Assembly: GCF_000755245.1 (NCBI RefSeq)
Contig: NZ_BBMP01000009.1
Coordinates: 1 to 64,000 of the forward strand
Source: Halococcus sediminicola
GTDB taxonomy: Archaea > Halobacteriota > Halobacteria > Halobacteriales > Halococcaceae
Direction: 5' to 3'
DNA length: 64,000 nt
Numbering within the stretch: position 1 is the first letter of the stretch; each line of letters opens with the position of its first letter. Shown one piece after another: positions 1-64,000 of this stretch. Under the pieces are notes generated by a model. That model was not told the origin of the DNA. It was given only the letters and a program-made list of their open reading frames with translations, and did no database searches. A program made the translations under genes and the position numbers.

Positions 1-165
1 TCTGTGTCATTACGGTTGCTTCATATGGGTCTTCTTGTGAGTATTTGTGTACTGATCTATGGCACGAGCATGAACATCACGTTTTTTTTTTTTTTAATGA
101 TCCGGCGACCACCGAGATCTACACACTGCATATCGTCGGCAGCGTCAGATGTGTATAAGAGACAG
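1..165. other. Sequencing-adapter artefact at contig end
   Basis: Bases 96-124 match the Illumina P5 sequence with one mismatch (C for A at 102). Bases 125-132 are ACTGCATA, an i5 index. Bases 133-165 are the Nextera read-1 transposase adapter ending in GTGTATAAGAGACAG. The T-run at 82-95 fits the poly-T spacer of the surface-grafted P5 oligo, and 1-81 is AT-rich sequence unlike the rest of the window. Real genomic sequence probably starts at 166. Confidence 0.97.
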
Positions 166-195
166 ATTTAAGGGGGTTACGAAACCCACAGATGC

Positions 196-801
196 ATGGC
201 AACCGTAGCCGCTCCGACCTCTACCATCGAAGAGATACAGTTCGTCATCGATTCCGCCGGTTCACAGTATGCTGGCATGGCCGCAGGACTCATTCTTGGA
301 TTGCCTGTTGTCGCATTCCTCTCCGGAAGTTCGACGCTCCTGTTCTACGTCCACGTCGGCCTCGGTGCGTTCTGGTTCGGCCTCGATTTCTTCTTCCGGT
401 ACGTGATGGCACCGGCTCTCGAAAACGCTGGTCCCGATACGGCTACCTCGGTTATTCCGCATCTCACGCCGAAGATCATGGTCGTCGGCGAATCGCTGAC
501 CCTCGGCACGATTGGCTCGGGTATCACACTCGCGTACCGGCTCGGCTACTGGAGTAGCCCGTCAGTCTATCTCTGGGGAGCACTCGCCGTGGCGATAGTG
601 ATGATTCTCATCGCGTTCGGCCCACTTCACTCGCTCCAAACCGCGATGCTCGTCGAACTGGCTTCGTCTGCTCCCGACGGACAGCGAGTCGGTGAGTTGA
701 ACCGGCGAGCACTTCGCTGGCTCATGGGGATGACCGGTCTCATGCTCGTGGTCATCGCCATGATGACCGGCCTCCGAGGCTTCCTGCCAACCGTCGGATA
801 G
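196..801 (+). CDS. Multi-pass membrane protein, DUF2269-like
   Basis: A 201-residue protein with about four hydrophobic helices (roughly residues 27-45, 46-70, 95-115, 125-145) and a last one near the C-terminus. The segment FYVHVGLGAFWFGLDFFFRY resembles the first helices of DUF2269/CopD-like integral membrane proteins. No catalytic residues are apparent. The start ATG lies 30 bases after the adapter artefact ends, so promoter and operon partners upstream are missing from the assembly. Function is unknown. Confidence 0.7.
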   Translation: MATVAAPTSTIEEIQFVIDSAGSQYAGMAAGLILGLPVVAFLSGSSTLLFYVHVGLGAFWFGLDFFFRYVMAPALENAGPDTATSVIPHLTPKIMVVGESLTLGTIGSGITLAYRLGYWSSPSVYLWGALAVAIVMILIAFGPLHSLQTAMLVELASSAPDGQRVGELNRRALRWLMGMTGLMLVVIAMMTGLRGFLPTVG

Positions 802-890
802 CCCATCGAGAGATAACTTGAGTGCGAAAATTACCGTTGGATGCGAGACGACTGTCCTGTTTCTGTTGGAATTGACCCCTGCAACGGGCA

Positions 891-1130
891 TTACCCGATG
901 TAGGAGCCGTCCATCTCACGGTCGATCTTGGTTCGCACGAATTCCTCGGAAATAACCTCATAGCGAATCGTTCCGTCTGCTTTTTCGCGCACGCACGCGG
1001 TACAGAACGTCAGTCGGCGCTTGGTCCCGTCTTCTAGAACGTACGTTTCACTCTCGCGGACAGCGGCCGCTCTCGAACCACAGTTCGGGCATGGCGCGAG
1101 TCTCTCCTCGACGTCACTCTCATCGCTCAT
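891..1130 (-). CDS. Small zinc-ribbon protein
   Basis: A 79-residue protein starting MSDESDVEERL. It has two CxxC pairs (CPNC and CTAC) separated by a charged hairpin region, the usual layout of a zinc ribbon. The reading frame stays open further upstream, but the ATG at 1130 gives a normal acidic haloarchaeal N-terminus. It lies 34 bases after the PadR-type gene on the same strand and is probably co-transcribed with it. Such proteins are often nucleic-acid or protein adaptors; the partner is not known. Confidence 0.75.
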   Translation of the reverse strand: MSDESDVEERLAPCPNCGSRAAAVRESETYVLEDGTKRRLTFCTACVREKADGTIRYEVISEEFVRTKIDREMDGSYIG

Positions 1131-1164
1131 TGGTGGTTTGTTCTCGACATCCGAGTGGAGGTTG

Positions 1165-1446
1165 TCAGGCTTCGGCAGCCACGTATTGGTCTTCCCACTC
1201 GCGGCGCGCCTCGATCTCGCGGCGGCCACGCTGAGTCACCTGATAATAGTTCGTTCGTTTATCGATCTGGCCTTTCTCAAGCAGGCCTTTGTCGACGAGT
1301 GTGTCGAGGTTCGGGTAGAGCCGCCCGTGGTGAATCTCACCCTCATAGTACTGGTCGAGTTCGCTTTTGAGCGCGAGGCCGTGCGGTTCATCCTTGCCGG
1401 CTGCTACGTACAGCAGATCGCGCTGGAAGCCAGTCAGATCGTACAT
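1165..1446 (-). CDS. PadR-family transcriptional regulator
   Basis: A 93-residue single winged-helix domain. The segments GFQRDLLYVAAG, HHGRLYPNLDTLVDKGLLEKG and NYYQVTQRGRREIEAR match the PadR fold: helix 1, recognition helix and beta wing. It lacks the long C-terminal dimerization helices of large PadR proteins, as is common for haloarchaeal short versions. A TATA-like element (CTAAAATATAT, 1471-1481) lies about 28 bases upstream of the ATG, so the transcript is probably leaderless. It probably controls itself and the downstream zinc-ribbon gene. Confidence 0.88.
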   Translation of the reverse strand: MYDLTGFQRDLLYVAAGKDEPHGLALKSELDQYYEGEIHHGRLYPNLDTLVDKGLLEKGQIDKRTNYYQVTQRGRREIEARREWEDQYVAAEA

Positions 1447-1514
1447 ATCTCAGAAATGGTTATTCAAAGACTAAAATATATCGATACCGAACAAGGTCTG
1501 CTACTCGGCCCGAT

Positions 1515-1682
1515 TCAGAGATCGCGGGGCTGAACGGTCTTGCGGTCGTTGTCGTTTGCTCGTCGTGCAGCCTTTTCAAGCAAGTCCGCGACTTCGCTAT
1601 CGAGTGCATCGTAGAAGTCCGCCGAGACGTTCTGGTCTGCGAGCTGGTCTTTGATTGCCGATTTGACGATCAGATCCGTCAT
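1515..1682 (-). CDS. Small histone-fold protein (DUF1931-like)
   Basis: A 55-residue protein beginning MTDLIVKSAIKDQL and ending NDRKTVQPRDL. The ending resembles the C-terminal helix of a histone fold, where KTVQPRD is typical. The family is small haloarchaeal DUF1931 proteins thought to bind DNA. The ATG at 1682 is chosen over upstream starts because a TATA element (on the minus strand GGGTATAAGTA, about 1708-1719) lies about 28 bases ahead, which fits leaderless initiation. No operon partner. Confidence 0.75.
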   Translation of the reverse strand: MTDLIVKSAIKDQLADQNVSADFYDALDSEVADLLEKAARRANDNDRKTVQPRDL

Positions 1683-1877
1683 ACAATCGTATTCCCGTCG
1701 ATTCGTACTTATACCCTTTCGAAGCACGGCGAAAGTGAACGAGAGCTTCATCAATAACGGCTCGCGGCTTGTCGTCGAGGCGGTCGAGTCGATCGTCTCA
1801 CCGTGACAGGCACGAATGAAGCAATCGAGTGCTTCGGTCACCTCATTGAGGTTGCGACAGAGCTACGCCACCACCCT

Positions 1878-2658
1878 CACACCCCTATCGATTTGTTCTG
1901 TATCACAAGCCCCACCCAACGCACTCAAACTACTAACAGAGTGATATGATAACTCTATGCTGCCAACGATAGCAGACGCGGACGAGAATCTATGAACTCC
2001 TCTACTGATGCCTATGGAAACTCAGGAGGGAAAGAGACCTCTACTACCGAGAAACAGGTGAGAGTATAGCTATCCGTTTCATAATGAGGCCAATCAAAAG
2101 AGCTGAAAGCTGTGGCTTCAAAACAAATCGATAGGGGTGTGTCTTTCTAGATTGCTTACAGAATGTGGAAAGGAAAGGAAGGGAGAAATAATTGGTATGA
2201 TATGAATTGTAGGACACTCATTTCTCTCCTTTAGCGAGTGCTAAAGGTGTGAGTAGGAAGAGATATCCGAGAGGGAAGCGAACGCTGCGTGGAACATTCT
2301 TTCTCGTGGTCTCGATCGCATAGGTGAATCATTCTGAACCCACACCTATGGAGACTGTACTTCCTGTGAATACAACTGTATCTACAAAACGTGTCGTAGA
2401 GGCAGGAAGCCACACGCTCTTAAGAAGCAAATAACGTCAGCCATGAGTGAGTAAGACACGATGGTTCACTCACAGTTAGGAGAGAACACCCTCCCCTTCG
2501 TTTGGACTGGAACAAATCGATAGAGGTGTGGGGGTGTTAGAGTTGACAACAGGAAGAACTCTACAAAACAAATCGTTAGGGGTTGCATTGGAAAGTACTG
2601 AATCACAGTGTCTCATAGCTGCTGAGGTCCACAACGACGGAAAACAAATCGACAGGGG
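1878..2658. other. Replication origin, left iteron cluster
   Basis: Five copies of an iteron with consensus ACAAATCGATAGGGGTGTG lie in the gene-free, AT-rich stretch before the Orc1/Cdc6 gene: 1878-1897 (inverted), 2122-2141, 2511-2530, 2567-2585 and 2643-2658 (the last two degenerate). One inverted copy facing direct copies across about 225 AT-rich bases (1900-2120) is the usual layout of haloarchaeal origin recognition boxes around an unwinding element. The copy at 2643-2658 sits just ahead of the TATA-like ATTTTTTAG of the initiator gene, so binding there should also repress its transcription. No gene is supported in 1683-2693. Confidence 0.85.
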
Positions 2659-2693
2659 AAATTTTTTAGTACGTTGGGTGAGGTTGAAGCAGC

Positions 2694-4016
2694 ATGCCCT
2701 CAGAAAGCGACTCGAAAGAAGTTCCCGAGTCCGCTAGTTCTATCAAAGATCTCATTCTTGAACAAGAAGAAGCTGCAAATCTCATCAAGAACCGGTCCCT
2801 TCTCGAACCGAACGAGATCGTCGCTGAGGATCGAATCGTCGGGCGTGACACCCAACTCACCAATATCACCCAGCATCTTCGCGTTGCAATCAGTAACGAA
2901 CGCCCTCCGAATCTATTTTTGTATGGTCCCTCCGGTACTGGCAAATCACTCATCATCAATGCCGTCTGTGAGAACATCCTCGAACTCTGTGAGAGTCGCG
3001 ATATCCGTTTTGGCGTCATCCAAATGAATTGTCAAAACATCGGTACTCTCGGCTCTGCTCTCTATGAACTCGTCCGGAAGGTTGCAGAGGATATTGGAGT
3101 CCCTGTCGAGATCCCTGAACAGGGGATTCCGAACAAGAAAAAATGGCGGGAACTCTATCGTCTCATCAACGAACACTACGATACTGTCGTATTCATTCTT
3201 GACGAACTCGATATGCTCGTCGGTCGCCGGGATATGGACGAACCAGCTTTCTCTCGGCTTCTCTATCAGCTCTCTCGTGCAGGAAGTACCAATGACATCA
3301 CCGCACGGGTATCAGTCACGGCAATTACCAACGATACGAAGATGATGGAAAACGTCGGTAGTCGCGCGCTCAGTTCGTTTACTCCTGAAGACGTCCATTT
3401 CAGCGACTACGACGCCAATCAACTTCGAGAAATTCTCTGGGCACGGCAGGATGCCTTCTACGAAAATGCACTTAGCGAGGACGTGGTTCCTTTAGCAGCA
3501 GCATTCGCTGCCCAAACCAACGGGGATGCACGGAAAGGAATTGATTTGCTGCGAACAGCAGGATCACTCGCCGAGCGCGCCGGTGCAAACCAAGTACAAG
3601 AACAGCACATTCGCAAAGCCCAAGATAAAGTCGAGAAAAATCGCGTGTTGGAGGTCACACGCGGTATTAGCACTCAAAAGAAACTCTGTCTGTTCGCAAC
3701 TGCTGCCATTGCTCGCGAGGCGGGTACTGGGGCAGCGAAAAGTCCTCTGGGTTACCAGGTCTATCAGTACCTTACGGAGACTCTCAATGTCGACCAATAC
3801 CACCAAGAAACGTATGTGAACAAAATGAAAGAGCTTACTACATACTCACTGGTCGAGACCGAGCGAAAAAGTCAGGGACCCCACTCGGGAAGCTACCTAG
3901 AGTTCACCTTTGGAGAGAATCCGGCGACGATCATCGAAACGCTGCGTGAAGATTCTCGATTGGACGACGCCCACGACGAGGAACTCCGCGCAGTAGTGAA
4001 CGCCCAATTGAGATAG
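2694..4016 (+). CDS. cdc6: Orc1/Cdc6 replication initiator
   Basis: A 440-residue AAA+ initiator that recognises the adjacent iterons and recruits the replisome. Walker A is GPSGTGKS (about residue 79), Walker B is FILDELD, sensor 1 is the ITNDT stretch, and the sensor 2 region is NGDARKGIDLL. A C-terminal winged-helix region follows from about residue 320 (GISTQKKLCLFATA onward). Length is normal for the family. The start is supported by a TATA-like T-run about 28 bases upstream. Iterons on both sides suggest it serves this origin, as is usual for haloarchaeal Orc proteins with linked, specific boxes. Confidence 0.95.
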   Translation: MPSESDSKEVPESASSIKDLILEQEEAANLIKNRSLLEPNEIVAEDRIVGRDTQLTNITQHLRVAISNERPPNLFLYGPSGTGKSLIINAVCENILELCESRDIRFGVIQMNCQNIGTLGSALYELVRKVAEDIGVPVEIPEQGIPNKKKWRELYRLINEHYDTVVFILDELDMLVGRRDMDEPAFSRLLYQLSRAGSTNDITARVSVTAITNDTKMMENVGSRALSSFTPEDVHFSDYDANQLREILWARQDAFYENALSEDVVPLAAAFAAQTNGDARKGIDLLRTAGSLAERAGANQVQEQHIRKAQDKVEKNRVLEVTRGISTQKKLCLFATAAIAREAGTGAAKSPLGYQVYQYLTETLNVDQYHQETYVNKMKELTTYSLVETERKSQGPHSGSYLEFTFGENPATIIETLREDSRLDDAHDEELRAVVNAQLR

Positions 4017-4142
4017 TCAGAAAAGGTGGTGATTCCCAGAGACAATCGCTAAGGTTTCCGCTTGACGACCGTATATACCTGCGTAGGAGAGAGTATTATT
4101 CCATCTGTTCTCTCCGACGATGCCGCTCTTCCGATACGACAG

Positions 4143-4210
4143 AACAAGTCGATAGAGGTGTGCCCGTCCCCTCATGGCATTCTTGCTCACAACAAATCGA
4201 TAGAGGTGTG
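4143..4210 (+). repeat. Origin iterons, right pair
   Basis: Two near-perfect copies of the origin iteron, at 4143-4162 (one change, AAGTC) and 4191-4210, both followed by CCCGT. They lie 127 bases after the initiator gene, so the gene is bracketed by iterons. The rest of 4017-4521 holds no convincing gene. The leftward open frame covering this region owes part of its sequence to the repeats themselves. Confidence 0.85.
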
Positions 4211-4521
4211 CCCGTGCTGCTATTCCCCCCCCCTTTTCGAGCGTCGAAGAGGTCCCGTCAAGACGGTCGTATACCTCAACGAGATGGCGATACTCCACTG
4301 TGTCATCATCCTGCTCGAGAACAACCTCGACGAATTGCTTAATCAGTTTGCCAACTACGATGTTCTCCACTGAGAGCGTCCTGCGAAGTACAGAGGAGAC
4401 GTAGCTCTACCTACATGATGGCTATTTGACAAATCAATCACCTCGTTGAAGCGGGCTGTCACTACTCGCGGACCATCAACCGAACCCCGTAATTTTTCGT
4501 ACACTGTAGCCAAGGAAAATC

Positions 4522-6561
4522 ATGGACCTCGCTGAATACTATGATTTGACAATCATCAGCGCTCCGGCTGTTTCACCGGACGGCGAACGGGTGGCTTTCC
4601 TTGCGACTGAATATGGCGAAGACAACGATGATCGCCATACCTCTCTGTTCGTCGTCCCAACGGACGGTAGCGACGAACCGTATCGGTTGACCCGCATATC
4701 AGACGCAGGGAATCCCCAATGGAGTCCAACTGGCCGCTACCTCGCATTCACTGCCAGCCGGGACGAAGACACTGAGATTACTGTCGAATCTAACGAAACT
4801 GATGAACGCGACGAAACCACTGCTGACGATGACGATGGTGACGAACCGGCGTCGCAGGTCTGGATCTTCGATATGAAACGAGGCGGCGACGCCCGACAAG
4901 TGACCGACCGTGACCACGGTGTCAACGGCTTCGACTGGGGACCTGATGGTGACCGAATCGTTGTTGGGGCTCGCGACCCGACCGACGACGAGCAGGACTA
5001 TCTCGATCGACTGGAGGAGACCGGTCCTCTCGAAATAGAGCGGCTCCAGCACAAACAAGACGGCCGTGGTTGGCTCGATACGGTCACTTCCTATCTCTTC
5101 GTCGTCGACGTAGAAAGCCGAAAAACGACCCGTATAGACAGTGCTAACGACCGTGGCTACGGCGGTTCGGATCCAGGGCTTCAACCCGCGTGGGGAGATG
5201 ACTACATCGCGTTCGTAACGACTGACGAAGACAACCCCGACGACACAGCGGTTCGAGACGTATTCATCGTTCGACCCGATGGAACCGGACGCAAACAGCT
5301 TACCGATAGCGAACTCTCGATTAGCGGGCCAAAATGGGGGCCATCGAACGAACGGATCGCATTCACTGGCCGTGATTCCGAGAACTTCTACCTCCCCACA
5401 GAGCTATACATCGCCGATGTCGATGCTGACGACTACTGGTCGATCTCCGAATCACTGGATCGGACTCTTGAATTTACTGACCCTTTTTGGCTCAACGATG
5501 GTACTCTTGTAGCGGGCATCGGCGACGATGGCCGGACTCGCCTCTGTCGGTTTGCTGCCGATGGTGACGACCCCAGTCGAACCTTTGACGTTCAGTCCAA
5601 TTACGAAACGATTAGCTTTGGAGGTCTCAGCGTCGATGGTGGAACGGTTGCAGCCGTCTTCTCCAGTCACGATAGTGGGCGGGACCTCTATACTCTCGAT
5701 GTGAGAGATCTCAACGCGGACAACGACCCTAGAACCAAACTCACGGAGAGCAACAGATCGTTACTGAGGGAGTACGACCAGCCCGGTTGCCAGCGTCTTG
5801 CCTTCGAGAGCGACGGTGTGGAAGTCGAGGCGTTTGCCTACTACCCACCGAATTTTGATCCAGACGAACCTGATCCACGGCCACTTCTCCTGAACATCCA
5901 CGGTGGCCCGATGGCTTACGACGAACCCGACTGGAGTTTCGATGAATTGTTCTGGACGGACGAAGGATACATCATTCTTGAGGTGAATTACCGAGGTTCG
6001 ACCTCGTACGGACGGTCGTTCTGCGAAGAACTTCGTGGAGCATGGAACGGCCAGGAAATTGCAGACTTACAGGCAGGCGTCGATGCGGTTATCGAGCGTG
6101 GCTGGGCGGATCCCGAGCGACTGTTCTGCACTGGTTTCTCACAGGGCGGGATAAACACTGGCTATCTCATCACCATAACCGATCGGTTTGCGGCCGCTGC
6201 TGCAGAGCACGGTATTTACGATCTCTACTCCTCGTTCGGCACCGACGATTCACAGGTTTGGCTTGAAGCTGACTTCGGAGTCCCGTGGGAAAACGGGGAG
6301 TCCTACCGCGCGTCTTCTTCGATCACGGACGTCGGGAACGTCGAGACACCAACACTCATCACAGCAGGTGAACAGGACTGGCGCTGTCCACCGTCGCAAT
6401 CGGAGCAATTCTACGTCAGTATTCGCAAACAGGGCGTCGACTCGAAACTCATCGTCTATCAGGACGAACATCACGACATCGGCGATCCGGACCGTGCGAT
6501 TCATCGACTCACGGAACTACGTAACTGGTTCGAGAAACACGATGCGACGACAGACAGCTAG
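4522..6561 (+). CDS. S9-family serine peptidase (acylaminoacyl peptidase-like)
   Basis: A 679-residue prolyl-oligopeptidase-type enzyme. The N-terminal two thirds form a beta-propeller built from TolB/PD40-type repeats (for example PAVSPDGERVAF, NPQWSPTGRYLAF, KWGPSNERIAF). The C-terminal alpha/beta hydrolase carries Ser540 in GFSQGG, Asp619 in GEQDW and His651 in DEHHD, a complete triad. An oxyanion-type HGGP motif lies at the domain start. There is no signal peptide, so it acts in the cytoplasm, probably trimming peptides or acyl-peptides. The acidic insert near residues 90-110 is a halophilic feature. It stands alone, with no operon partner. Confidence 0.93.
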   Translation: MDLAEYYDLTIISAPAVSPDGERVAFLATEYGEDNDDRHTSLFVVPTDGSDEPYRLTRISDAGNPQWSPTGRYLAFTASRDEDTEITVESNETDERDETTADDDDGDEPASQVWIFDMKRGGDARQVTDRDHGVNGFDWGPDGDRIVVGARDPTDDEQDYLDRLEETGPLEIERLQHKQDGRGWLDTVTSYLFVVDVESRKTTRIDSANDRGYGGSDPGLQPAWGDDYIAFVTTDEDNPDDTAVRDVFIVRPDGTGRKQLTDSELSISGPKWGPSNERIAFTGRDSENFYLPTELYIADVDADDYWSISESLDRTLEFTDPFWLNDGTLVAGIGDDGRTRLCRFAADGDDPSRTFDVQSNYETISFGGLSVDGGTVAAVFSSHDSGRDLYTLDVRDLNADNDPRTKLTESNRSLLREYDQPGCQRLAFESDGVEVEAFAYYPPNFDPDEPDPRPLLLNIHGGPMAYDEPDWSFDELFWTDEGYIILEVNYRGSTSYGRSFCEELRGAWNGQEIADLQAGVDAVIERGWADPERLFCTGFSQGGINTGYLITITDRFAAAAAEHGIYDLYSSFGTDDSQVWLEADFGVPWENGESYRASSSITDVGNVETPTLITAGEQDWRCPPSQSEQFYVSIRKQGVDSKLIVYQDEHHDIGDPDRAIHRLTELRNWFEKHDATTDS

Positions 6562-6770
6562 CTGGACGCTCTCGATCGACGGTTCCAAAGCTTGCTACCA
6601 CGCTGTACCGCTCAACGATTCGGAATGCCTCGGCAGCGTTTCCGAAAAGTATCATTCACTCGCAGATTCTCCTCACATAGTGGGTCGGACACATCCAAGT
6701 GGGCCAGCGCAGTGGGCCGAAGTTTCGTCATTCCGATCGAAGGTATCTATACGATGGTGTGTACGATTCC

Positions 6771-6806
6771 CCGGAGAGCGAAACGTTCTCCGGATATCTC
6801 GTTTTT
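6771..6806 (+). terminator. Hairpin with T-run (possible terminator)
   Basis: Stem CCGGAGA (6771-6777) pairs with TCTCCGG (6787-6793) around a 9-base loop, and TTTTT follows at 6802-6806. It lies 210 bases after the peptidase stop, in a gene-free stretch (6562-6976) where nothing else is recognised. It could terminate peptidase transcripts, but hairpin terminators are not the rule in archaea and it may be a transposon-derived palindrome. Confidence 0.35.
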
Positions 6807-6976
6807 AGCATACCCCAACAGGTGGCGCTTGGCGAGTTGACCGTTGAATGGACGAGCGCGGAGGAAGCGACGGGCGGGACCAGTGAGACCGCTCGCTGGT
6901 CGAAAGGCGGACTTCGCTCTAGCTCTCGGTGAATTCATCAAGGTGCGTCGGCTTGGATGCCGCTACCTCGTCTGGA

Positions 6977-7220
6977 TTGACATCCTCCCCGCCCTAAAGG
7001 GCGAGGATTCCCCGAAGGGGATATTGGGGTTGCGCGTTTCCTCGGCACTCAAGTTCCCGTTCGGGAGGTGCGTCAGCGGTTGCCGCCCAATTGTGACCGA
7101 GGGCGTGCGTTCCAGCGCGTATAGCCGTGTCAAAGCGGCCTTCCCACCCACACACGGTGGGCGTCAAAGACGGCAGGGTATTCAGCCTGCTGGGGCGCAC
7201 GGTTCGACTCGCCCGAAGCG
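6977..7220 (-). ncRNA. Putative omega RNA / right end of TnpB element 1
   Basis: In characterised TnpB elements the guide (omega) RNA covers the 3' end of tnpB and the right end, with the guide taken from the flanking DNA. Here the 240 bases after the tnpB stop contain GC-rich palindromes and end in the right-end hairpin, so this is the expected place. The guide would begin just left of position 6977. This is inferred from position and structure only. Confidence 0.35.
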
Positions 7221-8282
7221 TTAGCCCGTGCATGGTTCTCCCTCTCTGACGGCGATGTTCGCCGCCGCGTTCAAATCCGCGTGCCGTTCGTACCCGCACG
7301 ACGAACACGCGAAGTGGTCGCCGTTGCGGTCGCCGCGTTCACCACACCGAGAACAGGTCTGGCTCGTGTATGCGGGGTCCACGCTTTCGACGCGGATGCC
7401 CTCGCGTTCGGCCTTGTAGGTGATGAAACGACGAAGCTGGTCGAAGTACCACGAGTGGACGCCCGACCATCCGGTACGGTCGCGGATGCCTTCGAGGCCT
7501 TCGAGGCCTTCGAGGCGAATCAGTGAGTTGTCGAACTGTGTGGCGAACTCCACGAGTCGCTTCGAGAGGGTGTGATTCAGGTCACGGATACGGCGGTGTT
7601 CTTTGTTACCCACGCGGTTTCGAGCACGAAGTGCTCCCGCTTCCGCAAGCGAATCGCGTAGGGAACGAAACGTTCTCCGGACGTACCGTGCTTCTTTGCC
7701 TGAAACCAGCATCGACTCGTCGGATTCGGGTTCGTGAACGGCAAGAATATGACGCTCACCGATGTCCACGCCGATAGGCGTCTCACCACCCGCTTCGGCG
7801 TCGTACTCGATCGTGAACGAACAAAACCAGTCGTCGCCACGACGGTACACTTGTAGCCGTGACCGCCCGGCTTCGCCGTTCACGAGGCGTTCGACGGGTT
7901 CGCGGATGTGGTCGTGTACCTCGATAGGCGTGTACCACCACTGGTTGATGCAGGGAAATCCAACTACGACCGAACCGTTCTCGGTACGGTCAATCTCCCA
8001 ATTCTGGTTGTTCGTAGCGAACGGTTGTGCTGCCGTGTAGGTGAGCGCACCGTCGCGGCTGTGGTCGGCCTTCGCCTCACGAATGGCCTGATTCTGGATG
8101 GCCGAGTAGAGTGGCGAGTCGATGCTTCCGGTCGTGATGGATTTGCCGAACTCGTTGGATTCCCAGCCGTCGATGAGGAACTGCTTCACATCACGATACT
8201 CGTGCATGGCCTGTTGCCACTCGCGGCGGCGCTTCCGCGTCGGGTGCGAAAACTTCGTCGTCACGGTGGCGGTCACGGTCAT
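7221..8282 (-). CDS. tnpB: TnpB RNA-guided nuclease (IS1341-type)
   Basis: A 353-residue protein with a complete RuvC site: Asp173 in GVDIGE, a Glu in the LEGLEGLEG stretch (258, 261 or 264) and Asp336 in [10 protein letters not shown]. The zinc ribbon uses Cys310, 313, 326 and 329. TnpB proteins use an omega RNA from the element's right end to cut target DNA and so help keep the element in place. A 9-base unit repeated three times encodes LEGLEGLEG at the catalytic Glu, where relatives normally have a single copy. The last residues overlap the putative omega RNA. Confidence 0.92.
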
Positions 8283-8708
8283 GGATTAGTGTATTGAAAC
8301 GGCCATTACATATTCGCCATCCTCCTGCTCGCGGCAGGACCCCGCAAAGCGGGATTCAAAGGTTGTGTGTTTCCTCGACCTCGGTCGCCCGTTAGGGTGG
8401 GTCTTCGATGGTTGCCCCGAAGTTGTTACCAGACGGGTGCTTTGCACCACATACAGCCGTGGCGAAACGGCCTGCTCCCCTGCACTCGGCAGGCACCGTG
8501 GATGGTGGTCGTGATTCATTCGACGGTCCTCCTGCTTGCCTCGCCATTACGCGGTAGGGCAGGTTACATATGTAATTAGAGACGATACTACTCAATCGTT
8601 ACGACCAATATCCGGTCGCACGACACACGAAATCGGCGGTTGAACAGCTACAGAATCAGCTTACGGCGCGTATCCCCGCCGTGAACGGCGAGGCTTTGCG
8701 CCTGTCTT

Positions 8709-9416
8709 TCACGTAAGCGAGATGAACTCCAGATTCTCGCTTGCTAATAATCGCTCGGCGCGATCAGTCACCGACGGAGCGACTAAGATTCCTCGGACGG
8801 ACCTTCCTGGACGGTTTCGTTCAAGTGCTTCGACGTAGCGATTCAACTGCCCGACTGCGTCGGGACCGACACGGCGGCGTTTGAGTTCAACGGCTACAGG
8901 AGTGCCGTCGGCGTCCTCGCCGTAGATATCGATTGCTCCGGCAGCGGTCTCGCGCTCAGTCGCCATCGCTTTGAATCCCTCTTCGAGCACGTCCGGATCT
9001 TCGAGAATCCGCTGGCGGAGATCCTCTTCACTTCCCTCGAGTACGAGGTCCGGTACGTCGTCCAATTCGAGGAGCGAAACCTGTGCGACCGTTTCGAAGA
9101 CGATCTCGAGCTCTTCGTGAGGTGAAGTGCGGACACTCTCGACAATGAGGCGGTCGCCGTCGATGCGCGCACTGTGAGTTGAACCGGGTGGTTGCCAGTT
9201 GACAGGTTTGCGCTGACTGTCGCGATGAACCAACAGCGTGCCGTCGGGTTTGAGAATCACCAATCGCTCGCCCGGAGGGAGATGGCTCGACGCGCGTCCG
9301 TCGTAGTCGACTTCACACTCGCCGACGAGCGTGAGCATCCCACCACGTTCAATGCCCGACTCAAGCAGGTCGAGTGCGTCTTCGAGCGGTGGATTAGTAA
9401 GCGACGAGATCGGCAT
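8709..9416 (-). CDS. nucS: NucS/EndoMS endonuclease
   Basis: A 235-residue mismatch or branched-DNA endonuclease of the NucS/EndoMS family. The N-terminal beta-sandwich DNA-binding half contains VNWQPPGSTH. The C-terminal PD-(D/E)XK nuclease carries AIDIYGEDADGTPVAVELKR, with Asp, Glu and Lys in place. The start at MPISSLTNPP (9416) gives the usual family N-terminus; an in-frame ATG at 9473 would add 19 residues but lies inside a transposon end. The gene is held between two transposon ends: the left end of element 1 three bases after its stop, and a right-end hairpin at 9474. Its native promoter seems to be gone. Confidence 0.93.
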   Translation of the reverse strand: MPISSLTNPPLEDALDLLESGIERGGMLTLVGECEVDYDGRASSHLPPGERLVILKPDGTLLVHRDSQRKPVNWQPPGSTHSARIDGDRLIVESVRTSPHEELEIVFETVAQVSLLELDDVPDLVLEGSEEDLRQRILEDPDVLEEGFKAMATERETAAGAIDIYGEDADGTPVAVELKRRRVGPDAVGQLNRYVEALERNRPGRSVRGILVAPSVTDRAERLLASENLEFISLT

Positions 9417-9473
9417 AGACCATGTTTGGTCTGCATCCACGTAGTGAGTTCGGTGGATATGGTCACTTGCCAT

Positions 9474-9755
9474 CCTCCCTGCCCTGAAGGGCGAGGATTC
9501 CTCGCGCTGGGGGTTCCTACGCAGGAATTTCCACGGAGACAACTTTCGGGTTCGTGTGCTCCTCGTTGGGAAGGCAGACGCATGATGACACCGACCATCG
9601 GTGGCCGTCCTACTGAGGCACACAGGCTGCCGCGTCCGACGCCGGTACAGCCATCGTATCCGGTGACTGCTGTACCGGCCATCTTCGAGCAACGATTGTA
9701 GCTGCGCTATTAAAGAGATCCCTCAGCACCTAGGCGGTAGCCAACAACGAAGCAG
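9474..9755 (-). mobile_element. Decayed IS200/IS605-type element with tnpB fragment
   Basis: A right-end type hairpin (9474-9496: CCTCC, stem GCCC/GGGC, loop TGAA, then GATTCC) is followed, with most of the element missing, by a tnpB fragment at about 9627-9755. On the minus strand that fragment reads LLEDGRYSSHRIRWLYRRRT, a middle piece of a haloarchaeal TnpB. The same 130-base segment occurs at 43672-43797. Nothing else is recognised in 9500-9626. Confidence 0.75.
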
Positions 9756-9785
9756 GCATCTTGAGAATCCTCAAGGATGGGAGGA

Positions 9786-10303
9786 TGAAAATGAGCGAGA
9801 GGCCCGTGAAAGACGGTCCCCACGCAACTGCACGGTTGTACGCCGACGAAAAGCAAACCCTCGACATGTACACGAAACTCGCCAATTCTCCGGCACTCGT
9901 GTGCATATTCACCGCCGAACCCCTCTCGTTCGTGTCCACTCGCCGAGAGACGTCAGTTGCATGTCTGCCGAGCGCATGACAACGCGGCGGTCTCTCCCTC
10001 AATCAGCACGGCTTTGAGGGTCGTGTGTACGAGCGCGCTATGCGAATCAGAACTGACGGCAAGTTCGCGTACCGTGAGAAACTCGTCGACGACGCCGCCG
10101 AGCTACCCGATGAGAATATGCGCGTCGGCGCGGTCAAAAGCTCCGTGTGAGTTCACGAGGGAGATGCTCCCGCTCTCCAAGAGGCCGTCGAACACCCGGA
10201 CATGACCGAAGAACTCGCTGAGATACTGAGCACGCCCGCCGTCGGCGTCGAGTACGCGATCTCGACTGGCGTGAGCGTCCACGATCAATCAGAACTGTTG
10301 TAG
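9786..10303 (+). pseudogene. Frameshifted gene of unknown function
   Basis: Protein-like sequence runs rightward in changing frames. First comes MKMSERPVKDGPHATARLYA (from 9786), then a frame holding EKLVDDAAELPDENMRVGAV, then MTEELAEILSTPAVGVEYAI, ending at TAG 10301-10303. At least two frame changes are needed. The acidic composition fits a former haloarchaeal gene. I do not recognise the family. Its end overlaps the converging gene 10289-10566 by 15 bases. Confidence 0.55.
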
Positions 10304-10566
10304 AGAGTTTCCGAGCGCTCGCCGCTCTCGGCCGCGTTGACGACGTGGTGTGGCAGTCCGGCGAGCAGAACCAGTACCGGACAATGCGCTCGCCGTCGCT
10401 CTCAGGCGTGTACTGAAGCACCTGAATCGTCTCGTGCGCCGCGACGTCCTCGTCGGTCAGATAGGGGCGCACGTACTTGTCGCACCCGGCACTGACAGGG
10501 GAAATCGACCGGCTGCGCATCGATGCGCGGCGTGCCGTGGCTCTCAACCGCCTCATGGCCGCTCAT
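10289..10566 (-). pseudogene. Frameshifted small zinc-binding protein
   Basis: The ATG (10564-10566) overlaps the stop of the gene upstream as ATGA, so the pair was an operon. The start frame reads MSGHEAVESHGTPRIDAQPV. From about 10497 the sensible frame shifts to GCDKYVRPYLTDEDVAAHET and RYWFCSPDC, then returns near 10340 to the first frame, ending NAAESGERSETLYNSSD at TGA 10289-10291. Two mutually compensating indels leave a start, an end and paired cysteines intact. It is either a recent pseudogene or assembly error. The cysteines suggest a zinc ribbon. Confidence 0.6.
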
Positions 10567-10901
10567 GCTCCGTTCTCCTCATCACCGGATTGGCGGTCGA
10601 TGTTTACGGTTCGCTCTTCGGGTTCCGCGAGTTCGAAAGCGAGCAGGCGGTCGCCGATCCACATGTTCACCTCCGGCGGATCTTCCCAGTGTCGGGGCCC
10701 TATTTCGACAAGCGCTTCGTGAGGAATAACCAGCCGCAGCGTCTCGCCATAACGACCTTCTTCTCGAATGTTCCGCGCGTAGCGCTCGCTGCGTCCGCCG
10801 ACGGTCTCCTCGCTGCCGATAGCCGCGAGCATCCCGGTCTCCTTGACCGAACTCGGGTCGAAGCGGAACGAGCCACTATGGTTCCTCAATGGGGCAGCCA
10901 T
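10563..10901 (-). CDS. Conserved-looking haloarchaeal hypothetical protein
   Basis: A 112-residue acidic soluble protein starting MAAPLRNHSGSFRFDP, with stretches typical of structured proteins (LRLVIPHEALVEIGPRHW, MWIGDRLLAFELAEPEE). I do not recognise the family. It overlaps the frameshifted zinc protein downstream by four bases (ATGA), implying co-translation. Its ATG follows directly after a copy of a dispersed module, GGCGCAGGCAGAATAAGA, that also precedes ATG codons at two other places in the window. Confidence 0.6.
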   Translation of the reverse strand: MAAPLRNHSGSFRFDPSSVKETGMLAAIGSEETVGGRSERYARNIREEGRYGETLRLVIPHEALVEIGPRHWEDPPEVNMWIGDRLLAFELAEPEERTVNIDRQSGDEENGA

Positions 10902-10925
10902 TCTTATTCTGCCTGCGCCATAGCG
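10902..10925 (-). repeat. Dispersed pre-ATG module, copy 1 (partial)
   Basis: On the minus strand GGCGCAGGCAGAATAAGA directly precedes the ATG of the 112-residue gene. It matches the distal half of the two fuller copies at 48586-48620 and 49583-49620 but lacks their GGCCCC/GGGGCC hairpin. Confidence 0.55.
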
Positions 10926-11024
10926 GGGTCTGGCAGCGAGCGTCAAACCGCCGTTACGCAACGGCTGTATGCGATTGTGATGCAGTCAGCGGTCCGTTGG
11001 GAACAAACTATTGAGTATTGCCAG

Positions 11025-11216
11025 CTACGGTGCGTGAGGGTCGTTTGAGTCGGCTAGTGGCGGTTCACCGCCCCCGATATCGAACTCCGTTTCACAGCTG
11101 AGACAGCGATATTCCGAGTCCCCATTCGCGCCTGCGGCGGGAAGAGTCTCAACGTTCTCGGACTCACAGGTGGGACAGGCGACTGTCGCGGTCACGTCGT
11201 CGGGTGTGTCGCGCAT
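11025..11216 (-). CDS. Small zinc-ribbon protein (four cysteines)
   Basis: A 63-residue protein with CPTC near the N-terminus and CLSCETEFD about 25 residues later, a classical CxxC...CxxC zinc ribbon. It lies 7 bases after the stop of the related gene at 11224-11385, on the same strand, and is one of four related small proteins within 1 kb. The role is unknown; such haloarchaeal micro-proteins are often regulatory. Confidence 0.8.
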   Translation of the reverse strand: MRDTPDDVTATVACPTCESENVETLPAAGANGDSEYRCLSCETEFDIGGGEPPLADSNDPHAP

Positions 11217-11223
11217 GGTGTTT

Positions 11224-11385
11224 TCACCCTAGTTTGACGGCCTTCGGTCCGGCAGTTGGGTTGAACTCATTGCTATAGTCTCGGCAGTGATACTGAAGCC
11301 CGCGTGCGGCAATCTCGATGGTGTTCGGTGAGTCACAAGTCGGGCACGCGACTGTGCTCTTGTTCGCATTGGCTGTATCGTTCAT
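11224..11385 (-). CDS. Small zinc-ribbon protein with Tyr in place of the fourth Cys
   Basis: A 53-residue protein starting MNDTANANKSTVACPTC. The second metal knuckle reads HCRDYSNEF where its neighbour has RCLSCETEF, so the fourth zinc ligand is Tyr. The start at 11385 is chosen because the upstream extension is not acidic. It forms an operon with the four-cysteine gene next to it (8-base spacing). It may bind zinc with three cysteines plus another ligand, or may have lost binding. Confidence 0.72.
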   Translation of the reverse strand: MNDTANANKSTVACPTCDSPNTIEIAARGLQYHCRDYSNEFNPTAGPKAVKLG

Positions 11386-11477
11386 GGTCCTCACCTCACC
11401 GAGTATTTGGGTGCAAATGATTGTAAATCTCGTGGCCGTGCCGACAACCCTCCGGAATGAACTACTCCCAGCTCTTG

Positions 11478-11651
11478 TTACAAAGTCCCCGAAGATGACC
11501 ACTCAGCCTTGTCGAGGGTATACCCACCGCACTCAGGGCACACCTGCTGCTGGAATCTGAAGCGTGTCCCACAGCTCTTGCACTCATATGGATAGGAACC
11601 ACTACTTTCAGTCCTTGTGAATGCCGTTCTGACGCGTCCCAGAGTACTCAT
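11478..11651 (-). CDS. Small zinc-ribbon protein
   Basis: A 57-residue protein beginning MSTLGRVRTAFTRTESSGSY, with the knuckles YECKSCGTRFRF and QQVCPECGGYTLD. All four cysteines are present. It resembles the haloarchaeal family of short double-knuckle proteins and is distinct from the two genes downstream. The start ATG (11649-11651) is the first Met before the metal site. Confidence 0.75.
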   Translation of the reverse strand: MSTLGRVRTAFTRTESSGSYPYECKSCGTRFRFQQQVCPECGGYTLDKAEWSSSGTL

Positions 11652-11856
11652 TGTGAACCACTCTTGGGAAGTATTAACACACCACAAGATGAAAGTCTTT
11701 CGGTATTCTATAGTTATCAATTACTCAAGAAGTCCATTGGGAACGAGAGCATAGTTCTCTCGATATATCCCTCTCCGACGGAATTATAGCCACGCTGATC
11801 CCTCTGGAATACGAGATTCACTCGAAGCGGCGGCGTCCCGCCGAGGAGCGATACCT

Positions 11857-12015
11857 ATGGGCAACAACCATGGCGAAGCGGTCGATACAGTGTCGTGTCC
11901 AGCATGTGGTTCCACCCGAACCGAGCAGATCGAATCCTCGTCCAACCCTCTGTACGGCTGCCTCGATTACGACACTGAGTTTGGAGACGATGGCGGTCGG
12001 AAGATCGTCATGTGA
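11857..12015 (+). CDS. Small zinc-ribbon protein with Tyr in place of the fourth Cys
   Basis: A 52-residue gene starting MGNNHGEAVDTVSCPACGST and ending GGRKIVM. The first knuckle is CPAC. The second reads GCLDYDTEFGD, again with Tyr at the fourth ligand position and the same EF ending as the two genes at 11025 and 11224. It is on the opposite strand from those relatives. It is supported by family similarity and haloarchaeal composition, not by length. Confidence 0.65.
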   Translation: MGNNHGEAVDTVSCPACGSTRTEQIESSSNPLYGCLDYDTEFGDDGGRKIVM

Positions 12016-12256
12016 GCCAGAAATCTACCTTGCCCACGACTGCGAGCATTTCGAAGAACTCTTAGAACCGCCTGAAAGGCCGTCGAACCACAAATTGGTG
12101 TGATTCTCGTTGGTAAGTTCGTTCGACACTCAGCCGGAGTGGATGAGCGAACCTACAGTCTTCCTCCCCGTGGCAGTTGACACCTCTTTTCTGCTTATAT
12201 CGAAATGGTGATTGGTGGCGAATAGACCTATGTGCACGCGTCTCGTTCGGTAACCA

Positions 12257-13084
12257 ATGACTACACGTTTCGTTCCGACCCATGTCCGGTCTGCAATAGG
12301 CATCGTCGCGACTGATCGAGAGCGCACAGTGAGCGAACGTAGAGCGTTTACGAGCTTCATCGACCGACTCTCGGACTTCTCAGTGGAGAGCATCGATTCG
12401 AATACGAGCTTAGATTGCTCCACACCCGTCCAGATAGTACTCGAGCAGACCCAGTCATCACACTCGGAATCAGATCAACTCGCACGTGTGCGCGAGCTGT
12501 ATCGAGAGACTGTCATGGGAGTCGAGCATTATTCTGACGAGTACGGTGATTCGTTCGATGAGAGCATTGTCGAAGAATTTGGATCCGAAACCGCTGCTGC
12601 AATACTCAACAGTGACCAACTCACGCCACAACTCCGCGACCGACTCATCGAAGCCGGTAACCGAGCACGCGAGAGTCGTCACGCATTACTCCAGGGTCTC
12701 GAGAACGAGCATAACGCCCTCCAGAGTGCCGATGAAGCTCTCACCGAGTTAGGTGCTGATCTCGATGACGTACTTTCGGCACACTCGTTCCAGACGTGGC
12801 CGGACGAAGAGCTTGCGACTGTCCGAAAGGACCTCCATGCACGAGAACGCGAATGCGACCGGTTGGCTGTCGACCGTCAGAGTACTCTTCACGAACAGCG
12901 CGTTCCCAGTACTCATCACATCGGCCTCGAATTCACGGAATATCTATATCGATCGCTGCCAGTAACTTTTCCCGTATTAGCCGATATCGCCAGCCTAACC
13001 GAAACGCTTCGTACTGCCCGTCAGAACGTTGATCACGCGCTTGCTTCAGAAACGAACGGTTGTACACACTCTCCATTCATCTGA
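12257..13084 (+). CDS. DUF7260-type haloarchaeal protein
   Basis: A 275-residue acidic, mostly helical, probably cytoplasmic protein. The middle contains RVRELYRETVMGVEHYSDEY and TPQLRDRLIEAGNRARES, hallmarks of the haloarchaeal DUF7260 family as I recall it. A long coiled-coil-like segment follows (residues about 130-200). There are no membrane spans or catalytic motifs. It is a single gene with no operon partner. Function unknown. Confidence 0.7.
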   Translation: MTTRFVPTHVRSAIGIVATDRERTVSERRAFTSFIDRLSDFSVESIDSNTSLDCSTPVQIVLEQTQSSHSESDQLARVRELYRETVMGVEHYSDEYGDSFDESIVEEFGSETAAAILNSDQLTPQLRDRLIEAGNRARESRHALLQGLENEHNALQSADEALTELGADLDDVLSAHSFQTWPDEELATVRKDLHARERECDRLAVDRQSTLHEQRVPSTHHIGLEFTEYLYRSLPVTFPVLADIASLTETLRTARQNVDHALASETNGCTHSPFI

Positions 13085-13201
13085 ATTCCTCGCGGATTGG
13101 TTTTGAAACAGCGAATTCACAAAACTGTCGAGAGATGTTTCCAAATTATTATATATGCGACGATTCTGGCATTCGATAGTACAACTGTCGCCGAGCCGTA
13201 T

Positions 13202-13861
13202 TTAGGCGACAGGACGGGTTGCGGGTTGTTCTTCGCGTGGAACAGCTAGTCTCTCGGCATCAGCGACTGCATGGCCGAAGAGATGGGAGATCACGAGGTT
13301 CATGTAGAACCCAACGAACAGACCAGCGATGGCTCCGAGGATCGGCACGAGACCGATCACACCCATGACGAGACCTGCGGCAAAGCTCACGAGGATGGCA
13401 CGAAGCCAACCACTGACGTAGCGCCGGCTGGTGAGAACCGGTCGGAGGTTGTCCAGCTTGAAAGCGGCACCGACACGTTCCTCGCGTGCGAACACGGTAG
13501 TCGCAGCAGGGAGGCTGTAGGCCGCTGCCAGATACGCAATGGCACTCACGATGATGCCGACCATCTGCAGAGTGCCCGAGAACACAGCAAGGCTGAGCCC
13601 GAACAGGACGATCGGGGCGAAGAGATATCCAATCGCGATGGCGAATCCTTTGAGGCCATCGACTGCGAGTTTTCCCCAGTCGTCGAACTGGGGAAGTTCG
13701 TCATCGCCCAGCGTCGTGTGTCGAAGCACGCGGATCCCGTAGCCTCCAAGAATGAAGGCAGGAACAATGAGAACGCTGAGCAGACTCAGCACGCCGCCGA
13801 TCAGGACGGTTTTTAGTACGTGGTCGCTCTCTCGCGGATAGTTGATTGCTGCTGATAGCAT
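13202..13861 (-). CDS. DUF4013 membrane protein
   Basis: A 219-residue membrane protein with several glycine-rich hydrophobic helices (from VLKTVLIGGVLSLLSVLIVP to IAGLFVGFYMNLVISHLFGH). The DUF4013 signature region ILGGYGIRVLRHTTLGDDEL-PQFDDWGKLAVDGLKG lies after the first helix. The Met at 13861 is chosen because the upstream extension is basic and unlike the family. DUF4013 proteins are widespread in archaea with no known role. Confidence 0.85.
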   Translation of the reverse strand: MLSAAINYPRESDHVLKTVLIGGVLSLLSVLIVPAFILGGYGIRVLRHTTLGDDELPQFDDWGKLAVDGLKGFAIAIGYLFAPIVLFGLSLAVFSGTLQMVGIIVSAIAYLAAAYSLPAATTVFAREERVGAAFKLDNLRPVLTSRRYVSGWLRAILVSFAAGLVMGVIGLVPILGAIAGLFVGFYMNLVISHLFGHAVADAERLAVPREEQPATRPVA

Positions 13862-13947
13862 TTGGTTTCTCCTGTGACTACGATTGACCGATTGGAATCC
13901 AGTTTCTCTCCCCGGAGGACCGAATCTGACACCGCTGGGCAATTATA

Positions 13948-13998
13948 GCAATACTATATGGGTTTTGTAAGTATATAACCATTGTTGTAATCAACAAT
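13948..13998 (-). promoter_or_regulatory. Promoter region with palindrome
   Basis: A palindrome ATTGTTG-TAAT-CAACAAT lies at 13981-13998, directly upstream (in the minus direction) of two TATA-like stretches: 13971-13980, minus strand GGTTATATAC, and 13952-13958. This is the place for an operator controlling the DUF4013 gene. The surrounding stretch 13862-14248 holds no gene I can support. Confidence 0.45.
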
Positions 13999-14248
13999 AA
14001 ACAATCAGATTTTGGCAATAGCAACTCTCTATTCGGTGGTTGCACAGCAGCTAACAGCGAAACAGTATGTCGACGGCTGACAGCAATGGTTATGTTCTCA
14101 TACGTTCTATAAGATGTGGAATACAGGAGCTACTCGCTCTCGTCGTTAGCATTCGACGCTCCGCTGTATTCCTCTCCCGTTCAGTCGTGTATTTGTTCTA
14201 TGGCGCTGTTGGTATGCACCTGCAAAACTCCACTTACCAGACCGTCAA

Positions 14249-14300
14249 CTACCCACGACTGAAGTCGTGGGCTTATCGGTGGACTCCCGCTCTGGCCGAC
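14249..14300 (-). ncRNA. Putative omega RNA 3' end of TnpB element 2
   Basis: The right-end hairpin follows the tnpB stop at once, so the omega RNA would overlap the tnpB 3' end and finish here, with its guide read from bases left of 14249. Inferred from the general TnpB arrangement. Confidence 0.3.
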
Positions 14301-15505
14301 ACAGCGTCGGCAGGTGAATATTCACCGTTCGCGTTCACTGTCCCCGATTTTAGGGCCAGCTGACGATTGGCCCGTCCAGACCGAGACTTTTGCCCGGCCC
14401 GGACGTGTTTCCATGCAACGTTCTTCGCCGCGTTGTAATCGGCGTGAACCTCGTACCCACAGTTCCCACAGCAAAACTCATCGTCACCGTTCGGGCGATT
14501 CCCCTCAGCGGTGTGTCCGCACGCGGAACACCGCTGACTCGTGTACGCCGGGTTCACCTCTACCATGTCGATACCGAACGGTTCAGCCTTGTACTCAACG
14601 TACTCGAACAACTGGTTGAATGCCCCCTGCTGAAACTTCGAGGCGTTCGAGATGCGCTCTCGAATACCCGTCAGATTCTCGAAGGCGATTATTGAACACT
14701 CATGTTCAATAGCCTCTTGAACCAACTCTTTCGAGACGGTGTGCAAGAGGTCTTCCGACCATTGAGAGAATCGTTGACCGATGCCCTTGATGGTCCAGTG
14801 TGCCGATTCGGTTCCGGTCTGTTGCAGGTTTCCACGTAGCCGCTCGTAGGCATCGCGGCGGTGATTCAAAAGACCGCCCGACCAAAATCTGGCGGTCGAA
14901 GTGACCGCCAGATTCTCGATACCGAGATCCACGCCGAGGACCGAAGGGTGCTCGGCGGGTTCGGCATCGTCCATCTCCGTCTTTGCGCGGAGGTGGAGGT
15001 AAAACGAGCCGTTGCGGTAGTGAAGCGTTGCGCCATTGACCGAATACTTGTCGGATTCAACGTATTTGTCGAACGGTGTGCCGTCCGTCTCGGGTGGCAG
15101 GACGTACTCCGCTTCGACTCTACCGTCCGGGGTTGCAAGCGACGCCCAGTCGTCGTGAAGCGTCGCACTGCGGTTGTCGTAGTCGGCAAAATCGCTGGTG
15201 AACGTGGGCAAGGACGCTTTGTCGCCATCCTTCCAGCGTTCGACAACAGCTTTCAGGGCGTCAGCCGCCCGCGAGCGGGCGGCTTGGACGAGGTTTGCGT
15301 GCAAGTCGTCTGTTCGTTCTCGCACTTCGTCATAGGTGCGTTCGTGAAGGCATGACTTGCTCGTCTCGATGTAACCGTTCTCCTTACGGGAACGGCTGAC
15401 GACACAGTTGGCAGCGAAGCGAAACTCCTCGAACGTCGCATGGAGGGATTCGGCGTCACTGTCGCTCACGTTGAGATTCACCGGGATAGTGCGCTGAATC
15501 TCCAC
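14273..15505 (-). CDS. tnpB: TnpB RNA-guided nuclease
   Basis: A 410-residue protein that looks intact: RuvC Asp193 (GVDLGIEN), Glu276 (AFENLTGIRER) and Asp356 (HADYNAAKN), with zinc-ribbon cysteines 326, 329, 346 and 349. Initiation appears to be at GTG (15505). It belongs to a different subgroup from the 353-residue TnpB at 7221, judging by N-terminus and length. It is expected to cut DNA matching its omega RNA guide and to promote retention of the element. Confidence 0.93.
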   Translation of the reverse strand: MEIQRTIPVNLNVSDSDAESLHATFEEFRFAANCVVSRSRKENGYIETSKSCLHERTYDEVRERTDDLHANLVQAARSRAADALKAVVERWKDGDKASLPTFTSDFADYDNRSATLHDDWASLATPDGRVEAEYVLPPETDGTPFDKYVESDKYSVNGATLHYRNGSFYLHLRAKTEMDDAEPAEHPSVLGVDLGIENLAVTSTARFWSGGLLNHRRDAYERLRGNLQQTGTESAHWTIKGIGQRFSQWSEDLLHTVSKELVQEAIEHECSIIAFENLTGIRERISNASKFQQGAFNQLFEYVEYKAEPFGIDMVEVNPAYTSQRCSACGHTAEGNRPNGDDEFCCGNCGYEVHADYNAAKNVAWKHVRAGQKSRSGRANRQLALKSGTVNANGEYSPADAVSARAGVHR

Positions 15506-15563
15506 ACATCATATTATATCGTGAGTAACGTAATGGCTTTGGTGGGGGAGTCATCTGGTAGAC

Positions 15564-16310
15564 ATGCCGAATCAACTGAATGTGGCGGTGTACGCGCTCC
15601 TCCCACGAGTAAACTCGTGGGTTTCCGCGCTGGGAGAGCTATGGTACGAGATCGTCGTCCCGCTGGCGAAACTCGGTACCGGGAGCTATCTCCCGCCGGT
15701 AGCGGCTGTGTTCCTCGGCACGGGACTGTCGGTCGCCGCGACCGGTCGCCACGGCGCGATCCGTGGGCTCCGCATCGGCGGAATCGCCACCCTCGGCATC
15801 GTCTTGCTGTACGTGCTCGTCGGCGGGATCGTGCTCGTCGTCGGCCAGTGGGTACGCCCGTATCTCACGTCGCTCCAGCTGCTCGTCGGCCCGTTGTTTG
15901 TCGCCCTCGGCATCGCCTACTATCGGGGTATCTCGCCGTTGCAGGCCATCGAACTCCCCGAGCGCGGCAAGATATCCGACTCGGAGTTCTTCACCTTCGG
16001 CCTGCTCTACGGTGTCGGAAGTCTCGTCTGCAACCTCCCGGTGTTCCTCGGCGTCGTGCTCTCGTCGTTTTTTACGGGGAGTTTCCTCTCGGGACTGGCG
16101 GTCTTCGCCGCCTTCGCTGCCGGGGTGGGCACGCTGATGATCGGTCTGAGTGTTGTCGCGAGCCTCACTGAGGGATCGCTCTCGCTCGGGCGCTACGCCG
16201 CCCCGGTCCGATCGGTTTGCAGTGCTGCGTTCGTGCTCATCGGACTGTACGTGACGTGGTACACGCTCCGCTCTCTCGGCCATCTATCTGCCGGTGAAAT
16301 CATTGGATAG
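15564..16310 (+). CDS. CcdA/DsbD-like membrane protein with transposon-derived N-terminus
   Basis: A 248-residue protein with about six membrane helices, resembling the transmembrane electron carrier CcdA/DsbD (for example GLLYGVGSLVCNLPVFLGVV for one redox-helix region). The first cysteine-containing motif expected near the N-terminus (SPCxLP-like) is missing: the region reads GTGSYLPPVAAVF. Codons 1 to about 25 lie inside TnpB element 2, including its left-end hairpin at 15599-15621, so the native start was probably replaced. It may be a truncated relic or a working chimera. It stands at the head of the cytochrome c maturation cluster. Confidence 0.65.
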   Translation: MPNQLNVAVYALLPRVNSWVSALGELWYEIVVPLAKLGTGSYLPPVAAVFLGTGLSVAATGRHGAIRGLRIGGIATLGIVLLYVLVGGIVLVVGQWVRPYLTSLQLLVGPLFVALGIAYYRGISPLQAIELPERGKISDSEFFTFGLLYGVGSLVCNLPVFLGVVLSSFFTGSFLSGLAVFAAFAAGVGTLMIGLSVVASLTEGSLSLGRYAAPVRSVCSAAFVLIGLYVTWYTLRSLGHLSAGEIIG

Positions 16311-16333
16311 TTCAGCACGAACCGACGAGATCA

Positions 16334-16588
16334 TCACCGCTCACAGGAGCGGTCCATCCGGTACCGGACTACAAGACCTATCGCTCCAACTGTTAGTGCT
16401 GACACCAGTATCTGAACAAGACCGCCGCCGACGGCCGCTATCGCCCCGCTAGCAGCCGTCACCCCACTGGCGACGCTTACGGTGGGAGCCACGATACAGC
16501 AGAGACTGCCGACACCCGCCAGTCCGAGGAGCGACCACCGTGGCCCAGAATCGTCACTTGATATATCGTCCACGTCCGAATGATCCAT
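16334..16588 (-). CDS. Small two-helix membrane protein with CC motif
   Basis: An 84-residue protein: acidic N-terminus, then two hydrophobic helices. The first carries GSLCCIVAPT, a vicinal cysteine pair inside the membrane; the second carries GGGLVQILVSALTVGAIGLVV. A close paralogue lies at 25841-26113, also on the minus strand, so the two bracket the cytochrome maturation genes. The CC pair in the first helix recalls MerT-type metal transporters, but no similarity beyond that is claimed. Role unknown; redox or metal handling is possible. Confidence 0.75.
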   Translation of the reverse strand: MDHSDVDDISSDDSGPRWSLLGLAGVGSLCCIVAPTVSVASGVTAASGAIAAVGGGLVQILVSALTVGAIGLVVRYRMDRSCER

Positions 16589-16727
16589 TTCCTACCAGTT
16601 TGCGCGGTTGCAGAATGTATCTTTGGTTGTGCTGATTGAGGAAATATTGGTCTTGACGTCCACTAATCACTGACCTCGGCACAGTAAGCGGTTGCAGCGA
16701 CCGTTTCAAGACCTGACCGACACAGTA

Positions 16728-17126
16728 ATGGGTATCGTCTACCAATCGCTCTCAGTGCGTCGGAAGGCAAAACTCCTCGTGACGGTCGTGGGTATTCTCG
16801 TTCTGCTGGGGGTTCTCGGAGCGACTACCATCTCTGCATCGACAGAATTCGTCACGCCGACGAACGTTTCGGCCGAGCACAGCGGCGAGTGGGTCAACCT
16901 CGAAGGCAGAGTGGCTGACCTCGAAACGACTGGGCAACGAACCACGTTCAACGTAACCGAAGACAACCAATCTGTGCCTGTCACCCACGAGGGGACGCTT
17001 CCCGACACGATGCAGGAGGGCCGCATCGTCGTGGCGAAGGGACTGTACGAGGATGGACGACTTGAGGCGAGCCAACTGTCAGTACGTGCCCATGAAGGCT
17101 CCGAACGGCCAGCAAGTACCGAATGA
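16728..17126 (+). CDS. ccmE: CcmE-like heme chaperone
   Basis: A 132-residue protein with one N-terminal membrane anchor (LLVTVVGILVLLGVLGATTI) and a periplasm-facing OB-fold (GEWVNLEGRVADLET to GRIVVAKGLYEDGRLEASQL). CcmE accepts heme and hands it to apocytochrome c. The heme-binding site is HxxxY in bacteria and usually CxxxY in archaea; here the matching position reads VRAHEGSE, giving a His but no Tyr four residues on. ATG 16728 is chosen over an upstream TTG. The end overlaps ccmA by ATGA. Confidence 0.85.
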   Translation: MGIVYQSLSVRRKAKLLVTVVGILVLLGVLGATTISASTEFVTPTNVSAEHSGEWVNLEGRVADLETTGQRTTFNVTEDNQSVPVTHEGTLPDTMQEGRIVVAKGLYEDGRLEASQLSVRAHEGSERPASTE

Positions 17127-17848
17127 ACGACAACGGCTCCACGACACCGCCACTCCGGGCCGACCAGCTCGAAAAGTCTTATGGCTACTTCAGAGCGGTC
17201 GACGATGTCTCCTTCACTATCGATCGAGCCAGTACCGTCGGACTGTTCGGTCCTAACGGTGCAGGAAAGACCACTCTTCTCCGGATGCTCGCGGGCATTG
17301 TCGAACCGACGCGCGGACGGGTGTTCCTCAATGGTGTCGAGCGCACGACCGACTCACACGGTAGCGTCGGCGTGCTCACCCACGATTCAATGCTCTATGA
17401 TGCACTTACCGCCCGCGAGAACCTCCGATTTCACGCTCGGCTCCACGGCGTCGAGACCGTGGCTGAACGCTGTGAAACAGTTCTTGACACCGTTGGGCTT
17501 TCCCACCGCGCGAGCCATCGGCCTGATGAGTTCTCACACGGGCTTCGCAAGCGGCTATCGCTCGCTCGCGCATTAATTCATGACCCCGACATCCTGCTGC
17601 TCGATGAGCCATACGCGGGTCTCGACCGGCGCTCGATCGAGACTCTCTCGGACATCCTCAACGGGTTCGCCGACAGAACCGTAGTGCTTGCAACCCACGA
17701 CCTCGACAGGGGGTTCGAGCGCTGTACCCGCGCGCTCATCATTGCCGACGGACGTCTCGAAGCCGACCTTGCCACCGACTCGCTGTCGAGTACGGCGTTC
17801 GAACGCACTTACGAACAGGCCATCGATCTCACCGAGGCGAGATCCTGA
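17123..17848 (+). CDS. ccmA: CcmA, ATPase of the CcmABCD complex
   Basis: A 241-residue ABC ATPase. Walker A is GPNGAGKTT (residues 43-51), the signature region FSHGLRKRLSLARAL replaces the usual LSGGQ with a degenerate form, Walker B is DILLLDEPYAGLD, and the H-loop is VLATHD. In system I it powers release of heme-loaded CcmE from CcmC. Start overlaps ccmE by ATGA, and ccmB begins 6 bases after its stop, so the three form one translationally coupled unit. Confidence 0.92.
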   Translation: MNDNGSTTPPLRADQLEKSYGYFRAVDDVSFTIDRASTVGLFGPNGAGKTTLLRMLAGIVEPTRGRVFLNGVERTTDSHGSVGVLTHDSMLYDALTARENLRFHARLHGVETVAERCETVLDTVGLSHRASHRPDEFSHGLRKRLSLARALIHDPDILLLDEPYAGLDRRSIETLSDILNGFADRTVVLATHDLDRGFERCTRALIIADGRLEADLATDSLSSTAFERTYEQAIDLTEARS

Positions 17849-17854
17849 TTGTAG

Positions 17855-18535
17855 ATGGCTGTGAAAGGATTTCTCGCGGCAACCTATCATGTCATTCGTA
17901 AGGACATCGTTGCCGAACTCCGGACGAGACAGTTGACGACGACTGCAACGGTGTTCGGCCTGTTGGTCGTGCTCACGTTCGCCTTTAGCTTCGTCAAGAC
18001 ATTTGCAGACCCACGTATTGTTGGGCGCGGTGCGCTTTGGATCGCCTTTGTCTTCGCTGGCACCGTCGGCGTAAGCGAGACAATGGCCATCGAGGACGAA
18101 AACGACGCGCTCACCGGACTTCTGCTTGCGCCCGTCGACCGCTCGGCGGTCTATATCGGGAAGGTGCTGAGCACCACCATGTTCGTTCTCGCCGTCGATC
18201 TCGTCACCCTCGGTGCGGCAGTCGTCCTGCTCGGCTATCCGATTGCCGCAGAGATGCTGCTCCCACTTATCGGAGTGCTCGCGGTAGCGGCGTTCGGTTT
18301 TTCGGCCGTTGGCGTCGTGGTCGCGACGCTGACCGTGCGCTCTGGTCTCGGCCAACTTGCTATTCCCATCCTGCTCGTTCCGCTGGTTGTTCCAGTGCTG
18401 CTCTCGGGCGTTGAACTCACCGCCGCGCTCGCAAGCGGCGCACCGACAGGGGGATGGCTCCGGGTGCTGGCCGCCTACGCCGGCATCCTCTTTCTCGCGG
18501 GGCTTGCGACCTTCGAGTTCGTCGTCGAAGAATGA
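17855..18535 (+). CDS. ccmB: CcmB, membrane subunit of the CcmABCD complex
   Basis: A 226-residue protein with six predicted membrane helices and the CcmB hallmark around GALWIAFVFAGTVGVSETMA followed by LTGLLLAPVDRSAVYIGKV. It partners CcmA. Its stop codon touches the stop of the converging ccmD gene on the other strand with no bases between. Confidence 0.92.
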   Translation: MAVKGFLAATYHVIRKDIVAELRTRQLTTTATVFGLLVVLTFAFSFVKTFADPRIVGRGALWIAFVFAGTVGVSETMAIEDENDALTGLLLAPVDRSAVYIGKVLSTTMFVLAVDLVTLGAAVVLLGYPIAAEMLLPLIGVLAVAAFGFSAVGVVVATLTVRSGLGQLAIPILLVPLVVPVLLSGVELTAALASGAPTGGWLRVLAAYAGILFLAGLATFEFVVEE

Positions 18536-18652
18536 TTATCGGGTGTCTTCGAGCCGGCGTTCGAGACGGGTGATGCGCCGCTGCAAGTAGAGCACGTAGC
18601 CGAAAAAGGCGACGAACAGTGCGGTATATCCCGCAAGCAGCAGTGGTTCCAT
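18536..18652 (-). CDS. ccmD: CcmD, small subunit of the CcmABCD complex
   Basis: A 38-residue protein starting MEPLLLAGYTALFVAFFGYV: one membrane helix followed by a basic, amphipathic tail ending RITRLERRLEDTR. This is the form of CcmD, which tethers CcmE to CcmC and CcmB. The start lies 6 bases after the ccmC stop on the same strand, the expected neighbour. It is supported by position, size and topology, since CcmD sequences are poorly conserved. Confidence 0.85.
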   Translation of the reverse strand: MEPLLLAGYTALFVAFFGYVLYLQRRITRLERRLEDTR

Positions 18653-18658
18653 CCGTTG

Positions 18659-19435
18659 TCACCGCCTCGTCGCGTTGCGGACAAGTACCTTGTCTTCGAG
18701 TTCGTGGAGGTGAATTCGCAGGCCGAGCAGATAGATGTAGAGGAGGGTGGCCGCAACGAGTGAGACGACTAGCGTCAGAGGATCGATGTTTGCGCTGACA
18801 GTCGGATTACCGAGCGTCGTCTCGTGGAAGGTAGGCGTCCAGAGTCTGGTCGAAGCGTAGGAAATGGGCACCGTCACGAAACCGACGACCCCATAGACTG
18901 CCGCGTACCGCTCGTCGCCCTCGCGGTCGACCACCGAATACACGACGAGATAGCCGGCGTAAATGAACCAGACCACCAGAAAGGTGACGAGGCGCACGTC
19001 GGTCCACTCCCACCACGAGTTCCAGATGACCTTCCCCCACGCGCTGCCAAAGATCAGCGTGAGCGTTGCGAGGAGGAAGCCGAGTTCGCCGGCGCTGTGG
19101 GCGAGGCGACTCCAGAAACGACCCCGATAGCGCAAAAAGAGCGCACTCCCAACGAACGTCGTGGCGAGCGCGACCGAGGCAATCCACGCCAGCGCGATGT
19201 GCCAGTACGCGAGTAGGTTTCCGCTGTTCTCGACGCCATACATCGTCTCTGAGGCGACACCGAACACCAGCAGCATCGATGCAATGCCGAAGCCGAGCGT
19301 CCCCCACTTGACGAGGCGGCTGTCCATCACGCGGTGGAGTACGCTCACGACGCGCGCCACGACATAGCTGAACCGCCGGTTGCTCGTTCGTCCCCGCTCT
19401 TCCCTGCCTTTCGAATCCGATTGGTTCGTATCCAT
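18659..19435 (-). CDS. ccmC: CcmC, heme-handling membrane protein
   Basis: A 258-residue protein with about six membrane helices and the tryptophan-rich WWD motif WGKVIWNSWWEWTD (about residues 133-146). Two candidate heme-ligand histidines flank it: AYWHIALAW before the motif, and one in FHETTLGNP after it. CcmC loads heme onto CcmE. The start is taken at MDTNQSDS; an ATG four codons earlier would overlap the ccdA stop. Order on this strand is tsdA-like, ccdA, ccmC, ccmD. Confidence 0.92.
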   Translation of the reverse strand: MDTNQSDSKGREERGRTSNRRFSYVVARVVSVLHRVMDSRLVKWGTLGFGIASMLLVFGVASETMYGVENSGNLLAYWHIALAWIASVALATTFVGSALFLRYRGRFWSRLAHSAGELGFLLATLTLIFGSAWGKVIWNSWWEWTDVRLVTFLVVWFIYAGYLVVYSVVDREGDERYAAVYGVVGFVTVPISYASTRLWTPTFHETTLGNPTVSANIDPLTLVVSLVAATLLYIYLLGLRIHLHELEDKVLVRNATRR

Positions 19436-19437
19436 GA

Positions 19438-20124
19438 TCACACCCATTCGACGACCGATGCGAGCGCGAGTCTGTCGATATCGAAGAGGATCGCCACCCC
19501 CAACAGCACGAACGCATAGCCCGTTATCGTCCGAAAGCGTTCACCGGAGGCTCCCGTAGTCACGTCGAGCAACCGCCGTATGCTCCCCTGTCCGACGTAC
19601 GCGACGATCAACAGCGGTATCGAGAACCCGACGCCGTAGACGAACAGTAGCATCGCCCCCTGCCCGACGGTCGCCATCGCACCTACGTAGGCGAGCACGC
19701 CGCCGAGGATGGGTCCCACACACGGCAGCCAGATGGCTCCGAGGAAAACGCCCACGAGCAGACCGTTGCCGACCGGGTGGCGCTGCTCGTCGATACGCCC
19801 GCTGATGGCCGTCGCCCGTCCGGTGAGCCGGGAGCTGTATTTCGAGTAGAGTTCGTTCACGTCGTCGTCGGCCATCACGACGCCGAAGACGAGCATCCCG
19901 ACCGCAAACGGCGCGCGGATGGTATCGGGTGTTACCGACCCCATCAGGCCGGTGAGCACGCCGAGGGCGGTGAACGTTATTGTACTTCCCGTTACGATGG
20001 CGACCGGACGCAATGAGTGGCCGTTCGCGCCGACCACGAGGACAGGAATCATCGGCAGACAGCACGGCGTCAAAATCGTCAGCACGCCAGCGAGAAACAC
20101 CGCAGCGACCGTCGGATCGTCCAT
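19438..20124 (-). CDS. ccdA: CcdA, transmembrane thiol electron carrier
   Basis: A 228-residue protein with six helices. Redox cysteines appear in LTPCCLPMIP (first motif, with a double Cys) and LPCVGPILGG (second motif), as in CcdA/DsbD. It carries reducing equivalents from cytoplasmic thioredoxin to the outside, keeping CxxCH cysteines reduced for heme attachment. ATG 20122-20124 overlaps the stop of the cytochrome gene by one base (TGATG), so it is translationally coupled to it. Confidence 0.92.
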   Translation of the reverse strand: MDDPTVAAVFLAGVLTILTPCCLPMIPVLVVGANGHSLRPVAIVTGSTITFTALGVLTGLMGSVTPDTIRAPFAVGMLVFGVVMADDDVNELYSKYSSRLTGRATAISGRIDEQRHPVGNGLLVGVFLGAIWLPCVGPILGGVLAYVGAMATVGQGAMLLFVYGVGFSIPLLIVAYVGQGSIRRLLDVTTGASGERFRTITGYAFVLLGVAILFDIDRLALASVVEWV

Positions 20125-21581
20125 CACGTGGCCGTCGCTCGCCGTGTCTCGCTCGCTACCTGTCCGCGAGATTCGCGCTCGGCACCGTCGCCGTTCATCG
20201 CGGACGCCATCGTGTCTCGAATCGCTGCCGTGGCGTTTGACGAAGCGTTGCCGTCCATCGTCGTGTTGGCTGTACCAGTTGTCGATGCGTTTGCGGTGGC
20301 CGATGCATTCGTGGCATTGGCGGTCATGTTCGCTGTTGTGTTCCCGGTGGGCAGAATCCACGTCGTCTGCCACGAGCCGTTGGCCGATTCGTTCCGGAGC
20401 GGCTTATCGTAGCGCTTGACGTTGTTCGGAATGTCGCTCTGGTTGAGCGGCTCGGAGCCGATGGGGATATCCGCGAGCATGAGCTTCTTCGTCATCGGGT
20501 TCATGTCGTAGCCGAGTCGCTGCTGGGTCCGGTTGTAGTAGATGCCCTCGTCCGGCGATCCGCTGGCCTTCCAGTCTTTTGGCTGGCGTGGCAGGTGCGG
20601 GCGCTCATGCGCGTTGACGAAGCCGGCCACATCTTGAACGTCCTGCCAGTCGGTGAACGTGTGTGGTGAGCCGTAGGGCATGGCTTCACGGATGAAGCCG
20701 GCGGAGGTGTACAGCCGTCCCATCCCTGCCCCATCGTTGTAGGATTCGGGACCCCACAGCGGTGGATACTGTCCCTCCTCGCCCTGTCCATCGGCACCGT
20801 GGCATGATGCACAGTTCTGGAGGTAGAGGTCCGCTCCGCGGACGGGGTTGACTTTCGAGACGTTCGTCTCGCTTTCGCCCTCGGGCTTTTCGATGTGTCG
20901 CCAGTACGGAACACGACCGCTCGGCGTTCCTTTGTTGAGCCAGACGAGATACGACTCCATCGCCTGAATCTCACGGCTGTCGTATGCCGGAACACCCTCA
21001 GATGAGTTCGGGGCGTTCATGCTCCGGAGGAAGCAGCCCTGGATGCGCTGGCGCATGTCGCGCATCCGCTCGGTTCGGCCCGTCCACTCGGGGTAGCCCG
21101 CGGCGGTCCCGACCAGCGGTATCATATCGATATCTTGGCCGACCATCCCACTGACCGTCGGTAGGTCGCCGCCGCCGTGACAGTTTGCACACGAGAGGTC
21201 GTTGCCGACGTGTTCGGGTGCCTCCGCGGAGGTGTTGGCGAACAGCTCGCGCCCCCGTTTGACAAGTTCTCGCCGGTTTTCGTCTTCTGGAAGCGTCGAG
21301 TTATTCATCTGTTTCGGGACGAACTGGATCTCGTCGCCCGCTGTCTCGTTTTTGTACCGCATCCCCTGGTCGCGCAGATCTTTACTATACCACTTCTCGC
21401 CGCTCCAGTTGCCGGGGAGTTCCGTGATGTCTCCACCACCGCTCTCAGCACTTCCAATGCCACCGCCACCGAGGAATGCCAGCAGACCGTTGGCCGCGAA
21501 GGCGATGACCAGTGCGCCGATTATCGCTCCGACTGCCAATAGCGTCGGCTTGAGCAAAAGGGTCGAATCACCGTTACTCAT
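20124..21581 (-). CDS. tsdA: Membrane-anchored diheme cytochrome c, TsdA-type
   Basis: A 485-residue protein: N-terminal membrane anchor (residues 12-38), then two cytochrome c domains with CANCH (131-135) and CASCH (257-261). After heme 1 come YPEWTGR and RIQGCFLRSMN, the segment that in thiosulfate dehydrogenases (TsdA) carries the unusual Cys ligand of heme 1; Cys183 is the candidate. Met301 in REAMPYGSP is a likely ligand of heme 2. The family oxidises thiosulfate to tetrathionate or the reverse. The tail (from about 415) is rich in Asn, Thr and Ala with many N-glycosylation sites, a surface-protein trait. It is the only CxxCH protein in the window and lies amid its maturation genes. Confidence 0.85.
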   Translation of the reverse strand: MSNGDSTLLLKPTLLAVGAIIGALVIAFAANGLLAFLGGGGIGSAESGGGDITELPGNWSGEKWYSKDLRDQGMRYKNETAGDEIQFVPKQMNNSTLPEDENRRELVKRGRELFANTSAEAPEHVGNDLSCANCHGGGDLPTVSGMVGQDIDMIPLVGTAAGYPEWTGRTERMRDMRQRIQGCFLRSMNAPNSSEGVPAYDSREIQAMESYLVWLNKGTPSGRVPYWRHIEKPEGESETNVSKVNPVRGADLYLQNCASCHGADGQGEEGQYPPLWGPESYNDGAGMGRLYTSAGFIREAMPYGSPHTFTDWQDVQDVAGFVNAHERPHLPRQPKDWKASGSPDEGIYYNRTQQRLGYDMNPMTKKLMLADIPIGSEPLNQSDIPNNVKRYDKPLRNESANGSWQTTWILPTGNTTANMTANATNASATANASTTGTANTTMDGNASSNATAAIRDTMASAMNGDGAERESRGQVASETRRATAT

Positions 21582-21750
21582 CTCTTTGCCTCAGTAGTGT
21601 TCGATCGTATTCCATGACTTGTATCCTACTATCAGGGGCTGATATCCGCCGTTCGGACCCCATTTTAATAAATGTGTGCACTTTCCTCATTTCTCAACAA
21701 CACAAAGCGCACACGTTTTGTCGGTCGATACCAAACCCGACCAATAATCG
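21582..21750. promoter_or_regulatory. Divergent promoter between tsdA-type and thioredoxin operons
   Basis: A 169-base AT-richer gap between the two divergent operons. TTTTAATAAATG (21662-21673) is a TATA-like candidate. GTGTGC and GCACAC lie nearby as distant inverted halves (about 21673 and 21710), which could be regulator sites. No gene fits here. Confidence 0.4.
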
Positions 21751-22221
21751 ATGCGTCCACGGAAGCTACTGACGTTGGTCTTCATCGCGCTTCTGCTGAG
21801 CATTGGCTATCTATCGATGAACGCTGCACCCGTGCTGAGTGACGAGAACTTCTCCTACCACGGCGATACCGCATGGCGGACTGACTTTTCCGAGGCGAAG
21901 GAACTCGCAAACGAACAACATACCCCCATCGTCCTCTATTTCTGGACGACGTGGTGTACCTACTGCGAGGACTACAACGAGAACGTATATCCAAACGAAA
22001 CGGTGCAAAATCGACTCGATGACTTCGTGAAAGTAGCAGTAAATCTCGACGGCGATTCGTCGCTTCAGCAACAATACAACGTCAACTTCCCGCCCCAGCA
22101 CGTCATCATCACCCCGGATGGAGAGGAGCTCGTACGTATCACAGGCTATGCCGATCGTGAGGACTTCCTCAGCTACCTCGAAACGGCAAACAAGCGTGCC
22201 AACGGGACTGAGAGCACATGA
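21751..22221 (+). CDS. Secreted thioredoxin-like protein (CcmG role)
   Basis: A 156-residue protein with an N-terminal signal or anchor helix (residues 5-25) and a thioredoxin fold. The active site is WTTWCTYC with Cys69 and Cys72, and PPQHVI supplies the cis-proline loop. It probably reduces apocytochrome cysteines with electrons from CcdA, the job of CcmG in bacteria. The stop overlaps the ccmF start as ATGA. Confidence 0.88.
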   Translation: MRPRKLLTLVFIALLLSIGYLSMNAAPVLSDENFSYHGDTAWRTDFSEAKELANEQHTPIVLYFWTTWCTYCEDYNENVYPNETVQNRLDDFVKVAVNLDGDSSLQQQYNVNFPPQHVIITPDGEELVRITGYADREDFLSYLETANKRANGTEST

Positions 22222-24611
22222 ATCTCGGCACGGCTCTGCTCGCCCTTGCTTTTCTCGCGCTCACCAGTAGCACCCTCATCCTCTCGCGGGCGTATCTCGC
22301 CGACGACGAACACTACCTCGGCTACACCACACCGCTGGTCGGTATCGGTGCCACGCTATTGGTGAGCGCGCTCGTCCAACTCACCTACCAGTTCGTCGTC
22401 ACCGACTACTCGAACGCCTACGTCTGGCAGAACACCGCCGACTATCTCCCCATTCTCTATCGCATCACCGGCGTCTACGCCGCCAACAAAGGGTCGGTGC
22501 TGCTATGGGCGACCATCGTCGCCATCGTCGCACTCGTTGCCATCGCCGCTCGGGGCGTCCCCGACCGTCACACCCGATTAGTGTATGCGCTCACGACCGG
22601 CGTCGTAGCCTACTTCACCGCGATGCTCCTGTCCGACAGCCCCTTTGCACCCGCCCGCGGCGAGTTCCCGAACGCACCACCCGGATTCGTTCCCGCGAGC
22701 GGGCAGGGCCTCAACGCGCTGTTGGTTGATCCGTACATGGCCATCCACCCGCCAGTGATGTTCACCGCCTACGCGCTACTCACGATGCCATTTGCTATCG
22801 GGGCGGCCCACTTCGTCTCCGTCCTCCGCGGCGATGGAGGACTGTTCGCGGCGTGGCAGGGCACGCTCACCCGTTGGCTCCGACTCGGCTGGCTCTTTCT
22901 CACCGGGGCGGTCGCCCTCGGCGGATTCTGGTCGTACACGGTGCTCGGCTGGGGCGGCATTTGGGCGTGGGACCCCGTCGAGACGGCCATCCTAATTCCG
23001 TGGCTGTTTCTCACAGGAACGCTTCACGCCGTCACCAACTATCGCCCTGGCAAGCGCTACACCATCCTCGCGCCCGCGATGACCGCGACAGTGTTCGCGC
23101 TGGCCATCTACACCACCACCATCGTCCGTAGTGGCGTCTTCCGCAGCGTCCACTCCTTTGCCGATGGCGGCATCGGCATCGCCTTCCTCCTGTTGATGGC
23201 TGTGACAGCTGTTTTGGGTGTAGGCCTCCCGCTCGGCTACTGGGCCTGGAAGAACGATGACGCCGGACTCACCGATGGAAAGCTCCTCACGCGCTCGAAC
23301 CTGCTCCACCTCGCCGTCTTGCTGTTCGGCCTGCTCACGTTCGTCTCGCTGTGGGGACTCTCCTTCCCCGTCCTCAGAAACGCCATCACCGGTCTCGAAG
23401 TCGCCGTCGAGCCACGCTACTACAACCTCTGGAGCTACCCGCTCGTGCTCTCCGTCCTTCTCCTGTTAGGCTTCTACATGGACTTCGACGTCGAGGGCCG
23501 CCGCCGGAGCCTCGTTGGACTTGGCGTCTTTGCGGCTGCGACATTGCTCGCCACTTTCATCGCCCCCTCCGCAACGTGGCAACTATCGAGTCCGCGCCCG
23601 ACCGATGCGTTCGTCTATCGAATCATCGGGAGCGCGAGCGTGCTTTCGGCGCTGCCGCCGGTCGCCTACGTGATTCTCGCCATGCTCAAGCGCGGTCTCG
23701 TCCGCATCCCGGCGGCCGTCACCCGGAACGCGAAGTTGAAGGAATTGGGCATCATGCTGATACACGTCGCAGCAGCGCTACTCGTGCTCTCGCTGCCCTT
23801 CATGTATCTGTTCGGTGGACAGGCATCGGTGATGGCGGCCACCGGACAGGGGAACATCGATTCCTCAGCCCAGCAGGTCCCCGGCTCGGAGTATTCGATT
23901 CGCGTACTCAACAACACGACTAACGAGTTCCCCCGGGACCCCGACCTCTCGGACTACGCGCTCACCGCCGAGCAGGTCACCGCCCGCGGCGACACGCTCA
24001 ACGGCTCAGTACAGACGCTGTACGGCAACGTGACGGCTGTCCGGAACGGTCCACAGGCGACGGTCGCCCAGCTCGACGGCTCGCCCATTTGGGTCGGACT
24101 CGTCGACCGAAACGGGACGAACGTCTCGCTCCAGCCCGGCCAGTCCATCGCGGCGCGCGGGCAGTTGCTCTGGGAATTCGTCCCCCAGACTGACGCCGTG
24201 TTGCTCACCGGTCCCCAGACCATCGGCCCGGCGGCTGACCCACCCGAGAGCGTCGAGCCGACCCGCGTCATCGCTCGCGGTGCAGCGGTCGCGGTCTACG
24301 AGGACGGCGACCTGCTCACTAGTGGCGTCGTCGGCCAGCGCGAGTACGTCCGGCAAGGGGGATTGCAGGTCCGCGACGTGCTCATCGATCGCGGTCTCGT
24401 CAGCGACACCTACGTGATAGCCGGCGTCAGCGACGGCACGGCATCCATCACCATCAAACGGGTGCCGATGATGACGCTCCTGCGAGTCAGTCTCGTCCTT
24501 CTATTGTTGGGAATGGGGCTTGTCTTCATCTTCGACCCGCGTCACGGACTCGCCCAACGAACGAGTGCTGCACATTCACAGTCAACCGCCGATACGGAGG
24601 CTGCAGATTAA
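22218..24611 (+). CDS. ccmF: CcmF, cytochrome c heme lyase
   Basis: A 797-residue membrane protein with about 14 helices. The WWD heme-handling motif is WGGIWAWDPVE (residues 245-255), and AIHPPVMFTAY (about 175-185) holds a conserved His. A large outer domain follows from about residue 545 before a last helix near 765. CcmF attaches heme to CxxCH. Archaea use CcmF without CcmH, and none is seen here. It is co-transcribed with the thioredoxin-like gene and the surface protein that follows 2 bases later. Confidence 0.95.
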   Translation: MNLGTALLALAFLALTSSTLILSRAYLADDEHYLGYTTPLVGIGATLLVSALVQLTYQFVVTDYSNAYVWQNTADYLPILYRITGVYAANKGSVLLWATIVAIVALVAIAARGVPDRHTRLVYALTTGVVAYFTAMLLSDSPFAPARGEFPNAPPGFVPASGQGLNALLVDPYMAIHPPVMFTAYALLTMPFAIGAAHFVSVLRGDGGLFAAWQGTLTRWLRLGWLFLTGAVALGGFWSYTVLGWGGIWAWDPVETAILIPWLFLTGTLHAVTNYRPGKRYTILAPAMTATVFALAIYTTTIVRSGVFRSVHSFADGGIGIAFLLLMAVTAVLGVGLPLGYWAWKNDDAGLTDGKLLTRSNLLHLAVLLFGLLTFVSLWGLSFPVLRNAITGLEVAVEPRYYNLWSYPLVLSVLLLLGFYMDFDVEGRRRSLVGLGVFAAATLLATFIAPSATWQLSSPRPTDAFVYRIIGSASVLSALPPVAYVILAMLKRGLVRIPAAVTRNAKLKELGIMLIHVAAALLVLSLPFMYLFGGQASVMAATGQGNIDSSAQQVPGSEYSIRVLNNTTNEFPRDPDLSDYALTAEQVTARGDTLNGSVQTLYGNVTAVRNGPQATVAQLDGSPIWVGLVDRNGTNVSLQPGQSIAARGQLLWEFVPQTDAVLLTGPQTIGPAADPPESVEPTRVIARGAAVAVYEDGDLLTSGVVGQREYVRQGGLQVRDVLIDRGLVSDTYVIAGVSDGTASITIKRVPMMTLLRVSLVLLLLGMGLVFIFDPRHGLAQRTSAAHSQSTADTEAAD

Positions 24612-24613
24612 CA

Positions 24614-25825
24614 ATGAATACACGACTCACGCTCGCCATCCTGCTCGCCTGTCTTGTTCTCGTCCCCACCACCGCCGCAGCAGCAGAAATTTCAGGTACC
24701 GTCACGACTGACAACGGCTCCACCGACGGCGCGAATGTGACCATTGCCGCCGTCTCGGAGAACTTTACCGCCGTCGGCGACCCCGTGCGGACGAGCGTCT
24801 CGGGATCGTCCTTCGAGGCTGAAGTGCCCGACGCGCCGGTCCACGTCGTCCGCGTGGCGCGCGGTGGCGCGACCCACTATGCAGTGCTTCGGGAGGACAA
24901 CTCGACGACCATTGCGCTCAACTCGTCCATCACGGGCCGAGTCATCGATGACAACGGTGAGGGACGGGCGAACACGACTGTCGAGCTGGTCGACGAGAGC
25001 GGCTTTGCGGTCGACCGCGCGCTGACGGGCGACAACGGGCGCTTCGTATTCGACCCGGTCGAATCGAACGAGAGCTATCAGCTTCGGGTCTCGGCCGATG
25101 GAGTTCCGTATCAGGAGACCGTGAACACGACTGTTGGCGAGCGGAACGTGACCGTGACGACACCCGCGCCGACCGACGATATCTCTGTCCTCTCTGTTGC
25201 GAACCGCAGCCCCGCTGGCCACGTCCTGCAGGTGCTCGCGCCGCAAAACGAATCGGGCGTGCCGAGCATCGTTGAGACGATTTCGCTGCGAAACATGGGC
25301 GAACGTCCGTTCGTCGGCACCGTCTCGATCAACGTGCCGGCCGATGCCCAGCCATACTCGGGGATGGTTGACGGCGAGACTGCTCAGTACCGACGAGCGG
25401 AAGGGAGCGTTCGGCTCAACCTCACGGTGCCGGCAAACGGCACCACGCAGGCTGGCGTGGCCTACGACCTCCGGAATAGGAGCTTCGAGAAGACCCTCCA
25501 GCGGAACACGACACGGCTGGCAGTCGTCATGCAGGACTACAATGTCTCGGCAGTTGGGCATTCGGAAAATCTCCGAGTTGGCAATGCCTCGATTTCACTT
25601 CTCACCAACGACGAACCACTCCGAGCCAATGACACTATCAGTGTGAATCTCTCCGGCGCGCGGGCGGAAGGTCCGCATATGGACCTCGGAACGCCCAGCG
25701 CGGCTAACGCGAACGCGTCGGCACCCTCCGAGAGCAGTTCGCTCACGCCGTTTCCAACGGTACCGGTCTTCGGTGGTTTGGCCATGGTCGTTGTTGGCGG
25801 ACTGATTGCCTATCGGGTTTTCTGA
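24614..25825 (+). CDS. Secreted, C-terminally anchored protein with carboxypeptidase-regulatory-like folds
   Basis: A 403-residue protein with a signal peptide (residues 1-22), two beta-sandwich repeats of the carboxypeptidase regulatory type (EISGTVTTDNGSTDGANVTI, then ITGRVIDDNGEGRANTTVEL), many N-glycosylation sites and a final membrane helix (FGGLAMVVVGGLIAYRVF). There is no heme or metal motif. Its position as last gene of the thioredoxin-ccmF operon suggests an extracellular scaffold for the cytochrome or its maturation, but the role is unproven. Confidence 0.72.
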   Translation: MNTRLTLAILLACLVLVPTTAAAAEISGTVTTDNGSTDGANVTIAAVSENFTAVGDPVRTSVSGSSFEAEVPDAPVHVVRVARGGATHYAVLREDNSTTIALNSSITGRVIDDNGEGRANTTVELVDESGFAVDRALTGDNGRFVFDPVESNESYQLRVSADGVPYQETVNTTVGERNVTVTTPAPTDDISVLSVANRSPAGHVLQVLAPQNESGVPSIVETISLRNMGERPFVGTVSINVPADAQPYSGMVDGETAQYRRAEGSVRLNLTVPANGTTQAGVAYDLRNRSFEKTLQRNTTRLAVVMQDYNVSAVGHSENLRVGNASISLLTNDEPLRANDTISVNLSGARAEGPHMDLGTPSAANANASAPSESSSLTPFPTVPVFGGLAMVVVGGLIAYRVF

Positions 25826-25840
25826 TCTCGTTATCGCGTG

Positions 25841-26113
25841 CTATCGGTTAGAGCACCAAGTTTTCCGGAGCTGAACCCCGACGCCGATCACGCCGACCGT
25901 CAGTGCTGCCACGAGAATTTGGACGAAACCGCCGCCGACAGCGGCCGTCGCACCGCTGGCAGCTGTCACTCCCGTGGCAGCGCTCATTGTCGGGGCTACG
26001 ATACAGCAGAGGCTCACTACCCCACCCAGTCCGAGGATTGACCACCCAAGCTCCGAGTCCGTGTCCGCCTCCACATCCGCATCTGACGGCGCGTCTGCGT
26101 TTGAGGATTCCAT
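25841..26113 (-). CDS. Small two-helix membrane protein with CC motif (second copy)
   Basis: A 90-residue paralogue of the protein at 16334-16588. It has an acidic N-terminus, VSLCCIVAPTMSAATGVTAA in the first helix and GGGFVQILVAALTVGVIGVG in the second. Only the N-terminal acidic part and the last few residues differ much. The stop lies 15 bases from the end of the converging surface-protein gene. Two copies around one gene cluster suggest a duplication, or that both take part in the same pathway. Confidence 0.75.
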   Translation of the reverse strand: MESSNADAPSDADVEADTDSELGWSILGLGGVVSLCCIVAPTMSAATGVTAASGATAAVGGGFVQILVAALTVGVIGVGVQLRKTWCSNR

Positions 26114-26380
26114 TTATGCACCTAGGTACACGTGACCGATCCGTGTATCTTGGGGAGTGGCTACATCACTCAGTGTTCTCGCTCAGATATCGTCCAATTT
26201 ACCACACACGTTTCCGCCGAGAAATTCTACTGGCTTAGTGGTAGGCGAGACTCTTCAAGCAACACCGAAGCGCTGACTGGTATTTCGTCAGGGCTCTTGA
26301 GAGCCTCAATCCAGAGTTGCTGCGCTGCTGTACCGAAGATTCGGATGCTTGCGCGAAAATACAACCGACATGTGGCCGAT

Positions 26381-26953
26381 TCAGACGAGAAGCTGAATAT
26401 CGGCATCGGCCATCCGCTGAAAGGCCGTCGCCGCGCCAACACCGACTTCGACACCATCGTAGAAATCGTCCGGATCGTAATCGAGCAGATCGATGGTCAT
26501 CTGACAGGCCTGCATCTCGACGCCACTCTCGAGCGAGGTCTCGACGAGCTCCTCGACGCTTGCGACGTCGTTGTCGGCGATGCGTCGTTCCATCATTTTC
26601 GCGGTTGCTCGGTCCATGCCCGGCAGCGCGGCGATGGCGTTCGGGATGGGCATGTTCGGGTTGCCGACCGAACTCAGACCCAGCTCCTGAGAGTGTTCCT
26701 CGTGGAGGATTTCGAGACCCCAGAACGTGTGAAACACCGTCACGTCCCAGCCGAAGGCCGCCGCCGTCGAGGCTAGGATGAGCGGCGGATAGGCCATGTC
26801 GAGACTACCCTTCGTAGCGATGATGACCATCTGCTGGCCGTTCTCCTCGCTTTTGACCGCTGCGAGTTCGTCTTCGAGTTCCTCGATACGCGCTTCGAGC
26901 GCCGCAGCGTTCTCAATCGATTCGCTGCCGGTCGATTTCGTTTCCGTACTCAT
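26381..26953 (-). CDS. DsrE/F/DrsH-like sulfur-relay protein
   Basis: A 190-residue protein. Residues 12-37 form a coiled coil (AALEARIEELEDELAAVKSE). A DsrE-type domain follows: MVIIATKGSLDMAYPPLILA at its start and a conserved Cys150 in MQACQMTIDL, the position that carries persulfide in relatives. It lies 61 bases downstream of tusA on the same strand and is probably its sulfur partner, as in bacterial and archaeal dsrE-tusA pairs linked to thiosulfate use. Confidence 0.88.
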   Translation of the reverse strand: MSTETKSTGSESIENAAALEARIEELEDELAAVKSEENGQQMVIIATKGSLDMAYPPLILASTAAAFGWDVTVFHTFWGLEILHEEHSQELGLSSVGNPNMPIPNAIAALPGMDRATAKMMERRIADNDVASVEELVETSLESGVEMQACQMTIDLLDYDPDDFYDGVEVGVGAATAFQRMADADIQLLV

Positions 26954-27014
26954 TGTTTATCTCTCACACGTCGCGTCTGCTGCGTGCTCAGACTCCCGGA
27001 GGTGAACGCACTCA

Positions 27015-27272
27015 TCATTCGGTCTTGCGAACGTAGTGTTTGTAGACGTCCTCGCCACCCTGCTGACTTTCGATCTGGTCGACTAGCTCGACGCCGTCCG
27101 TCGTATCAGCCCAACCTTTGAGGTCGCTCATGCTGCCGGGGTCGGTCGCCAGCACTTCGAGAACCTCCTTGGGCTGGAGATCGTCGGTCGCGTCTTTGGT
27201 CTTGATGACTGGCATCGGACAGTTCTCGCCCTGTACGTCGAGCGTCGTCGTAGCGTCGTGTTCCGTACTCAT
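27015..27272 (-). CDS. tusA: TusA sulfur carrier
   Basis: An 85-residue protein with the TusA signature ENCPMPVIKTKDA; Cys18 in CPxP is the persulfide carrier. It moves sulfane sulfur between a donor such as a rhodanese and a DsrE-type acceptor in the cytoplasm. It is first gene of the leftward tusA-dsrE pair and divergent from the rhodanese-dioxygenase operon. Confidence 0.93.
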   Translation of the reverse strand: MSTEHDATTTLDVQGENCPMPVIKTKDATDDLQPKEVLEVLATDPGSMSDLKGWADTTDGVELVDQIESQQGGEDVYKHYVRKTE

Positions 27273-27305
27273 TTTCGTATTGCCTCTGATTCACAATACA
27301 ATACA

Positions 27306-27450
27306 AGGCCCTAAAAGTGTTGCGGATATTGATCAATACATACACTGTGGTAAGTGAAACCGCCCTGTTCTGGGCTTTTCTCGCGACTCTGTGCTATTTT
27401 GGAAACTCACTATTGTTCTTCTTCCACCATACTATGGAAACCCTTATTTG
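27306..27450. promoter_or_regulatory. Divergent promoters and palindrome between tusA and the dioxygenase gene
   Basis: A perfect 12-base palindrome TATTGATCAATA lies at 27327-27338. A TATA-like element for tusA (minus strand CTTTTAGG, about 27311-27318) lies between it and the gene. For the rightward gene, CCCTTATTTG (about 27439-27448) lies about 28 bases ahead of ATG 27474. The palindrome is a candidate operator for tusA. Confidence 0.5.
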
Positions 27451-27473
27451 CCTCACTCCGGTATAGGCGAGTG

Positions 27474-28661
27474 ATGAGTGAACAGGAATTTCCCGAGCCA
27501 GACGTGGACGTAGAGTCCATCGAACCGGCTAAGCTGAAGGAACGAATCGACGACGGCGAAGACGTGTTCGTGCTCGACACGCGCGCGAACGAGGAGTTCG
27601 AGGAGTGGCACATCGACGGTGAGAGGGTCACTACCCACAACGTACCGTACTTCGAGTTCCTTCTCGGCGACGTCGACGAGGAAATCTTTGAGGGGATTCC
27701 CGAGGACAGGGAGGTAGTGGTGCTCTGTGCGAAGGGCGATTCGAGCGAGTACGTCGCCGGCCTCCTGAAAGAGCGCGATTATGATGTGAGCCACCTCGCG
27801 CGCGGCATGAACGGTTGGGCGGAACTCTACGAGTACCACGAACTCGATACCCAGGAGAATCTGACCATCGCTCAGTACCAACGGCCCTCCAGCGGCTGTC
27901 TCGCCTACCTCGTCGTCAGCGGCGACGAGGCCGCCGTGATCGATCCGCTGCGAGCGTTCGTCGGCACCTACGCACAGGATGCACGCGCACTCGGGGCAGA
28001 TCTGACCTACGCGCTCGACACGCACGTCCACGCCGACCACATCAGCGGCGTTCGCACCGTCACTGAAAACACCGAGGCGACGGCCGTCATTCCCCAGCCC
28101 GTCGTCGACCGCGGCGTCGAGTACGACATTGAGTACGAAACAGTCGCAGACGGTGATTCCATCTCGGTCGGTGAAACCCACATTGAGGTGCTTCATACGC
28201 CCGGCCACACCTCGGGGATGACTTCGTATCTGGTCGAGGACGTGCTGTTCGCCGGTGATGGCTTGTTCCTCGAGAGCGTCGCCCGACCGGATTTGGAGGA
28301 GGGTGCAGAGGGGGCAGCCGAGGCTGCGGGCGAGCTCTACGACACTCTCCAGCAGACGGTTCTCGAACTGCCCGACGACACCGTCGTCGCACCGGGACAT
28401 TTCAGCGACAACACCGAAACCGACGACGGAACCTATACCACACAGCTCGGTAATCTCGAAGAATCAATGGACGCGCTCGACCTAGACCGCGAGGAGTTCA
28501 TCGAGTTCATCCAATCGGACATGCCGCCACGGCCGTCGAATTACGAGGAGATCATCGCCACCAATCTCGGTGAGCGCGAGACGAGCGACGAGAAAGCCTT
28601 CGAACTCGAACAAGGGCCGAACAATTGTGCGGCCAGCCAAGACGCGCTAACGAGTGATTAG
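27474..28661 (+). CDS. Rhodanese-persulfide dioxygenase fusion (ETHE1-like)
   Basis: A 395-residue cytoplasmic protein. The N-terminal rhodanese domain (residues about 12-120) has Cys85 in VVVLCAKGDS. The metallo-beta-lactamase-fold domain that follows has HVHADH (184-189), HTPGHTSG (241-248), GDGLF with Asp262, RPDL and APGHF, the pattern of iron-dependent persulfide dioxygenases rather than beta-lactamases. It should pass sulfane sulfur to the iron site and oxidise it to sulfite. The ATG at 27474 is preferred because the TATA box sits about 28 bases ahead. The next gene starts right after its stop. Confidence 0.9.
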   Translation: MSEQEFPEPDVDVESIEPAKLKERIDDGEDVFVLDTRANEEFEEWHIDGERVTTHNVPYFEFLLGDVDEEIFEGIPEDREVVVLCAKGDSSEYVAGLLKERDYDVSHLARGMNGWAELYEYHELDTQENLTIAQYQRPSSGCLAYLVVSGDEAAVIDPLRAFVGTYAQDARALGADLTYALDTHVHADHISGVRTVTENTEATAVIPQPVVDRGVEYDIEYETVADGDSISVGETHIEVLHTPGHTSGMTSYLVEDVLFAGDGLFLESVARPDLEEGAEGAAEAAGELYDTLQQTVLELPDDTVVAPGHFSDNTETDDGTYTTQLGNLEESMDALDLDREEFIEFIQSDMPPRPSNYEEIIATNLGERETSDEKAFELEQGPNNCAASQDALTSD

Positions 28662-29168
28662 ATGATTGGACCGGAGCTACTGACGATACTGGGCCAACTC
28701 CCCACCGGACTCTTCCCGCGCGGCATCAGCCAGTACGCCGTCGGTGGCGTACTCATCGGGCTTGGAGTGTCGACTATCTACCTCGGGACGGCCATCACGC
28801 CCGGCGCGAGCACGTTCTTCGAATCTACCCTCTCGTATTTCTCGGAAATTCCCCGGTTCAACCGGGCGAAATACCTCGCCACCCGTGACTGGCGGATCGT
28901 CTTCACGCTGAGCATGGTCGCCGGTGCGAGCATCTATGCGCTCACGCTCGGCGGTGGAGGCTGGACGACAGACGTGGGAGCGTGGCGGCTGCTCGCTGGC
29001 GGCGTGCTCGTCGGCATCGGCACGCGACTCGGTAAGGGCTGTACCTCCGGGCACGGCATCAACGGCATCGCGTCGTTATCTGGGACTTCCCTGGCAAATG
29101 TCGCGACCTTCATGCTGGCGGCAATCGGCGTTGCACTCTCAATGCAAGCGCTTGGAGTTTCGCCATGA
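28662..29168 (+). CDS. YeeE/YedE-type transporter, first half
   Basis: A 168-residue membrane protein with four or five helices and the family signature GTRLGKGCTSGHGINGIA, with Cys127. Relatives (TsuA, PmpA) move thiosulfate or sulfur compounds through a cysteine-lined path. It directly follows the dioxygenase stop and overlaps the second half by ATGA, so the two probably form one transporter. Confidence 0.9.
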   Translation: MIGPELLTILGQLPTGLFPRGISQYAVGGVLIGLGVSTIYLGTAITPGASTFFESTLSYFSEIPRFNRAKYLATRDWRIVFTLSMVAGASIYALTLGGGGWTTDVGAWRLLAGGVLVGIGTRLGKGCTSGHGINGIASLSGTSLANVATFMLAAIGVALSMQALGVSP

Positions 29169-29632
29169 GCACAAACGACTCCCGCAACCCGCTGTTCATG
29201 CCATTAATCGTTCTCGGTGGCGCGCTGTTTGGCTTCGGACTCGCCTACAGCGGGATGGCCAAACCTGAGATCGTCCTGGATTTCCTCCAGCTACAAGACT
29301 GGGGACTCGTGTTCGTGATGGGCGGTGCAGCGGCCGTCACTGGAACAGTTATCACAGTTGCAACGCGGTATCTCAGCCGTGCACCGCTCACCGGCGAGCG
29401 GTATGGCAAGCGTGAGAAGACCTTCGACCGAAGTGTGCTCCTCGGTGGAGTGATCTTCGGTGTCGGGTGGGGAATTTCGGGACTTTGTCCTGGTTCGGCG
29501 TATGCCAGCCTCGGCATCGGGAATTTCCCCATCTTGATCGGGATCGCCGGGATGTTCCTCGGTGCGTATGCACAGGGGTACTGGCGTTCCTATCGAGAGA
29601 ACACTACTGGAACGGCCACACCAAGTGACTGA
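29165..29632 (+). CDS. YeeE/YedE-type transporter, second half
   Basis: A 155-residue membrane protein with the second signature WGISGLCPGSAYASLG, Cys108. Single-chain YeeE proteins contain both cysteine motifs; here they are split over two genes, a common arrangement (PmpA/PmpB-like). Last gene of the dioxygenase operon. Confidence 0.9.
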   Translation: MSTNDSRNPLFMPLIVLGGALFGFGLAYSGMAKPEIVLDFLQLQDWGLVFVMGGAAAVTGTVITVATRYLSRAPLTGERYGKREKTFDRSVLLGGVIFGVGWGISGLCPGSAYASLGIGNFPILIGIAGMFLGAYAQGYWRSYRENTTGTATPSD

Positions 29633-29652
29633 GACTCTCGACCAATTCACAG

Positions 29653-29853
29653 ATGACCACAACAAACACCGAGCGATACACGGACCACAAGCGACACGAC
29701 TGCGATCGATACGTTGACGACGAACAACTGTCACAATGGAGTAGTACTTGTAGCTTATCACTCATGCATGCTCGAGAAACGGTAACTGAAGAACCGAACA
29801 CACCCCGACGACAAGAAAGAGCTTCGTACGATTCAAATTTGACCCAGCTATGA
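29653..29853 (+). CDS. Possible small ORF
   Basis: A 66-codon frame starting MTTTNTERYTDHKRHDCDRY and ending with an ATGA overlap to the DUF2270 gene. The overlap and charged composition are mildly in favour. There is no recognised family or domain and it may be chance. Confidence 0.22.
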   Translation: MTTTNTERYTDHKRHDCDRYVDDEQLSQWSSTCSLSLMHARETVTEEPNTPRRQERASYDSNLTQL

Positions 29854-30620
29854 GCAATCCTGAACTGAATTCGGCCGAGAACGATCAACCTGACTCCGAG
29901 AGAGACGGATACGACTGTGATGAGTCGTTTGACGCCAGGAGCGAGGAGGCTCGGACAATGGGACGCGGGTTCTTTGAGGAGTCGAGTGCACCCGGATCGG
30001 CGATGGCGCACCTCTATCGGGGCGAAATCCACCGGATGAAACTGTGGCGTGAGCGCCTTGACCGAACCTCAAACTGGGTAGTGACGCTCATCGCCGCTAT
30101 CCTCACCTATGCGTTCTCTGCTGCAAACCGTCCCCACTATCTCATCCTCGTCGGTGTTGTGATGGTAACGGTTTTCCTCGTCATCGAAGCCCGTCGGTAC
30201 CGGGGATACGATATGTGGCGGTCGCGGGTCCGGATGCTCCAGCGAAATGTATTTGCGTACTCGCTTGACCCCTCTCAGGGTATTGAAGACCCAGACTGGC
30301 GCCCACGCCTCTCTCGAGACTATCGTAAACCTCACGTGAAAGTCTCCTATGAAGAGGCGATAGCACACCGCCTTCGAAGAGTGTATCTTCCGCTGTTCAC
30401 AGTACTACTTGGGGCATGGTTAGTCCGTATTCTCCTCACTCATGGGGCCGGGACGTGGCCGACGACTGCCGCGATCGGTGCACTACCAGGAACGCTTATC
30501 ACCGCTCTCGTTGCAATATTCTACCTGTCACTTGTCGGAATCACATTTCGTCCACGTGTCTGGCAGGCGACCGGTGAACTCCGGAGGAGTGAAATCGGTG
30601 CGTGGGACGATATCGAATGA
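29850..30620 (+). CDS. DUF2270 membrane protein
   Basis: A 256-residue protein: acidic N-terminus of about 45 residues, then MAHLYRGEIHRMKLWRERLD, a DUF2270 hallmark. Helix pairs follow at about 70-110 and 175-235, with a cytoplasmic loop between them carrying EARRYRGYDMWRSRVRMLQ. The family is common in haloarchaea and of unknown role. No tie to the sulfur genes beyond position. Confidence 0.85.
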   Translation: MSNPELNSAENDQPDSERDGYDCDESFDARSEEARTMGRGFFEESSAPGSAMAHLYRGEIHRMKLWRERLDRTSNWVVTLIAAILTYAFSAANRPHYLILVGVVMVTVFLVIEARRYRGYDMWRSRVRMLQRNVFAYSLDPSQGIEDPDWRPRLSRDYRKPHVKVSYEEAIAHRLRRVYLPLFTVLLGAWLVRILLTHGAGTWPTTAAIGALPGTLITALVAIFYLSLVGITFRPRVWQATGELRRSEIGAWDDIE

Positions 30621-30740
30621 GGGAAACATCATATAGCGAGACAGAGATGCACGTAGGTCCACAGCAAGTTCCACGACGAAGAAATTCCGAGACACAGCTG
30701 TAAAATAATCGCTGGGAACTGCCAGGTATCGCTTAGTGTG

Positions 30741-30854
30741 ATGTTTGAAGCGGACTTCATCCTGATCTTCGCCATCGCGGTAGGATCGATATCACAGACA
30801 TATGTTGAGGACAAACGGCGAACCCCGCCTCACAGATATCGATTTCTAGAGTGA
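30741..30854 (+). CDS. Possible small membrane peptide
   Basis: A 37-residue frame: MFEADFILIFAIAVGSISQT forms one hydrophobic stretch, and a basic tail ends RRTPPHRYRFLE. The topology is plausible for a real peptide but no family or clear promoter is seen. It is the only candidate in the otherwise empty 30621-30909 stretch. Confidence 0.3.
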   Translation: MFEADFILIFAIAVGSISQTYVEDKRRTPPHRYRFLE

Positions 30855-30909
30855 TCCCAAAAGTACATCAGAGACGGCGGAACCCGTTTCATGACGATTG
30901 TGCGCAATC

Positions 30910-30938
30910 GTGCAGAATATGCACAACATCTTTATCCG
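30910..30938 (+). promoter_or_regulatory. Promoter with palindromic operator
   Basis: GTGCA-GAATA-TGCAC (30910-30924) is an inverted repeat directly ahead of the TATA-like CTTTATCCG (30930-30938), which lies about 28 bases before ATG 30964. The arrangement suggests that the regulator encoded next binds its own promoter. Confidence 0.55.
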
Positions 30939-30963
30939 CTCCCCAATTATGGATACCTAAGCA

Positions 30964-31368
30964 ATGCCCGACTCAATGGCAGATTACCTACGCGCAGACA
31001 TGGAATGCGAGGGGCTCCTCAAATGCTTCCACGGTCTCACCGATCTGGACCGAGACTGTTTCGAAGTCGTCGTTAGCGACGAAGCGCCGATGACTATCGA
31101 TGAAATCGCCGACGATGTCGACCGCGAACGATCGACCGTATATCGATCGATCCAGCGGCTTCGGCAGGCAGGATTCGTCCAGAAAGAACAGGTCAACTAC
31201 GAGCAAGGTGGCTACTACCACGTTTTCTCGCCGACTGATCCCGATGTCGTCGCAGACGATATGCAGCGAATGCTCAACGACTGGTATGCGAAAATGGGTC
31301 AACTCATTGGCGAGTTCCGAACAAAATACGACACCCACGACCAACCAGCGGCGGCTGCTGAGGGGTAA
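30964..31368 (+). CDS. TrmB-like winged-helix regulator
   Basis: A 134-residue regulator. The winged helix spans about 20-90 (TIDEIADDVDRERSTVYRSI as turn and recognition helix, FVQKEQVNYEQGGYYHVFSP as wing). A C-terminal helix (MQRMLNDWYAKMGQLIGEF) probably dimerises. Similar in build to the protein at 63357-63815. No ligand domain is present. Two Cys (CEGLLKCFHG, DRDCF) near the N-terminus could sense sulfane sulfur given the neighbours, but that is speculation. Confidence 0.82.
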   Translation: MPDSMADYLRADMECEGLLKCFHGLTDLDRDCFEVVVSDEAPMTIDEIADDVDRERSTVYRSIQRLRQAGFVQKEQVNYEQGGYYHVFSPTDPDVVADDMQRMLNDWYAKMGQLIGEFRTKYDTHDQPAAAAEG

Positions 31369-31483
31369 TCTTTCCCGTTCAAGGACGAATACGGCACTCA
31401 TTTACTGTTTCACGGGGCTATCGGTACCAAACGGACCAAAGCACTATTACGCAACACGCACAATACTCTCGTGTATGTCTGGT

Positions 31484-33501
31484 GTCGGCTAGGTCGGTGC
31501 TGAATGCACGGAATGGATGTTCGTTGCAGCCGGTTTCTTGACGTAGCAAATGAGCCGCGGGCAGAATCGGGTCGCTATTTCAGGATCAGTGTCTCAAAAC
31601 GTGAAACAAACGAGCGTCCAATAGAGCTGTCGCTCACGACCGGGCAGTCACAGGGGACGGCCAAGCCTCAGTCGGGCGGATCGATCCCGTACCACTGCTT
31701 CGCTACGGTCAGGAACTGGTTTGCGTCCACTCGCGGTGCGTACGTGTGGTTCTCGCCGTCGATGGCAATCTTCACGAGGAGGTCCACCAGCCGCCAAACA
31801 TTGTAGAGCACGCACGCGAACGCGAAGTTGAAGAACCGATAGTCGTGTTCAGTCGAGGTGGTTCGCACCATGAAGTGTTTCTGCTTCTTGAAGCCGTTCT
31901 CAATGCCCCAACGGTGGCGATACCACCGGATTAACCGCTCGATCATGTGAACGAACGCCTTGCCGTCCATTTGCTGATCGTCGGTGTTATCAGCGGTTAC
32001 ATAGGGGTGATTTGTCTCGAACACCACGGTTTCGCCGGTGTCTACGTCTCCCTCCTGCGCTTTCTGCTTACGCTCTTCGACGTCCTCTTCGCGCTGGATA
32101 TCCGCGAGCAACCGCGAGAACGACATCCCCTCGCTCGGTTCGCCGTCCACGTCCTCGAACTCCCACTCGCCGCACAGCTCCGTCCATACTGCTGAGAGAT
32201 CGTCGTCTTCATCCTCGTCGTCGTCCGAATTCGATCGCTTTGGGAGATAGACCTGCTTGCGGGTGGGCGTCCCATCGTCGGCTTTCTCCTCGGTGATATG
32301 GAACCGTTCGCCGTTGCGGTACATCCACGCGATGGTGTCTGCTTCGTCGCTGGTGGCGAAGATGCGTGTCGGGTTCAAATAGTGGACACCGTGCTCTTCG
32401 CAGGTATTCTTCACTGGATCGCTGTCGAACTCGCGGTCCATCATCACGAGGTCGATGTCGACCATCTCGGTCGCCTGCGACAGGAACTTCTCGACGATTT
32501 CGTCCTTCGACTGACCGCGCACGCGCGGGAGCATCGAGGACGAGCGGGACGTCCATCCCGACGATCTTGAGCACTGCCCACTGATAATAGTCGTTACCGT
32601 CCTTGTGCCCGAGGATATTGCCTTCGTGATCCTCCACGTCGCCAGTAAACGGGAATCCCTTGGTTTCGTCGATGGCCGCCATGACTGACCCATCGAGTTC
32701 GCCGTTCTGACGGGCGCGGGCGATCAGCATTCGCGTGGTATTGCGGAGCATCTCCCGAATCTCCGCGACAGAGAGCTTGCCGATCTGGTAGCGGTGGGTC
32801 GATCCCGTCGGGATGCGCTCGCGCGTCGTATCGAGCGAGAACGACGCCGGACCGCTCCGAGCGTACATGTCCTCGCGCATCCCCATGTAGGCGTGTTGCT
32901 CCCAGAAAGCGTTCTCGTGAATCTGCCAGTTCTGGCCACGGTCGAGCGCGAAGGCATCGGTCACGAACGGTTTGGCCTGTTGCCACACCTCGTCGGTCTT
33001 CTCGGCGACAAGTTGGTGTTTCGGACGCCCGTCGGCTTTCGATTTGCCCGCATTATTCGTTCCAATCCGGTCAGGAAGCGAGACTTCGCAGGTGCGTGCA
33101 GCCCTCACAATCGCGTTAGCACACTCCTGTACCACGTCGCGCAGTTCCGCGCTGAAGCGTTCGTTCCATGCCCGCCAGAACGTCGATTGATTCGGGAGCG
33201 TCTCGAATCCCAGGCTTTGACGGAGCGAGGGATGCGCTCGGAGATGGTCGTGGAGGGCGGTTTCGTCACAGCCGTTGATCTCCTTGAGCAGGCATGCTCG
33301 CACCAGTAGCGCCATCGGATACGGTCCCGAGTACGGCGCGAGCGAATCATGCGCGGCGAGCGTGAGATGGTCGATCGGGAGGTCACAGATCAGCGTCTCG
33401 ACGTCGGCATAATCCATAGCATGCTCGCACTGTGACTGCGCGATGGTCGTGACACCCGCGACGAATCCATCGAGATCGCCGTCTATCAACACTTAACGAC
33501 T
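31484..33501 (-). mobile_element. IS4-type insertion sequence, defective copy
   Basis: Related to the intact element at 41092-43298. The low end reads GTCGGCTAG (31484-31492), the mirror of the intact copy's CTAGCCGAC end. The high end near 33493-33501 (CTTAACGAC) matches less well, so that end may be cut. The transposase carries a 2-base deletion. Similarity to the other copy extends through the roughly 180 bases after the transposase stop. Confidence 0.75.
31668..33492 (-). pseudogene. IS4-type transposase, frameshifted
   Basis: The first part reads from MLIDGDLDGFVAGVTTIAQS to DVPLVLDA. Then, compared with the intact copy, two bases (AT of GCTATCCCG) are missing near 32530, and the rest (RVRGQSKDEIVEKFL to CYGIDPPD-like end) continues in another frame. 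The DDE residues are split over the two frames. The N-terminus also lacks the 60-residue extension of the intact copy. Confidence 0.9.
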
Positions 33502-33552
33502 GTATCGCCCACCACAACCTTCATATAGATTGTGAAAATACGATTTGATGCG

Positions 33553-33696
33553 ATGTCACAGAGCACCCTCGGTCGAATCTGGAATCGTCTCACAGCACGC
33601 TACGAACAGGACACAGAATCCGACTGCTGCGGGACTACTGTTGGAGAAATCACACAGGACTCGCCCGAAACCGAATCGGAGAACTGCTGCGAATAG
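33553..33696 (+). CDS. Small protein with two CC pairs in a metalloid-resistance operon
   Basis: A 47-residue protein starting MSQSTLGRIWNRLTARYEQD, with DCCGTTVGE near the middle and SENCCE at the very end. Vicinal cysteines bind soft metals and arsenite. A TATA-like CATATAG (about 33523-33529) lies about 27 bases upstream, and the ArsR-type gene starts 22 bases after its stop. The downstream permease also has a DCC motif in its loop. It could be a metallochaperone or sensor. Confidence 0.65.
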   Translation: MSQSTLGRIWNRLTARYEQDTESDCCGTTVGEITQDSPETESENCCE

Positions 33697-33718
33697 ATAC
33701 GAAACGCAAAGGTACGAT

Positions 33719-34102
33719 ATGTCTCAGACAGACTCACCACCCGACGAAGCCTACAGCGCGCTCGACCGATTGTACGACGACCCGGAGGCACGGATCGCCG
33801 CCCTGCGGGACTCTCGCCCTCCCGAACGAGATGTTGCCGGTCAAGAAGCCGTCTTCAAGGCGCTCGCCAACGAAGACCGCCTCCGCGTTCTCGAAACGCT
33901 CCGCGAGTCCGAGTGCTGTGGCTGTGAATTGCAGATCGTGCTCGATGCACCGCAATCGACGGTCGCCACGCACCTCCGGAAGCTGAAGAACGCAGGGTTG
34001 GTTAAATCGCGGAAGAAGGGCAAATGGAGCTACTACCGCATCGCCGATACCGCGGCGCTCGAACTACTCGATCTCGCCCACGCCATTCAAGAGGACGCCT
34101 AA
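33719..34102 (+). CDS. ArsR-family regulator
   Basis: A 127-residue winged-helix repressor. The helix-turn-helix is [20 protein letters not shown] and the wing [18 protein letters not shown]. The metal-binding element [10 protein letters not shown] places three cysteines at the start of the DNA-binding unit, the type III-like CxC position of ArsR proteins. It stands before the permease with one base between them and probably represses this operon until metalloid binds. Confidence 0.9.
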
Positions 34103-34103
34103 G

Positions 34104-35063
34104 ATGCTTCCAGCGGGACTCGAAAGCGGCCTCATCGACTCGTGGAACTACTTCGTTCATCTCGTGGTCCTCCTCGTCCCGCTGTTCATCGGGGCGTCGT
34201 TCCTCGTGGGCCTCGCACAAGAGTATCTCCCACCGGAGAAAGTCGAGCGAAAGCTTCGCGGGCACGATGAGGGTGCGGGGAACGTCGCTGCCGCCGGACT
34301 GGGCGCGGTGACGCCGTTCTGTTCGTGTTCGACTGTGCCTGTACTGGCTGGATTATTGCAGGCAGGCGCGCCGCTCGGGCTCGCGTTTTCGTTTCTGCTG
34401 GCCTCGCCGCTCGTCAACGAGATCGCCGTGTTGTTGCTCGTCGGCCTGTTCGGCATCGAGGTGACGGTCTGGTACATCGTCATGACGTTCGTCGCGGCAG
34501 TCGTCGGTGGACTCGTGATCGGGCGGCTGGGATTGGTCGAACAGGTCAAAGAAGTCAGTATTACTGACGATACCGATCAAACCGTCGCAGCGGATGGCGG
34601 AACGGTCGACTGCTGTGCTGGGGGAACGACGCAGACCGAACAGACCCACAGACAGCACGTCGAGAGTGCCGCGCGTGATGCATGGTCGTTCTTCGTCGAT
34701 ACGCTTCCGTATCTGGTTTTCGGGATGGTGATCGGGGCATTGATCCACGGCGTCGTCCCAGTCGACGTGCTCCAGACCGTCCTCGGGTCTGAGAACCCCC
34801 TAGCCGTGCCGCTGGCTGCGCTCGCCGGTGCGCCGGTCTACGTCAGCCTCAGTGGAATGTTGCCCATCGCCGCCTCCCTCAGCGAACAGGGGATCGCTAT
34901 CGGAACCGTTCTCGCGTTCGTCGTTGGCGGAGCTGGTGTCAGCATCCCGAACGTGATTCTCCTAAACAAACTCTTCAAGCGCCGGCTGTTGGTCGTTTAC
35001 GCTACCACCGTCGTTGCAATCGGTGTCGTCGTTGGTGTCGTATTCAATGTTTTCATCGTCTAA
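34104..35063 (+). CDS. ArsP/DUF318-type permease
   Basis: A 319-residue protein with eight to nine helices. The two family signatures are [15 protein letters not shown] (residues about 70-84) and [16 protein letters not shown] near the C-terminus. DUF318 permeases include ArsP, which exports organoarsenicals, and YraQ types. The central cytoplasmic loop contains [15 protein letters not shown], whose CC pair echoes the small protein two genes upstream. The substrate could be methylarsenite or another soft metalloid. Confidence 0.88.
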
Positions 35064-35194
35064 GTTACCCTGTTGGTCAGTCAGACATCCATCTTCACTT
35101 CCGACAATATCGTGAAAACACCGATTCGCCGCCCTGACGGTCCAGGTCACGAGCGCCCGGGATCGGCTTCGTATCCGTAACAGTCTGTTCGGTG

Positions 35195-35614
35195 CTATTC
35201 GAGGGCGGCGACCGCGTCGACGGTGACTGCGGCACCACCGAGTAGTTCGCAGGCTCCGACGGTCGTGCGCGCTGGATACGGTTCCTCGAAGTATCGCCCG
35301 TAGGTTTCGTTGACCGACTCGTAGGCGTCCATATCGGCAAGATAGAGCGTCAGCTGAAGCACGTCGTCCATCCCCTGTCCGTGCTGGTTCAGTTGGGTTT
35401 CGAGGTTCTGTAAGGCGAGTTCGAGCTGCTGAGCGGGAGATTCGTTGCTTTCGACCCGCCCTTCGTGTTCGGGCAGCTGCCCCTCGATGAAACAGAGGTC
35501 CGAGTCGCCGGTCTTCTTTCCGTAGCCGCCGATGAACTCCGTTCCATCGCGCTGCTTTCGACTTGTCTCGCTCGCTCGGTCTGAAATCGATCTACTGACT
35601 TGCTCTGATTGCAC
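35195..35614 (-). CDS. RidA-family protein
   Basis: A 139-residue protein of the YjgF/YER057c/UK114 (Rid) family. FIEGQLPEHEG and PARTTVGACELLGGAAVTVD match the family core, including the Arg that anchors the carboxylate of imine substrates. Rid proteins hydrolyse reactive enamines and imines from amino-acid metabolism. It is transcribed against its neighbours and not part of the ars genes. Confidence 0.87.
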   Translation of the reverse strand: MQSEQVSRSISDRASETSRKQRDGTEFIGGYGKKTGDSDLCFIEGQLPEHEGRVESNESPAQQLELALQNLETQLNQHGQGMDDVLQLTLYLADMDAYESVNETYGRYFEEPYPARTTVGACELLGGAAVTVDAVAALE

Positions 35615-35727
35615 ACATCGGTTTAGTTTTCGTTCAAGTAAAATCCTTTCGTTCGCATTCAGATAATCAGCATAGAGCCGTAATCAGCGCACAGAGGTGA
35701 TCGATCGCATTGCTTATCGAAACGATT

Positions 35728-35747
35728 AATTGATTCCGTATTCAATT
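35728..35747 (+). promoter_or_regulatory. Candidate ArsR operator
   Basis: AATTGA (35728-35733) and TCAATT (35742-35747) form an inverted repeat with 8 bases between, ending 8 bases before the arsR ATG. AT-rich imperfect palindromes of this size are typical ArsR sites. Confidence 0.45.
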
Positions 35748-35755
35748 CAGATTTC

Positions 35756-36154
35756 ATGGCGCAAGCGACCGAACGACTCCAGCGATACCTCGAAGACGAA
35801 CTCGGGGAGTGTCGGAACGAGGATGTCGAGCGGCGACTCGACGAACTCGGCACGCTCGAAGCGGCGCTCGGCCCAGCACAGGTGGACGCCGAACTCGACG
35901 TCCTTTCCGCACTTGCCAACGAGACACGCTACACGCTTGTTCGCGTGCTCGTGGCCGCTGGCGAGGAGCTCTGTGTCTGTGAGCTGCAAGCGGTCGTTGA
36001 CGTGAGCGAAAGCGGGCTCAGTCACGCGCTCTCGGCGCTCGTCGATACGGGACTCGTTACCGGGCGCAAGGACGGACGCTGGAAGAAGTACCAAGCTACC
36101 AACCGTGCCATCACCCTCGTGACCGTCCTCGAAGGGAACGTGAGCGATGAGTAG
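35756..36154 (+). CDS. arsR: ArsR-family repressor of the acr3-arsC operon
   Basis: A 132-residue ArsR protein. The metal site ELCVCELQAVV is a CVC motif at the start of the DNA-binding helix, and VSESGLSHALSALVDTGLVT is the helix-turn-helix. The first 40 residues are an acidic helical extension. It overlaps acr3 by 8 bases and so is co-translated with it. Arsenite binding should release it from the palindrome just upstream. Confidence 0.92.
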   Translation: MAQATERLQRYLEDELGECRNEDVERRLDELGTLEAALGPAQVDAELDVLSALANETRYTLVRVLVAAGEELCVCELQAVVDVSESGLSHALSALVDTGLVTGRKDGRWKKYQATNRAITLVTVLEGNVSDE

Positions 36155-37310
36155 CATCGACGCCCACGAGCATGGTCCGAACTGCGAGTGTGAGAGCTGT
36201 GGCGACCCACGCTCGATGGACTTCCTCGATAAGTATCTTACCGTCTGGATTTTCGGCGCGATGGCCGTCGGCGTAGGATTGGGCTATCTCGCTCCGTCGG
36301 TGACCGAACCGATTCAAGACCTCTATCTCGTGGAGATCGGACTCGTGCTGATGATGTACCCGCCCCTGGCGAAGGCCGACTACTCCCAGCTCCGGACAGT
36401 GTTCAGCAACTGGCGCGTGCTCGGACTGAGTCTCATCCAAAACTGGCTCATCGGGCCAACACTGATGTTCGGGCTCGCGGTGATATTCTTCAGCGGACTC
36501 GTCCCAGGCCTGCCAGCCCGTCCGGAGTTTTTCCTCGGGCTCGTGTTCATCGGGATGGCCCGGTGTATTGCGATGGTGCTCGTCTGGAACGAACTCGCCG
36601 AAGGATCGCCCGAATACGTCACCGGGCTAGTCGCGTTCAACAGCCTCTTCCAAATCGTCACCTACGGCGTCTACGTCTGGTTTTTCGGGTTGTTCCTCCC
36701 GCCGTTGCTAGGGATGGACTCGCTCGTTGCCGGTATCACCACCTTCGATATCACGCCGATGCAGGTGTTCGAGGCCATCGTGGTCTTCCTCGGGATTCCG
36801 TTCGTCGGCGGCTTTCTGACTCGCTATGTCGGCACGCGCGTCAAGAGTGAGGAGTGGTACGACGAGAAGTTCGTCCCGAAAATCGACCCGCTGACGCTGG
36901 TCGCGTTGCTGTTCACGGTCATCGTGATGTTCGCCACGCAGGGCGAGAACATCGTCTCGGCACCCGCCGACGTCCTGTTGATCGCCGTGCCGCTGACGAT
37001 CTACTTCGTGGTAATGTTCTTCGTGAGTTTCGGCATGGGCAAGGGAATCGGTGCGGACTACTCGACGACGACCGCAATTGGGTTCACAGCGGCCTCGAAC
37101 AACTTCGAGCTGGCCATCGCGGTCGCGGTCGCCGTGTTCGGTGTCGGCTCCGGCGTCGCCTTCACGACCGTCGTCGGCCCGCTCATCGAGGTGCCCGTCT
37201 TGCTCGCGTTAGTCAACGTTGCACTCTATTTCCAGCGCAAGCTCGACTGGAGTGGAGCCAGGACTGGCAATCTCAACGCATCTCGGTCCGAGGCGACGCC
37301 TGACGATTAA
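36147..37310 (+). CDS. acr3: Acr3-type arsenite efflux transporter
   Basis: A 387-residue membrane protein with ten helices. The conserved Cys is in GMARCIAMVLVWN and the Glu in SNNFELAIAVAV, both essential in Acr3 transporters. The first 24 residues add a cytoplasmic Cys/His-rich segment (EHGPNCECESCGD) before the family start, which might bind metal. It exports arsenite. Confidence 0.95.
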   Translation: MSSIDAHEHGPNCECESCGDPRSMDFLDKYLTVWIFGAMAVGVGLGYLAPSVTEPIQDLYLVEIGLVLMMYPPLAKADYSQLRTVFSNWRVLGLSLIQNWLIGPTLMFGLAVIFFSGLVPGLPARPEFFLGLVFIGMARCIAMVLVWNELAEGSPEYVTGLVAFNSLFQIVTYGVYVWFFGLFLPPLLGMDSLVAGITTFDITPMQVFEAIVVFLGIPFVGGFLTRYVGTRVKSEEWYDEKFVPKIDPLTLVALLFTVIVMFATQGENIVSAPADVLLIAVPLTIYFVVMFFVSFGMGKGIGADYSTTTAIGFTAASNNFELAIAVAVAVFGVGSGVAFTTVVGPLIEVPVLLALVNVALYFQRKLDWSGARTGNLNASRSEATPDD

Positions 37311-37323
37311 TCCCACTACACCA

Positions 37324-37791
37324 ATGACCACCACTACTGATGCGGCCGACCCGATTCGACTCGCGTTCATGTGCGTCCAGAACGCTGGACGCTCGCAGAT
37401 GGCGACCGCATTCGCCGAGCGCGAACGCGAGCGCCGAAACCTCGACGACTCCATGGAAATTCTCACTGGTGGGACTCACCCAGCGAACCACGTTCACGAG
37501 GGCATCATCGAAGTCATGCGCGAAGAAGGGTTTGATCTCTCGGAGCGGACGCCTCGCAAAATCACGAATGAGGAACTCCATTCATGTAGGTACGTGGCGA
37601 CGATGGGCTGTTCGACGCTCGACGTTGACAAAGCGGATGCTACGGTCGACGTCCGCGACTGGGATCTCCCCGATCCGCATGGTGAGGACATCGACACGGT
37701 ACGTTCGATTCGAGACGACATTCACCAGCGTGTAGTGAATCTGTTCGATGAACTCAGCGACGACTCGCAACTGAGCGCCACCGCGAACTGA
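37324..37791 (+). CDS. arsC: Arsenate reductase, LMW phosphatase type
   Basis: A 155-residue protein with the phosphatase loop CVQNAGRSQ (Cys near residue 17) and the acid loop DWDLPDPHGED. A further Cys pair region (HSCRYVATMGCSTL) supplies candidate resolving cysteines, so electrons could come from thioredoxin. It turns arsenate into arsenite for Acr3. The ATG at 37324 sits 13 bases after acr3. Confidence 0.93.
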   Translation: MTTTTDAADPIRLAFMCVQNAGRSQMATAFAERERERRNLDDSMEILTGGTHPANHVHEGIIEVMREEGFDLSERTPRKITNEELHSCRYVATMGCSTLDVDKADATVDVRDWDLPDPHGEDIDTVRSIRDDIHQRVVNLFDELSDDSQLSATAN

Positions 37792-37792
37792 G

Positions 37793-38089
37793 ATGGCCAA
37801 CGACCCCTGGTGGGAGCACTTTCACCATCTCGGCTTGGACCCTGCTGCTGTCCACTGGGCAGTTGCTTTCATTGTCGGGTAGTTCGTGGCATGGACCTGG
37901 TTCGTCCTCTACAGCGGGAACGAGCTCGTTCCAACGCTCATGCAAGGAACAGCGTTCGCGGTCGCTCTCGGAGTAATTGCCTATCTCACCAGAGGTCGGC
38001 TAGCTAAATTCGTTATGCACAGTTCCCTGCGAAATTTGTACTCCCGGTATGGGTTTTCGAGCCAAGCCGTGCATCAACAATCTATCTAA
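37793..38089 (+). pseudogene. Small membrane protein interrupted by an in-frame amber codon
   Basis: The frame starts one base after the arsC stop: MANDPWWEHFHHLGLDPAAV..., continues to FIVG, meets TAG at 37880-37882, then goes on in the same frame FVAWTWFVLYSGNELV to the stop at 38087-38089. Without the amber it is a 98-residue protein with two membrane helices. A single-base change from TGG (Trp) would explain it. Readthrough is possible but unsupported. Confidence 0.7.
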
Positions 38090-38126
38090 CTATCCTCCAG
38101 AATAAAATATCAGGTTCACATATACT

Positions 38127-39386
38127 CTATAATTGTCCCAAACCATATTCTGATGGATCGAGCTTTTCAACAGATGGAACATAGCGTAGGAGGGGATGAG
38201 AGAGCCAATACAGCGTCACAAACAGGAAACCAACTCCTGTCACGCCCACTACGACGGTGCTCCCTATCGCATCGCCTGCGACCCCACCAAGCAACGAACC
38301 GACTGGCATCGCTGCTGCTGAAGCGCTGACGTTGACCGAAGTCACACGTCCCAGTAGCCTCTCAGGAACATACGTCTGGGTCATCGCCATGAACACGACG
38401 TTCGTAACACCAACAGGAACCCACGCGAAGCAGAATAAAACGGCGGTCACAGGAAGCCATTGAACGTAGACCGCAGTAAGCCACGCAAAGCCACCGAGAC
38501 TGAATCCAATGATGTTCAATCGACTCAGTGAAACCTGTTTCAACGGTGAGGCCATGAGCGCACCGATCAAGAGCCCCGCAGTCATTGCCGCGAGTAGTAT
38601 TCCATACGTCTCGGAACCGCCACGTGATGCCGCGAACGCGGGAAGAACGGCCATCATCGCTCCAATCATGAAATTGACAATCACCGACGCACCAAGCGTT
38701 AAAATGAGGATGGTTCCTCGAATGTATTCGATACCTTCGCGGAGTTTCTCCACATAATCTGAAAATGTCGACGTGACTCGGTCTGTATTCTCTTGATTTG
38801 TCTCACTCTCTGCATCAGGAATCCGAGTTACAGCGAAGATTAGCGCTGTCAGAATAAACGTCACTGAATCGATTAAATATAGCGAAACCGCACCGAAGAG
38901 TGCGACAAGCACTCCACCGAGTGACGAGAAGGCCGTATCGACGCCTTGATACGCAAACGAAAACGCCGAGTTTGCGTCGACGATCTCTTCCTCTTGAACG
39001 ATTCGTGGTAGCGCAGCGTTTTGGGCCGGGTAGACGAACTGGCTCACCATCGCAGCAAGCGGCATAACCACAAGCACGACCGTCACGGAAAGCCAGCCTG
39101 TCATCGCTGCCACTGGAATGATGAGCACAAGCGCGGCTTGAAGCACCTGCGTCCCCACCAATAGTCGACGGAGATCCCAGCGATCGGCGAACGGTCCCGT
39201 GAGAAACTGTAAAGTCGTAGGAACGAGTGTCAAAAAGCCCGCCAGCCCGGTATAAAATGCTGAGCCGCCGAGATCATAGACTAGCCACATTGCCGCGACA
39301 TAATAGAGACTATCACCAGCGTTCGTCACCAACCGTCCCACAAAGAGTCGCCTGAATGCTGTGTTCCGAATGAGCGATTTCATCAA
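38127..39386 (-). CDS. MFS transporter (MefA/enterobactin-exporter-like)
   Basis: A 419-residue protein with twelve helices. The loop after helix 2 reads GPFADRWDLRRLLVGTQ, a variant of the MFS motif A. The build matches MFS-3/MefA-like drug or siderophore exporters. It converges on the ars operon, and the regulator at 39473 reads the same way 87 bases upstream. Substrate unknown. Confidence 0.88.
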   Translation of the reverse strand: MMKSLIRNTAFRRLFVGRLVTNAGDSLYYVAAMWLVYDLGGSAFYTGLAGFLTLVPTTLQFLTGPFADRWDLRRLLVGTQVLQAALVLIIPVAAMTGWLSVTVVLVVMPLAAMVSQFVYPAQNAALPRIVQEEEIVDANSAFSFAYQGVDTAFSSLGGVLVALFGAVSLYLIDSVTFILTALIFAVTRIPDAESETNQENTDRVTSTFSDYVEKLREGIEYIRGTILILTLGASVIVNFMIGAMMAVLPAFAASRGGSETYGILLAAMTAGLLIGALMASPLKQVSLSRLNIIGFSLGGFAWLTAVYVQWLPVTAVLFCFAWVPVGVTNVVFMAMTQTYVPERLLGRVTSVNVSASAAAMPVGSLLGGVAGDAIGSTVVVGVTGVGFLFVTLYWLSHPLLRYVPSVEKLDPSEYGLGQL

Positions 39387-39472
39387 TCTAAATATCCGGC
39401 CGTAGCAGATAACTATTAGCAGAACGTCATTTCTGTGAACTGACCGACCGAAGCCTGCTTCTGTTCTACCCG

Positions 39473-40345
39473 CTATATGACTGAGGCAGACAGATCATCC
39501 TCTACTTCAAGCCTGAGATAGTCATCGTCAAGCTTCAAGGCTAACTGGACGCGCCATGGATCTGATGAAAGTACCGTGGCGTTCTCTTCACGGAGCCACG
39601 GCAATTCCCAAAACGGTGTTGTATTGAGATTGATACCGTGGTCATAATGAAAGGCAACAACCTCCGGTTGAGAGAGAAGATACACGCCTATTGAGGTAAT
39701 GGAGCGGTTATCACATCGTTCACAGACATGCTCAATGCCGACTTCTTGATCTTCAAGAAGATATTCGGAGTTCGGGATTATTGAGCCATGCATACGGCCG
39801 GTACAGTTGAGACAGAAGCACTTCCTCACCGCCGAAAGATGTGCCCGGATTTGTCCGTCGAACGCATGAGGTAGTTCCTCGTGGGTCCGGTTTTCGAATG
39901 CTCCCGGTGGGAAACCAAACGTCGAGATCTGGTCGTCGCAAGCCTGGCAGACGATAGTAACACGTTCATGCTCATATTCAGCCACTAGTGAAGACCCACA
40001 GACACTGCACATCGCGTCAAGTTCAAACGATCTCGGAGTTCCACGCTGATTGAACGTTCCCGAGAAGATAGCTCCGATAACCCGCATTCCGGCATAGGTG
40101 AGTTCGTATTCATCCGCATCAGTCTGACGAATGAAATTGTTGACGAGCTTTCCGAGATGATAATTGAATTGGCCACTATCAGCTACGCTGGCACGTTTTC
40201 GCAGTGTAGAGAAAGAAAGTGAGTCGTCAGGCGTCATCCCTAATGCCCGGATGATAGCGATTCTTGTTTCATCACCGAGGAGAGCAAATGCGTCCTCCGG
40301 CGACATCTCGTTGAGCTCGTTTTGCTTGGTCGATGAATCGGCCAT
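39473..40345 (-). CDS. ArsR-type HTH regulator with zinc-ribbon C-terminus
   Basis: A 290-residue haloarchaeal regulator. The N-terminal winged helix (DAFALLGDETRIAIIRALGM, FNYHLGKLVNNFI) is ArsR-like. The large C-terminal part has three CxxC pairs (CSVC/CQAC, CFCLNC, CERC), a DUF7351-type domain. It probably controls the MFS gene that follows it. Confidence 0.82.
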   Translation of the reverse strand: MADSSTKQNELNEMSPEDAFALLGDETRIAIIRALGMTPDDSLSFSTLRKRASVADSGQFNYHLGKLVNNFIRQTDADEYELTYAGMRVIGAIFSGTFNQRGTPRSFELDAMCSVCGSSLVAEYEHERVTIVCQACDDQISTFGFPPGAFENRTHEELPHAFDGQIRAHLSAVRKCFCLNCTGRMHGSIIPNSEYLLEDQEVGIEHVCERCDNRSITSIGVYLLSQPEVVAFHYDHGINLNTTPFWELPWLREENATVLSSDPWRVQLALKLDDDYLRLEVEDDLSASVI

Positions 40346-40457
40346 ATTAGGAAGCGCTCCGGCAAGAAAGTTAACCCTGTTCTAGATGCTCGATGAGTGG
40401 GCTCAGACATGTTCCCTGCGCTGTATTAGCCATCAGACCTTTTAAGAGCTAGAACAC

Positions 40458-40898
40458 ATGTTACGATGCTACATTCGGATTTTCCTGGTTGACAATGTCT
40501 CAACCCTACTGGACGCCGGTCACAGCGTCGTAGCAGAGATGACCCGCTCGCACATCCAAGAAGGCATCGACGCCGCCAAGCGTGTCGGTCGACCACCGTT
40601 CGGCTACACGGTCGAAGACGGCTCCCTACAGCAAGTGCCCGCCGAGTACGTCCGTGTCCAGAGCCTCATCCGCGAGGTTCGCAAGAGCCGCGAAGAGAAG
40701 GCCACCGCCGCGTTCTTCAAGATACCCGGCTCGAAGATTCGGAGTACCATCACACGATCCGAGGCGAACTACAACATCCCCTTCGACAACGATCAGTGGC
40801 AACTCGAACGCGCGAAAGTCGATGTCGGCGAGAAGAATTTCCCGCCGCTCGATGTCCGAGGCGTACATCCAGTCGAATCCAAGAGAAATCCTGAATAA
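40458..40898 (+). pseudogene. Serine recombinase (resolvase) remnant
   Basis: Recognisable from about 40539: AEMTRSHIQEGIDAAKRVGR-PPFGYTVEDG and VQSLIREVRKSREEKATAAF, the hinge and C-terminal DNA-binding part of haloarchaeal resolvase-like proteins. The N-terminal catalytic domain with its serine is missing, and the first codons look unrelated. A truncated leftover beside the IS4-type element. Confidence 0.7.
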
Positions 40899-41091
40899 CA
40901 CTTCTCTGGGAGAAGCGTTCGCAGCGAGTTCGGACTATGGACAAAATCCGGCGAGGGCTCTGGGAAATCGAACCCATTATGTTCGGGTGATGAGCCGTTC
41001 GTGGTACCGGCAGAACCCAACCCATGACACAGCACTCACCGCACCACAGTTGGACGCACGCAACGGGCGAGACATCGCCCAGCGTCCGTCT

Positions 41092-43298
41092 GTCGGGTAG
41101 CTTGTGATGGCGGTGATTCAGATGTCATGGCTAATCATTCAGCGTCGGAGACCGACTCATCCGATCCGGACGCACGTATCGACACGCAGCCACCAGCCGC
41201 AGACCGATCGAACGGGACCACGGAGACCTTCTCACCGGATCTCGCCGACATCGCTAATGCCGGACGGTTACAGTTTTTCGACGACAAAGCCGACGGTGTA
41301 GGCGACGATCTCGGTGGATTCGTCGCAGATGTCACCACCGTCGTACAGACGCGCTGCGAGCATTGTGAGGACTACGCCGACATCGAGGCGCTGGTCTGTG
41401 ATCTGCCGATTGACCACCTCACGTTCGCCGCGCATGATTCGCTCGCACCGTACTCGGGACCGTATCCGATGGCGCTACTGGTTCGAGCGTGTCTGCTCAA
41501 GGAGATCAACAGGTGGGACGAAACCGCGCTCCACGACCACCTCCGAGCGCATCCCTCACTCCGTCGTCAGCTCGGCTTCGAGACGCTCCCGAATCAATCG
41601 ACGTTCTGGCGGGCATGGAACGAACGCTTCAGCGCGGAACTCCGCGATGCCGTACAAGAGTGTGCTGACGCGATTGTGAGGGCCGCGCGTGCCTGCGAGG
41701 TTCCGCTTCCCGACCGGATCGACACCAGCGAAGCGGATGAGTCGGACGCCAATGACCCTCCAGAACACCAGCTCGTTGCCGAGAAAACCGACGAGGTCTG
41801 GCAGCAGGCCAAACCGTTCGTGACCGACGCCTTCGCGCTTGATCGCGGCCCGAACTGGCAGATCCACGAGAACGCCTTCTGGGAACAGCATGCCTACATG
41901 GGGATGCGCGAGGACATGTACGCTCGGAGCGGCCCCGCCTCGTTCTCGCTCGATACCACGCGCGAGCATATCCCAACTGGATCGACCCACCGCTATCAGA
42001 TCGGCAAGCACTCGGTCGATGACATCCGTTTGATGCTCCGCAACACCACGCGGATGCTGATCGCCCGTGCGCGCCAGCACGGCGAACTCACCGGGAAGCT
42101 CTGGGCGGCCATCGACGTCACCAAGGGGTTCCCGTTTACCGGCGACCCAGAGGGTCACGAGGACGACATCCTCGGACACAGGGATCAAAACGAGTACTAC
42201 CAATGGGCGGTGATCAAAATCGTCGGGAGAGACGTTCCGTTGGTGCTTGACGCTATCCCGCGCGTGCGCGGCCAATCGAAAGACGAGATCGTCGGGAAGC
42301 TCCTGTCGCAAGCGACCGAGATGGTGAATCTCGATCTCGTGATGATGGACCGCGAGTTCGACAGCGAGTCGGTGAAAGGCACCTGCGAGGAATACGGCAT
42401 CCACTACCTCAACCCGACGCGTATCTACACCAATAGCGACGAATCCGATACCATCGCATGGATGTACCGCAACGGCGAACGGTTTCACGTCACCGAAGAG
42501 AAAGCCAACGATGGGACGTCTACGCGCAAGCAGGTCTACCTCCCGAAGCAGTCGCGCTCGAACGATGCGGACGAAGACAACGGTCTCTCGGAGGTATGGC
42601 AAGAGATGTGCGGCGAGTGGGAGTTCGACGACATAGAGGGTGAACCGAGCGAAGGAATGTCGTTCTCGCGGCTGATCGCGGACATCCAACGCGAAGAGGA
42701 AGTCGAAGAGCGCAAACAGAAAGCAGAGAACGGCGACGTTGACACTGCCGGTACCGTCGTCTTCGAGACGAACCACCCCTACGTGACCGCCGGTGACGCC
42801 GACGGTCAGCAGATGGACGCGAGAGCGTTCGTCCACATGATCGAGCGGCTAATTCGCTGGTATCGCCATCGCTGGGGCATCGAGAACGGGTTCAAGAAAC
42901 AGAAACACTTCATGGTGCGAACCACCTCGACCGAGCGCGACTATCGGTTCTTCAATTTCGCGTTCGCATGCGTGCTCTACAACGTCTGGCGGCTGGTTGA
43001 TCTGCTGGTGAAACTCGCCATCGACGGCGAGAACCGCACGTACGCACCGCGAGTGGACGCGAACCAGTTCCTGACCGTCGCCAAGCAGTGTTACGGCCTA
43101 GATCCGCCTGACTGAGGCTCGGTCAACCCCCTGTGAGCCCGTTCGTGAGCGACAGCTCTATCGGGCAGTTATTTGTTTCGCGCTTTGATGCGATGATTCT
43201 GAAATTGCGATCCGACCCCATCCACAGCTTGTTTGGCACATCAGGAAAACGGCTGCAACGAACGCCCAGTCTGTGCATTCAGCGGCCATCTAGCCGAC
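41092..43298 (+). mobile_element. IS4-type insertion sequence, intact copy
   Basis: About 2.2 kb with short inverted ends: GTCGGGTAG at 41092-41100 and CTAGCCGAC at 43290-43298 (8 of 9 match). It carries one transposase gene, with about 180 bases between its stop and the right end. A frameshifted relative lies at 31484-33501 in the opposite orientation. No clear target duplication was seen. Confidence 0.8.
41127..43115 (+). CDS. IS4-type DDE transposase
   Basis: A 662-residue transposase. The first 60 residues are a low-complexity acidic leader. A DUF772-like N-terminal domain follows (YSGPYPMALLVRACLLKEIN, LPNQSTFWRAWNERFS). The DDE core has Asp in AAIDVTKGF, Asp in VMMDREFDS and the YREK signature YRHRWGIENGFKKQK (Y-x2-R-x3-E-x6-K), diagnostic for the IS4 group. 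It appears intact, so it may be active and could also act on the defective copy. Confidence 0.93.
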   Translation: MANHSASETDSSDPDARIDTQPPAADRSNGTTETFSPDLADIANAGRLQFFDDKADGVGDDLGGFVADVTTVVQTRCEHCEDYADIEALVCDLPIDHLTFAAHDSLAPYSGPYPMALLVRACLLKEINRWDETALHDHLRAHPSLRRQLGFETLPNQSTFWRAWNERFSAELRDAVQECADAIVRAARACEVPLPDRIDTSEADESDANDPPEHQLVAEKTDEVWQQAKPFVTDAFALDRGPNWQIHENAFWEQHAYMGMREDMYARSGPASFSLDTTREHIPTGSTHRYQIGKHSVDDIRLMLRNTTRMLIARARQHGELTGKLWAAIDVTKGFPFTGDPEGHEDDILGHRDQNEYYQWAVIKIVGRDVPLVLDAIPRVRGQSKDEIVGKLLSQATEMVNLDLVMMDREFDSESVKGTCEEYGIHYLNPTRIYTNSDESDTIAWMYRNGERFHVTEEKANDGTSTRKQVYLPKQSRSNDADEDNGLSEVWQEMCGEWEFDDIEGEPSEGMSFSRLIADIQREEEVEERKQKAENGDVDTAGTVVFETNHPYVTAGDADGQQMDARAFVHMIERLIRWYRHRWGIENGFKKQKHFMVRTTSTERDYRFFNFAFACVLYNVWRLVDLLVKLAIDGENRTYAPRVDANQFLTVAKQCYGLDPPD

Positions 43299-43402
43299 TT
43301 CAGATCTCACGAAAGCCCGTTCTCTCTGCTGAAATCTAAGAGACGAATTTTCATCTGTGGAGAGTGACGAGGCTACCCTCGTTAGTTTAAATTTTATGGG
43401 TT

Positions 43403-43797
43403 TTATGCATGACGAATCAAGCTAGCCGAACTCAGCTCTTGGGAAGTCCACGCCTCCGATCGGACTTCGACGCTCATGCCGTACTCTTCGGCGGTACACG
43501 CGAGCCGGGCGATGAACGTTTGGAACGCCAGGAGTTGTGCGTCTTCGCGTTCACCTCGACCGACACGACGCTTCGAGAACGTCCGTGAGAGCGCCAACGT
43601 ACACCGTTGAAACACCGTCGTCGTACAGGCGTTCCATCAGGTTGCGGACGAGCGCGTCCATCGCGTGATCGCGCCGCGTCCGACGCTGGTACAGCCGTCG
43701 TATCCAGTGACTGCTGTACCGGTCATCTTCGAGCAATGATTGTAGCTGCGCTATTAGGATCCCTCAGCATCTAAGCGGTAGCCGACAACGAAGCAAC
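43403..43797 (-). pseudogene. TnpB remnant
   Basis: Read leftward, fragments of one haloarchaeal TnpB appear in two frames: [20 protein letters not shown] and [20 protein letters not shown], then [20 protein letters not shown] and EAWTSQE, after which the zinc-ribbon and last RuvC Asp are missing. The bases 43672-43797 match 9627-9755. No right-end hairpin is seen. The stretch 43116-43402 is the IS4 right end plus AT-rich DNA without a gene, and 43798-44075 likewise holds no gene. Confidence 0.85.
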
Positions 43798-44075
43798 GAA
43801 TATATTGCGGTCTGTGGTTTATCATCAATAACTGCAGGCTGGAACTCACAATTTTCTCTGCAACGAATAATCCATCCCACACGCGGATGTCAATATTCAA
43901 GAGTATAACACATGGCGCCATATCGACTGGCTTTTATACTCAATTTGCTACTTCTCCATTTCACTATCGAGGTCGTCAAGAACGCTTGTCGAGAGGTACC
44001 AACGACAGAATAACGTTTGCGAACGCTCCCACAAATACATTCAGCAACAACTCACATCAGTTGTATTCCTAGAGT

Positions 44076-44153
44076 GTGTTCAGTAGTAATATTCAGTGAT
44101 TGTGTTCACTACTGATGTTCATTGATGATGTTCACTACTGGTGTTCATTAACA
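44076..44153 (+). repeat. 26-bp tandem repeats upstream of parA (candidate centromere)
   Basis: Three units of exactly 26 bases (44076-44101, 44102-44127, 44128-44153), each made of two related 13-base halves around GTGTTCA or ATTCA. A fourth partial unit follows (ACATTCATTG). They lie about 70-170 bases ahead of parA, where plasmid partition systems keep their parS/parC iterons or operator. The half-unit order alternates, so a dimeric DNA-binding protein could bind each unit. Confidence 0.75.
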
Positions 44154-44248
44154 ACATTCATTGCTCACTGACTGAGACACAACTAATTGTTCAAATTAGA
44201 GAATGTGTCTGACGAACTTTTAAGATGAATAGCGGTCATGATCATCAT

Positions 44249-45124
44249 ATGCTAGCGTATTCAACGTACAGTGAGGCAGGCGGAGTTGGGAAAACTACGA
44301 CCGCAGCGAATCTAGCTGTCGCACATGCCCGCGCCGGACTAGATCCACTCGTTGTCCCACTTGATCCCCAGGATGGGAATCTATCACGATTGTTCGATAT
44401 CGATGAACAACGAACAGAGCCAGTCGATAATCTCGTCCGACATATGATTCGCCGTCCGAAAGGCGACTTCGGGGATCTCGTTCGGACAGTCGAGGGAGTG
44501 GACATCATCCCGGAACACAACATGCTCTCAGATCTCACCGAATATCTTCAGCGTGAGAAAGATCAAGCCGAAGCAATGGGTGAGGCGTTCGGTATGCATG
44601 CTCAGCTACTTCGTGTACTCCGAGACGCAGGAGTACCTGACAAGTACGACGTTCTCATCTGTGATCCGCCCGCCAGCGAGGGACCACACCTCTACAATGC
44701 CATCCATGCAACGCGATCGTTGGTTATCCCTGTCGAGCCCAGTGCGAAAGGGCGGGCAGCTGTTCGGGGTCTAGAGTCGCTCGTAACTGGTCTCCAAGAG
44801 CAACTCAACGTGGCTGTTGGTGTCCTCGCTGCGATCCCTATCGGAGTAAAAAACACGCGCGATCAGCGAACCATTCTTGATGAAATCGAATATTCGATCC
44901 CGGAAATCATCGGCGAGCGTACCTCGCTGATGGAAGGGTGCTGGATGCAGCAGTGTTCGGCCTTCAGGTACGTTCGTGAGTTTCGTGACCGTCGTCGCGA
45001 CTACGAACTCGACACGCTTGCCCAGTTCGACCGAATTGCACGCCATTTAGAACAGGAAGCCGGAATCGAAGCACCAAATTCCCCTGAGCCAGGTGACCTC
45101 GATCACGAGGGGATGATCGTTTGA
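44249..45124 (+). CDS. parA: ParA-type partition ATPase
   Basis: A 291-residue ATPase with the deviant Walker A SEAGGVGKTTTAANLA, a Walker A' aspartate in VVPLDPQDGN and Walker B YDVLICDPPA. An in-frame ATG at 44225 exists, but the TATA-like ACTTTTAAG (about 44215-44223) lies 26 bases before 44249, which fits a leaderless start there (MLAYSTYSEAGG). The stop TGA (45122-45124) lies in the TTGAC of the TnpB element end, so the native C-terminus may have been altered. Confidence 0.9.
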   Translation: MLAYSTYSEAGGVGKTTTAANLAVAHARAGLDPLVVPLDPQDGNLSRLFDIDEQRTEPVDNLVRHMIRRPKGDFGDLVRTVEGVDIIPEHNMLSDLTEYLQREKDQAEAMGEAFGMHAQLLRVLRDAGVPDKYDVLICDPPASEGPHLYNAIHATRSLVIPVEPSAKGRAAVRGLESLVTGLQEQLNVAVGVLAAIPIGVKNTRDQRTILDEIEYSIPEIIGERTSLMEGCWMQQCSAFRYVREFRDRRRDYELDTLAQFDRIARHLEQEAGIEAPNSPEPGDLDHEGMIV

Positions 45125-45200
45125 CATCCTCCACCGGCCTGAAGGCCAGGGAATCCCACACAGTGGGAATCCAGTCTCTCGGAGAGGTTTCAGCCCCACT
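45122..45200 (-). ncRNA. Putative omega RNA 3' end of TnpB element 3
   Basis: The region from the tnpB 3' end through the right-end hairpin is the expected omega RNA. Its guide would be read from the flank, the last codons of parA (minus strand ACGATCATCCCCTCG). Inferred from TnpB biology, not from direct evidence. Confidence 0.35.
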
Positions 45201-46425
45201 CCGCGAGCGTCATCTGCGCGGATTTCGCGCTCCGCTCGCGGCGGGCTGTGGTGCTGTCAAGGGCACTCCCGTCCTGTGGCGAGTCATCGCCCGCCGATTT
45301 CAACGGCAGGCTCTCTCCCCACGGGTCAACGCGACTGGCGATGTTGCTGGCCGCGTTCAAATCCGCTTGGTACTCCGATACCCAACAATCGGCGTTCGTA
45401 CACCGAAACTCCGCCTGCGACGATCGGCGACCAATGTGGCCGCAGGCGTGGCACGTCTGGCTCGTGTACGCCGGGGCGACGAACTCGACGGCGATACCGA
45501 CCTCGCGGGCTTTGTCCGTGATACGTCCCTGAAGCCGGGCGAACGCCCATGCGTGCAACCGCCGGTTCATGTACGCGCCGTAATCCAGTCGTTCACGGAT
45601 GAACGACAAGTCTTCCATCACGATAACCGGCGAGTCGAACCCCTGTGCGTACTCGACGGCTTCGCGGGACGTTTTCTCAACGATGTCGGTGAGCGCGTTC
45701 TGGTAGTGGTCGAATCGTTCGTCGGTACGCCACTCGGCGGCGTCACGCTCTTGGAGTCGCTTGAGCGTGGTGTGCATCTCTTTGCGGAGGTGTCGCGCTC
45801 GCCCGCCGTCAACGAACATCGGACGAACAGGAGTACCGTCGTCTCGGCAGGCACAGCCCGCCAAGAGCTTGGATTCTCCGATGTCGAAGCCGACGTGGGT
45901 GGGATCGCCCGATTCGTCGGGTTTGGGGACTTCGTGTTCGACCGTGACGTGCAAGACCCACGAACTCCGCCGTTCTTGAACGCGGAACTCGCCGACCGAC
46001 GCATCGCCATCAAGCAAACCGAACCACAGCCCGCGCTGCTCGGGATTGATGTGGAGCGGTATCCAGAATCCGTTGCCACGGCCGGCCTGCGGGACGTACC
46101 AGCAGAACCCGGCTTCGCGTTCAGCGGAGTGGTCGAGACGAAACCCCCGATTCGTGAACCGAACGGGGTGGTCGTCGGCGAGTTCGGACGCGCCGTAACT
46201 ATTCCGAAGCGTCGGGACGTAGCTCTTGAGCGCATCCTTCGCATACGAGGTGAGGCGATACGGCGTCACCACATCGTTGACCGCCGCCTGCGTGGTTGCT
46301 CCCGAATCAAACGATTCGCGGAGCGCACGCCGGTAGTTCGCCACCGTTCGCTGAAGCGCACGCTCTTTACCCGCAGTGGGCGAGACGAGCGTGGCTTCGA
46401 GCGTCTTAGTGGCTGTGGCGGTCAT
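45190..46425 (-). CDS. tnpB: TnpB RNA-guided nuclease
   Basis: A 411-residue protein with intact RuvC residues Asp181 (GFDIGES), Glu271 (VIVMEDLSFIRERL) and Asp355 (QADLNAASNI), and zinc-ribbon cysteines 325, 328, 342 and 347 (the second pair spaced CTNADC). Subgroup differs from the other two. The last 45 residues (after NIASRVDPWGE) overlap the presumed omega RNA region. Confidence 0.93.
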   Translation of the reverse strand: MTATATKTLEATLVSPTAGKERALQRTVANYRRALRESFDSGATTQAAVNDVVTPYRLTSYAKDALKSYVPTLRNSYGASELADDHPVRFTNRGFRLDHSAEREAGFCWYVPQAGRGNGFWIPLHINPEQRGLWFGLLDGDASVGEFRVQERRSSWVLHVTVEHEVPKPDESGDPTHVGFDIGESKLLAGCACRDDGTPVRPMFVDGGRARHLRKEMHTTLKRLQERDAAEWRTDERFDHYQNALTDIVEKTSREAVEYAQGFDSPVIVMEDLSFIRERLDYGAYMNRRLHAWAFARLQGRITDKAREVGIAVEFVAPAYTSQTCHACGHIGRRSSQAEFRCTNADCWVSEYQADLNAASNIASRVDPWGESLPLKSAGDDSPQDGSALDSTTARRERSAKSAQMTLAEWG

Positions 46426-46486
46426 TCTCCGACAGTACCGAGTACGAACACAACAAGGTTAAAACCTACGAAAAATATGGTTATGT

Positions 46487-46621
46487 ATGAGCAAAACGGT
46501 TCAATTCGACCTCACGGACGAACAGCACGAACGACTCGCGGCGCTGAAGGACGAACGCGGCTACACGTGGAAAGGGTTGATGCTCGAAGGGGTGAAGCGG
46601 TTGGATTCCGGCGAGCAGTAA
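46487..46621 (+). CDS. Small RHH-like protein riding on TnpB element 3
   Basis: A 44-residue protein starting MSKTVQFDLTDEQHERLAAL and ending VKRLDSGEQ: a short beta strand then two helices, the plan of a ribbon-helix-helix (CopG-like) DNA-binding protein. A TATA-like AAAAATATGG lies just upstream. It is divergent from tnpB inside the element and could repress tnpB or omega RNA. Confidence 0.7.
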   Translation: MSKTVQFDLTDEQHERLAALKDERGYTWKGLMLEGVKRLDSGEQ

Positions 46622-46703
46622 CGCCGCCGCGCGGCGGTTGCAGAAGACTACACGCTCCTCCACGCTCTGAAAGGCGTGGTATCCGCGCTTGGAGGTTTAG
46701 CTT

Positions 46704-47105
46704 ATGACGGGTATGAAAGAAGGTGCTGGTGAGGATCCGTTCAGCGACGACACGTCTACGAGCGTAGAGTCAGCAGAACGAACGGGTACCGATGACACTC
46801 AACCAATTTCCAGTACCAGTCAAGAAGCAACCGAGAGACAACAGCCCAGTCAACAACGGATGCAGATTCCGTACAAATTCCGCCGTGATGGAGTCCAAGA
46901 TGGTCGTAATCGGGTGCCACTGTTTCTTCAAGAGGACACCAAAAGCGCCGAGCGTGACGCCTTACGAGAACTCGAAGAGCGATTCGATAGTACTGTCTCT
47001 CTGACTGATCTGCGAGAGGCACTCATGAAAGTTGGTCTTCAACATCTCGATGAGGTTCAGACCGACCTGGAAGAGTGGGGGTACGGAATGTCGTTCGATG
47101 AGTGA
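46704..47105 (+). CDS. ParA partner, probable centromere-binding protein
   Basis: A 133-residue protein: about 50 low-complexity acidic, Ser/Thr/Gln-rich residues, then PYKFRRDGVQDGRNRVPLFL, DALRELEERFDSTVSLTDLR and EALMKVGLQHLDEVQTDL. This C-terminal half matches proteins I recall as second genes of haloarchaeal parA operons. It now lies beyond TnpB element 3, 1.58 kb from parA, so its expression may depend on the element. The start ATG sits at the element's edge. Confidence 0.72.
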   Translation: MTGMKEGAGEDPFSDDTSTSVESAERTGTDDTQPISSTSQEATERQQPSQQRMQIPYKFRRDGVQDGRNRVPLFLQEDTKSAERDALRELEERFDSTVSLTDLREALMKVGLQHLDEVQTDLEEWGYGMSFDE

Positions 47106-47425
47106 TATTCGCACCCATCAAAACAGGGTGAGTATCTACGGGGAGCAGCGAGCTTGGCGAAGCGATCACTGTGGGTGATACCGTCTACGAGGCCGGCGAC
47201 AAGCATCCGGTTGACACAGAAAGCTAGAGCTGCGAAACAGCTATGACAGCTATCCACGACATCTATGTCCTCTGACCATCCTCGAACCCGACGTGGGAAG
47301 GCGCGGCGAGCAACAGACCGCGAGAGAATGCACGGCATAAGGCGACCAGTACCGAAGCTCACTCCGAAAGCAAGAGCGACAGCGGCCTACTGAAACCACT
47401 ACTCGTACTCATCGTTGGGATCGTC
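47106..47425. other. Stretch without a supported gene
   Basis: One very basic 42-codon frame (47265-47393, starting MSSDHPRTRRGKARRATDRE) ends just before the next gene. An alternative reading in another frame (SESKSDSGLLKPLLVLIV) runs straight into the membrane protein at 47426 but has no start codon. A frameshifted N-terminus of that protein is possible. Confidence 0.3.
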
Positions 47426-47743
47426 GTGGGCTGGGGAGCGTATCTGGTCTCCGCGTTGGCCGTTCTGAGCTATCCGACCGATGTAGAAGCGGTGTCGGTG
47501 ACTGGCCTTTCGACGACAACGACGTTCTGGATCGCGGTCGTTCTCCTCGCTATCATCGTCTTCGCGATGCTCGCCCGACCGGGAACGGTCTTCGTGGGCT
47601 GGCTGCTGATGGCCGGTGTCGTCGCTGTGGTGGCTTCTTCTGGTAGTGGCTGGACGGACGGGACACTGCTCATCGAGGGCCTGACGCTCGCGTTCGTCGG
47701 GATTGCGGCGTTCGTGAAGATGATCCTGATGCTGCCCGACTGA
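47426..47743 (+). CDS. Small membrane protein
   Basis: A 105-residue protein with four hydrophobic stretches (for example TTTTFWIAVVLLAIIVFAML and VFVGWLLMAGVVAVVASSGS). GTG at 47426 is the first start in frame. Protein-like sequence continues upstream in the same frame (LLKPLLVLIVGIVVGWGAYL) without a start codon, so the true N-terminus may have been lost or shifted. Family unknown. Confidence 0.55.
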   Translation: MGWGAYLVSALAVLSYPTDVEAVSVTGLSTTTTFWIAVVLLAIIVFAMLARPGTVFVGWLLMAGVVAVVASSGSGWTDGTLLIEGLTLAFVGIAAFVKMILMLPD

Positions 47744-48122
47744 TATCTTTTCGCTCAGGCTCTGAACAACTAGAGATGAGAGCGCCGAGAGAGTACGTGG
47801 TATTCTTCTGGCATTCTCTCTCGTACGGGATTTACTCCGAACAACGGGCGATCCGAAGCGCCGGCCGGGTGCTTTCGTCGCTGACTGCTTCCGTGGCGTT
47901 TCCTCCCGTGTAGGATCCATCTCTTCACCGCTCGCTTGTGAGTACGTCTGTGCCTTTCTGAGAGCAATGACGATCCGACTGGTGTTCTCTGGGTTCTTAT
48001 GGTGCGTACTCTCTCGTAATCACTGTGTGATCGAGCGTAGTCTGGCGTAATCTCTGTCCCTTGCGGCGTACTCTGCCTTGCTTCGGCCTCGCATACGGAC
48101 TGGTCCGGCACTCCGACGCTGA
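47744..48122. other. Stretch without a supported gene
   Basis: About 380 bases with no open frame of haloarchaeal character and no repeat or promoter that I recognise. It may be the decayed start of the gene that follows. Confidence 0.5.
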
Positions 48123-48553
48123 TCTCACAGGCCGGAATACGACTGCTATCCTCGCCCGCCGGAGGCCATCGAGCGTGTCTTCGATGTCGATACCAGCGAC
48201 ATCCGCGAAGTTATCAACCAGTGGGAGGGCCGAGACGCCCGCTCACCTTTCCAACTTACCGATGATTTCGGCGATCCCCGCCATCGTATCGGAGCTACCG
48301 ACGACCGCCTCATGAACCAAATTGACGCCCTCCAGCGCAAACAGTACGGCCACCTCCAACAGCACGCGCTCGCCGCCGAAAGTGTGCGCTCGCAGTCGCC
48401 GTCGGCGCGGTCGTCGTGTATCTACTCGTGGTCGTCGCAGTCGTGCTCACCACGCCCGAACTGCTAGCGAGCGTACTGATTGGTGGAATAGGTGGAGCGC
48501 TCGGTATCACCGTCGGAATAGGCGTAGTAGCCGACGCCCGAAGCGAATCATAG
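48123..48553 (+). pseudogene. Frameshifted gene with C-terminal membrane helices
   Basis: The frame opens after a stop at 48120-48122 without a start codon: RPEYDCYPRPPEAIERVFDV, then DTSDIREVINQWEGRDARSP, DDRLMNQIDALQRKQYGHLQ, QHALAAE. Near 48383 the sensible reading moves to another frame, ALAVAVGAVVVYLLVVVAVV then LIGGIGGALGITVGIGVV, ending ADARSES at TAG 48551-48553. The 5' end is lost and one frameshift separates a soluble part from two membrane helices. Confidence 0.65.
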
Positions 48554-48585
48554 CCACGAAATCGTCTCTCTGGTGGCTTCATGCG

Positions 48586-48620
48586 TATCCTGCCTGCGCC
48601 GACGGCCCCCTGTGGGCCGA
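48586..48620 (-). repeat. Dispersed pre-ATG module, copy 2
   Basis: On the minus strand it reads hairpin GGCCC-ACA-GGGGGCC, then GTCGGCGCAGGCAGGATACGC, directly followed by ATG (reading MKPPERRFRG). It is an inverted near-copy of 49583-49620. Confidence 0.7.
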
Positions 48621-48709
48621 AAGGAGACGCGATCATAGAGGATAATTTCGGTAGTGTCGCCAATTACACAATTGGAAAGAAGTATTAACGTTTGATGAGA
48701 TATCAATAT

Positions 48710-49387
48710 ATGACCAGCGCTTGCATCGTTAAGGCGCGAATTCCTGCTGATGAGTTTGCATTCTACAAAGCGCTAAGTTCGCTACCGGGCATCGAATTTG
48801 AAGTCGAGCGCATCGTCCTGAGCGGTGACAAGGCACCCATGCCACTCTTCTGGATACGAAACGGCGAGCAGGAAGCTATCGAAGCTGCCATCAGCGACGA
48901 CCCAAGCGTCCAGAATCTCACACTTCTCTCCGCATTTGAAGACGAACTACTCTATCGTATGGAATGGATTTCGGAGGTGAAGCCCGTTCTTCAGATACTG
49001 ACAAATTCAAAGGCAACAATTACTGATGCGTTCGGCAACGATGGTCAGTGGATCCTTCGGATACTATATCCCAACCGTGAGTTACTGAGTAAGACTATAG
49101 AATACGCCGAACAAGAGGGATTGACCATTGAAATAGATGCTATTCGGAAGATGAGAGGCAAAACAGTTGGCCGATTCGGGTTGACTGAAGAACAGTTCGA
49201 AGCACTCGAAGCTGCCCACGAAACGGGCTACTTCGACATTCCGCGCGACACCGATCAGAATGAGCTTGCTGACAAGCTCGATATCTCCCACCAAGCACTC
49301 TCCGAACGACTCCGCCGCGCAACAGACGCGCTCATCGAGGATACACTACTGGTTAGGAAAGCAGAGGAATCAGACGGGCAGAAATAA
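48710..49387 (+). CDS. Bat/HTH-10-type transcriptional regulator
   Basis: A 225-residue protein. The N-terminal 150 residues form a GAF/BAT-like sensor fold (SACIVKARIPADEFAFYKAL, LLYRMEWISEVKPVLQILTN). The C-terminal HTH-10 domain is typical: GRFGLTEEQFEALEAAHETG, YFDIPRDTDQNELADKLDIS, HQALSERLRRA. An ATG six codons earlier (48692) is also open. It is flanked by inverted copies of the dispersed pre-ATG module. Target genes unknown. Confidence 0.9.
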   Translation: MTSACIVKARIPADEFAFYKALSSLPGIEFEVERIVLSGDKAPMPLFWIRNGEQEAIEAAISDDPSVQNLTLLSAFEDELLYRMEWISEVKPVLQILTNSKATITDAFGNDGQWILRILYPNRELLSKTIEYAEQEGLTIEIDAIRKMRGKTVGRFGLTEEQFEALEAAHETGYFDIPRDTDQNELADKLDISHQALSERLRRATDALIEDTLLVRKAEESDGQK

Positions 49388-50720
49388 TCCACCGCTCGAT
49401 TCTCCAGCAGTTGAGACGATAGTTCATCTATCGGTTGTGGCTAAGGCCACCGTTCAAAGACACACCTACGCCACAACACGACCGTATCGCCTCACGCGAA
49501 CGCCGTCGCGTGACCGACGCGCTCCGACGCTCGCTACCGCGAGGCCAGCCCCGCAGTGGCTGGCGACTGCACCCGAGGTCTTACGGCCCCGGGGGGCCGT
49601 CGGCGCAGGCGGGATAAGTATGATCGCGATAGACCTGCCAGCTTCTGATTGTGCTGATTTGGCAGCGAACCTCGATCTCGTTCGACTGTGCTGTGACAGG
49701 CGAGCCGTCGCTGATGCTGCCGACCCGCACCGCAACGGGGGCCGCTCACCGCGGACCGCAGGACCGCACTACAATCGGGGGTCCATCCGTGCTGGTACTG
49801 CACCAGCAGTCCTGGATGTCAGGCTTCCATCGCAGTGGCGTCGTCGCACTCAGCCCTAACTCTAGCCAGTCGGATGTCGGGTGTCGCACTCGAGGTTTTC
49901 GCGCTGCTCACAGCAGTATCGCACCTCTTGTATATCAGGCCAGCACTCGTGGTCTTCGTTGTGCTCGCCAGCCAGTCGCTTGCGGTGTCTCGCAGCCAGC
50001 GGTTCTCGTCGGTCGTCGTCGGAGCTTCGCTTTCCTAGAACCCTAGCCGGCCTCAGCAGTTCCCCGCAGTTGATGTTCGCTGTCTCGCCTAGTTGTATCG
50101 GCTCGCTGGACCCCCGGCCGGCATTCGCGGTCTTCGTCGTCACCATAGCCGCTGCTCGCCTACTGGACCCCCATTGGTCGTCGCCAGTAGCATCCATCCT
50201 GTCGGCTGCTGTACTCGGCTGTACTCCCAGTAAGCCATCGTCGGTCATCATCGTCATCGTGCTCAGTTGCTCGCCCACTGGACCCCTGGTCTGCTGTTGC
50301 ACTGCCTCGCCACTGGACCCCCAGTCGGCACTCGCTGTCAGCGCCATTCTCCCCCGGTGATTTCGGTCAGTCGCCGCTCAGTCCACACTCGAGATTTCCT
50401 GGATCACACTCGGCTACTCGCCACCTGACATCCCCCTTGCTGGTTACCACGCAGTCGGACATCCACCATTCTACTGTTACATCATCTCAGATATACATCC
50501 GGCATGGCACGGCGCTTATCTCAGCGCTCACACCCGCTGGTTGCTCACCAGACATCCAGGGCTCGCTCAGTCAGCGCCACACCGCCATCCGGCCGGGCAT
50601 GGCTACGGGGCTGTTGCCAGCACCGCCGCGGCGGCACCCGCTCACTCGGACCCACATCACTACAAAAGCTCTCACCACAGGGAGGGGGTCCCCCATGCGG
50701 GTGTGTCGGCGTTGCTGATT
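49388..50720. other. 1.3-kb apparently non-coding region with degenerate repeats
   Basis: No frame here has normal haloarchaeal composition. It contains a recurring motif close to CTCGCCNACTGGACCCCC at 50101-50115, 50154-50172, 50269-50287 and 50305-50322, with GGGGGTCCAT at 49777-49786 as an inverted related copy. Looser repeats around GGCATTCGCGGTCTTCGT (49938-49957, 50119-50138) also occur. It lies just outside the secretion operon. It may be a decayed gene, a transfer-origin region or non-coding RNA; nothing decides. Confidence 0.5.
49583..49620 (+). repeat. Dispersed pre-ATG module, copy 3
   Basis: Hairpin GGCCCC-GG-GGGGCC-like, then GTCGGCGCAGGCGGGATAAGT, directly followed by ATG at 49620-49622. 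It is inverted relative to copy 2 at 48586-48620, so the two bracket the HTH-10 gene. Confidence 0.7.
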
Positions 50721-50721
50721 T

Positions 50722-50800
50722 GAGGTCAATTAACCTCTAATTATTGATGGTGTGGAGGGTGTTAGATGGCAACCTATTTGAGCTTGTGGAGGGTGTTAGA
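50722..50800 (+). promoter_or_regulatory. Promoter with palindrome and 16-bp direct repeats
   Basis: GAGGT (50722-50726) and ACCTC (50733-50737) form a palindrome next to the TATA-like CTAATTATT (50737-50745). TGTGGAGGGTGTTAGA occurs twice, at 50751-50766 and 50785-50800, on either side of the start codon, spaced 34 bases. The second copy is inside the coding region. These look like binding sites of an autoregulator. Confidence 0.55.
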
Positions 50801-51263
50801 GGGTATGGGAGAGGCGGAGCAGACAGATACGGAGACGCTTGAAGCGCTAGTTGAAAAGACACGCGGGCCTCGTGAAACAATTCTCGCCGGTCTCCGCTTC
50901 TACGGTGGGGAGGCAGACACGCAACGACTACGCCGCTACGAAGATGTGCCTTCTCGAAGCTATCATTTCAAAAAGTTGGAAGAGCAAGGATTGACGGAAG
51001 AAGTGGGCAGCGAGGATGCTTCGCAAGGTGGGGATGCCGCCAAGGAATATCGGCTGACTGATCTCGGTCAGGAGGTGGTTGAAGCGTTGGATGAAACAAG
51101 TGGTACCTCGACCGTCACAGAAATCGAAGAACGTCTCGATCAGGCTGAGGAATCCATCGATCAGATAAATGACCTACTCATAGATATGGCCGTGCATACT
51201 GGGATTTTCGACGAAGATCAAGCAGCGGAGTATCGCAAGAAGAATGGAATCGAGTCAGCCTAA
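50766..51263 (+). CDS. Winged-helix DNA-binding protein
   Basis: A 165-residue protein. Residues about 30-95 form a winged helix (RETILAGLRFYGGEADTQRL, VPSRSYHFKKLEEQGLTEEV, EYRLTDLGQEVVEAL), followed by a coiled coil (VTEIEERLDQAEESIDQIND). ATG 50766 lies about 25 bases after a TATA element; an ATG 13 codons later (50805) is an alternative. It converges on the coupling-protein gene with a 9-base overlap. It probably regulates the transfer region. Confidence 0.78.
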   Translation: MATYLSLWRVLEGMGEAEQTDTETLEALVEKTRGPRETILAGLRFYGGEADTQRLRRYEDVPSRSYHFKKLEEQGLTEEVGSEDASQGGDAAKEYRLTDLGQEVVEALDETSGTSTVTEIEERLDQAEESIDQINDLLIDMAVHTGIFDEDQAAEYRKKNGIESA

Positions 51264-54200
51264 GTAATCTTCAAACTTCTCAGTCATCTCCTCACTGCTT
51301 TGTCCACTTTCGTTTTGATCTGTGGGTTTGGCCTCCTCTGATTCCTCTGACTCGTCCGTTTCAGTGCTGATATCCACCTGCTCGTCGCTGGTAGATTCAC
51401 TCCTCTCAGCGCCGCCGTCAGATATCGTTGGTTCTCCTCCCGCTGTACTCGTTGGAGTCGATGGGATGGTACTCTCGCTGTCGGCTGATTCATCTATCAG
51501 TGATAGGATTAGCTCTGAGAGCGGTCGATTCTGTTCATCCGGCCGGTAGAGTTCGAGATCCGCTGGCGAGAGCGGTATCTTCTCACCGTCCTCGTCGCGT
51601 TCACGCTTCGGTACGGTGATGATGTCCCATTCAGCAGCGCCCGCATCGCCACCGTCGAACTCGTATTCGGGGATGGCCGGCGGCTTGATCGTCCGGTCGC
51701 CACTGGAAGGATAGGCGCTGGCGTCGTTATAGATGTCTGATGCCGTGTCGAAGCGGGCGTGCTCGGTGCCGTCGTTATCGCGGAGAATGTACTGGCCGGT
51801 CTGCTCGTCGTAGACCCACACGTTATCGGATGCACCGGGACGGGTGATCTGCTGACCGTCGATGCTGAGGCTGTTTGTGAACGTGTAGAAACGCTTCTCA
51901 CCCTCGACGGAGTGGTTGTCACGAGCACACGGTTCCTCACCGGCCACCGTGTCGTAGATCGCGTTGGCTTCTCCCGGCCGGCAGATGAACAGGCACCGAT
52001 GGCCCGCGTTATGCGCTTGTGCGAGGTTTGAGATCGTTTGCGAGGGCTGGGTCTGTCCGGTCGAGTGTTCGGACTCGATGAACGCATCCTGCGTCCCGGC
52101 GAGACGGTCGAGGATTGCGTGTTCATCGCGATAGTTGTTGATTCGGTTGGCTACCCGGTCGTGATCGTCAACATCGAGATCGTCCAGATAGAGCGCGTCA
52201 TCGAGCTTGGCGAGACCGTCGGGCATGGCCCCGCCCGTCTGCTCGGGAATGTCGAAGACGAAGCCCAACTGTGTAAACGGTACGTAGGCGTCGGCCATCT
52301 GTTCCCAGTGCTCTTTCCCGCCGTCGTTTTCCTTGTCGCCAATGTTCATGAAGCCCGTATCGAGCGCTTTCACTTCGGTCTGGACCTCCTCACCCTCCTC
52401 GATGATATTTTCGCGGTCGGCGAGGTAGGCATCCGAGATTTCTTGGAAGACCTTGCGCCATGCTTGCCCGACGTTGTTGATCTGCTCGCCACCGGGGAGA
52501 TACCGACGCAACCGGTCAAGACAGTCCTCGACAGCGACGTACTCGCCGGGGTTGCCCTGCCGCACTGACTCGTCGTAGACGACTTTCAGCGCGCGATTGC
52601 GAACGCGCTTGTCTTCCATATCGAGTTCGTCTGGCAGCACTGCGTCGGCGTTGATCGTGCCGGTGCCAGTGCCGCCGGTCGCGTCGATCAGCATCTCGTC
52701 TTTGATGTCGCTGGTCGAACGGGCGGGCTGGCCGTAGCGCTCCTGTGATTCGGCGATTAGCGCGTCGGTTTCCTCGTCAGAACGCACTTTCTCGTCGGAG
52801 AGCGATTCCGGCGCTGGCGGGAATGTCCGAACCTTGTAGGAGTCGGTTTTGTCGTTCTGATCGTCGTGGGTCCGCATGTAGATGCGGAACTGCGACAGCT
52901 CCTCGATGTCCTCGCCGTCGATGTTTTTCGAGTGCTGGTGAGCGATGTCCTTCGCATCTTCAGGATCACCGGGATCGAACGTCAGGAACGTTTTACAGTT
53001 GCCGCGAATCGCTTTCTGAATGCTTTGGGGAATGCCAATGTCGTCGCCACCACCCGTATCGAGGTTCTGAGCCGCGAACGTCAGCGAGAGATCGAATGCA
53101 CGCGCCTCTCGCAGGATGTTGTGGATGTTCGACTGTTCGGAGACCACTTTGTCGAACTCGTCACAGACGACATAGAACTGCGGCGGGTCCGGGCGGTCGT
53201 CGCGGTTGGTCTGCTCGCGGATCGACACCCACAGCCGACGGATGAGCGCGGTTGTAACGAGGCGCTTCGGCGTGTCCGCACCCGAACTATTTCGCACAAC
53301 GATGATCTTGCCATCACGAACGATGTCGTCGATCGAGATCGTTGTGGATGGATGGCTGGCGACCGAGCGGATGGTACTCGAAAAGATCCATTCCCAGAGC
53401 CGCCGAAATAGTGGTTCGAGGTCGTCTTGTGAGTATTCGGCGATCACATGGGTCGCCTGCTGAATCCACTCGATGCGCTCCTCGCCCATCATCTCGTGGA
53501 TGCGTTGGCGGCCTTCCTCGTCGGCGAGCAGGAACGCCATATCGAGCATCGTCACGGTCTCGTCGGTGCGGACTTGGTACTCGGCGAGGCCACGGACGAC
53601 CGCGCGGGTAATGCCGCTCATGCGGGGTCCCCAACTGCTGCCGTCACCGGATTGGGCCAGCAGTGCCTCGAAATCGTCTGCGAGAGCGCTGACGGCACTA
53701 TCGAAGGCCTGACTCTCGGGGTCGGGGTCTTCGAGTGGGATTTCGAGGAAATTGAAGCCGACCTCGTATTCGGCGTCCGCACCGATGTCGATGAATACGA
53801 GGTCTTCTTCGCGATGGTCGGGCAGCAGCCGAACGACATCCTTGGCGTCCTGTCCTTTCGGATCGAAGAACAGCCCGCCGTGGCCGCGTTGCATGATCTG
53901 ATAGAAGAAGTTGGTCAGCAGCGTGGTTTTGCCGACACCCGTAGAGCCGCCGACGAACTGGTGAACGTTCAATATATCGGGTTCGACGCCGGCTTCGACC
54001 TCGCTGCGCATGCCGTAGCCATACCAGTAGGGTTTGGCCGGATCGGTCGTCGAAAGCAGCGCGCGCTGACGCTCGGTGAGCGAAGCCGTAGCCCTGTCGA
54101 GGCCGACTTCATCCCAATCAAACCGGGGTGTGCGTGGTGGAACTCCTTGTCCGGCGGCGGACATCGAGTGGTCGAACTGTTGGAGAGCGAGGTCGGTTGG

Positions 54201-55325
54201 GATTTTGCAGACTCCGGTGAGCGTGTCCACGGGGAAGGTCATTTTGCGGTCGGTGTATTCGCGGCTGGCGGCGTGCTGAAGCACGCGGTGAAGCTTCTTG
54301 CCGGAGGGGTTGACCGGGACGAATCCCTGCTGGAATCGGCTATCGTAGAAGTTGCGGAACATCCCGGCCGTGTCCTGGACGCGCTTCTGGGCTTCCTCGC
54401 GGTCGTCGCTGACGGCGATGATGCGGATGCAGAGATGGTAGCCGCGCATGCCGCGCTGCTGATCTAGCAGTTGGGCAACGTCCGACCGGCTGGCGGTTGG
54501 TTCCTCGCCCGTCCCGGTGAACCGACTCCTGCCACTGCCACCGTTGCGCTCCTGCTCACGAATTTCCCGGCGCTCCTCTCGACGGCGCTGGCGTTCGGTC
54601 ATGCCGGCGCGCTGGAAGGGTTCGGCGATGGATTTTCCGACCTCGCCCCAATCCATCGAGCCGCCGCTGTCCTTGCCGGTCACGGAATCAATCGTCTGGT
54701 CGATCCCATACCACCAGTTGTTGCGATTCCACTTCGCCGTCGAGACGGCTGGTTTGATGACCGACTGAACGAGCACGTCGCAATCGGGACGGTGGGCCGC
54801 GCCGACCATCTCACGGGCTATCGAGCGGAATGGCCCGATCTCGAAGTGTTCGGGATCGAGCCGAAAGTTTCTGATCGGCCGCAAGCGCTCGAACTCCTCG
54901 CGCTGGCGGAGTTGCAGCGTCGTACCGGAAACGTACTGTCCGGGCTGGATTTCGAGAAACGCGGGGTCTATTTCGCGTGTGTCTGAGTCGCCGTAGTGCG
55001 ATTGCACCTGCCGATCGACTAGCTCGAAGCGCTCGTCGGATTTGGTGGCAACGCGAGACTGCAACAGTTCGGTTTCCGCGCCGTAGTGTAGCTCGAAGGC
55101 GAACGGTTCGGATTTGTTTCGCATGCCGAGCATCCCCGTGTCAGGATCGTGAAGCGCGGTGAGCAACTTCATGCCGCGCTCTAAGCCATTCTCGGTGTTC
55201 TTGTACGGCCGGACAGTCTGAAGGCGGGCGTCTCGCGAGCGGTCGTAGAGGTCGGTCGCAAGCGTGTCGTCGGCCTCGATCACCGACGGTTCTGAATCAC
55301 CGCTGAAGAACGAGGTCAGGCCCAT
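51255..55325 (-). CDS. Large TraD/VirD4-like coupling ATPase
   Basis: A 1356-residue protein. Walker A is GGSTGVGKTT (459-468), Walker B FYVVCDEFDK (717-726), and AAQNLDTGGGDD follows as a Q-motif region; PKGQDAKDVV after Walker A is typical of HerA/VirD4-type pumps. An Arg/Glu-rich helix lies at 242-262. The C-terminal third (from about 870) carries its own acidic domain and ends in a disordered Ser/Glu tail. It has no clear membrane anchor, unlike classic VirD4. Last gene of the leftward operon; it should bring DNA to the secretion channel. Confidence 0.85.
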   Translation of the reverse strand: MGLTSFFSGDSEPSVIEADDTLATDLYDRSRDARLQTVRPYKNTENGLERGMKLLTALHDPDTGMLGMRNKSEPFAFELHYGAETELLQSRVATKSDERFELVDRQVQSHYGDSDTREIDPAFLEIQPGQYVSGTTLQLRQREEFERLRPIRNFRLDPEHFEIGPFRSIAREMVGAAHRPDCDVLVQSVIKPAVSTAKWNRNNWWYGIDQTIDSVTGKDSGGSMDWGEVGKSIAEPFQRAGMTERQRRREERREIREQERNGGSGRSRFTGTGEEPTASRSDVAQLLDQQRGMRGYHLCIRIIAVSDDREEAQKRVQDTAGMFRNFYDSRFQQGFVPVNPSGKKLHRVLQHAASREYTDRKMTFPVDTLTGVCKIPTDLALQQFDHSMSAAGQGVPPRTPRFDWDEVGLDRATASLTERQRALLSTTDPAKPYWYGYGMRSEVEAGVEPDILNVHQFVGGSTGVGKTTLLTNFFYQIMQRGHGGLFFDPKGQDAKDVVRLLPDHREEDLVFIDIGADAEYEVGFNFLEIPLEDPDPESQAFDSAVSALADDFEALLAQSGDGSSWGPRMSGITRAVVRGLAEYQVRTDETVTMLDMAFLLADEEGRQRIHEMMGEERIEWIQQATHVIAEYSQDDLEPLFRRLWEWIFSSTIRSVASHPSTTISIDDIVRDGKIIVVRNSSGADTPKRLVTTALIRRLWVSIREQTNRDDRPDPPQFYVVCDEFDKVVSEQSNIHNILREARAFDLSLTFAAQNLDTGGGDDIGIPQSIQKAIRGNCKTFLTFDPGDPEDAKDIAHQHSKNIDGEDIEELSQFRIYMRTHDDQNDKTDSYKVRTFPPAPESLSDEKVRSDEETDALIAESQERYGQPARSTSDIKDEMLIDATGGTGTGTINADAVLPDELDMEDKRVRNRALKVVYDESVRQGNPGEYVAVEDCLDRLRRYLPGGEQINNVGQAWRKVFQEISDAYLADRENIIEEGEEVQTEVKALDTGFMNIGDKENDGGKEHWEQMADAYVPFTQLGFVFDIPEQTGGAMPDGLAKLDDALYLDDLDVDDHDRVANRINNYRDEHAILDRLAGTQDAFIESEHSTGQTQPSQTISNLAQAHNAGHRCLFICRPGEANAIYDTVAGEEPCARDNHSVEGEKRFYTFTNSLSIDGQQITRPGASDNVWVYDEQTGQYILRDNDGTEHARFDTASDIYNDASAYPSSGDRTIKPPAIPEYEFDGGDAGAAEWDIITVPKRERDEDGEKIPLSPADLELYRPDEQNRPLSELILSLIDESADSESTIPSTPTSTAGGEPTISDGGAERSESTSDEQVDISTETDESEESEEAKPTDQNESGQSSEEMTEKFEDYLG

Positions 55326-55525
55326 TAGCTCTCGCTCCTGTCAGTCACGTCCTCGTCGTCGGCTTTCGAGTCGATCCACTCGGGGGTGCTCTCGGCATTG
55401 AAAGCGGCCATTACTGCGGTGAGACGGTCAGTTTTGCCGGTTCCTGTACGTCCAGCGATGAAGCGGTGAGCGGGCGATTCGTCCATTGCGAACGGGTCGT
55501 CTTTCGTGGATGTATCGTCAGTCAT
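55325..55525 (-). CDS. 66-residue protein with a lone P-loop
   Basis: It starts MTDDTSTKDDPFAMDESPAH, and RFIAGRTGTGKTDRLTAVMA is a full Walker A, but the chain ends 35 residues later with no Walker B. It overlaps the coupling ATPase start by one base (stop and ATG share bases), so it is translated together with it. It may be a separated ATPase N-terminus or a small regulator. Confidence 0.65.
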   Translation of the reverse strand: MTDDTSTKDDPFAMDESPAHRFIAGRTGTGKTDRLTAVMAAFNAESTPEWIDSKADDEDVTDRSES

Positions 55526-55546
55526 GGCTCGGATCTGTCGTGTCGG

Positions 55547-55990
55547 CTATTTCGTTGGCGATACTGCTCTCGTCGGCGGATTCTCCGCTCTCGAAACCGG
55601 GGTTGCATCGTCGGGACTACCCTCCACGGGGTTGTGTGTGCCAGAATCTCCCGATTCGTCGGTGTCGCTCTCGCCGTCGGTGTCAGAACTGGCCTCGACG
55701 AAAGCATAGGAAGCGGTGGAGGTACCGCTGAGAGCGATGATCTCGGCGACGACCTCTCTGTACGCTCGTTTGGCGACGTACATCACGTCGCGGTGGGCGA
55801 GACCGTACACGCGGAGCATCGCGTAGGGTACGGCAATGGGCAACACGAACGCGACGATGGCCGTGACGACGACGTACAACTGCCATGGTGCCGAAAGCAT
55901 CACCGTCGCCGCTGCGAGCGAGAGGCCGACGACGGCCGTGAACACTCCAACGATAACTACGCCGACCAGTCGGGCGGCGCGAGAGCGCAC
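55547..55990 (-). CDS. Membrane protein of the transfer operon
   Basis: A 147-residue protein with two helices (RLVGVVIVGVFTAVVGLSLA and LYVVVTAIVAFVLPIAVPYA), then a conserved-looking cytoplasmic part (HRDVMYVAKRAYREVVAEII) and an acidic tail. The start is a GTG. In another frame just upstream, MFDSDSDILTQERDRVLNAE followed by TRRA looks like its natural N-terminus, so a 1-base indel near 55988 is likely. Role in secretion unknown. Confidence 0.68.
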   Translation of the reverse strand: MRSRAARLVGVVIVGVFTAVVGLSLAAATVMLSAPWQLYVVVTAIVAFVLPIAVPYAMLRVYGLAHRDVMYVAKRAYREVVAEIIALSGTSTASYAFVEASSDTDGESDTDESGDSGTHNPVEGSPDDATPVSRAENPPTRAVSPTK

Positions 55991-56059
55991 GGCGTGTCTC
56001 GGCGTTCAACACCCGGTCGCGCTCTTGTGTAAGGATATCTGAATCGCTATCGAACACCG

Positions 56060-56350
56060 CTACTCACCTCCTGTTCTGGTTTCCATGAGTCGCGGAAGCC
56101 ACTGCTGGCGCACGCTCTCTACCCAGTCGGCAAACCACAGTGCGAGCGTTGGTGCACCGACTAGAAGGGCACCTGCGCCACAGAGCACCGCGACGGTCAT
56201 TCCAAGACGTGGAACGATGGCCGGCGACGGTCCATACAGGTAGAGGTACGTCTGAGCGAACGCATAGGCGAGGAACCCCCGTCCAGCCGCCCAGCCGAAT
56301 AGATGGCGACATTCTCGGCGAAGACGGGTATGAGAGGTCACTATGACCAT
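56060..56350 (-). CDS. Small membrane protein of the transfer operon
   Basis: A 96-residue protein with two helices (about 25-45 and 50-75) and basic ends. ATG 56348-56350 lies one base after the VirB4-like stop, so it is translationally coupled. No family recognised. Confidence 0.68.
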   Translation of the reverse strand: MVIVTSHTRLRRECRHLFGWAAGRGFLAYAFAQTYLYLYGPSPAIVPRLGMTVAVLCGAGALLVGAPTLALWFADWVESVRQQWLPRLMETRTGGE

Positions 56351-56351
56351 T

Positions 56352-59246
56352 TTACTCCTCATCCCCCGTACTGTCGGCCTTCGTGGCCTCCGGTAATTCG
56401 CTGCACAAGTCGGATGCGCTCTCGATGATTGTCTCGGCACGTGCAGCGCCGATACCCTCCACGTCGGTTAGACCGCTCTCGCTGGCGGCCGCCACGTCCT
56501 CAACGGTCTCGAAGCCGGCTTCGCGGAGCACGTCAGCCCGGTCGCCGCCGACTTCTTGGATGTCGATGAGCGCAGGCTGGCTGTCAGTGCTCTCGGGCGA
56601 GTGCTCGGCTGTGTTGGTGCTCTCATCGTCCTCGGAAGCATCCGATGGCTGTGCTTCCTCAGACTGATCGTCGGCGCTCTCTCCACCACTCCCGGCGTTA
56701 GCGGTGTCTCCTTCGTGCCCGTCCGTTGTCTCTGGTGATTCAACGATCGAGGGTGACCGACCGACAGTATTGGCGGCCTGTCGCCGGATGAACCCCGCTT
56801 TGGTCGAATCAATACCCTCGATCTCCGCGAGCGCGCTGTTGTCGGCTTCGAAGACATCGAGCACGCTCTCGTAACCGGCTTTCCGAAGATCACCGGCCAT
56901 CCGCGCGCTGACTGTTCCGTGAATGTCGGTCAGCTCGGGGACCTCGTCGAGTTCGCTCCCGCCACTGCCACCGACGACGCCACTCACGGAGTCTTTCAGG
57001 CGGCTGGCGATCCCATCCGATTCCTGGCCGTCATCCGATTCGCTGGCGTCCGATTCGTCGGTGTTTTCGTTCGCCGAATGAGCGCTGTCGGCACCGTCGC
57101 CGGGCATGGTATCAACGTCGGAAACGTCGGTCGTGACCGTCCGACCGTCGGCAAGCTCGGTTTCGGTCTGCTCTTCGTTACTCTCGATCGGCATTGCCCA
57201 CGACCACTCGGTGACATCGCGGCCCGTACGATCGGTGTAGCCATCGAGATAGGCCAGCGGGTCCGAACCGTGCTCGGTCGGATCGTACTGGTTCATCGCG
57301 AACTCTCGGGGATTGAGCTTGTCCGAGAAGTTCACGTCCATCCGATAGCTGCCCTTCTTCTGCGTTTGCAGGAGCGCCTGAGCGGTCGGATCGCCAGTTG
57401 AAGCGTCATCGATATACTGTTGTTCGGCCTTGCTCATGTCGAATTCACCTGCCCAGTCCTCATCCATCTCTTCGAGGTAGTGCCAGATTTTCACCGACAT
57501 GAGGTTCGTCAGCGTGCTCGCGCTCTCGGTCAACTGCTGGCCGCTGCCGTCGTCGCTCTCAGTGAAGAACTCCTCGACGCTTTGGGTGGCCGTAATCATC
57601 GAGAGATCGGAGTGCCGAGAGTGACGGTAGCCCTGTTTCAGCGTCTCCAGTGACGACGAGTTGTGCAGCATATAGTGAAACTCGTCCATCGCGAGCGCCA
57701 TTGGCTCGTCACTCTTTTTGGCTAGTTCGAGGACCGCCGTGACCAGCGGCCCCATCATCAGGCCAGCGGTGGTCTCGCTCTCGTAGTTCTGTAAATCGAG
57801 ATACAGCACGTCGATCTCCTGCAGATCGGGGATGCTCGTCTCTTGGGAGAGGTGGGCGAACTCGCCGTCCTCTTTCAGCGCGCCGATGTCGTTCTGGTAG
57901 ATGTCGTTGGCGGTCTTTTGGAGTTCGTCTTTCGAGAGGTCAACGTCATCGAGTTCGTCTTCGACGTGTTTATCGGGGTTGCGAATCATCTCCAAGAAGA
58001 TCGGGAACACGTCGTCGGCGAACGTTGGACTATCGAGGTGGTGGGTGTCGGGATTGCTGGTGATGCCGCGCTCGCGATACGCCTTCTGAATGGCCTTGCG
58101 CCACGTCCCTTGCTTGTCCTCGAAAGGGATTTGCTGGTAATCGTAGAAGCTCCGAACGAAATCCATCGCTCGACGAATCGCGTTGCGATAGGGCGCTTCT
58201 TCGCCGATCTCTGCAAGCTTCTCAGCCGATGTTTCCTCGATCTGGAGCGGGTTGATCCCGGTATCGGAGCCGATCACCACACGGTCGCCGTCGAACAACC
58301 ATGTGAACCCGGCGAACTCCTGTTTCGGGTCGATAATCACGACCGGCATATCGGGATTGCTCATTTTCAGTCGGGAGAGTAGCCGCGTAACCGTCGTCGT
58401 CTTTCCGCTGCCGATAGTGCCCCATACGCCGACGTTGAAGCCTGTTTCCCGATTCTGAAGATCGAGCACGATGGGGTCGCCCGTGTCTTCGTTGATGCCG
58501 AGTTCGATTCCGCCGGGTTCGATGAGATTCCGCGCAGTCCAGGGAATGAGCCGTGAGAGACCGTCACCGGTCATTTTCGTTTTGCCGCCCATGAAGTCCT
58601 TACAGGCGGGCGCGGCGGTCTGATAGCCGAGCTTGGAGTGATATTTCAGCGGCTTCGCGTCGGCCGAAACGTCCTGCATCCGTGAGCGGATCTGCTTGAT
58701 CGCCGTATCGAGCGTGTCCGGGTCGGGCGCTCGTACTTCGATATAAGTGTGGGAGGTGTAGAGGCCGTATTCCGACGCAGATACCGTGTTCTGGGTACGC
58801 TTCACGTCGGCGTACTCCTCGGCGGCTTCCTCGACGAAGTAATCGGGAATCCACTTGTTTTTCGCGAGATTCTTAACCCTCCCTTTGATCGAGTCGGCCG
58901 CCCCGGCGAGGTTCCGGTCGGCTTCGCGCTCGTCCTCCCCGGTGAGATGCGTCGAAAGCGTCACATCAACTTTCGGCATCGAGAACGACACGACACGATC
59001 AAAGAACCCGTGAGCGGGGATCGCCGGCCAATCACGTATTTCGAGCGTCTGGGTGTAGTATTCGCCGTCGATCTCGCCGTACTCGCCTTGCACTTCGTCG
59101 CCGTCGGTGTGGCGCTTGTAGCTATCGGGCGCGAGAGCGGTTTTGTACCGCCACGAGAGTTCGTCGTCATCGGCTGCGAGACCCACGAGCACGTTTTCGT
59201 TCAATTCGTCCGCTGGCTGGTCGTCGGTGTTGGCTGCATCACTCAT
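56352..59246 (-). CDS. virB4: VirB4-like ATPase fused to two helix-hairpin-helix modules
   Basis: A 964-residue protein. The N-terminal 250 residues are the VirB4/TraC-type domain. The motor has Walker A GTIGSGKTT (276-284), an IIDPKQEF strand and Walker B ALAMDEFHYM (516-525). After an acidic linker come two helix-hairpin-helix modules: 769-825 (ELTDIHGTVSARMAGDLRKA) and 891-945 (PALIDIQEVGGDRADVLREA). These modules bind DNA in other proteins and are not part of ordinary VirB4. It powers pilus assembly and substrate transfer. Confidence 0.9.
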   Translation of the reverse strand: MSDAANTDDQPADELNENVLVGLAADDDELSWRYKTALAPDSYKRHTDGDEVQGEYGEIDGEYYTQTLEIRDWPAIPAHGFFDRVVSFSMPKVDVTLSTHLTGEDEREADRNLAGAADSIKGRVKNLAKNKWIPDYFVEEAAEEYADVKRTQNTVSASEYGLYTSHTYIEVRAPDPDTLDTAIKQIRSRMQDVSADAKPLKYHSKLGYQTAAPACKDFMGGKTKMTGDGLSRLIPWTARNLIEPGGIELGINEDTGDPIVLDLQNRETGFNVGVWGTIGSGKTTTVTRLLSRLKMSNPDMPVVIIDPKQEFAGFTWLFDGDRVVIGSDTGINPLQIEETSAEKLAEIGEEAPYRNAIRRAMDFVRSFYDYQQIPFEDKQGTWRKAIQKAYRERGITSNPDTHHLDSPTFADDVFPIFLEMIRNPDKHVEDELDDVDLSKDELQKTANDIYQNDIGALKEDGEFAHLSQETSIPDLQEIDVLYLDLQNYESETTAGLMMGPLVTAVLELAKKSDEPMALAMDEFHYMLHNSSSLETLKQGYRHSRHSDLSMITATQSVEEFFTESDDGSGQQLTESASTLTNLMSVKIWHYLEEMDEDWAGEFDMSKAEQQYIDDASTGDPTAQALLQTQKKGSYRMDVNFSDKLNPREFAMNQYDPTEHGSDPLAYLDGYTDRTGRDVTEWSWAMPIESNEEQTETELADGRTVTTDVSDVDTMPGDGADSAHSANENTDESDASESDDGQESDGIASRLKDSVSGVVGGSGGSELDEVPELTDIHGTVSARMAGDLRKAGYESVLDVFEADNSALAEIEGIDSTKAGFIRRQAANTVGRSPSIVESPETTDGHEGDTANAGSGGESADDQSEEAQPSDASEDDESTNTAEHSPESTDSQPALIDIQEVGGDRADVLREAGFETVEDVAAASESGLTDVEGIGAARAETIIESASDLCSELPEATKADSTGDEE

Positions 59247-60622
59247 TGTGAATTACCTCGCTGGTCGCTGTCGGTCGTCTGTTCGGGCTGTTCGCCTCGG
59301 CTGGCCCCGCCGTCGGTGGCGTGGACGCTCGTCGGCGATGTGGACGCCGTCGGGGGTGACCCAGCACGATCGCGGCTAGTGATGTGCTGATAGTCCACGT
59401 CGTGCTCGGGGTCGCCAGCTTCCTCGCTGCCCGGAACTGGCGAGCCACGAATCGTCTGCGTGAACTCCTCGTGTGCGCGGACGTTCGTTCCCCGATAGTA
59501 ATCAGCGACAATCTCGCTGAACTCCTCGGACGGCAGAACGTTGGGCGTCAGACCGTCGATCCGACGTAGCTCCCGTTCGAGATCGTCGGCGCGGCGTTCG
59601 AGCTTGTTGATGAGGGTCGCCGTGTGTTCATCGGAGTCGGACTGTTTGTAGAGACGATATTTCTCGACGAACCACCGGAAACCGGGTACACTGCCGAGAC
59701 CGCCGGCTTGCGAGGAACGGTCGATCACGGCCTCACTGGGATCAACGCTGACGATGATGTAGTGCTCGCGAATGCGCTTGGTATCCTCGTAGAGGTTGAT
59801 CCCGGCCGCGCGCTCGCTAGCGATGTCGGCAAGGATCTGCCGGCGAATCGCGTCGATAGCCGCTTCCTCGCCTTCGGCGCTCACAAGCCGGTCTGCCTGC
59901 GACTGGTACTCGCGGGCGCGGTCTTTCCACTCCGAGCGTCGGCGCTCGAAGTTCGCCACGCGCGTCGGGGAAAACCACTCGGCGTCGTAATTCACCGTTC
60001 CCTCAAGCGCGTTGGCGACAGCTCTCTCAGCCTTCTCTTTGACATCGGTGGACTCCAGACGGAGCGGGATGGCACGCACGCGAATGCCGGCGATGAGTCC
60101 GCCGTCGTCACGCTCGATGGCGTACTCACCTCGGTAGGGCTTCTTGTGCGCGACGAGTTCCTGCGTCGGGTGATAGTCGCCCGCACCGATGATCGGCCAG
60201 TCACGAACGAGCGGCAAGCGTGCAAAGCGGCCGAACAGTGAGTCGTTTTTCGGCTGTTCAAGTCGGCTTTTCTCGGGTGCTGAGTCGTGAATCATCTCTT
60301 GTTGGTGAGCGTGTCTGGAAACGATCGCCTCGAAGTAATCGCGGGCGGACATATCGCCCGGCGATGCCACGGTGGCAAGAACACCGAGACCGGCGAGAAC
60401 GGCCGTCGCGATGAATCCGTACAGTTGGCTCTGGCCGGTCAGAAGGCTTGACGACACCCGGAACATGACCATCGCTGGGATGAGCATGAAGAACAGCCAG
60501 ACCTTCGAATATCCCCAGAGCGTGGGGTCTTCCGAGTAATCAGCGAGGATCTTACGCTCGCTGTCGTCCTCGCTGACGGTCTCGTGAATGTCGTTGATGA
60601 GTTGGCGTGGATTCTGTTTCAT
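59243..60622 (-). CDS. PrgI/VirB3-like membrane protein with SCO6880-type domain
   Basis: A 459-residue protein. Two membrane helices near 40-90 (WLFFMLIPAMVMFRVSSSLL, LYGFIATAVLAGLGVLATVA) form a PrgI/VirB3-like unit. A soluble domain follows with AGDYHPTQELVAHKKPYRGE and long helices, resembling SCO6880-type secretion proteins. The acidic Pro/Ser/Thr tail from about 400 is disordered. Its stop overlaps the VirB4-like start, the usual VirB3-VirB4 gene order. Confidence 0.78.
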   Translation of the reverse strand: MKQNPRQLINDIHETVSEDDSERKILADYSEDPTLWGYSKVWLFFMLIPAMVMFRVSSSLLTGQSQLYGFIATAVLAGLGVLATVASPGDMSARDYFEAIVSRHAHQQEMIHDSAPEKSRLEQPKNDSLFGRFARLPLVRDWPIIGAGDYHPTQELVAHKKPYRGEYAIERDDGGLIAGIRVRAIPLRLESTDVKEKAERAVANALEGTVNYDAEWFSPTRVANFERRRSEWKDRAREYQSQADRLVSAEGEEAAIDAIRRQILADIASERAAGINLYEDTKRIREHYIIVSVDPSEAVIDRSSQAGGLGSVPGFRWFVEKYRLYKQSDSDEHTATLINKLERRADDLERELRRIDGLTPNVLPSEEFSEIVADYYRGTNVRAHEEFTQTIRGSPVPGSEEAGDPEHDVDYQHITSRDRAGSPPTASTSPTSVHATDGGASRGEQPEQTTDSDQRGNSQ

Positions 60623-62637
60623 TGGTTAGCGAGTTTCTCGTCCATCGTCATTCGCTGAGGATGGTCTTCGAAGTACGATTCTTTCATCGCCGAGGGGTTC
60701 ATCGGATCCTGAGTCCTCGATCGCTCTAGATCGCGCACCCGTCCGGCGGTCGTTGTCGAACCACCTGCCGGGCCCATGCTCTCGATTTGTTCGTCGGACA
60801 GTTCGCCGTCGCTTGGAATGCCGGTCGTCCCGCCGTCGGTGCTGACTTCGACGGCCTGCTCGGTACGGACGCCGGGGCTAGTATCGCCGGTCGCAGTGCC
60901 GCTACTGGCCGAACCGTCGCCGCTCCATCCGAGCTTGTCTCTGGCCGCGCTAGCGCGGTTGGCGGCTCCGGCAGCGGCGGATTTCCCCGCGCGGCCCACC
61001 TTGCCCGGAACTTGCAGGAACGTGTACGTCGTGATGCCGGGGATGCTCACCGCGAAGAGGAACAGCGCAACCAGGACGAGCATCGAGACAACACCACTGC
61101 TCGTGGTGAAACTGACGACGGCAGCGGCTTTCAGCAGGATCGCCATCGGAATGACCATCGTGAGGACGTTGACGTACTGCCAGATGACGACGCTCGCGAA
61201 GCCCTTGAGTCGCTGCCACGGCGAGACGTACAGCAGCAGTAGCAGCACCGGGAACACGTACGGAAAGAAATACTGGAGTGCGACCCGGCGCAGACCGAGT
61301 TCGACGCCGAGACTGAAGACGCTCATCAGTATCCCACCCGCTCCGACGAAGTACGCGCCGATGGCCCCGGCGCTCAATTTGGTGACATTGCCAGCCAGCG
61401 CCTCCATCGCCTGCTCAGAGGGCCGTAACCAGACGGTGATGTCGTTGACTGTTCCGTGCATGAGCGTAATAACCGCCCATGACGAGACGTACAACAGCAG
61501 GAACGCGACGAATTTGAGCATGAGATTTTTCGCCTGAAAGCGCGAGATGAGTGGGTTGACCATCAACGAGATACCCATGAAGATTACCAGCGTTCCCAGC
61601 AGGTAGTTCAACACCGGATAGAGCTTGTCTTTGAGCAGCTGGTTATAGAGCGGCTTGAACGGCTTATCGGTCGGCTCGCCGAGAACGTTGTGCCAGCCAT
61701 CGTTTTGCGGCACTGAGGTCGTGAACGCGAGGTCATAAACCTCGCCGAGAATAGCCTCGGCACCCTTCCGCATCTCGTTGGCAAACGCTTCCATTTTCTG
61801 ACCGAGCAAACCCGGAATGTCGATGTCGATGTCGGGGAGAGGATCTTGCTTCTCACGTTCACCGACGTATTCCATGACGACCTGACGGCGCTGTTTTTTC
61901 TGCTGGCTGTTGGCAGCCCCGCCCGCACCATTCGCACCAGCGATCAGCTGCTCAAACTGATTGAATTTCTTGTTGGTTTCCTCTTTAGTGAGATTCCCCG
62001 TCGTGATCGAGAGCAGGAGCTTGTTTGCCTTCGATTTGTTCTCTTTCGAGAGCTGCTTGTAGCCGAGATTTTTCGACTTGAACTCACCGATGATGCGGTT
62101 GACTGACTCGTTCGACGTTGGGCCACCAGCGCTCGCATTGCTCGTGGCGTTTCCGGCGGTTGCATTCCCGCTCGCGTTCGTGCTGTTCGCGCCACCGGGA
62201 CCACCGCCTCCGCCACCGTTCATCGCTGCGACTGGTGCGGGGAACGGCCCGCCACCGGACGCTTGATTGACGTTGTTGATGACGTACTGCGGGCGTTGTT
62301 TGATCGTGTCCGTAAGCCGAGTGCCCGATAACTGAGTATCAGTGTTCTGCTTGAACGCACGCGCGAGGATATCGACCTTATCGGGGTTCTTGCGAGCGGC
62401 TTCCTGAGCCGCGCCCTTGTTCATACCCATGACCTCGTTGACCCAGTTACGGAACTCCTGTTTCGTGACAGAATCACCGCCTCCGGCCTGTGCAGACCCA
62501 TTTTGCTGCTGGGCGGCAACAGGTGATGCGGCGATAACGCCAGCGATCGTGCTCACTAACAGCACTCCGACGAGTACGAGAGCGACTGTGCGGCTAAATG
62601 GACTGTCCTGATTGGGTGAGGATGCTGAAAATTGCAT
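60619..62637 (-). CDS. VirB6/TrbL-like channel protein
   Basis: A 672-residue protein with a signal peptide (TVALVLVGVLLVSTIAGVIA, cleavage after AAQQQ-like sequence). An extracellular part of about 270 residues is rich in Gly, Asn and Gln. At least six helices follow between about 330 and 570, including the VirB6-type VWLRPSEQAMEALAGNV loop, and then a cytoplasmic tail. ATG 62637 is chosen because the signal peptide begins there. It probably forms the inner-membrane channel. Confidence 0.85.
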   Translation of the reverse strand: MQFSASSPNQDSPFSRTVALVLVGVLLVSTIAGVIAASPVAAQQQNGSAQAGGGDSVTKQEFRNWVNEVMGMNKGAAQEAARKNPDKVDILARAFKQNTDTQLSGTRLTDTIKQRPQYVINNVNQASGGGPFPAPVAAMNGGGGGGPGGANSTNASGNATAGNATSNASAGGPTSNESVNRIIGEFKSKNLGYKQLSKENKSKANKLLLSITTGNLTKEETNKKFNQFEQLIAGANGAGGAANSQQKKQRRQVVMEYVGEREKQDPLPDIDIDIPGLLGQKMEAFANEMRKGAEAILGEVYDLAFTTSVPQNDGWHNVLGEPTDKPFKPLYNQLLKDKLYPVLNYLLGTLVIFMGISLMVNPLISRFQAKNLMLKFVAFLLLYVSSWAVITLMHGTVNDITVWLRPSEQAMEALAGNVTKLSAGAIGAYFVGAGGILMSVFSLGVELGLRRVALQYFFPYVFPVLLLLLYVSPWQRLKGFASVVIWQYVNVLTMVIPMAILLKAAAVVSFTTSSGVVSMLVLVALFLFAVSIPGITTYTFLQVPGKVGRAGKSAAAGAANRASAARDKLGWSGDGSASSGTATGDTSPGVRTEQAVEVSTDGGTTGIPSDGELSDEQIESMGPAGGSTTTAGRVRDLERSRTQDPMNPSAMKESYFEDHPQRMTMDEKLANQ

Positions 62638-62666
62638 AGTTGTGCGAAGGGCTTGATCGAGGGCGC

Positions 62667-63161
62667 TTACTCGCCGCCGCCCCCGCCGCCACCGCCGGTA
62701 CACTGAGCGTCGAGGTTGATGTCGGTCGCCTGATCGGCGAGATCGACCAGTGCCGGGCCGATCACGAGGAACAGCACCCCGACGATGACACTCCCGACGA
62801 GAGCATTGCCCCAACTGTTCGTCCCACGCATGGGAATCATCTTCAGCACACCAGCGATGATAACCATCGAGACGATGATGGTCCCCGCTCCTTGCGTGAT
62901 GAGCGAGTGAATGCTGCTCAGAAACGACAGCGGGCCGCTACTGCAACTGACCTGAGCGGCTGCGGGAGTGACGAATACCATCACCAGCCCCATCGAGAGC
63001 AGCGACATCCGCCGCTTGCGGGTACTCGTTGCTTTCTCGCCGAGATGTTCGAGGCCGATGAACGACCAGCTAGCGAGCGCCGCGTGGATCGGAACGTTCC
63101 GATAGGCGGCCTGCTTGAGCGATGCGCCCCGATCGTGAATGCCTGGAAGAACGTCTGACAT
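62667..63161 (-). CDS. VirB2-like pilin
   Basis: A 164-residue protein with a long N-terminal leader (about 50 residues ending STRKRRMSLL), then a signal-like helix (LSMGLVMVFVTPAAAQVSCS). Two helices of the VirB2/TrbC hairpin follow: AGTIIVSMVIIAGVLKMIPM and NALVGSVIVGVLFLVIGPAL. The chain ends with eight glycines and Glu. Two Cys (in VSCSS and AQCTG) could pair. First gene of the leftward operon, fitting the VirB2 position. Confidence 0.82.
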   Translation of the reverse strand: MSDVLPGIHDRGASLKQAAYRNVPIHAALASWSFIGLEHLGEKATSTRKRRMSLLSMGLVMVFVTPAAAQVSCSSGPLSFLSSIHSLITQGAGTIIVSMVIIAGVLKMIPMRGTNSWGNALVGSVIVGVLFLVIGPALVDLADQATDINLDAQCTGGGGGGGGE

Positions 63162-63356
63162 AGTTGTTATTGGGCATCATCTCATCTGAGATGCCGTTAT
63201 GATATCTCCCTTCCACATAAACAAAAGAAAATGCCAACATGTATTGAGAATGAGAAATAAAAGCATAATTATAACAAACCAGTAAATTCTGATATCATTT
63301 TATATCCTCAATACACGACGCTTTATTTACTCCTATATTCAGCAGAGAGGGAGGAT
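63162..63356. promoter_or_regulatory. Divergent promoter of the transfer operon and its regulator
   Basis: A 195-base AT-rich gap. TATA-like elements lie at about 63327-63334 (CTTTATTTAC, for the rightward gene) and around 63215-63280 for the leftward operon. A strong Shine-Dalgarno GGGAGG (63349-63354) precedes ATG 63357, unlike the leaderless genes elsewhere in the window. Confidence 0.6.
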
Positions 63357-63815
63357 ATGGGAGATACCAATACCCTAGCTGAACCGGATGTCACACCACT
63401 GGCCGAGCAAAAAGAAATCAGCGAGATATTTCGTGAACCCTCTCCCGCTCAAGAGGCGCTTCTTTCAGTGTTCAACCTGCAAGAGTCACACGTCCGCGCG
63501 TATATCGCAGTGGTCGAACATCCTGATAGCAGGGTTGATGATGTAGCCGAAGTGGTTGATCGGCACCGTCGCTATGTTGCGAAATCACTGCGAGCATTGT
63601 TCGATGCTGGCCTCGTTGATCGTGAGAAAATGACATTTGAAACGGGCGGTGTCGGACACGTCTATTGGCCGGTCGCGCCCGAACAGGTGAAATCACACTT
63701 CCAGAACGAACTCCGAGAATGGCTGATCGACGCACAGGCTGACATCAGTAAGATCGACCGGCGTATCGAGACCGACAGTGACGTGCTGTGTTGTGGTTCT
63801 GAGAGTGGGGATTGA
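63357..63815 (+). CDS. TrmB-like winged-helix regulator
   Basis: A 152-residue protein. The winged helix spans about 40-110 (VDDVAEVVDRHRRYVAKSLR, GLVDREKMTFETGGVGHVYW), followed by a helix (NELREWLIDAQADISKIDR) and a Cys pair near the end (DVLCCGSES). Similar in build to the protein at 30964-31368. Placed divergently from the transfer operon, it probably controls it. Confidence 0.85.
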   Translation: MGDTNTLAEPDVTPLAEQKEISEIFREPSPAQEALLSVFNLQESHVRAYIAVVEHPDSRVDDVAEVVDRHRRYVAKSLRALFDAGLVDREKMTFETGGVGHVYWPVAPEQVKSHFQNELREWLIDAQADISKIDRRIETDSDVLCCGSESGD

Positions 63816-63817
63816 GC

Positions 63818-64000
63818 ATGAACAGACAAGGCCATACTGGGATGGCTCTTCTCGCATTCGCACCGCTGGCGTACCTGCTCGCGAGCGACGGTAAACTCTT
63901 GCTCGCGGGAGTGTGCTGGCTCGGGATTCAAGCGGTCGAACCGCTACCCGACCGCGATTTCAAGATCCCCGGTCTGAATCATCGAGGGGTAAGCCATTCG
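63818..64000 (+). CDS. YdjM/DUF457-like membrane hydrolase, partial
   Basis: 61 residues up to the window end: MNRQGHTGMALLAFAPLAYL..., then AVEPLPDRDFKIPGLNHRGV. The early GHTGMAL, PLPDRD and NHRGVSHS are the metal-binding motifs of LexA-regulated YdjM-type membrane-associated hydrolases. The start is 2 bases after the regulator stop, so the two genes are co-transcribed. It continues beyond the window. Confidence 0.8.
   Translation, partial: MNRQGHTGMALLAFAPLAYLLASDGKLLLAGVCWLGIQAVEPLPDRDFKIPGLNHRGVSHS

Follow-up and report, generated by a model that had tools for sequence, protein, structure and literature searches.

In haloarchaea, the association of TsdA-type enzymes with cytochrome c maturation (ccm) genes was reported for five organisms by Kletzin et al. 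in 2015. In that paper (PMC4429474) these enzymes form cluster 28, proteins of 368-485 residues with operon-like ccm linkage. TsdA catalysis proceeds through a heme-ligating Cys that forms an S-thiosulfonate, with two Arg residues and a Ser contributing to activity (Cys123, Arg109, Arg119, and Ser127 in the precursor numbering of PMC4423706), and the TsdA reaction can proceed either way (PMC5146829). On the maturation side, the Ccm of Methanosarcina acetivorans consists of CcmABCEF without CcmH or CcmI (PMC9084895), and in the same paper Gupta et al. (2022) describe the CcmE motif CXXXY as universal in archaea and sequenced archaea as devoid of CcmD.

The DNA analyzed here (the window) is a stretch of 64,000 nucleotides from Halococcus sediminicola. 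It is part of an 85-kb contig in a 3.76-Mb draft genome (95.5% complete), and the nearest relatives of its sequences are those of Halococcus morrhuae, a member of the same genus. The window encodes a 485-residue TsdA of the cluster 28 enzyme family, again with operon-like ccm linkage. Compared with cluster 28 as published, this copy differs in its plasmid-like contig and in the sulfur module next to it. Because Kletzin et al. had already described the arrangement in 2015, its weight as a discovery is reduced. What goes beyond that work is a class-wide survey, the sulfur module, a link to strain HArc-T, and a His-type CcmE together with CcmD; the TsdA/MauG partition, the sulfur neighbors, CcmD, and the CcmE motif were not found described in the accessible part of PMC4429474. 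We consider it very likely that the locus is a horizontally acquired, plasmid-borne sulfur-oxidation island, the TsdA of which is matured by its own Ccm set and converts thiosulfate to tetrathionate.

The island spans 15645-25826. A CarboxypepD_reg protein closes the conserved unit at 25826; beyond it, sulfur genes extend to about 29.6 kb. The features are as follows.

14273-15644, minus strand: TnpB-type (IS200/IS605 family) transposon (Pfam OrfB_IS605, Cas12f1-like TNB)
15645-16310, plus strand: truncated second CcdA-like membrane protein, lacking the N-terminal part and its APC motif (intact H. morrhuae homologue)
16728-17126, plus strand: CcmE heme chaperone, ORF may start at TTG 16692 (PF03100, 47 bits; alignment to 8ce8_E and 1sr3_A)
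17123-17848, plus strand: CcmA ABC ATPase (TIGR01189, 127.5 bits, just under cut-off; Walker A and B motifs)
17855-18535, plus strand: CcmB (PF03379, 68.7 bits)
18536-18652, minus strand: CcmD of the CcmD_alt family, 38 residues (TIGR04391, 36.5 bits, cut-off 24)
18659-19447, minus strand: CcmC (PF01578, TIGR01191; expected histidines and tryptophan-rich motif)
19438-20121, minus strand: CcdA, intact thiol-electron carrier (PF02683, 71 bits; LTPCC and WLPC motifs; start overlaps the TsdA stop)
20124-21581, minus strand: TsdA-type membrane-anchored diheme cytochrome c (PF21342, PF00034; E 2e-41 to 4v2k and 5lo9)
21751-22221, plus strand: membrane-anchored thioredoxin-like protein with CTYC, probable apocytochrome reductant (PF13098)
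22218-24611, plus strand: CcmF heme lyase, 797 residues (PF01578, 89 bits; NrfE/CcmF family, 199 bits)
24614-25825, plus strand: CarboxypepD_reg protein, secreted and C-terminally anchored (PF13620)
26381-26953, minus strand: DsrE2-like protein (PF13686, 163.7 bits)
27015-27272, minus strand: TusA sulfur carrier (PF01206, 67 bits)
27354-28661, plus strand: rhodanese plus metallo-beta-lactamase-fold protein, persulfide-dioxygenase-like (PF00581, PF00753)
28662-29168, plus strand: YeeE/YedE-type sulfur transporter half (PF04143; homologue annotated as YeeE/YedE thiosulfate transporter)
29165-29632, plus strand: DUF6691/YeeE-type second half (PF20398, PF04143)

The full CcmA-F set plus CcdA and thioredoxin that the original prediction had placed around one diheme cytochrome was recovered in its entirety by Pfam/NCBIfam profiles and motifs. 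Note that reading P0006 of CcdA has a spurious N-terminal extension. The genes fall into three transcript groups, within each of which the junctions overlap or nearly overlap: a minus-strand group reading TsdA-CcdA-CcmC-CcmD down from 21581 (TsdA/CcdA junction TGATG), a plus-strand group CcmE-CcmA-CcmB at 16728-18535 (CcmE/CcmA junction ATGA), and a plus-strand group thioredoxin-CcmF-CarboxypepD_reg at 21751-25825 (thioredoxin/CcmF junction ATGA). Because these overlaps occur inside the groups, the translational coupling to TsdA that had been proposed for the whole maturation set holds for CcdA, CcmC, and CcmD, and does not extend to CcmE, CcmA, CcmB, and CcmF, which belong to the other groups.

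At the left edge the truncated CcdA-like gene abuts the end of the TnpB-type element, which has a hairpin (CCCACGAGTAAACTCGTGGG) near 15603-15622, and the ORF at 15564-16310 begins inside that end. The match to H. morrhuae sets in abruptly at 15645, and the intact homologue there continues upstream with about 100 more N-terminal residues that include a CcdA-type APC motif; the 15645-16310 gene is therefore a remnant, the 5' end of which was replaced. In H. morrhuae, Halobacterium noricense, and Halorussus halophilus the genes beside this homologue encode a small membrane protein and a protein resembling DsbA. Of the two CcdA genes of the window, the functional one is that at 19438-20121 behind TsdA, not the left-edge copy. 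Both the transposon-cut gene and the lack of the H. morrhuae-type DsbA-like and small membrane genes within the window could be read as signs that the plasmid is decaying and that the entire island on it no longer functions. We regard that reading as highly improbable, because the core genes are all open with intact motifs, TsdA shares 96% identity with its H. morrhuae counterpart, and the other CcdA is intact. At both ends the island is flanked by a small membrane protein; the two are related and share a CCIVAPT motif (16334-16588 and 25841-26113, both on the minus strand), neither of which has a Pfam or NCBIfam match.

TsdA has two c-type heme sites, CANCH (21191-21177) and CASCH (20813-20799), and residues 101-332 match the solved TsdA structures 4v2k and 5lo9. 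By sequence it shares the two-domain diheme layout and the catalytic Cys, two Arg, and Ser of A. vinosum TsdA and Marichromatium purpuratum TsdBA (4v2k, 4wq7-4wqe, 5lo9). It differs from both in being archaeal, in having an N-terminal membrane anchor and a C-terminal extension of about 150 residues, and in having Ala in place of the heme 2 residue Lys208. In pairwise alignment Cys96, Arg82, Arg92, and Ser100 of the A. vinosum enzyme fall on Cys183 (codon 21035-21033), Arg169, Arg179, and Ser187, and all four are invariant in 26 haloarchaeal TsdA sequences as well as in a second set of 20. Cys183 is thus the predicted sixth ligand of heme 1, with the catalytic Arg, Arg, and Ser conserved. Met209 corresponds to Met301, which is invariant, and Lys208 to Ala300; heme 2 ligation is predicted to be His/Met. 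The N-terminus is a hydrophobic anchor in Halococcus TsdA, and the Natrialbales homologues have a lipobox-like start (LAGC). Hence three proposals made from the DNA alone stand: the TsdA identity, by its two-domain homology to solved thiosulfate dehydrogenases (E 2e-41); Cys183 as a possible heme ligand, by its exact alignment with the catalytic ligand Cys96; and the membrane anchoring, by the hydrophobic N-terminal segment. The AlphaFold model of TsdA had a mean pLDDT of 39 and no fold search was based on it, and a DNA-pattern scan for CxxCH gave no more matches than chance or a reversed control.

The heme 1 domain also matches a joint SoxA/TsdA family and the SoxA model, and a structural similarity to SoxA is remarked upon in the Kletzin 2015 paper (PMC4429474), so the protein might be a subunit of the SoxA kind that acts on a carrier of the SoxYZ type, and not a TsdA working on its own. 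This is scarcely credible given that the SoxA model scores far below its cut-off (42 of 110 bits), that the match to TsdA covers two domains, and that no Sox genes were found among the neighbors.

CcmA, CcmB, CcmC, CcmE, and CcmF, the components of a System I apparatus, are all present. CcmF has His177, His270, His312, and His516 together with the motif WGGIWAWDP. Pfam and NCBIfam searches found neither CcmH nor CcmI among the island proteins, as published for archaea, and a free-standing thioredoxin and CcdA are present. In lacking CcmH and CcmI the set resembles that of M. acetivorans (PMC9084895), from which it differs in having CcmD, a CcmF that is a single 797-residue protein, clustered genes, and a CcmE with His rather than Cys and without the Tyr. 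The CcmE His codon is 17091-17093, and in an ungapped alignment to 8ce8_E the residue, His134 when counted from TTG 16692, falls on E. coli His130. It is His in 42 of 42 haloarchaeal CcmE sequences, none of which has a Cys in the C-terminal 80 residues or a Tyr at +4. Haloarchaeal CcmE proteins thus lack the CXXXY motif that marks archaeal-type Ccm in PMC9084895. CcmD, the absence of which is the other mark of that type, is present: the NCBIfam model CcmD_alt (TIGR04391) scored above cut-off in four of four proteins tested and a related small CcmD-like ORF lies in 32 of 42 loci, although the 38-residue island protein does not reach the cut-off of the classical Pfam CcmD model. As judged from these sequences, the His-type CcmE without the +4 Tyr and the CcmD contradict both generalizations of PMC9084895 and correct the published picture of archaeal cytochrome c maturation. 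Because the Tyr of the classical motif is missing from CcmE, heme loading by this set is only putative.

The whole genome encodes one CcmE and one CcmC/CcmF pair, and TsdA is its sole protein above the Pfam Cytochrom_C cut-off. No MauG was found in this 95.5%-complete genome, and the search for a second chromosomal ccm set that had been suggested as a check on the original prediction was run on the whole genome and likewise found none; at that completeness a missed gene cannot be fully excluded. The possibility that the genes are a scrambled relic of a chromosomal ccm locus was rejected, as the core genes are intact, no other set was found, and the gene blocks are conserved across haloarchaea. 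Since a whole heme-attachment machine is kept for a single enzyme, the island offers a clean genetic system in which to find the essential Ccm parts.

The same pairing was seen across the class. In a survey of 391 genomes, in which TsdA was counted by PF21342 family search, 40 encode CcmE and 26 encode TsdA, and all 26 are among the 40 (hypergeometric chance about 1e-30, without correction for relatedness). MauG is present in 14 of the 40, and 39 of the 40 encode TsdA or MauG, one genome (G037) encoding both. The two are also physically linked: of 28 TsdA matches, 26 are no more than about 10 kb away from ccmE, the exceptions being in G037 and in G021, which has fragmented contigs. TsdA-ccm pairing is therefore nearly a rule in haloarchaea, although these counts ignore shared ancestry. 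That most haloarchaea lack Ccm, so that the enzyme would be useful only with the whole maturation set, would explain the linkage; Haloferax, for example, is listed by Kletzin et al. (2015) as having no Ccm genes. The loci of MauG-type peroxidases (cluster 29) resemble the island in having a homologous ccm set beside one diheme cytochrome, whereas the enzyme is different and CcmF is only about 43% identical. The CarboxypepD_reg protein is encoded in 26 of 26 TsdA loci and in none of the other ccm loci. Somewhat in preference to other readings, we favor a distinct haloarchaeal System I variant with a His-type CcmE that lacks the Tyr of HXXXY/CXXXY, an alternative CcmD, and no CcmH or CcmI, which would serve a single diheme enzyme in each cell, either TsdA or MauG, and be inherited together with it as a cassette, CarboxypepD_reg being a TsdA-specific accessory.

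The one CcmE genome with neither TsdA nor MauG (G346) has multiheme cytochromes beside ccm. Its locus (L062) encodes CxxCH proteins with eight hemes (6529-8316) and four hemes (10846-11733), whereas a 2015 report gave multiheme cytochromes as missing from haloarchaea.

The setting of the island is that of mobile DNA. Profile searches of its contig found Orc1/Cdc6, ParA, and TraD/VirB4-like genes, giving replication, partition, and transfer functions. The GC content is 0.577 for the contig and 0.615 for the island versus 0.654-0.663 for three samples of the chromosome (a fourth, taken from a different contig, gave 0.533), and by gene content and GC the contig is plasmid-like. The island is 94% identical to H. 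morrhuae over 10.2 kb, two chromosomal samples giving 81-88%. Distribution is sporadic, with CcmE in only two of nine genomes of the genus Halococcus, and relatives of the island are carried by complete plasmids of Halorussus and Halobacterium. Plasmid genes, low GC, and sporadic distribution agree with the early suggestion that the maturation set travels with its substrate on mobile DNA. In the TsdA tree all haloarchaeal sequences group with full support with two halophilic Bacteroidota/Rhodothermota sequences; we claim no direction of transfer, because the placement of the bacterial pair is unresolved and the outgroup branches are long. In the halophilic bacterium Salinivenus, TsdA is 54% identical, whereas CcmF (about 30%) and CcmC (about 26%) are distant and on other contigs, indicating that transfer between domains involved the enzyme but not its machinery. 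Our reading is that the kit would be superfluous where the host already has Ccm, whereas a haloarchaeon would need it.

In H. morrhuae the sulfur gene group again lies close to the island, as it does on plasmids from Halobacterium noricense and from Halorussus halophilus, and the Halorussus plasmid record names a YeeE/YedE thiosulfate transporter and a TauE/SafE-family sulfite exporter. The rhodanese/metallo-beta-lactamase protein has a weak match to the sulfur transferase/dioxygenase model NF040641, and its true start is probably downstream of 27354. A phenotype is available for one carrier of the island. 'Natronorubrum thiooxidans' HArc-T, a name that a 2021 paper attributes to Sorokin et al., is cited for thiosulfate oxidation to tetrathionate, as the title of Sorokin 2005 states, and its genome carries a TsdA-ccm island (L083). 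Thiosulfate:quinone oxidoreductase was considered as the source of this phenotype and discarded, since no DoxA was found in 12 genomes including that of HArc-T (G329). The island thus gives a testable gene set for haloarchaeal thiosulfate oxidation, a phenotype reported in 2005 in a strain that carries it.

The alternative that TsdA acts mainly as a tetrathionate reductase, providing an anaerobic electron acceptor as in Campylobacter jejuni, draws on the predicted His/Met heme 2 and on Ala300, a position at which the oxidative enzyme of A. vinosum has Lys208. His/Met ligation of heme 2 also occurs in the tetrathionate reductase of C. jejuni (PMC5146829), and therefore the sequence leaves the direction of reaction unsettled. 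However, such residues alone give no direction, and the adjoining sulfur-handling and transport genes together with the reported HArc-T phenotype favor oxidation, making a mainly reductive role unlikely.

In the favored oxidative reading, apo-TsdA would be exported and held by its N-terminal helix, CcdA and thioredoxin would hold its CxxCH cysteines reduced, CcmABCD would put heme onto CcmE, and CcmF would then attach the two hemes. The mature enzyme would bind thiosulfate at heme 1 (His135/Cys183) and could couple two thiosulfates to tetrathionate by way of an S-thiosulfonate on Cys183. The two electrons would leave through heme 2 (His261/Met301) for a soluble carrier, which is probably halocyanin, and go on to the respiratory chain. 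A halocyanin gene adjoins ccmCD in Halobellus, Halobacterium, Halorussus, and Halomicrococcus loci; none lies next to the island within this window.

Other genes of the contig and other copies of the island were also noted. A large conjugation-like block at 51255-62814 (minus strand) encodes a TraD-like protein, a VirB4/HerA-like protein that ends in a helix-hairpin-helix, and two further proteins (459 and 731 residues) that match no Pfam family. An ArsP/SaoE-type permease (34104-35063) and an ACR3 arsenite efflux transporter (36147-37310) are encoded on the plus strand. Finally, the whole TsdA-ccm island is doubled within one genome in two cases, on the Halobacterium noricense plasmid (L026 and L027) and in G325 (L055 and L059).
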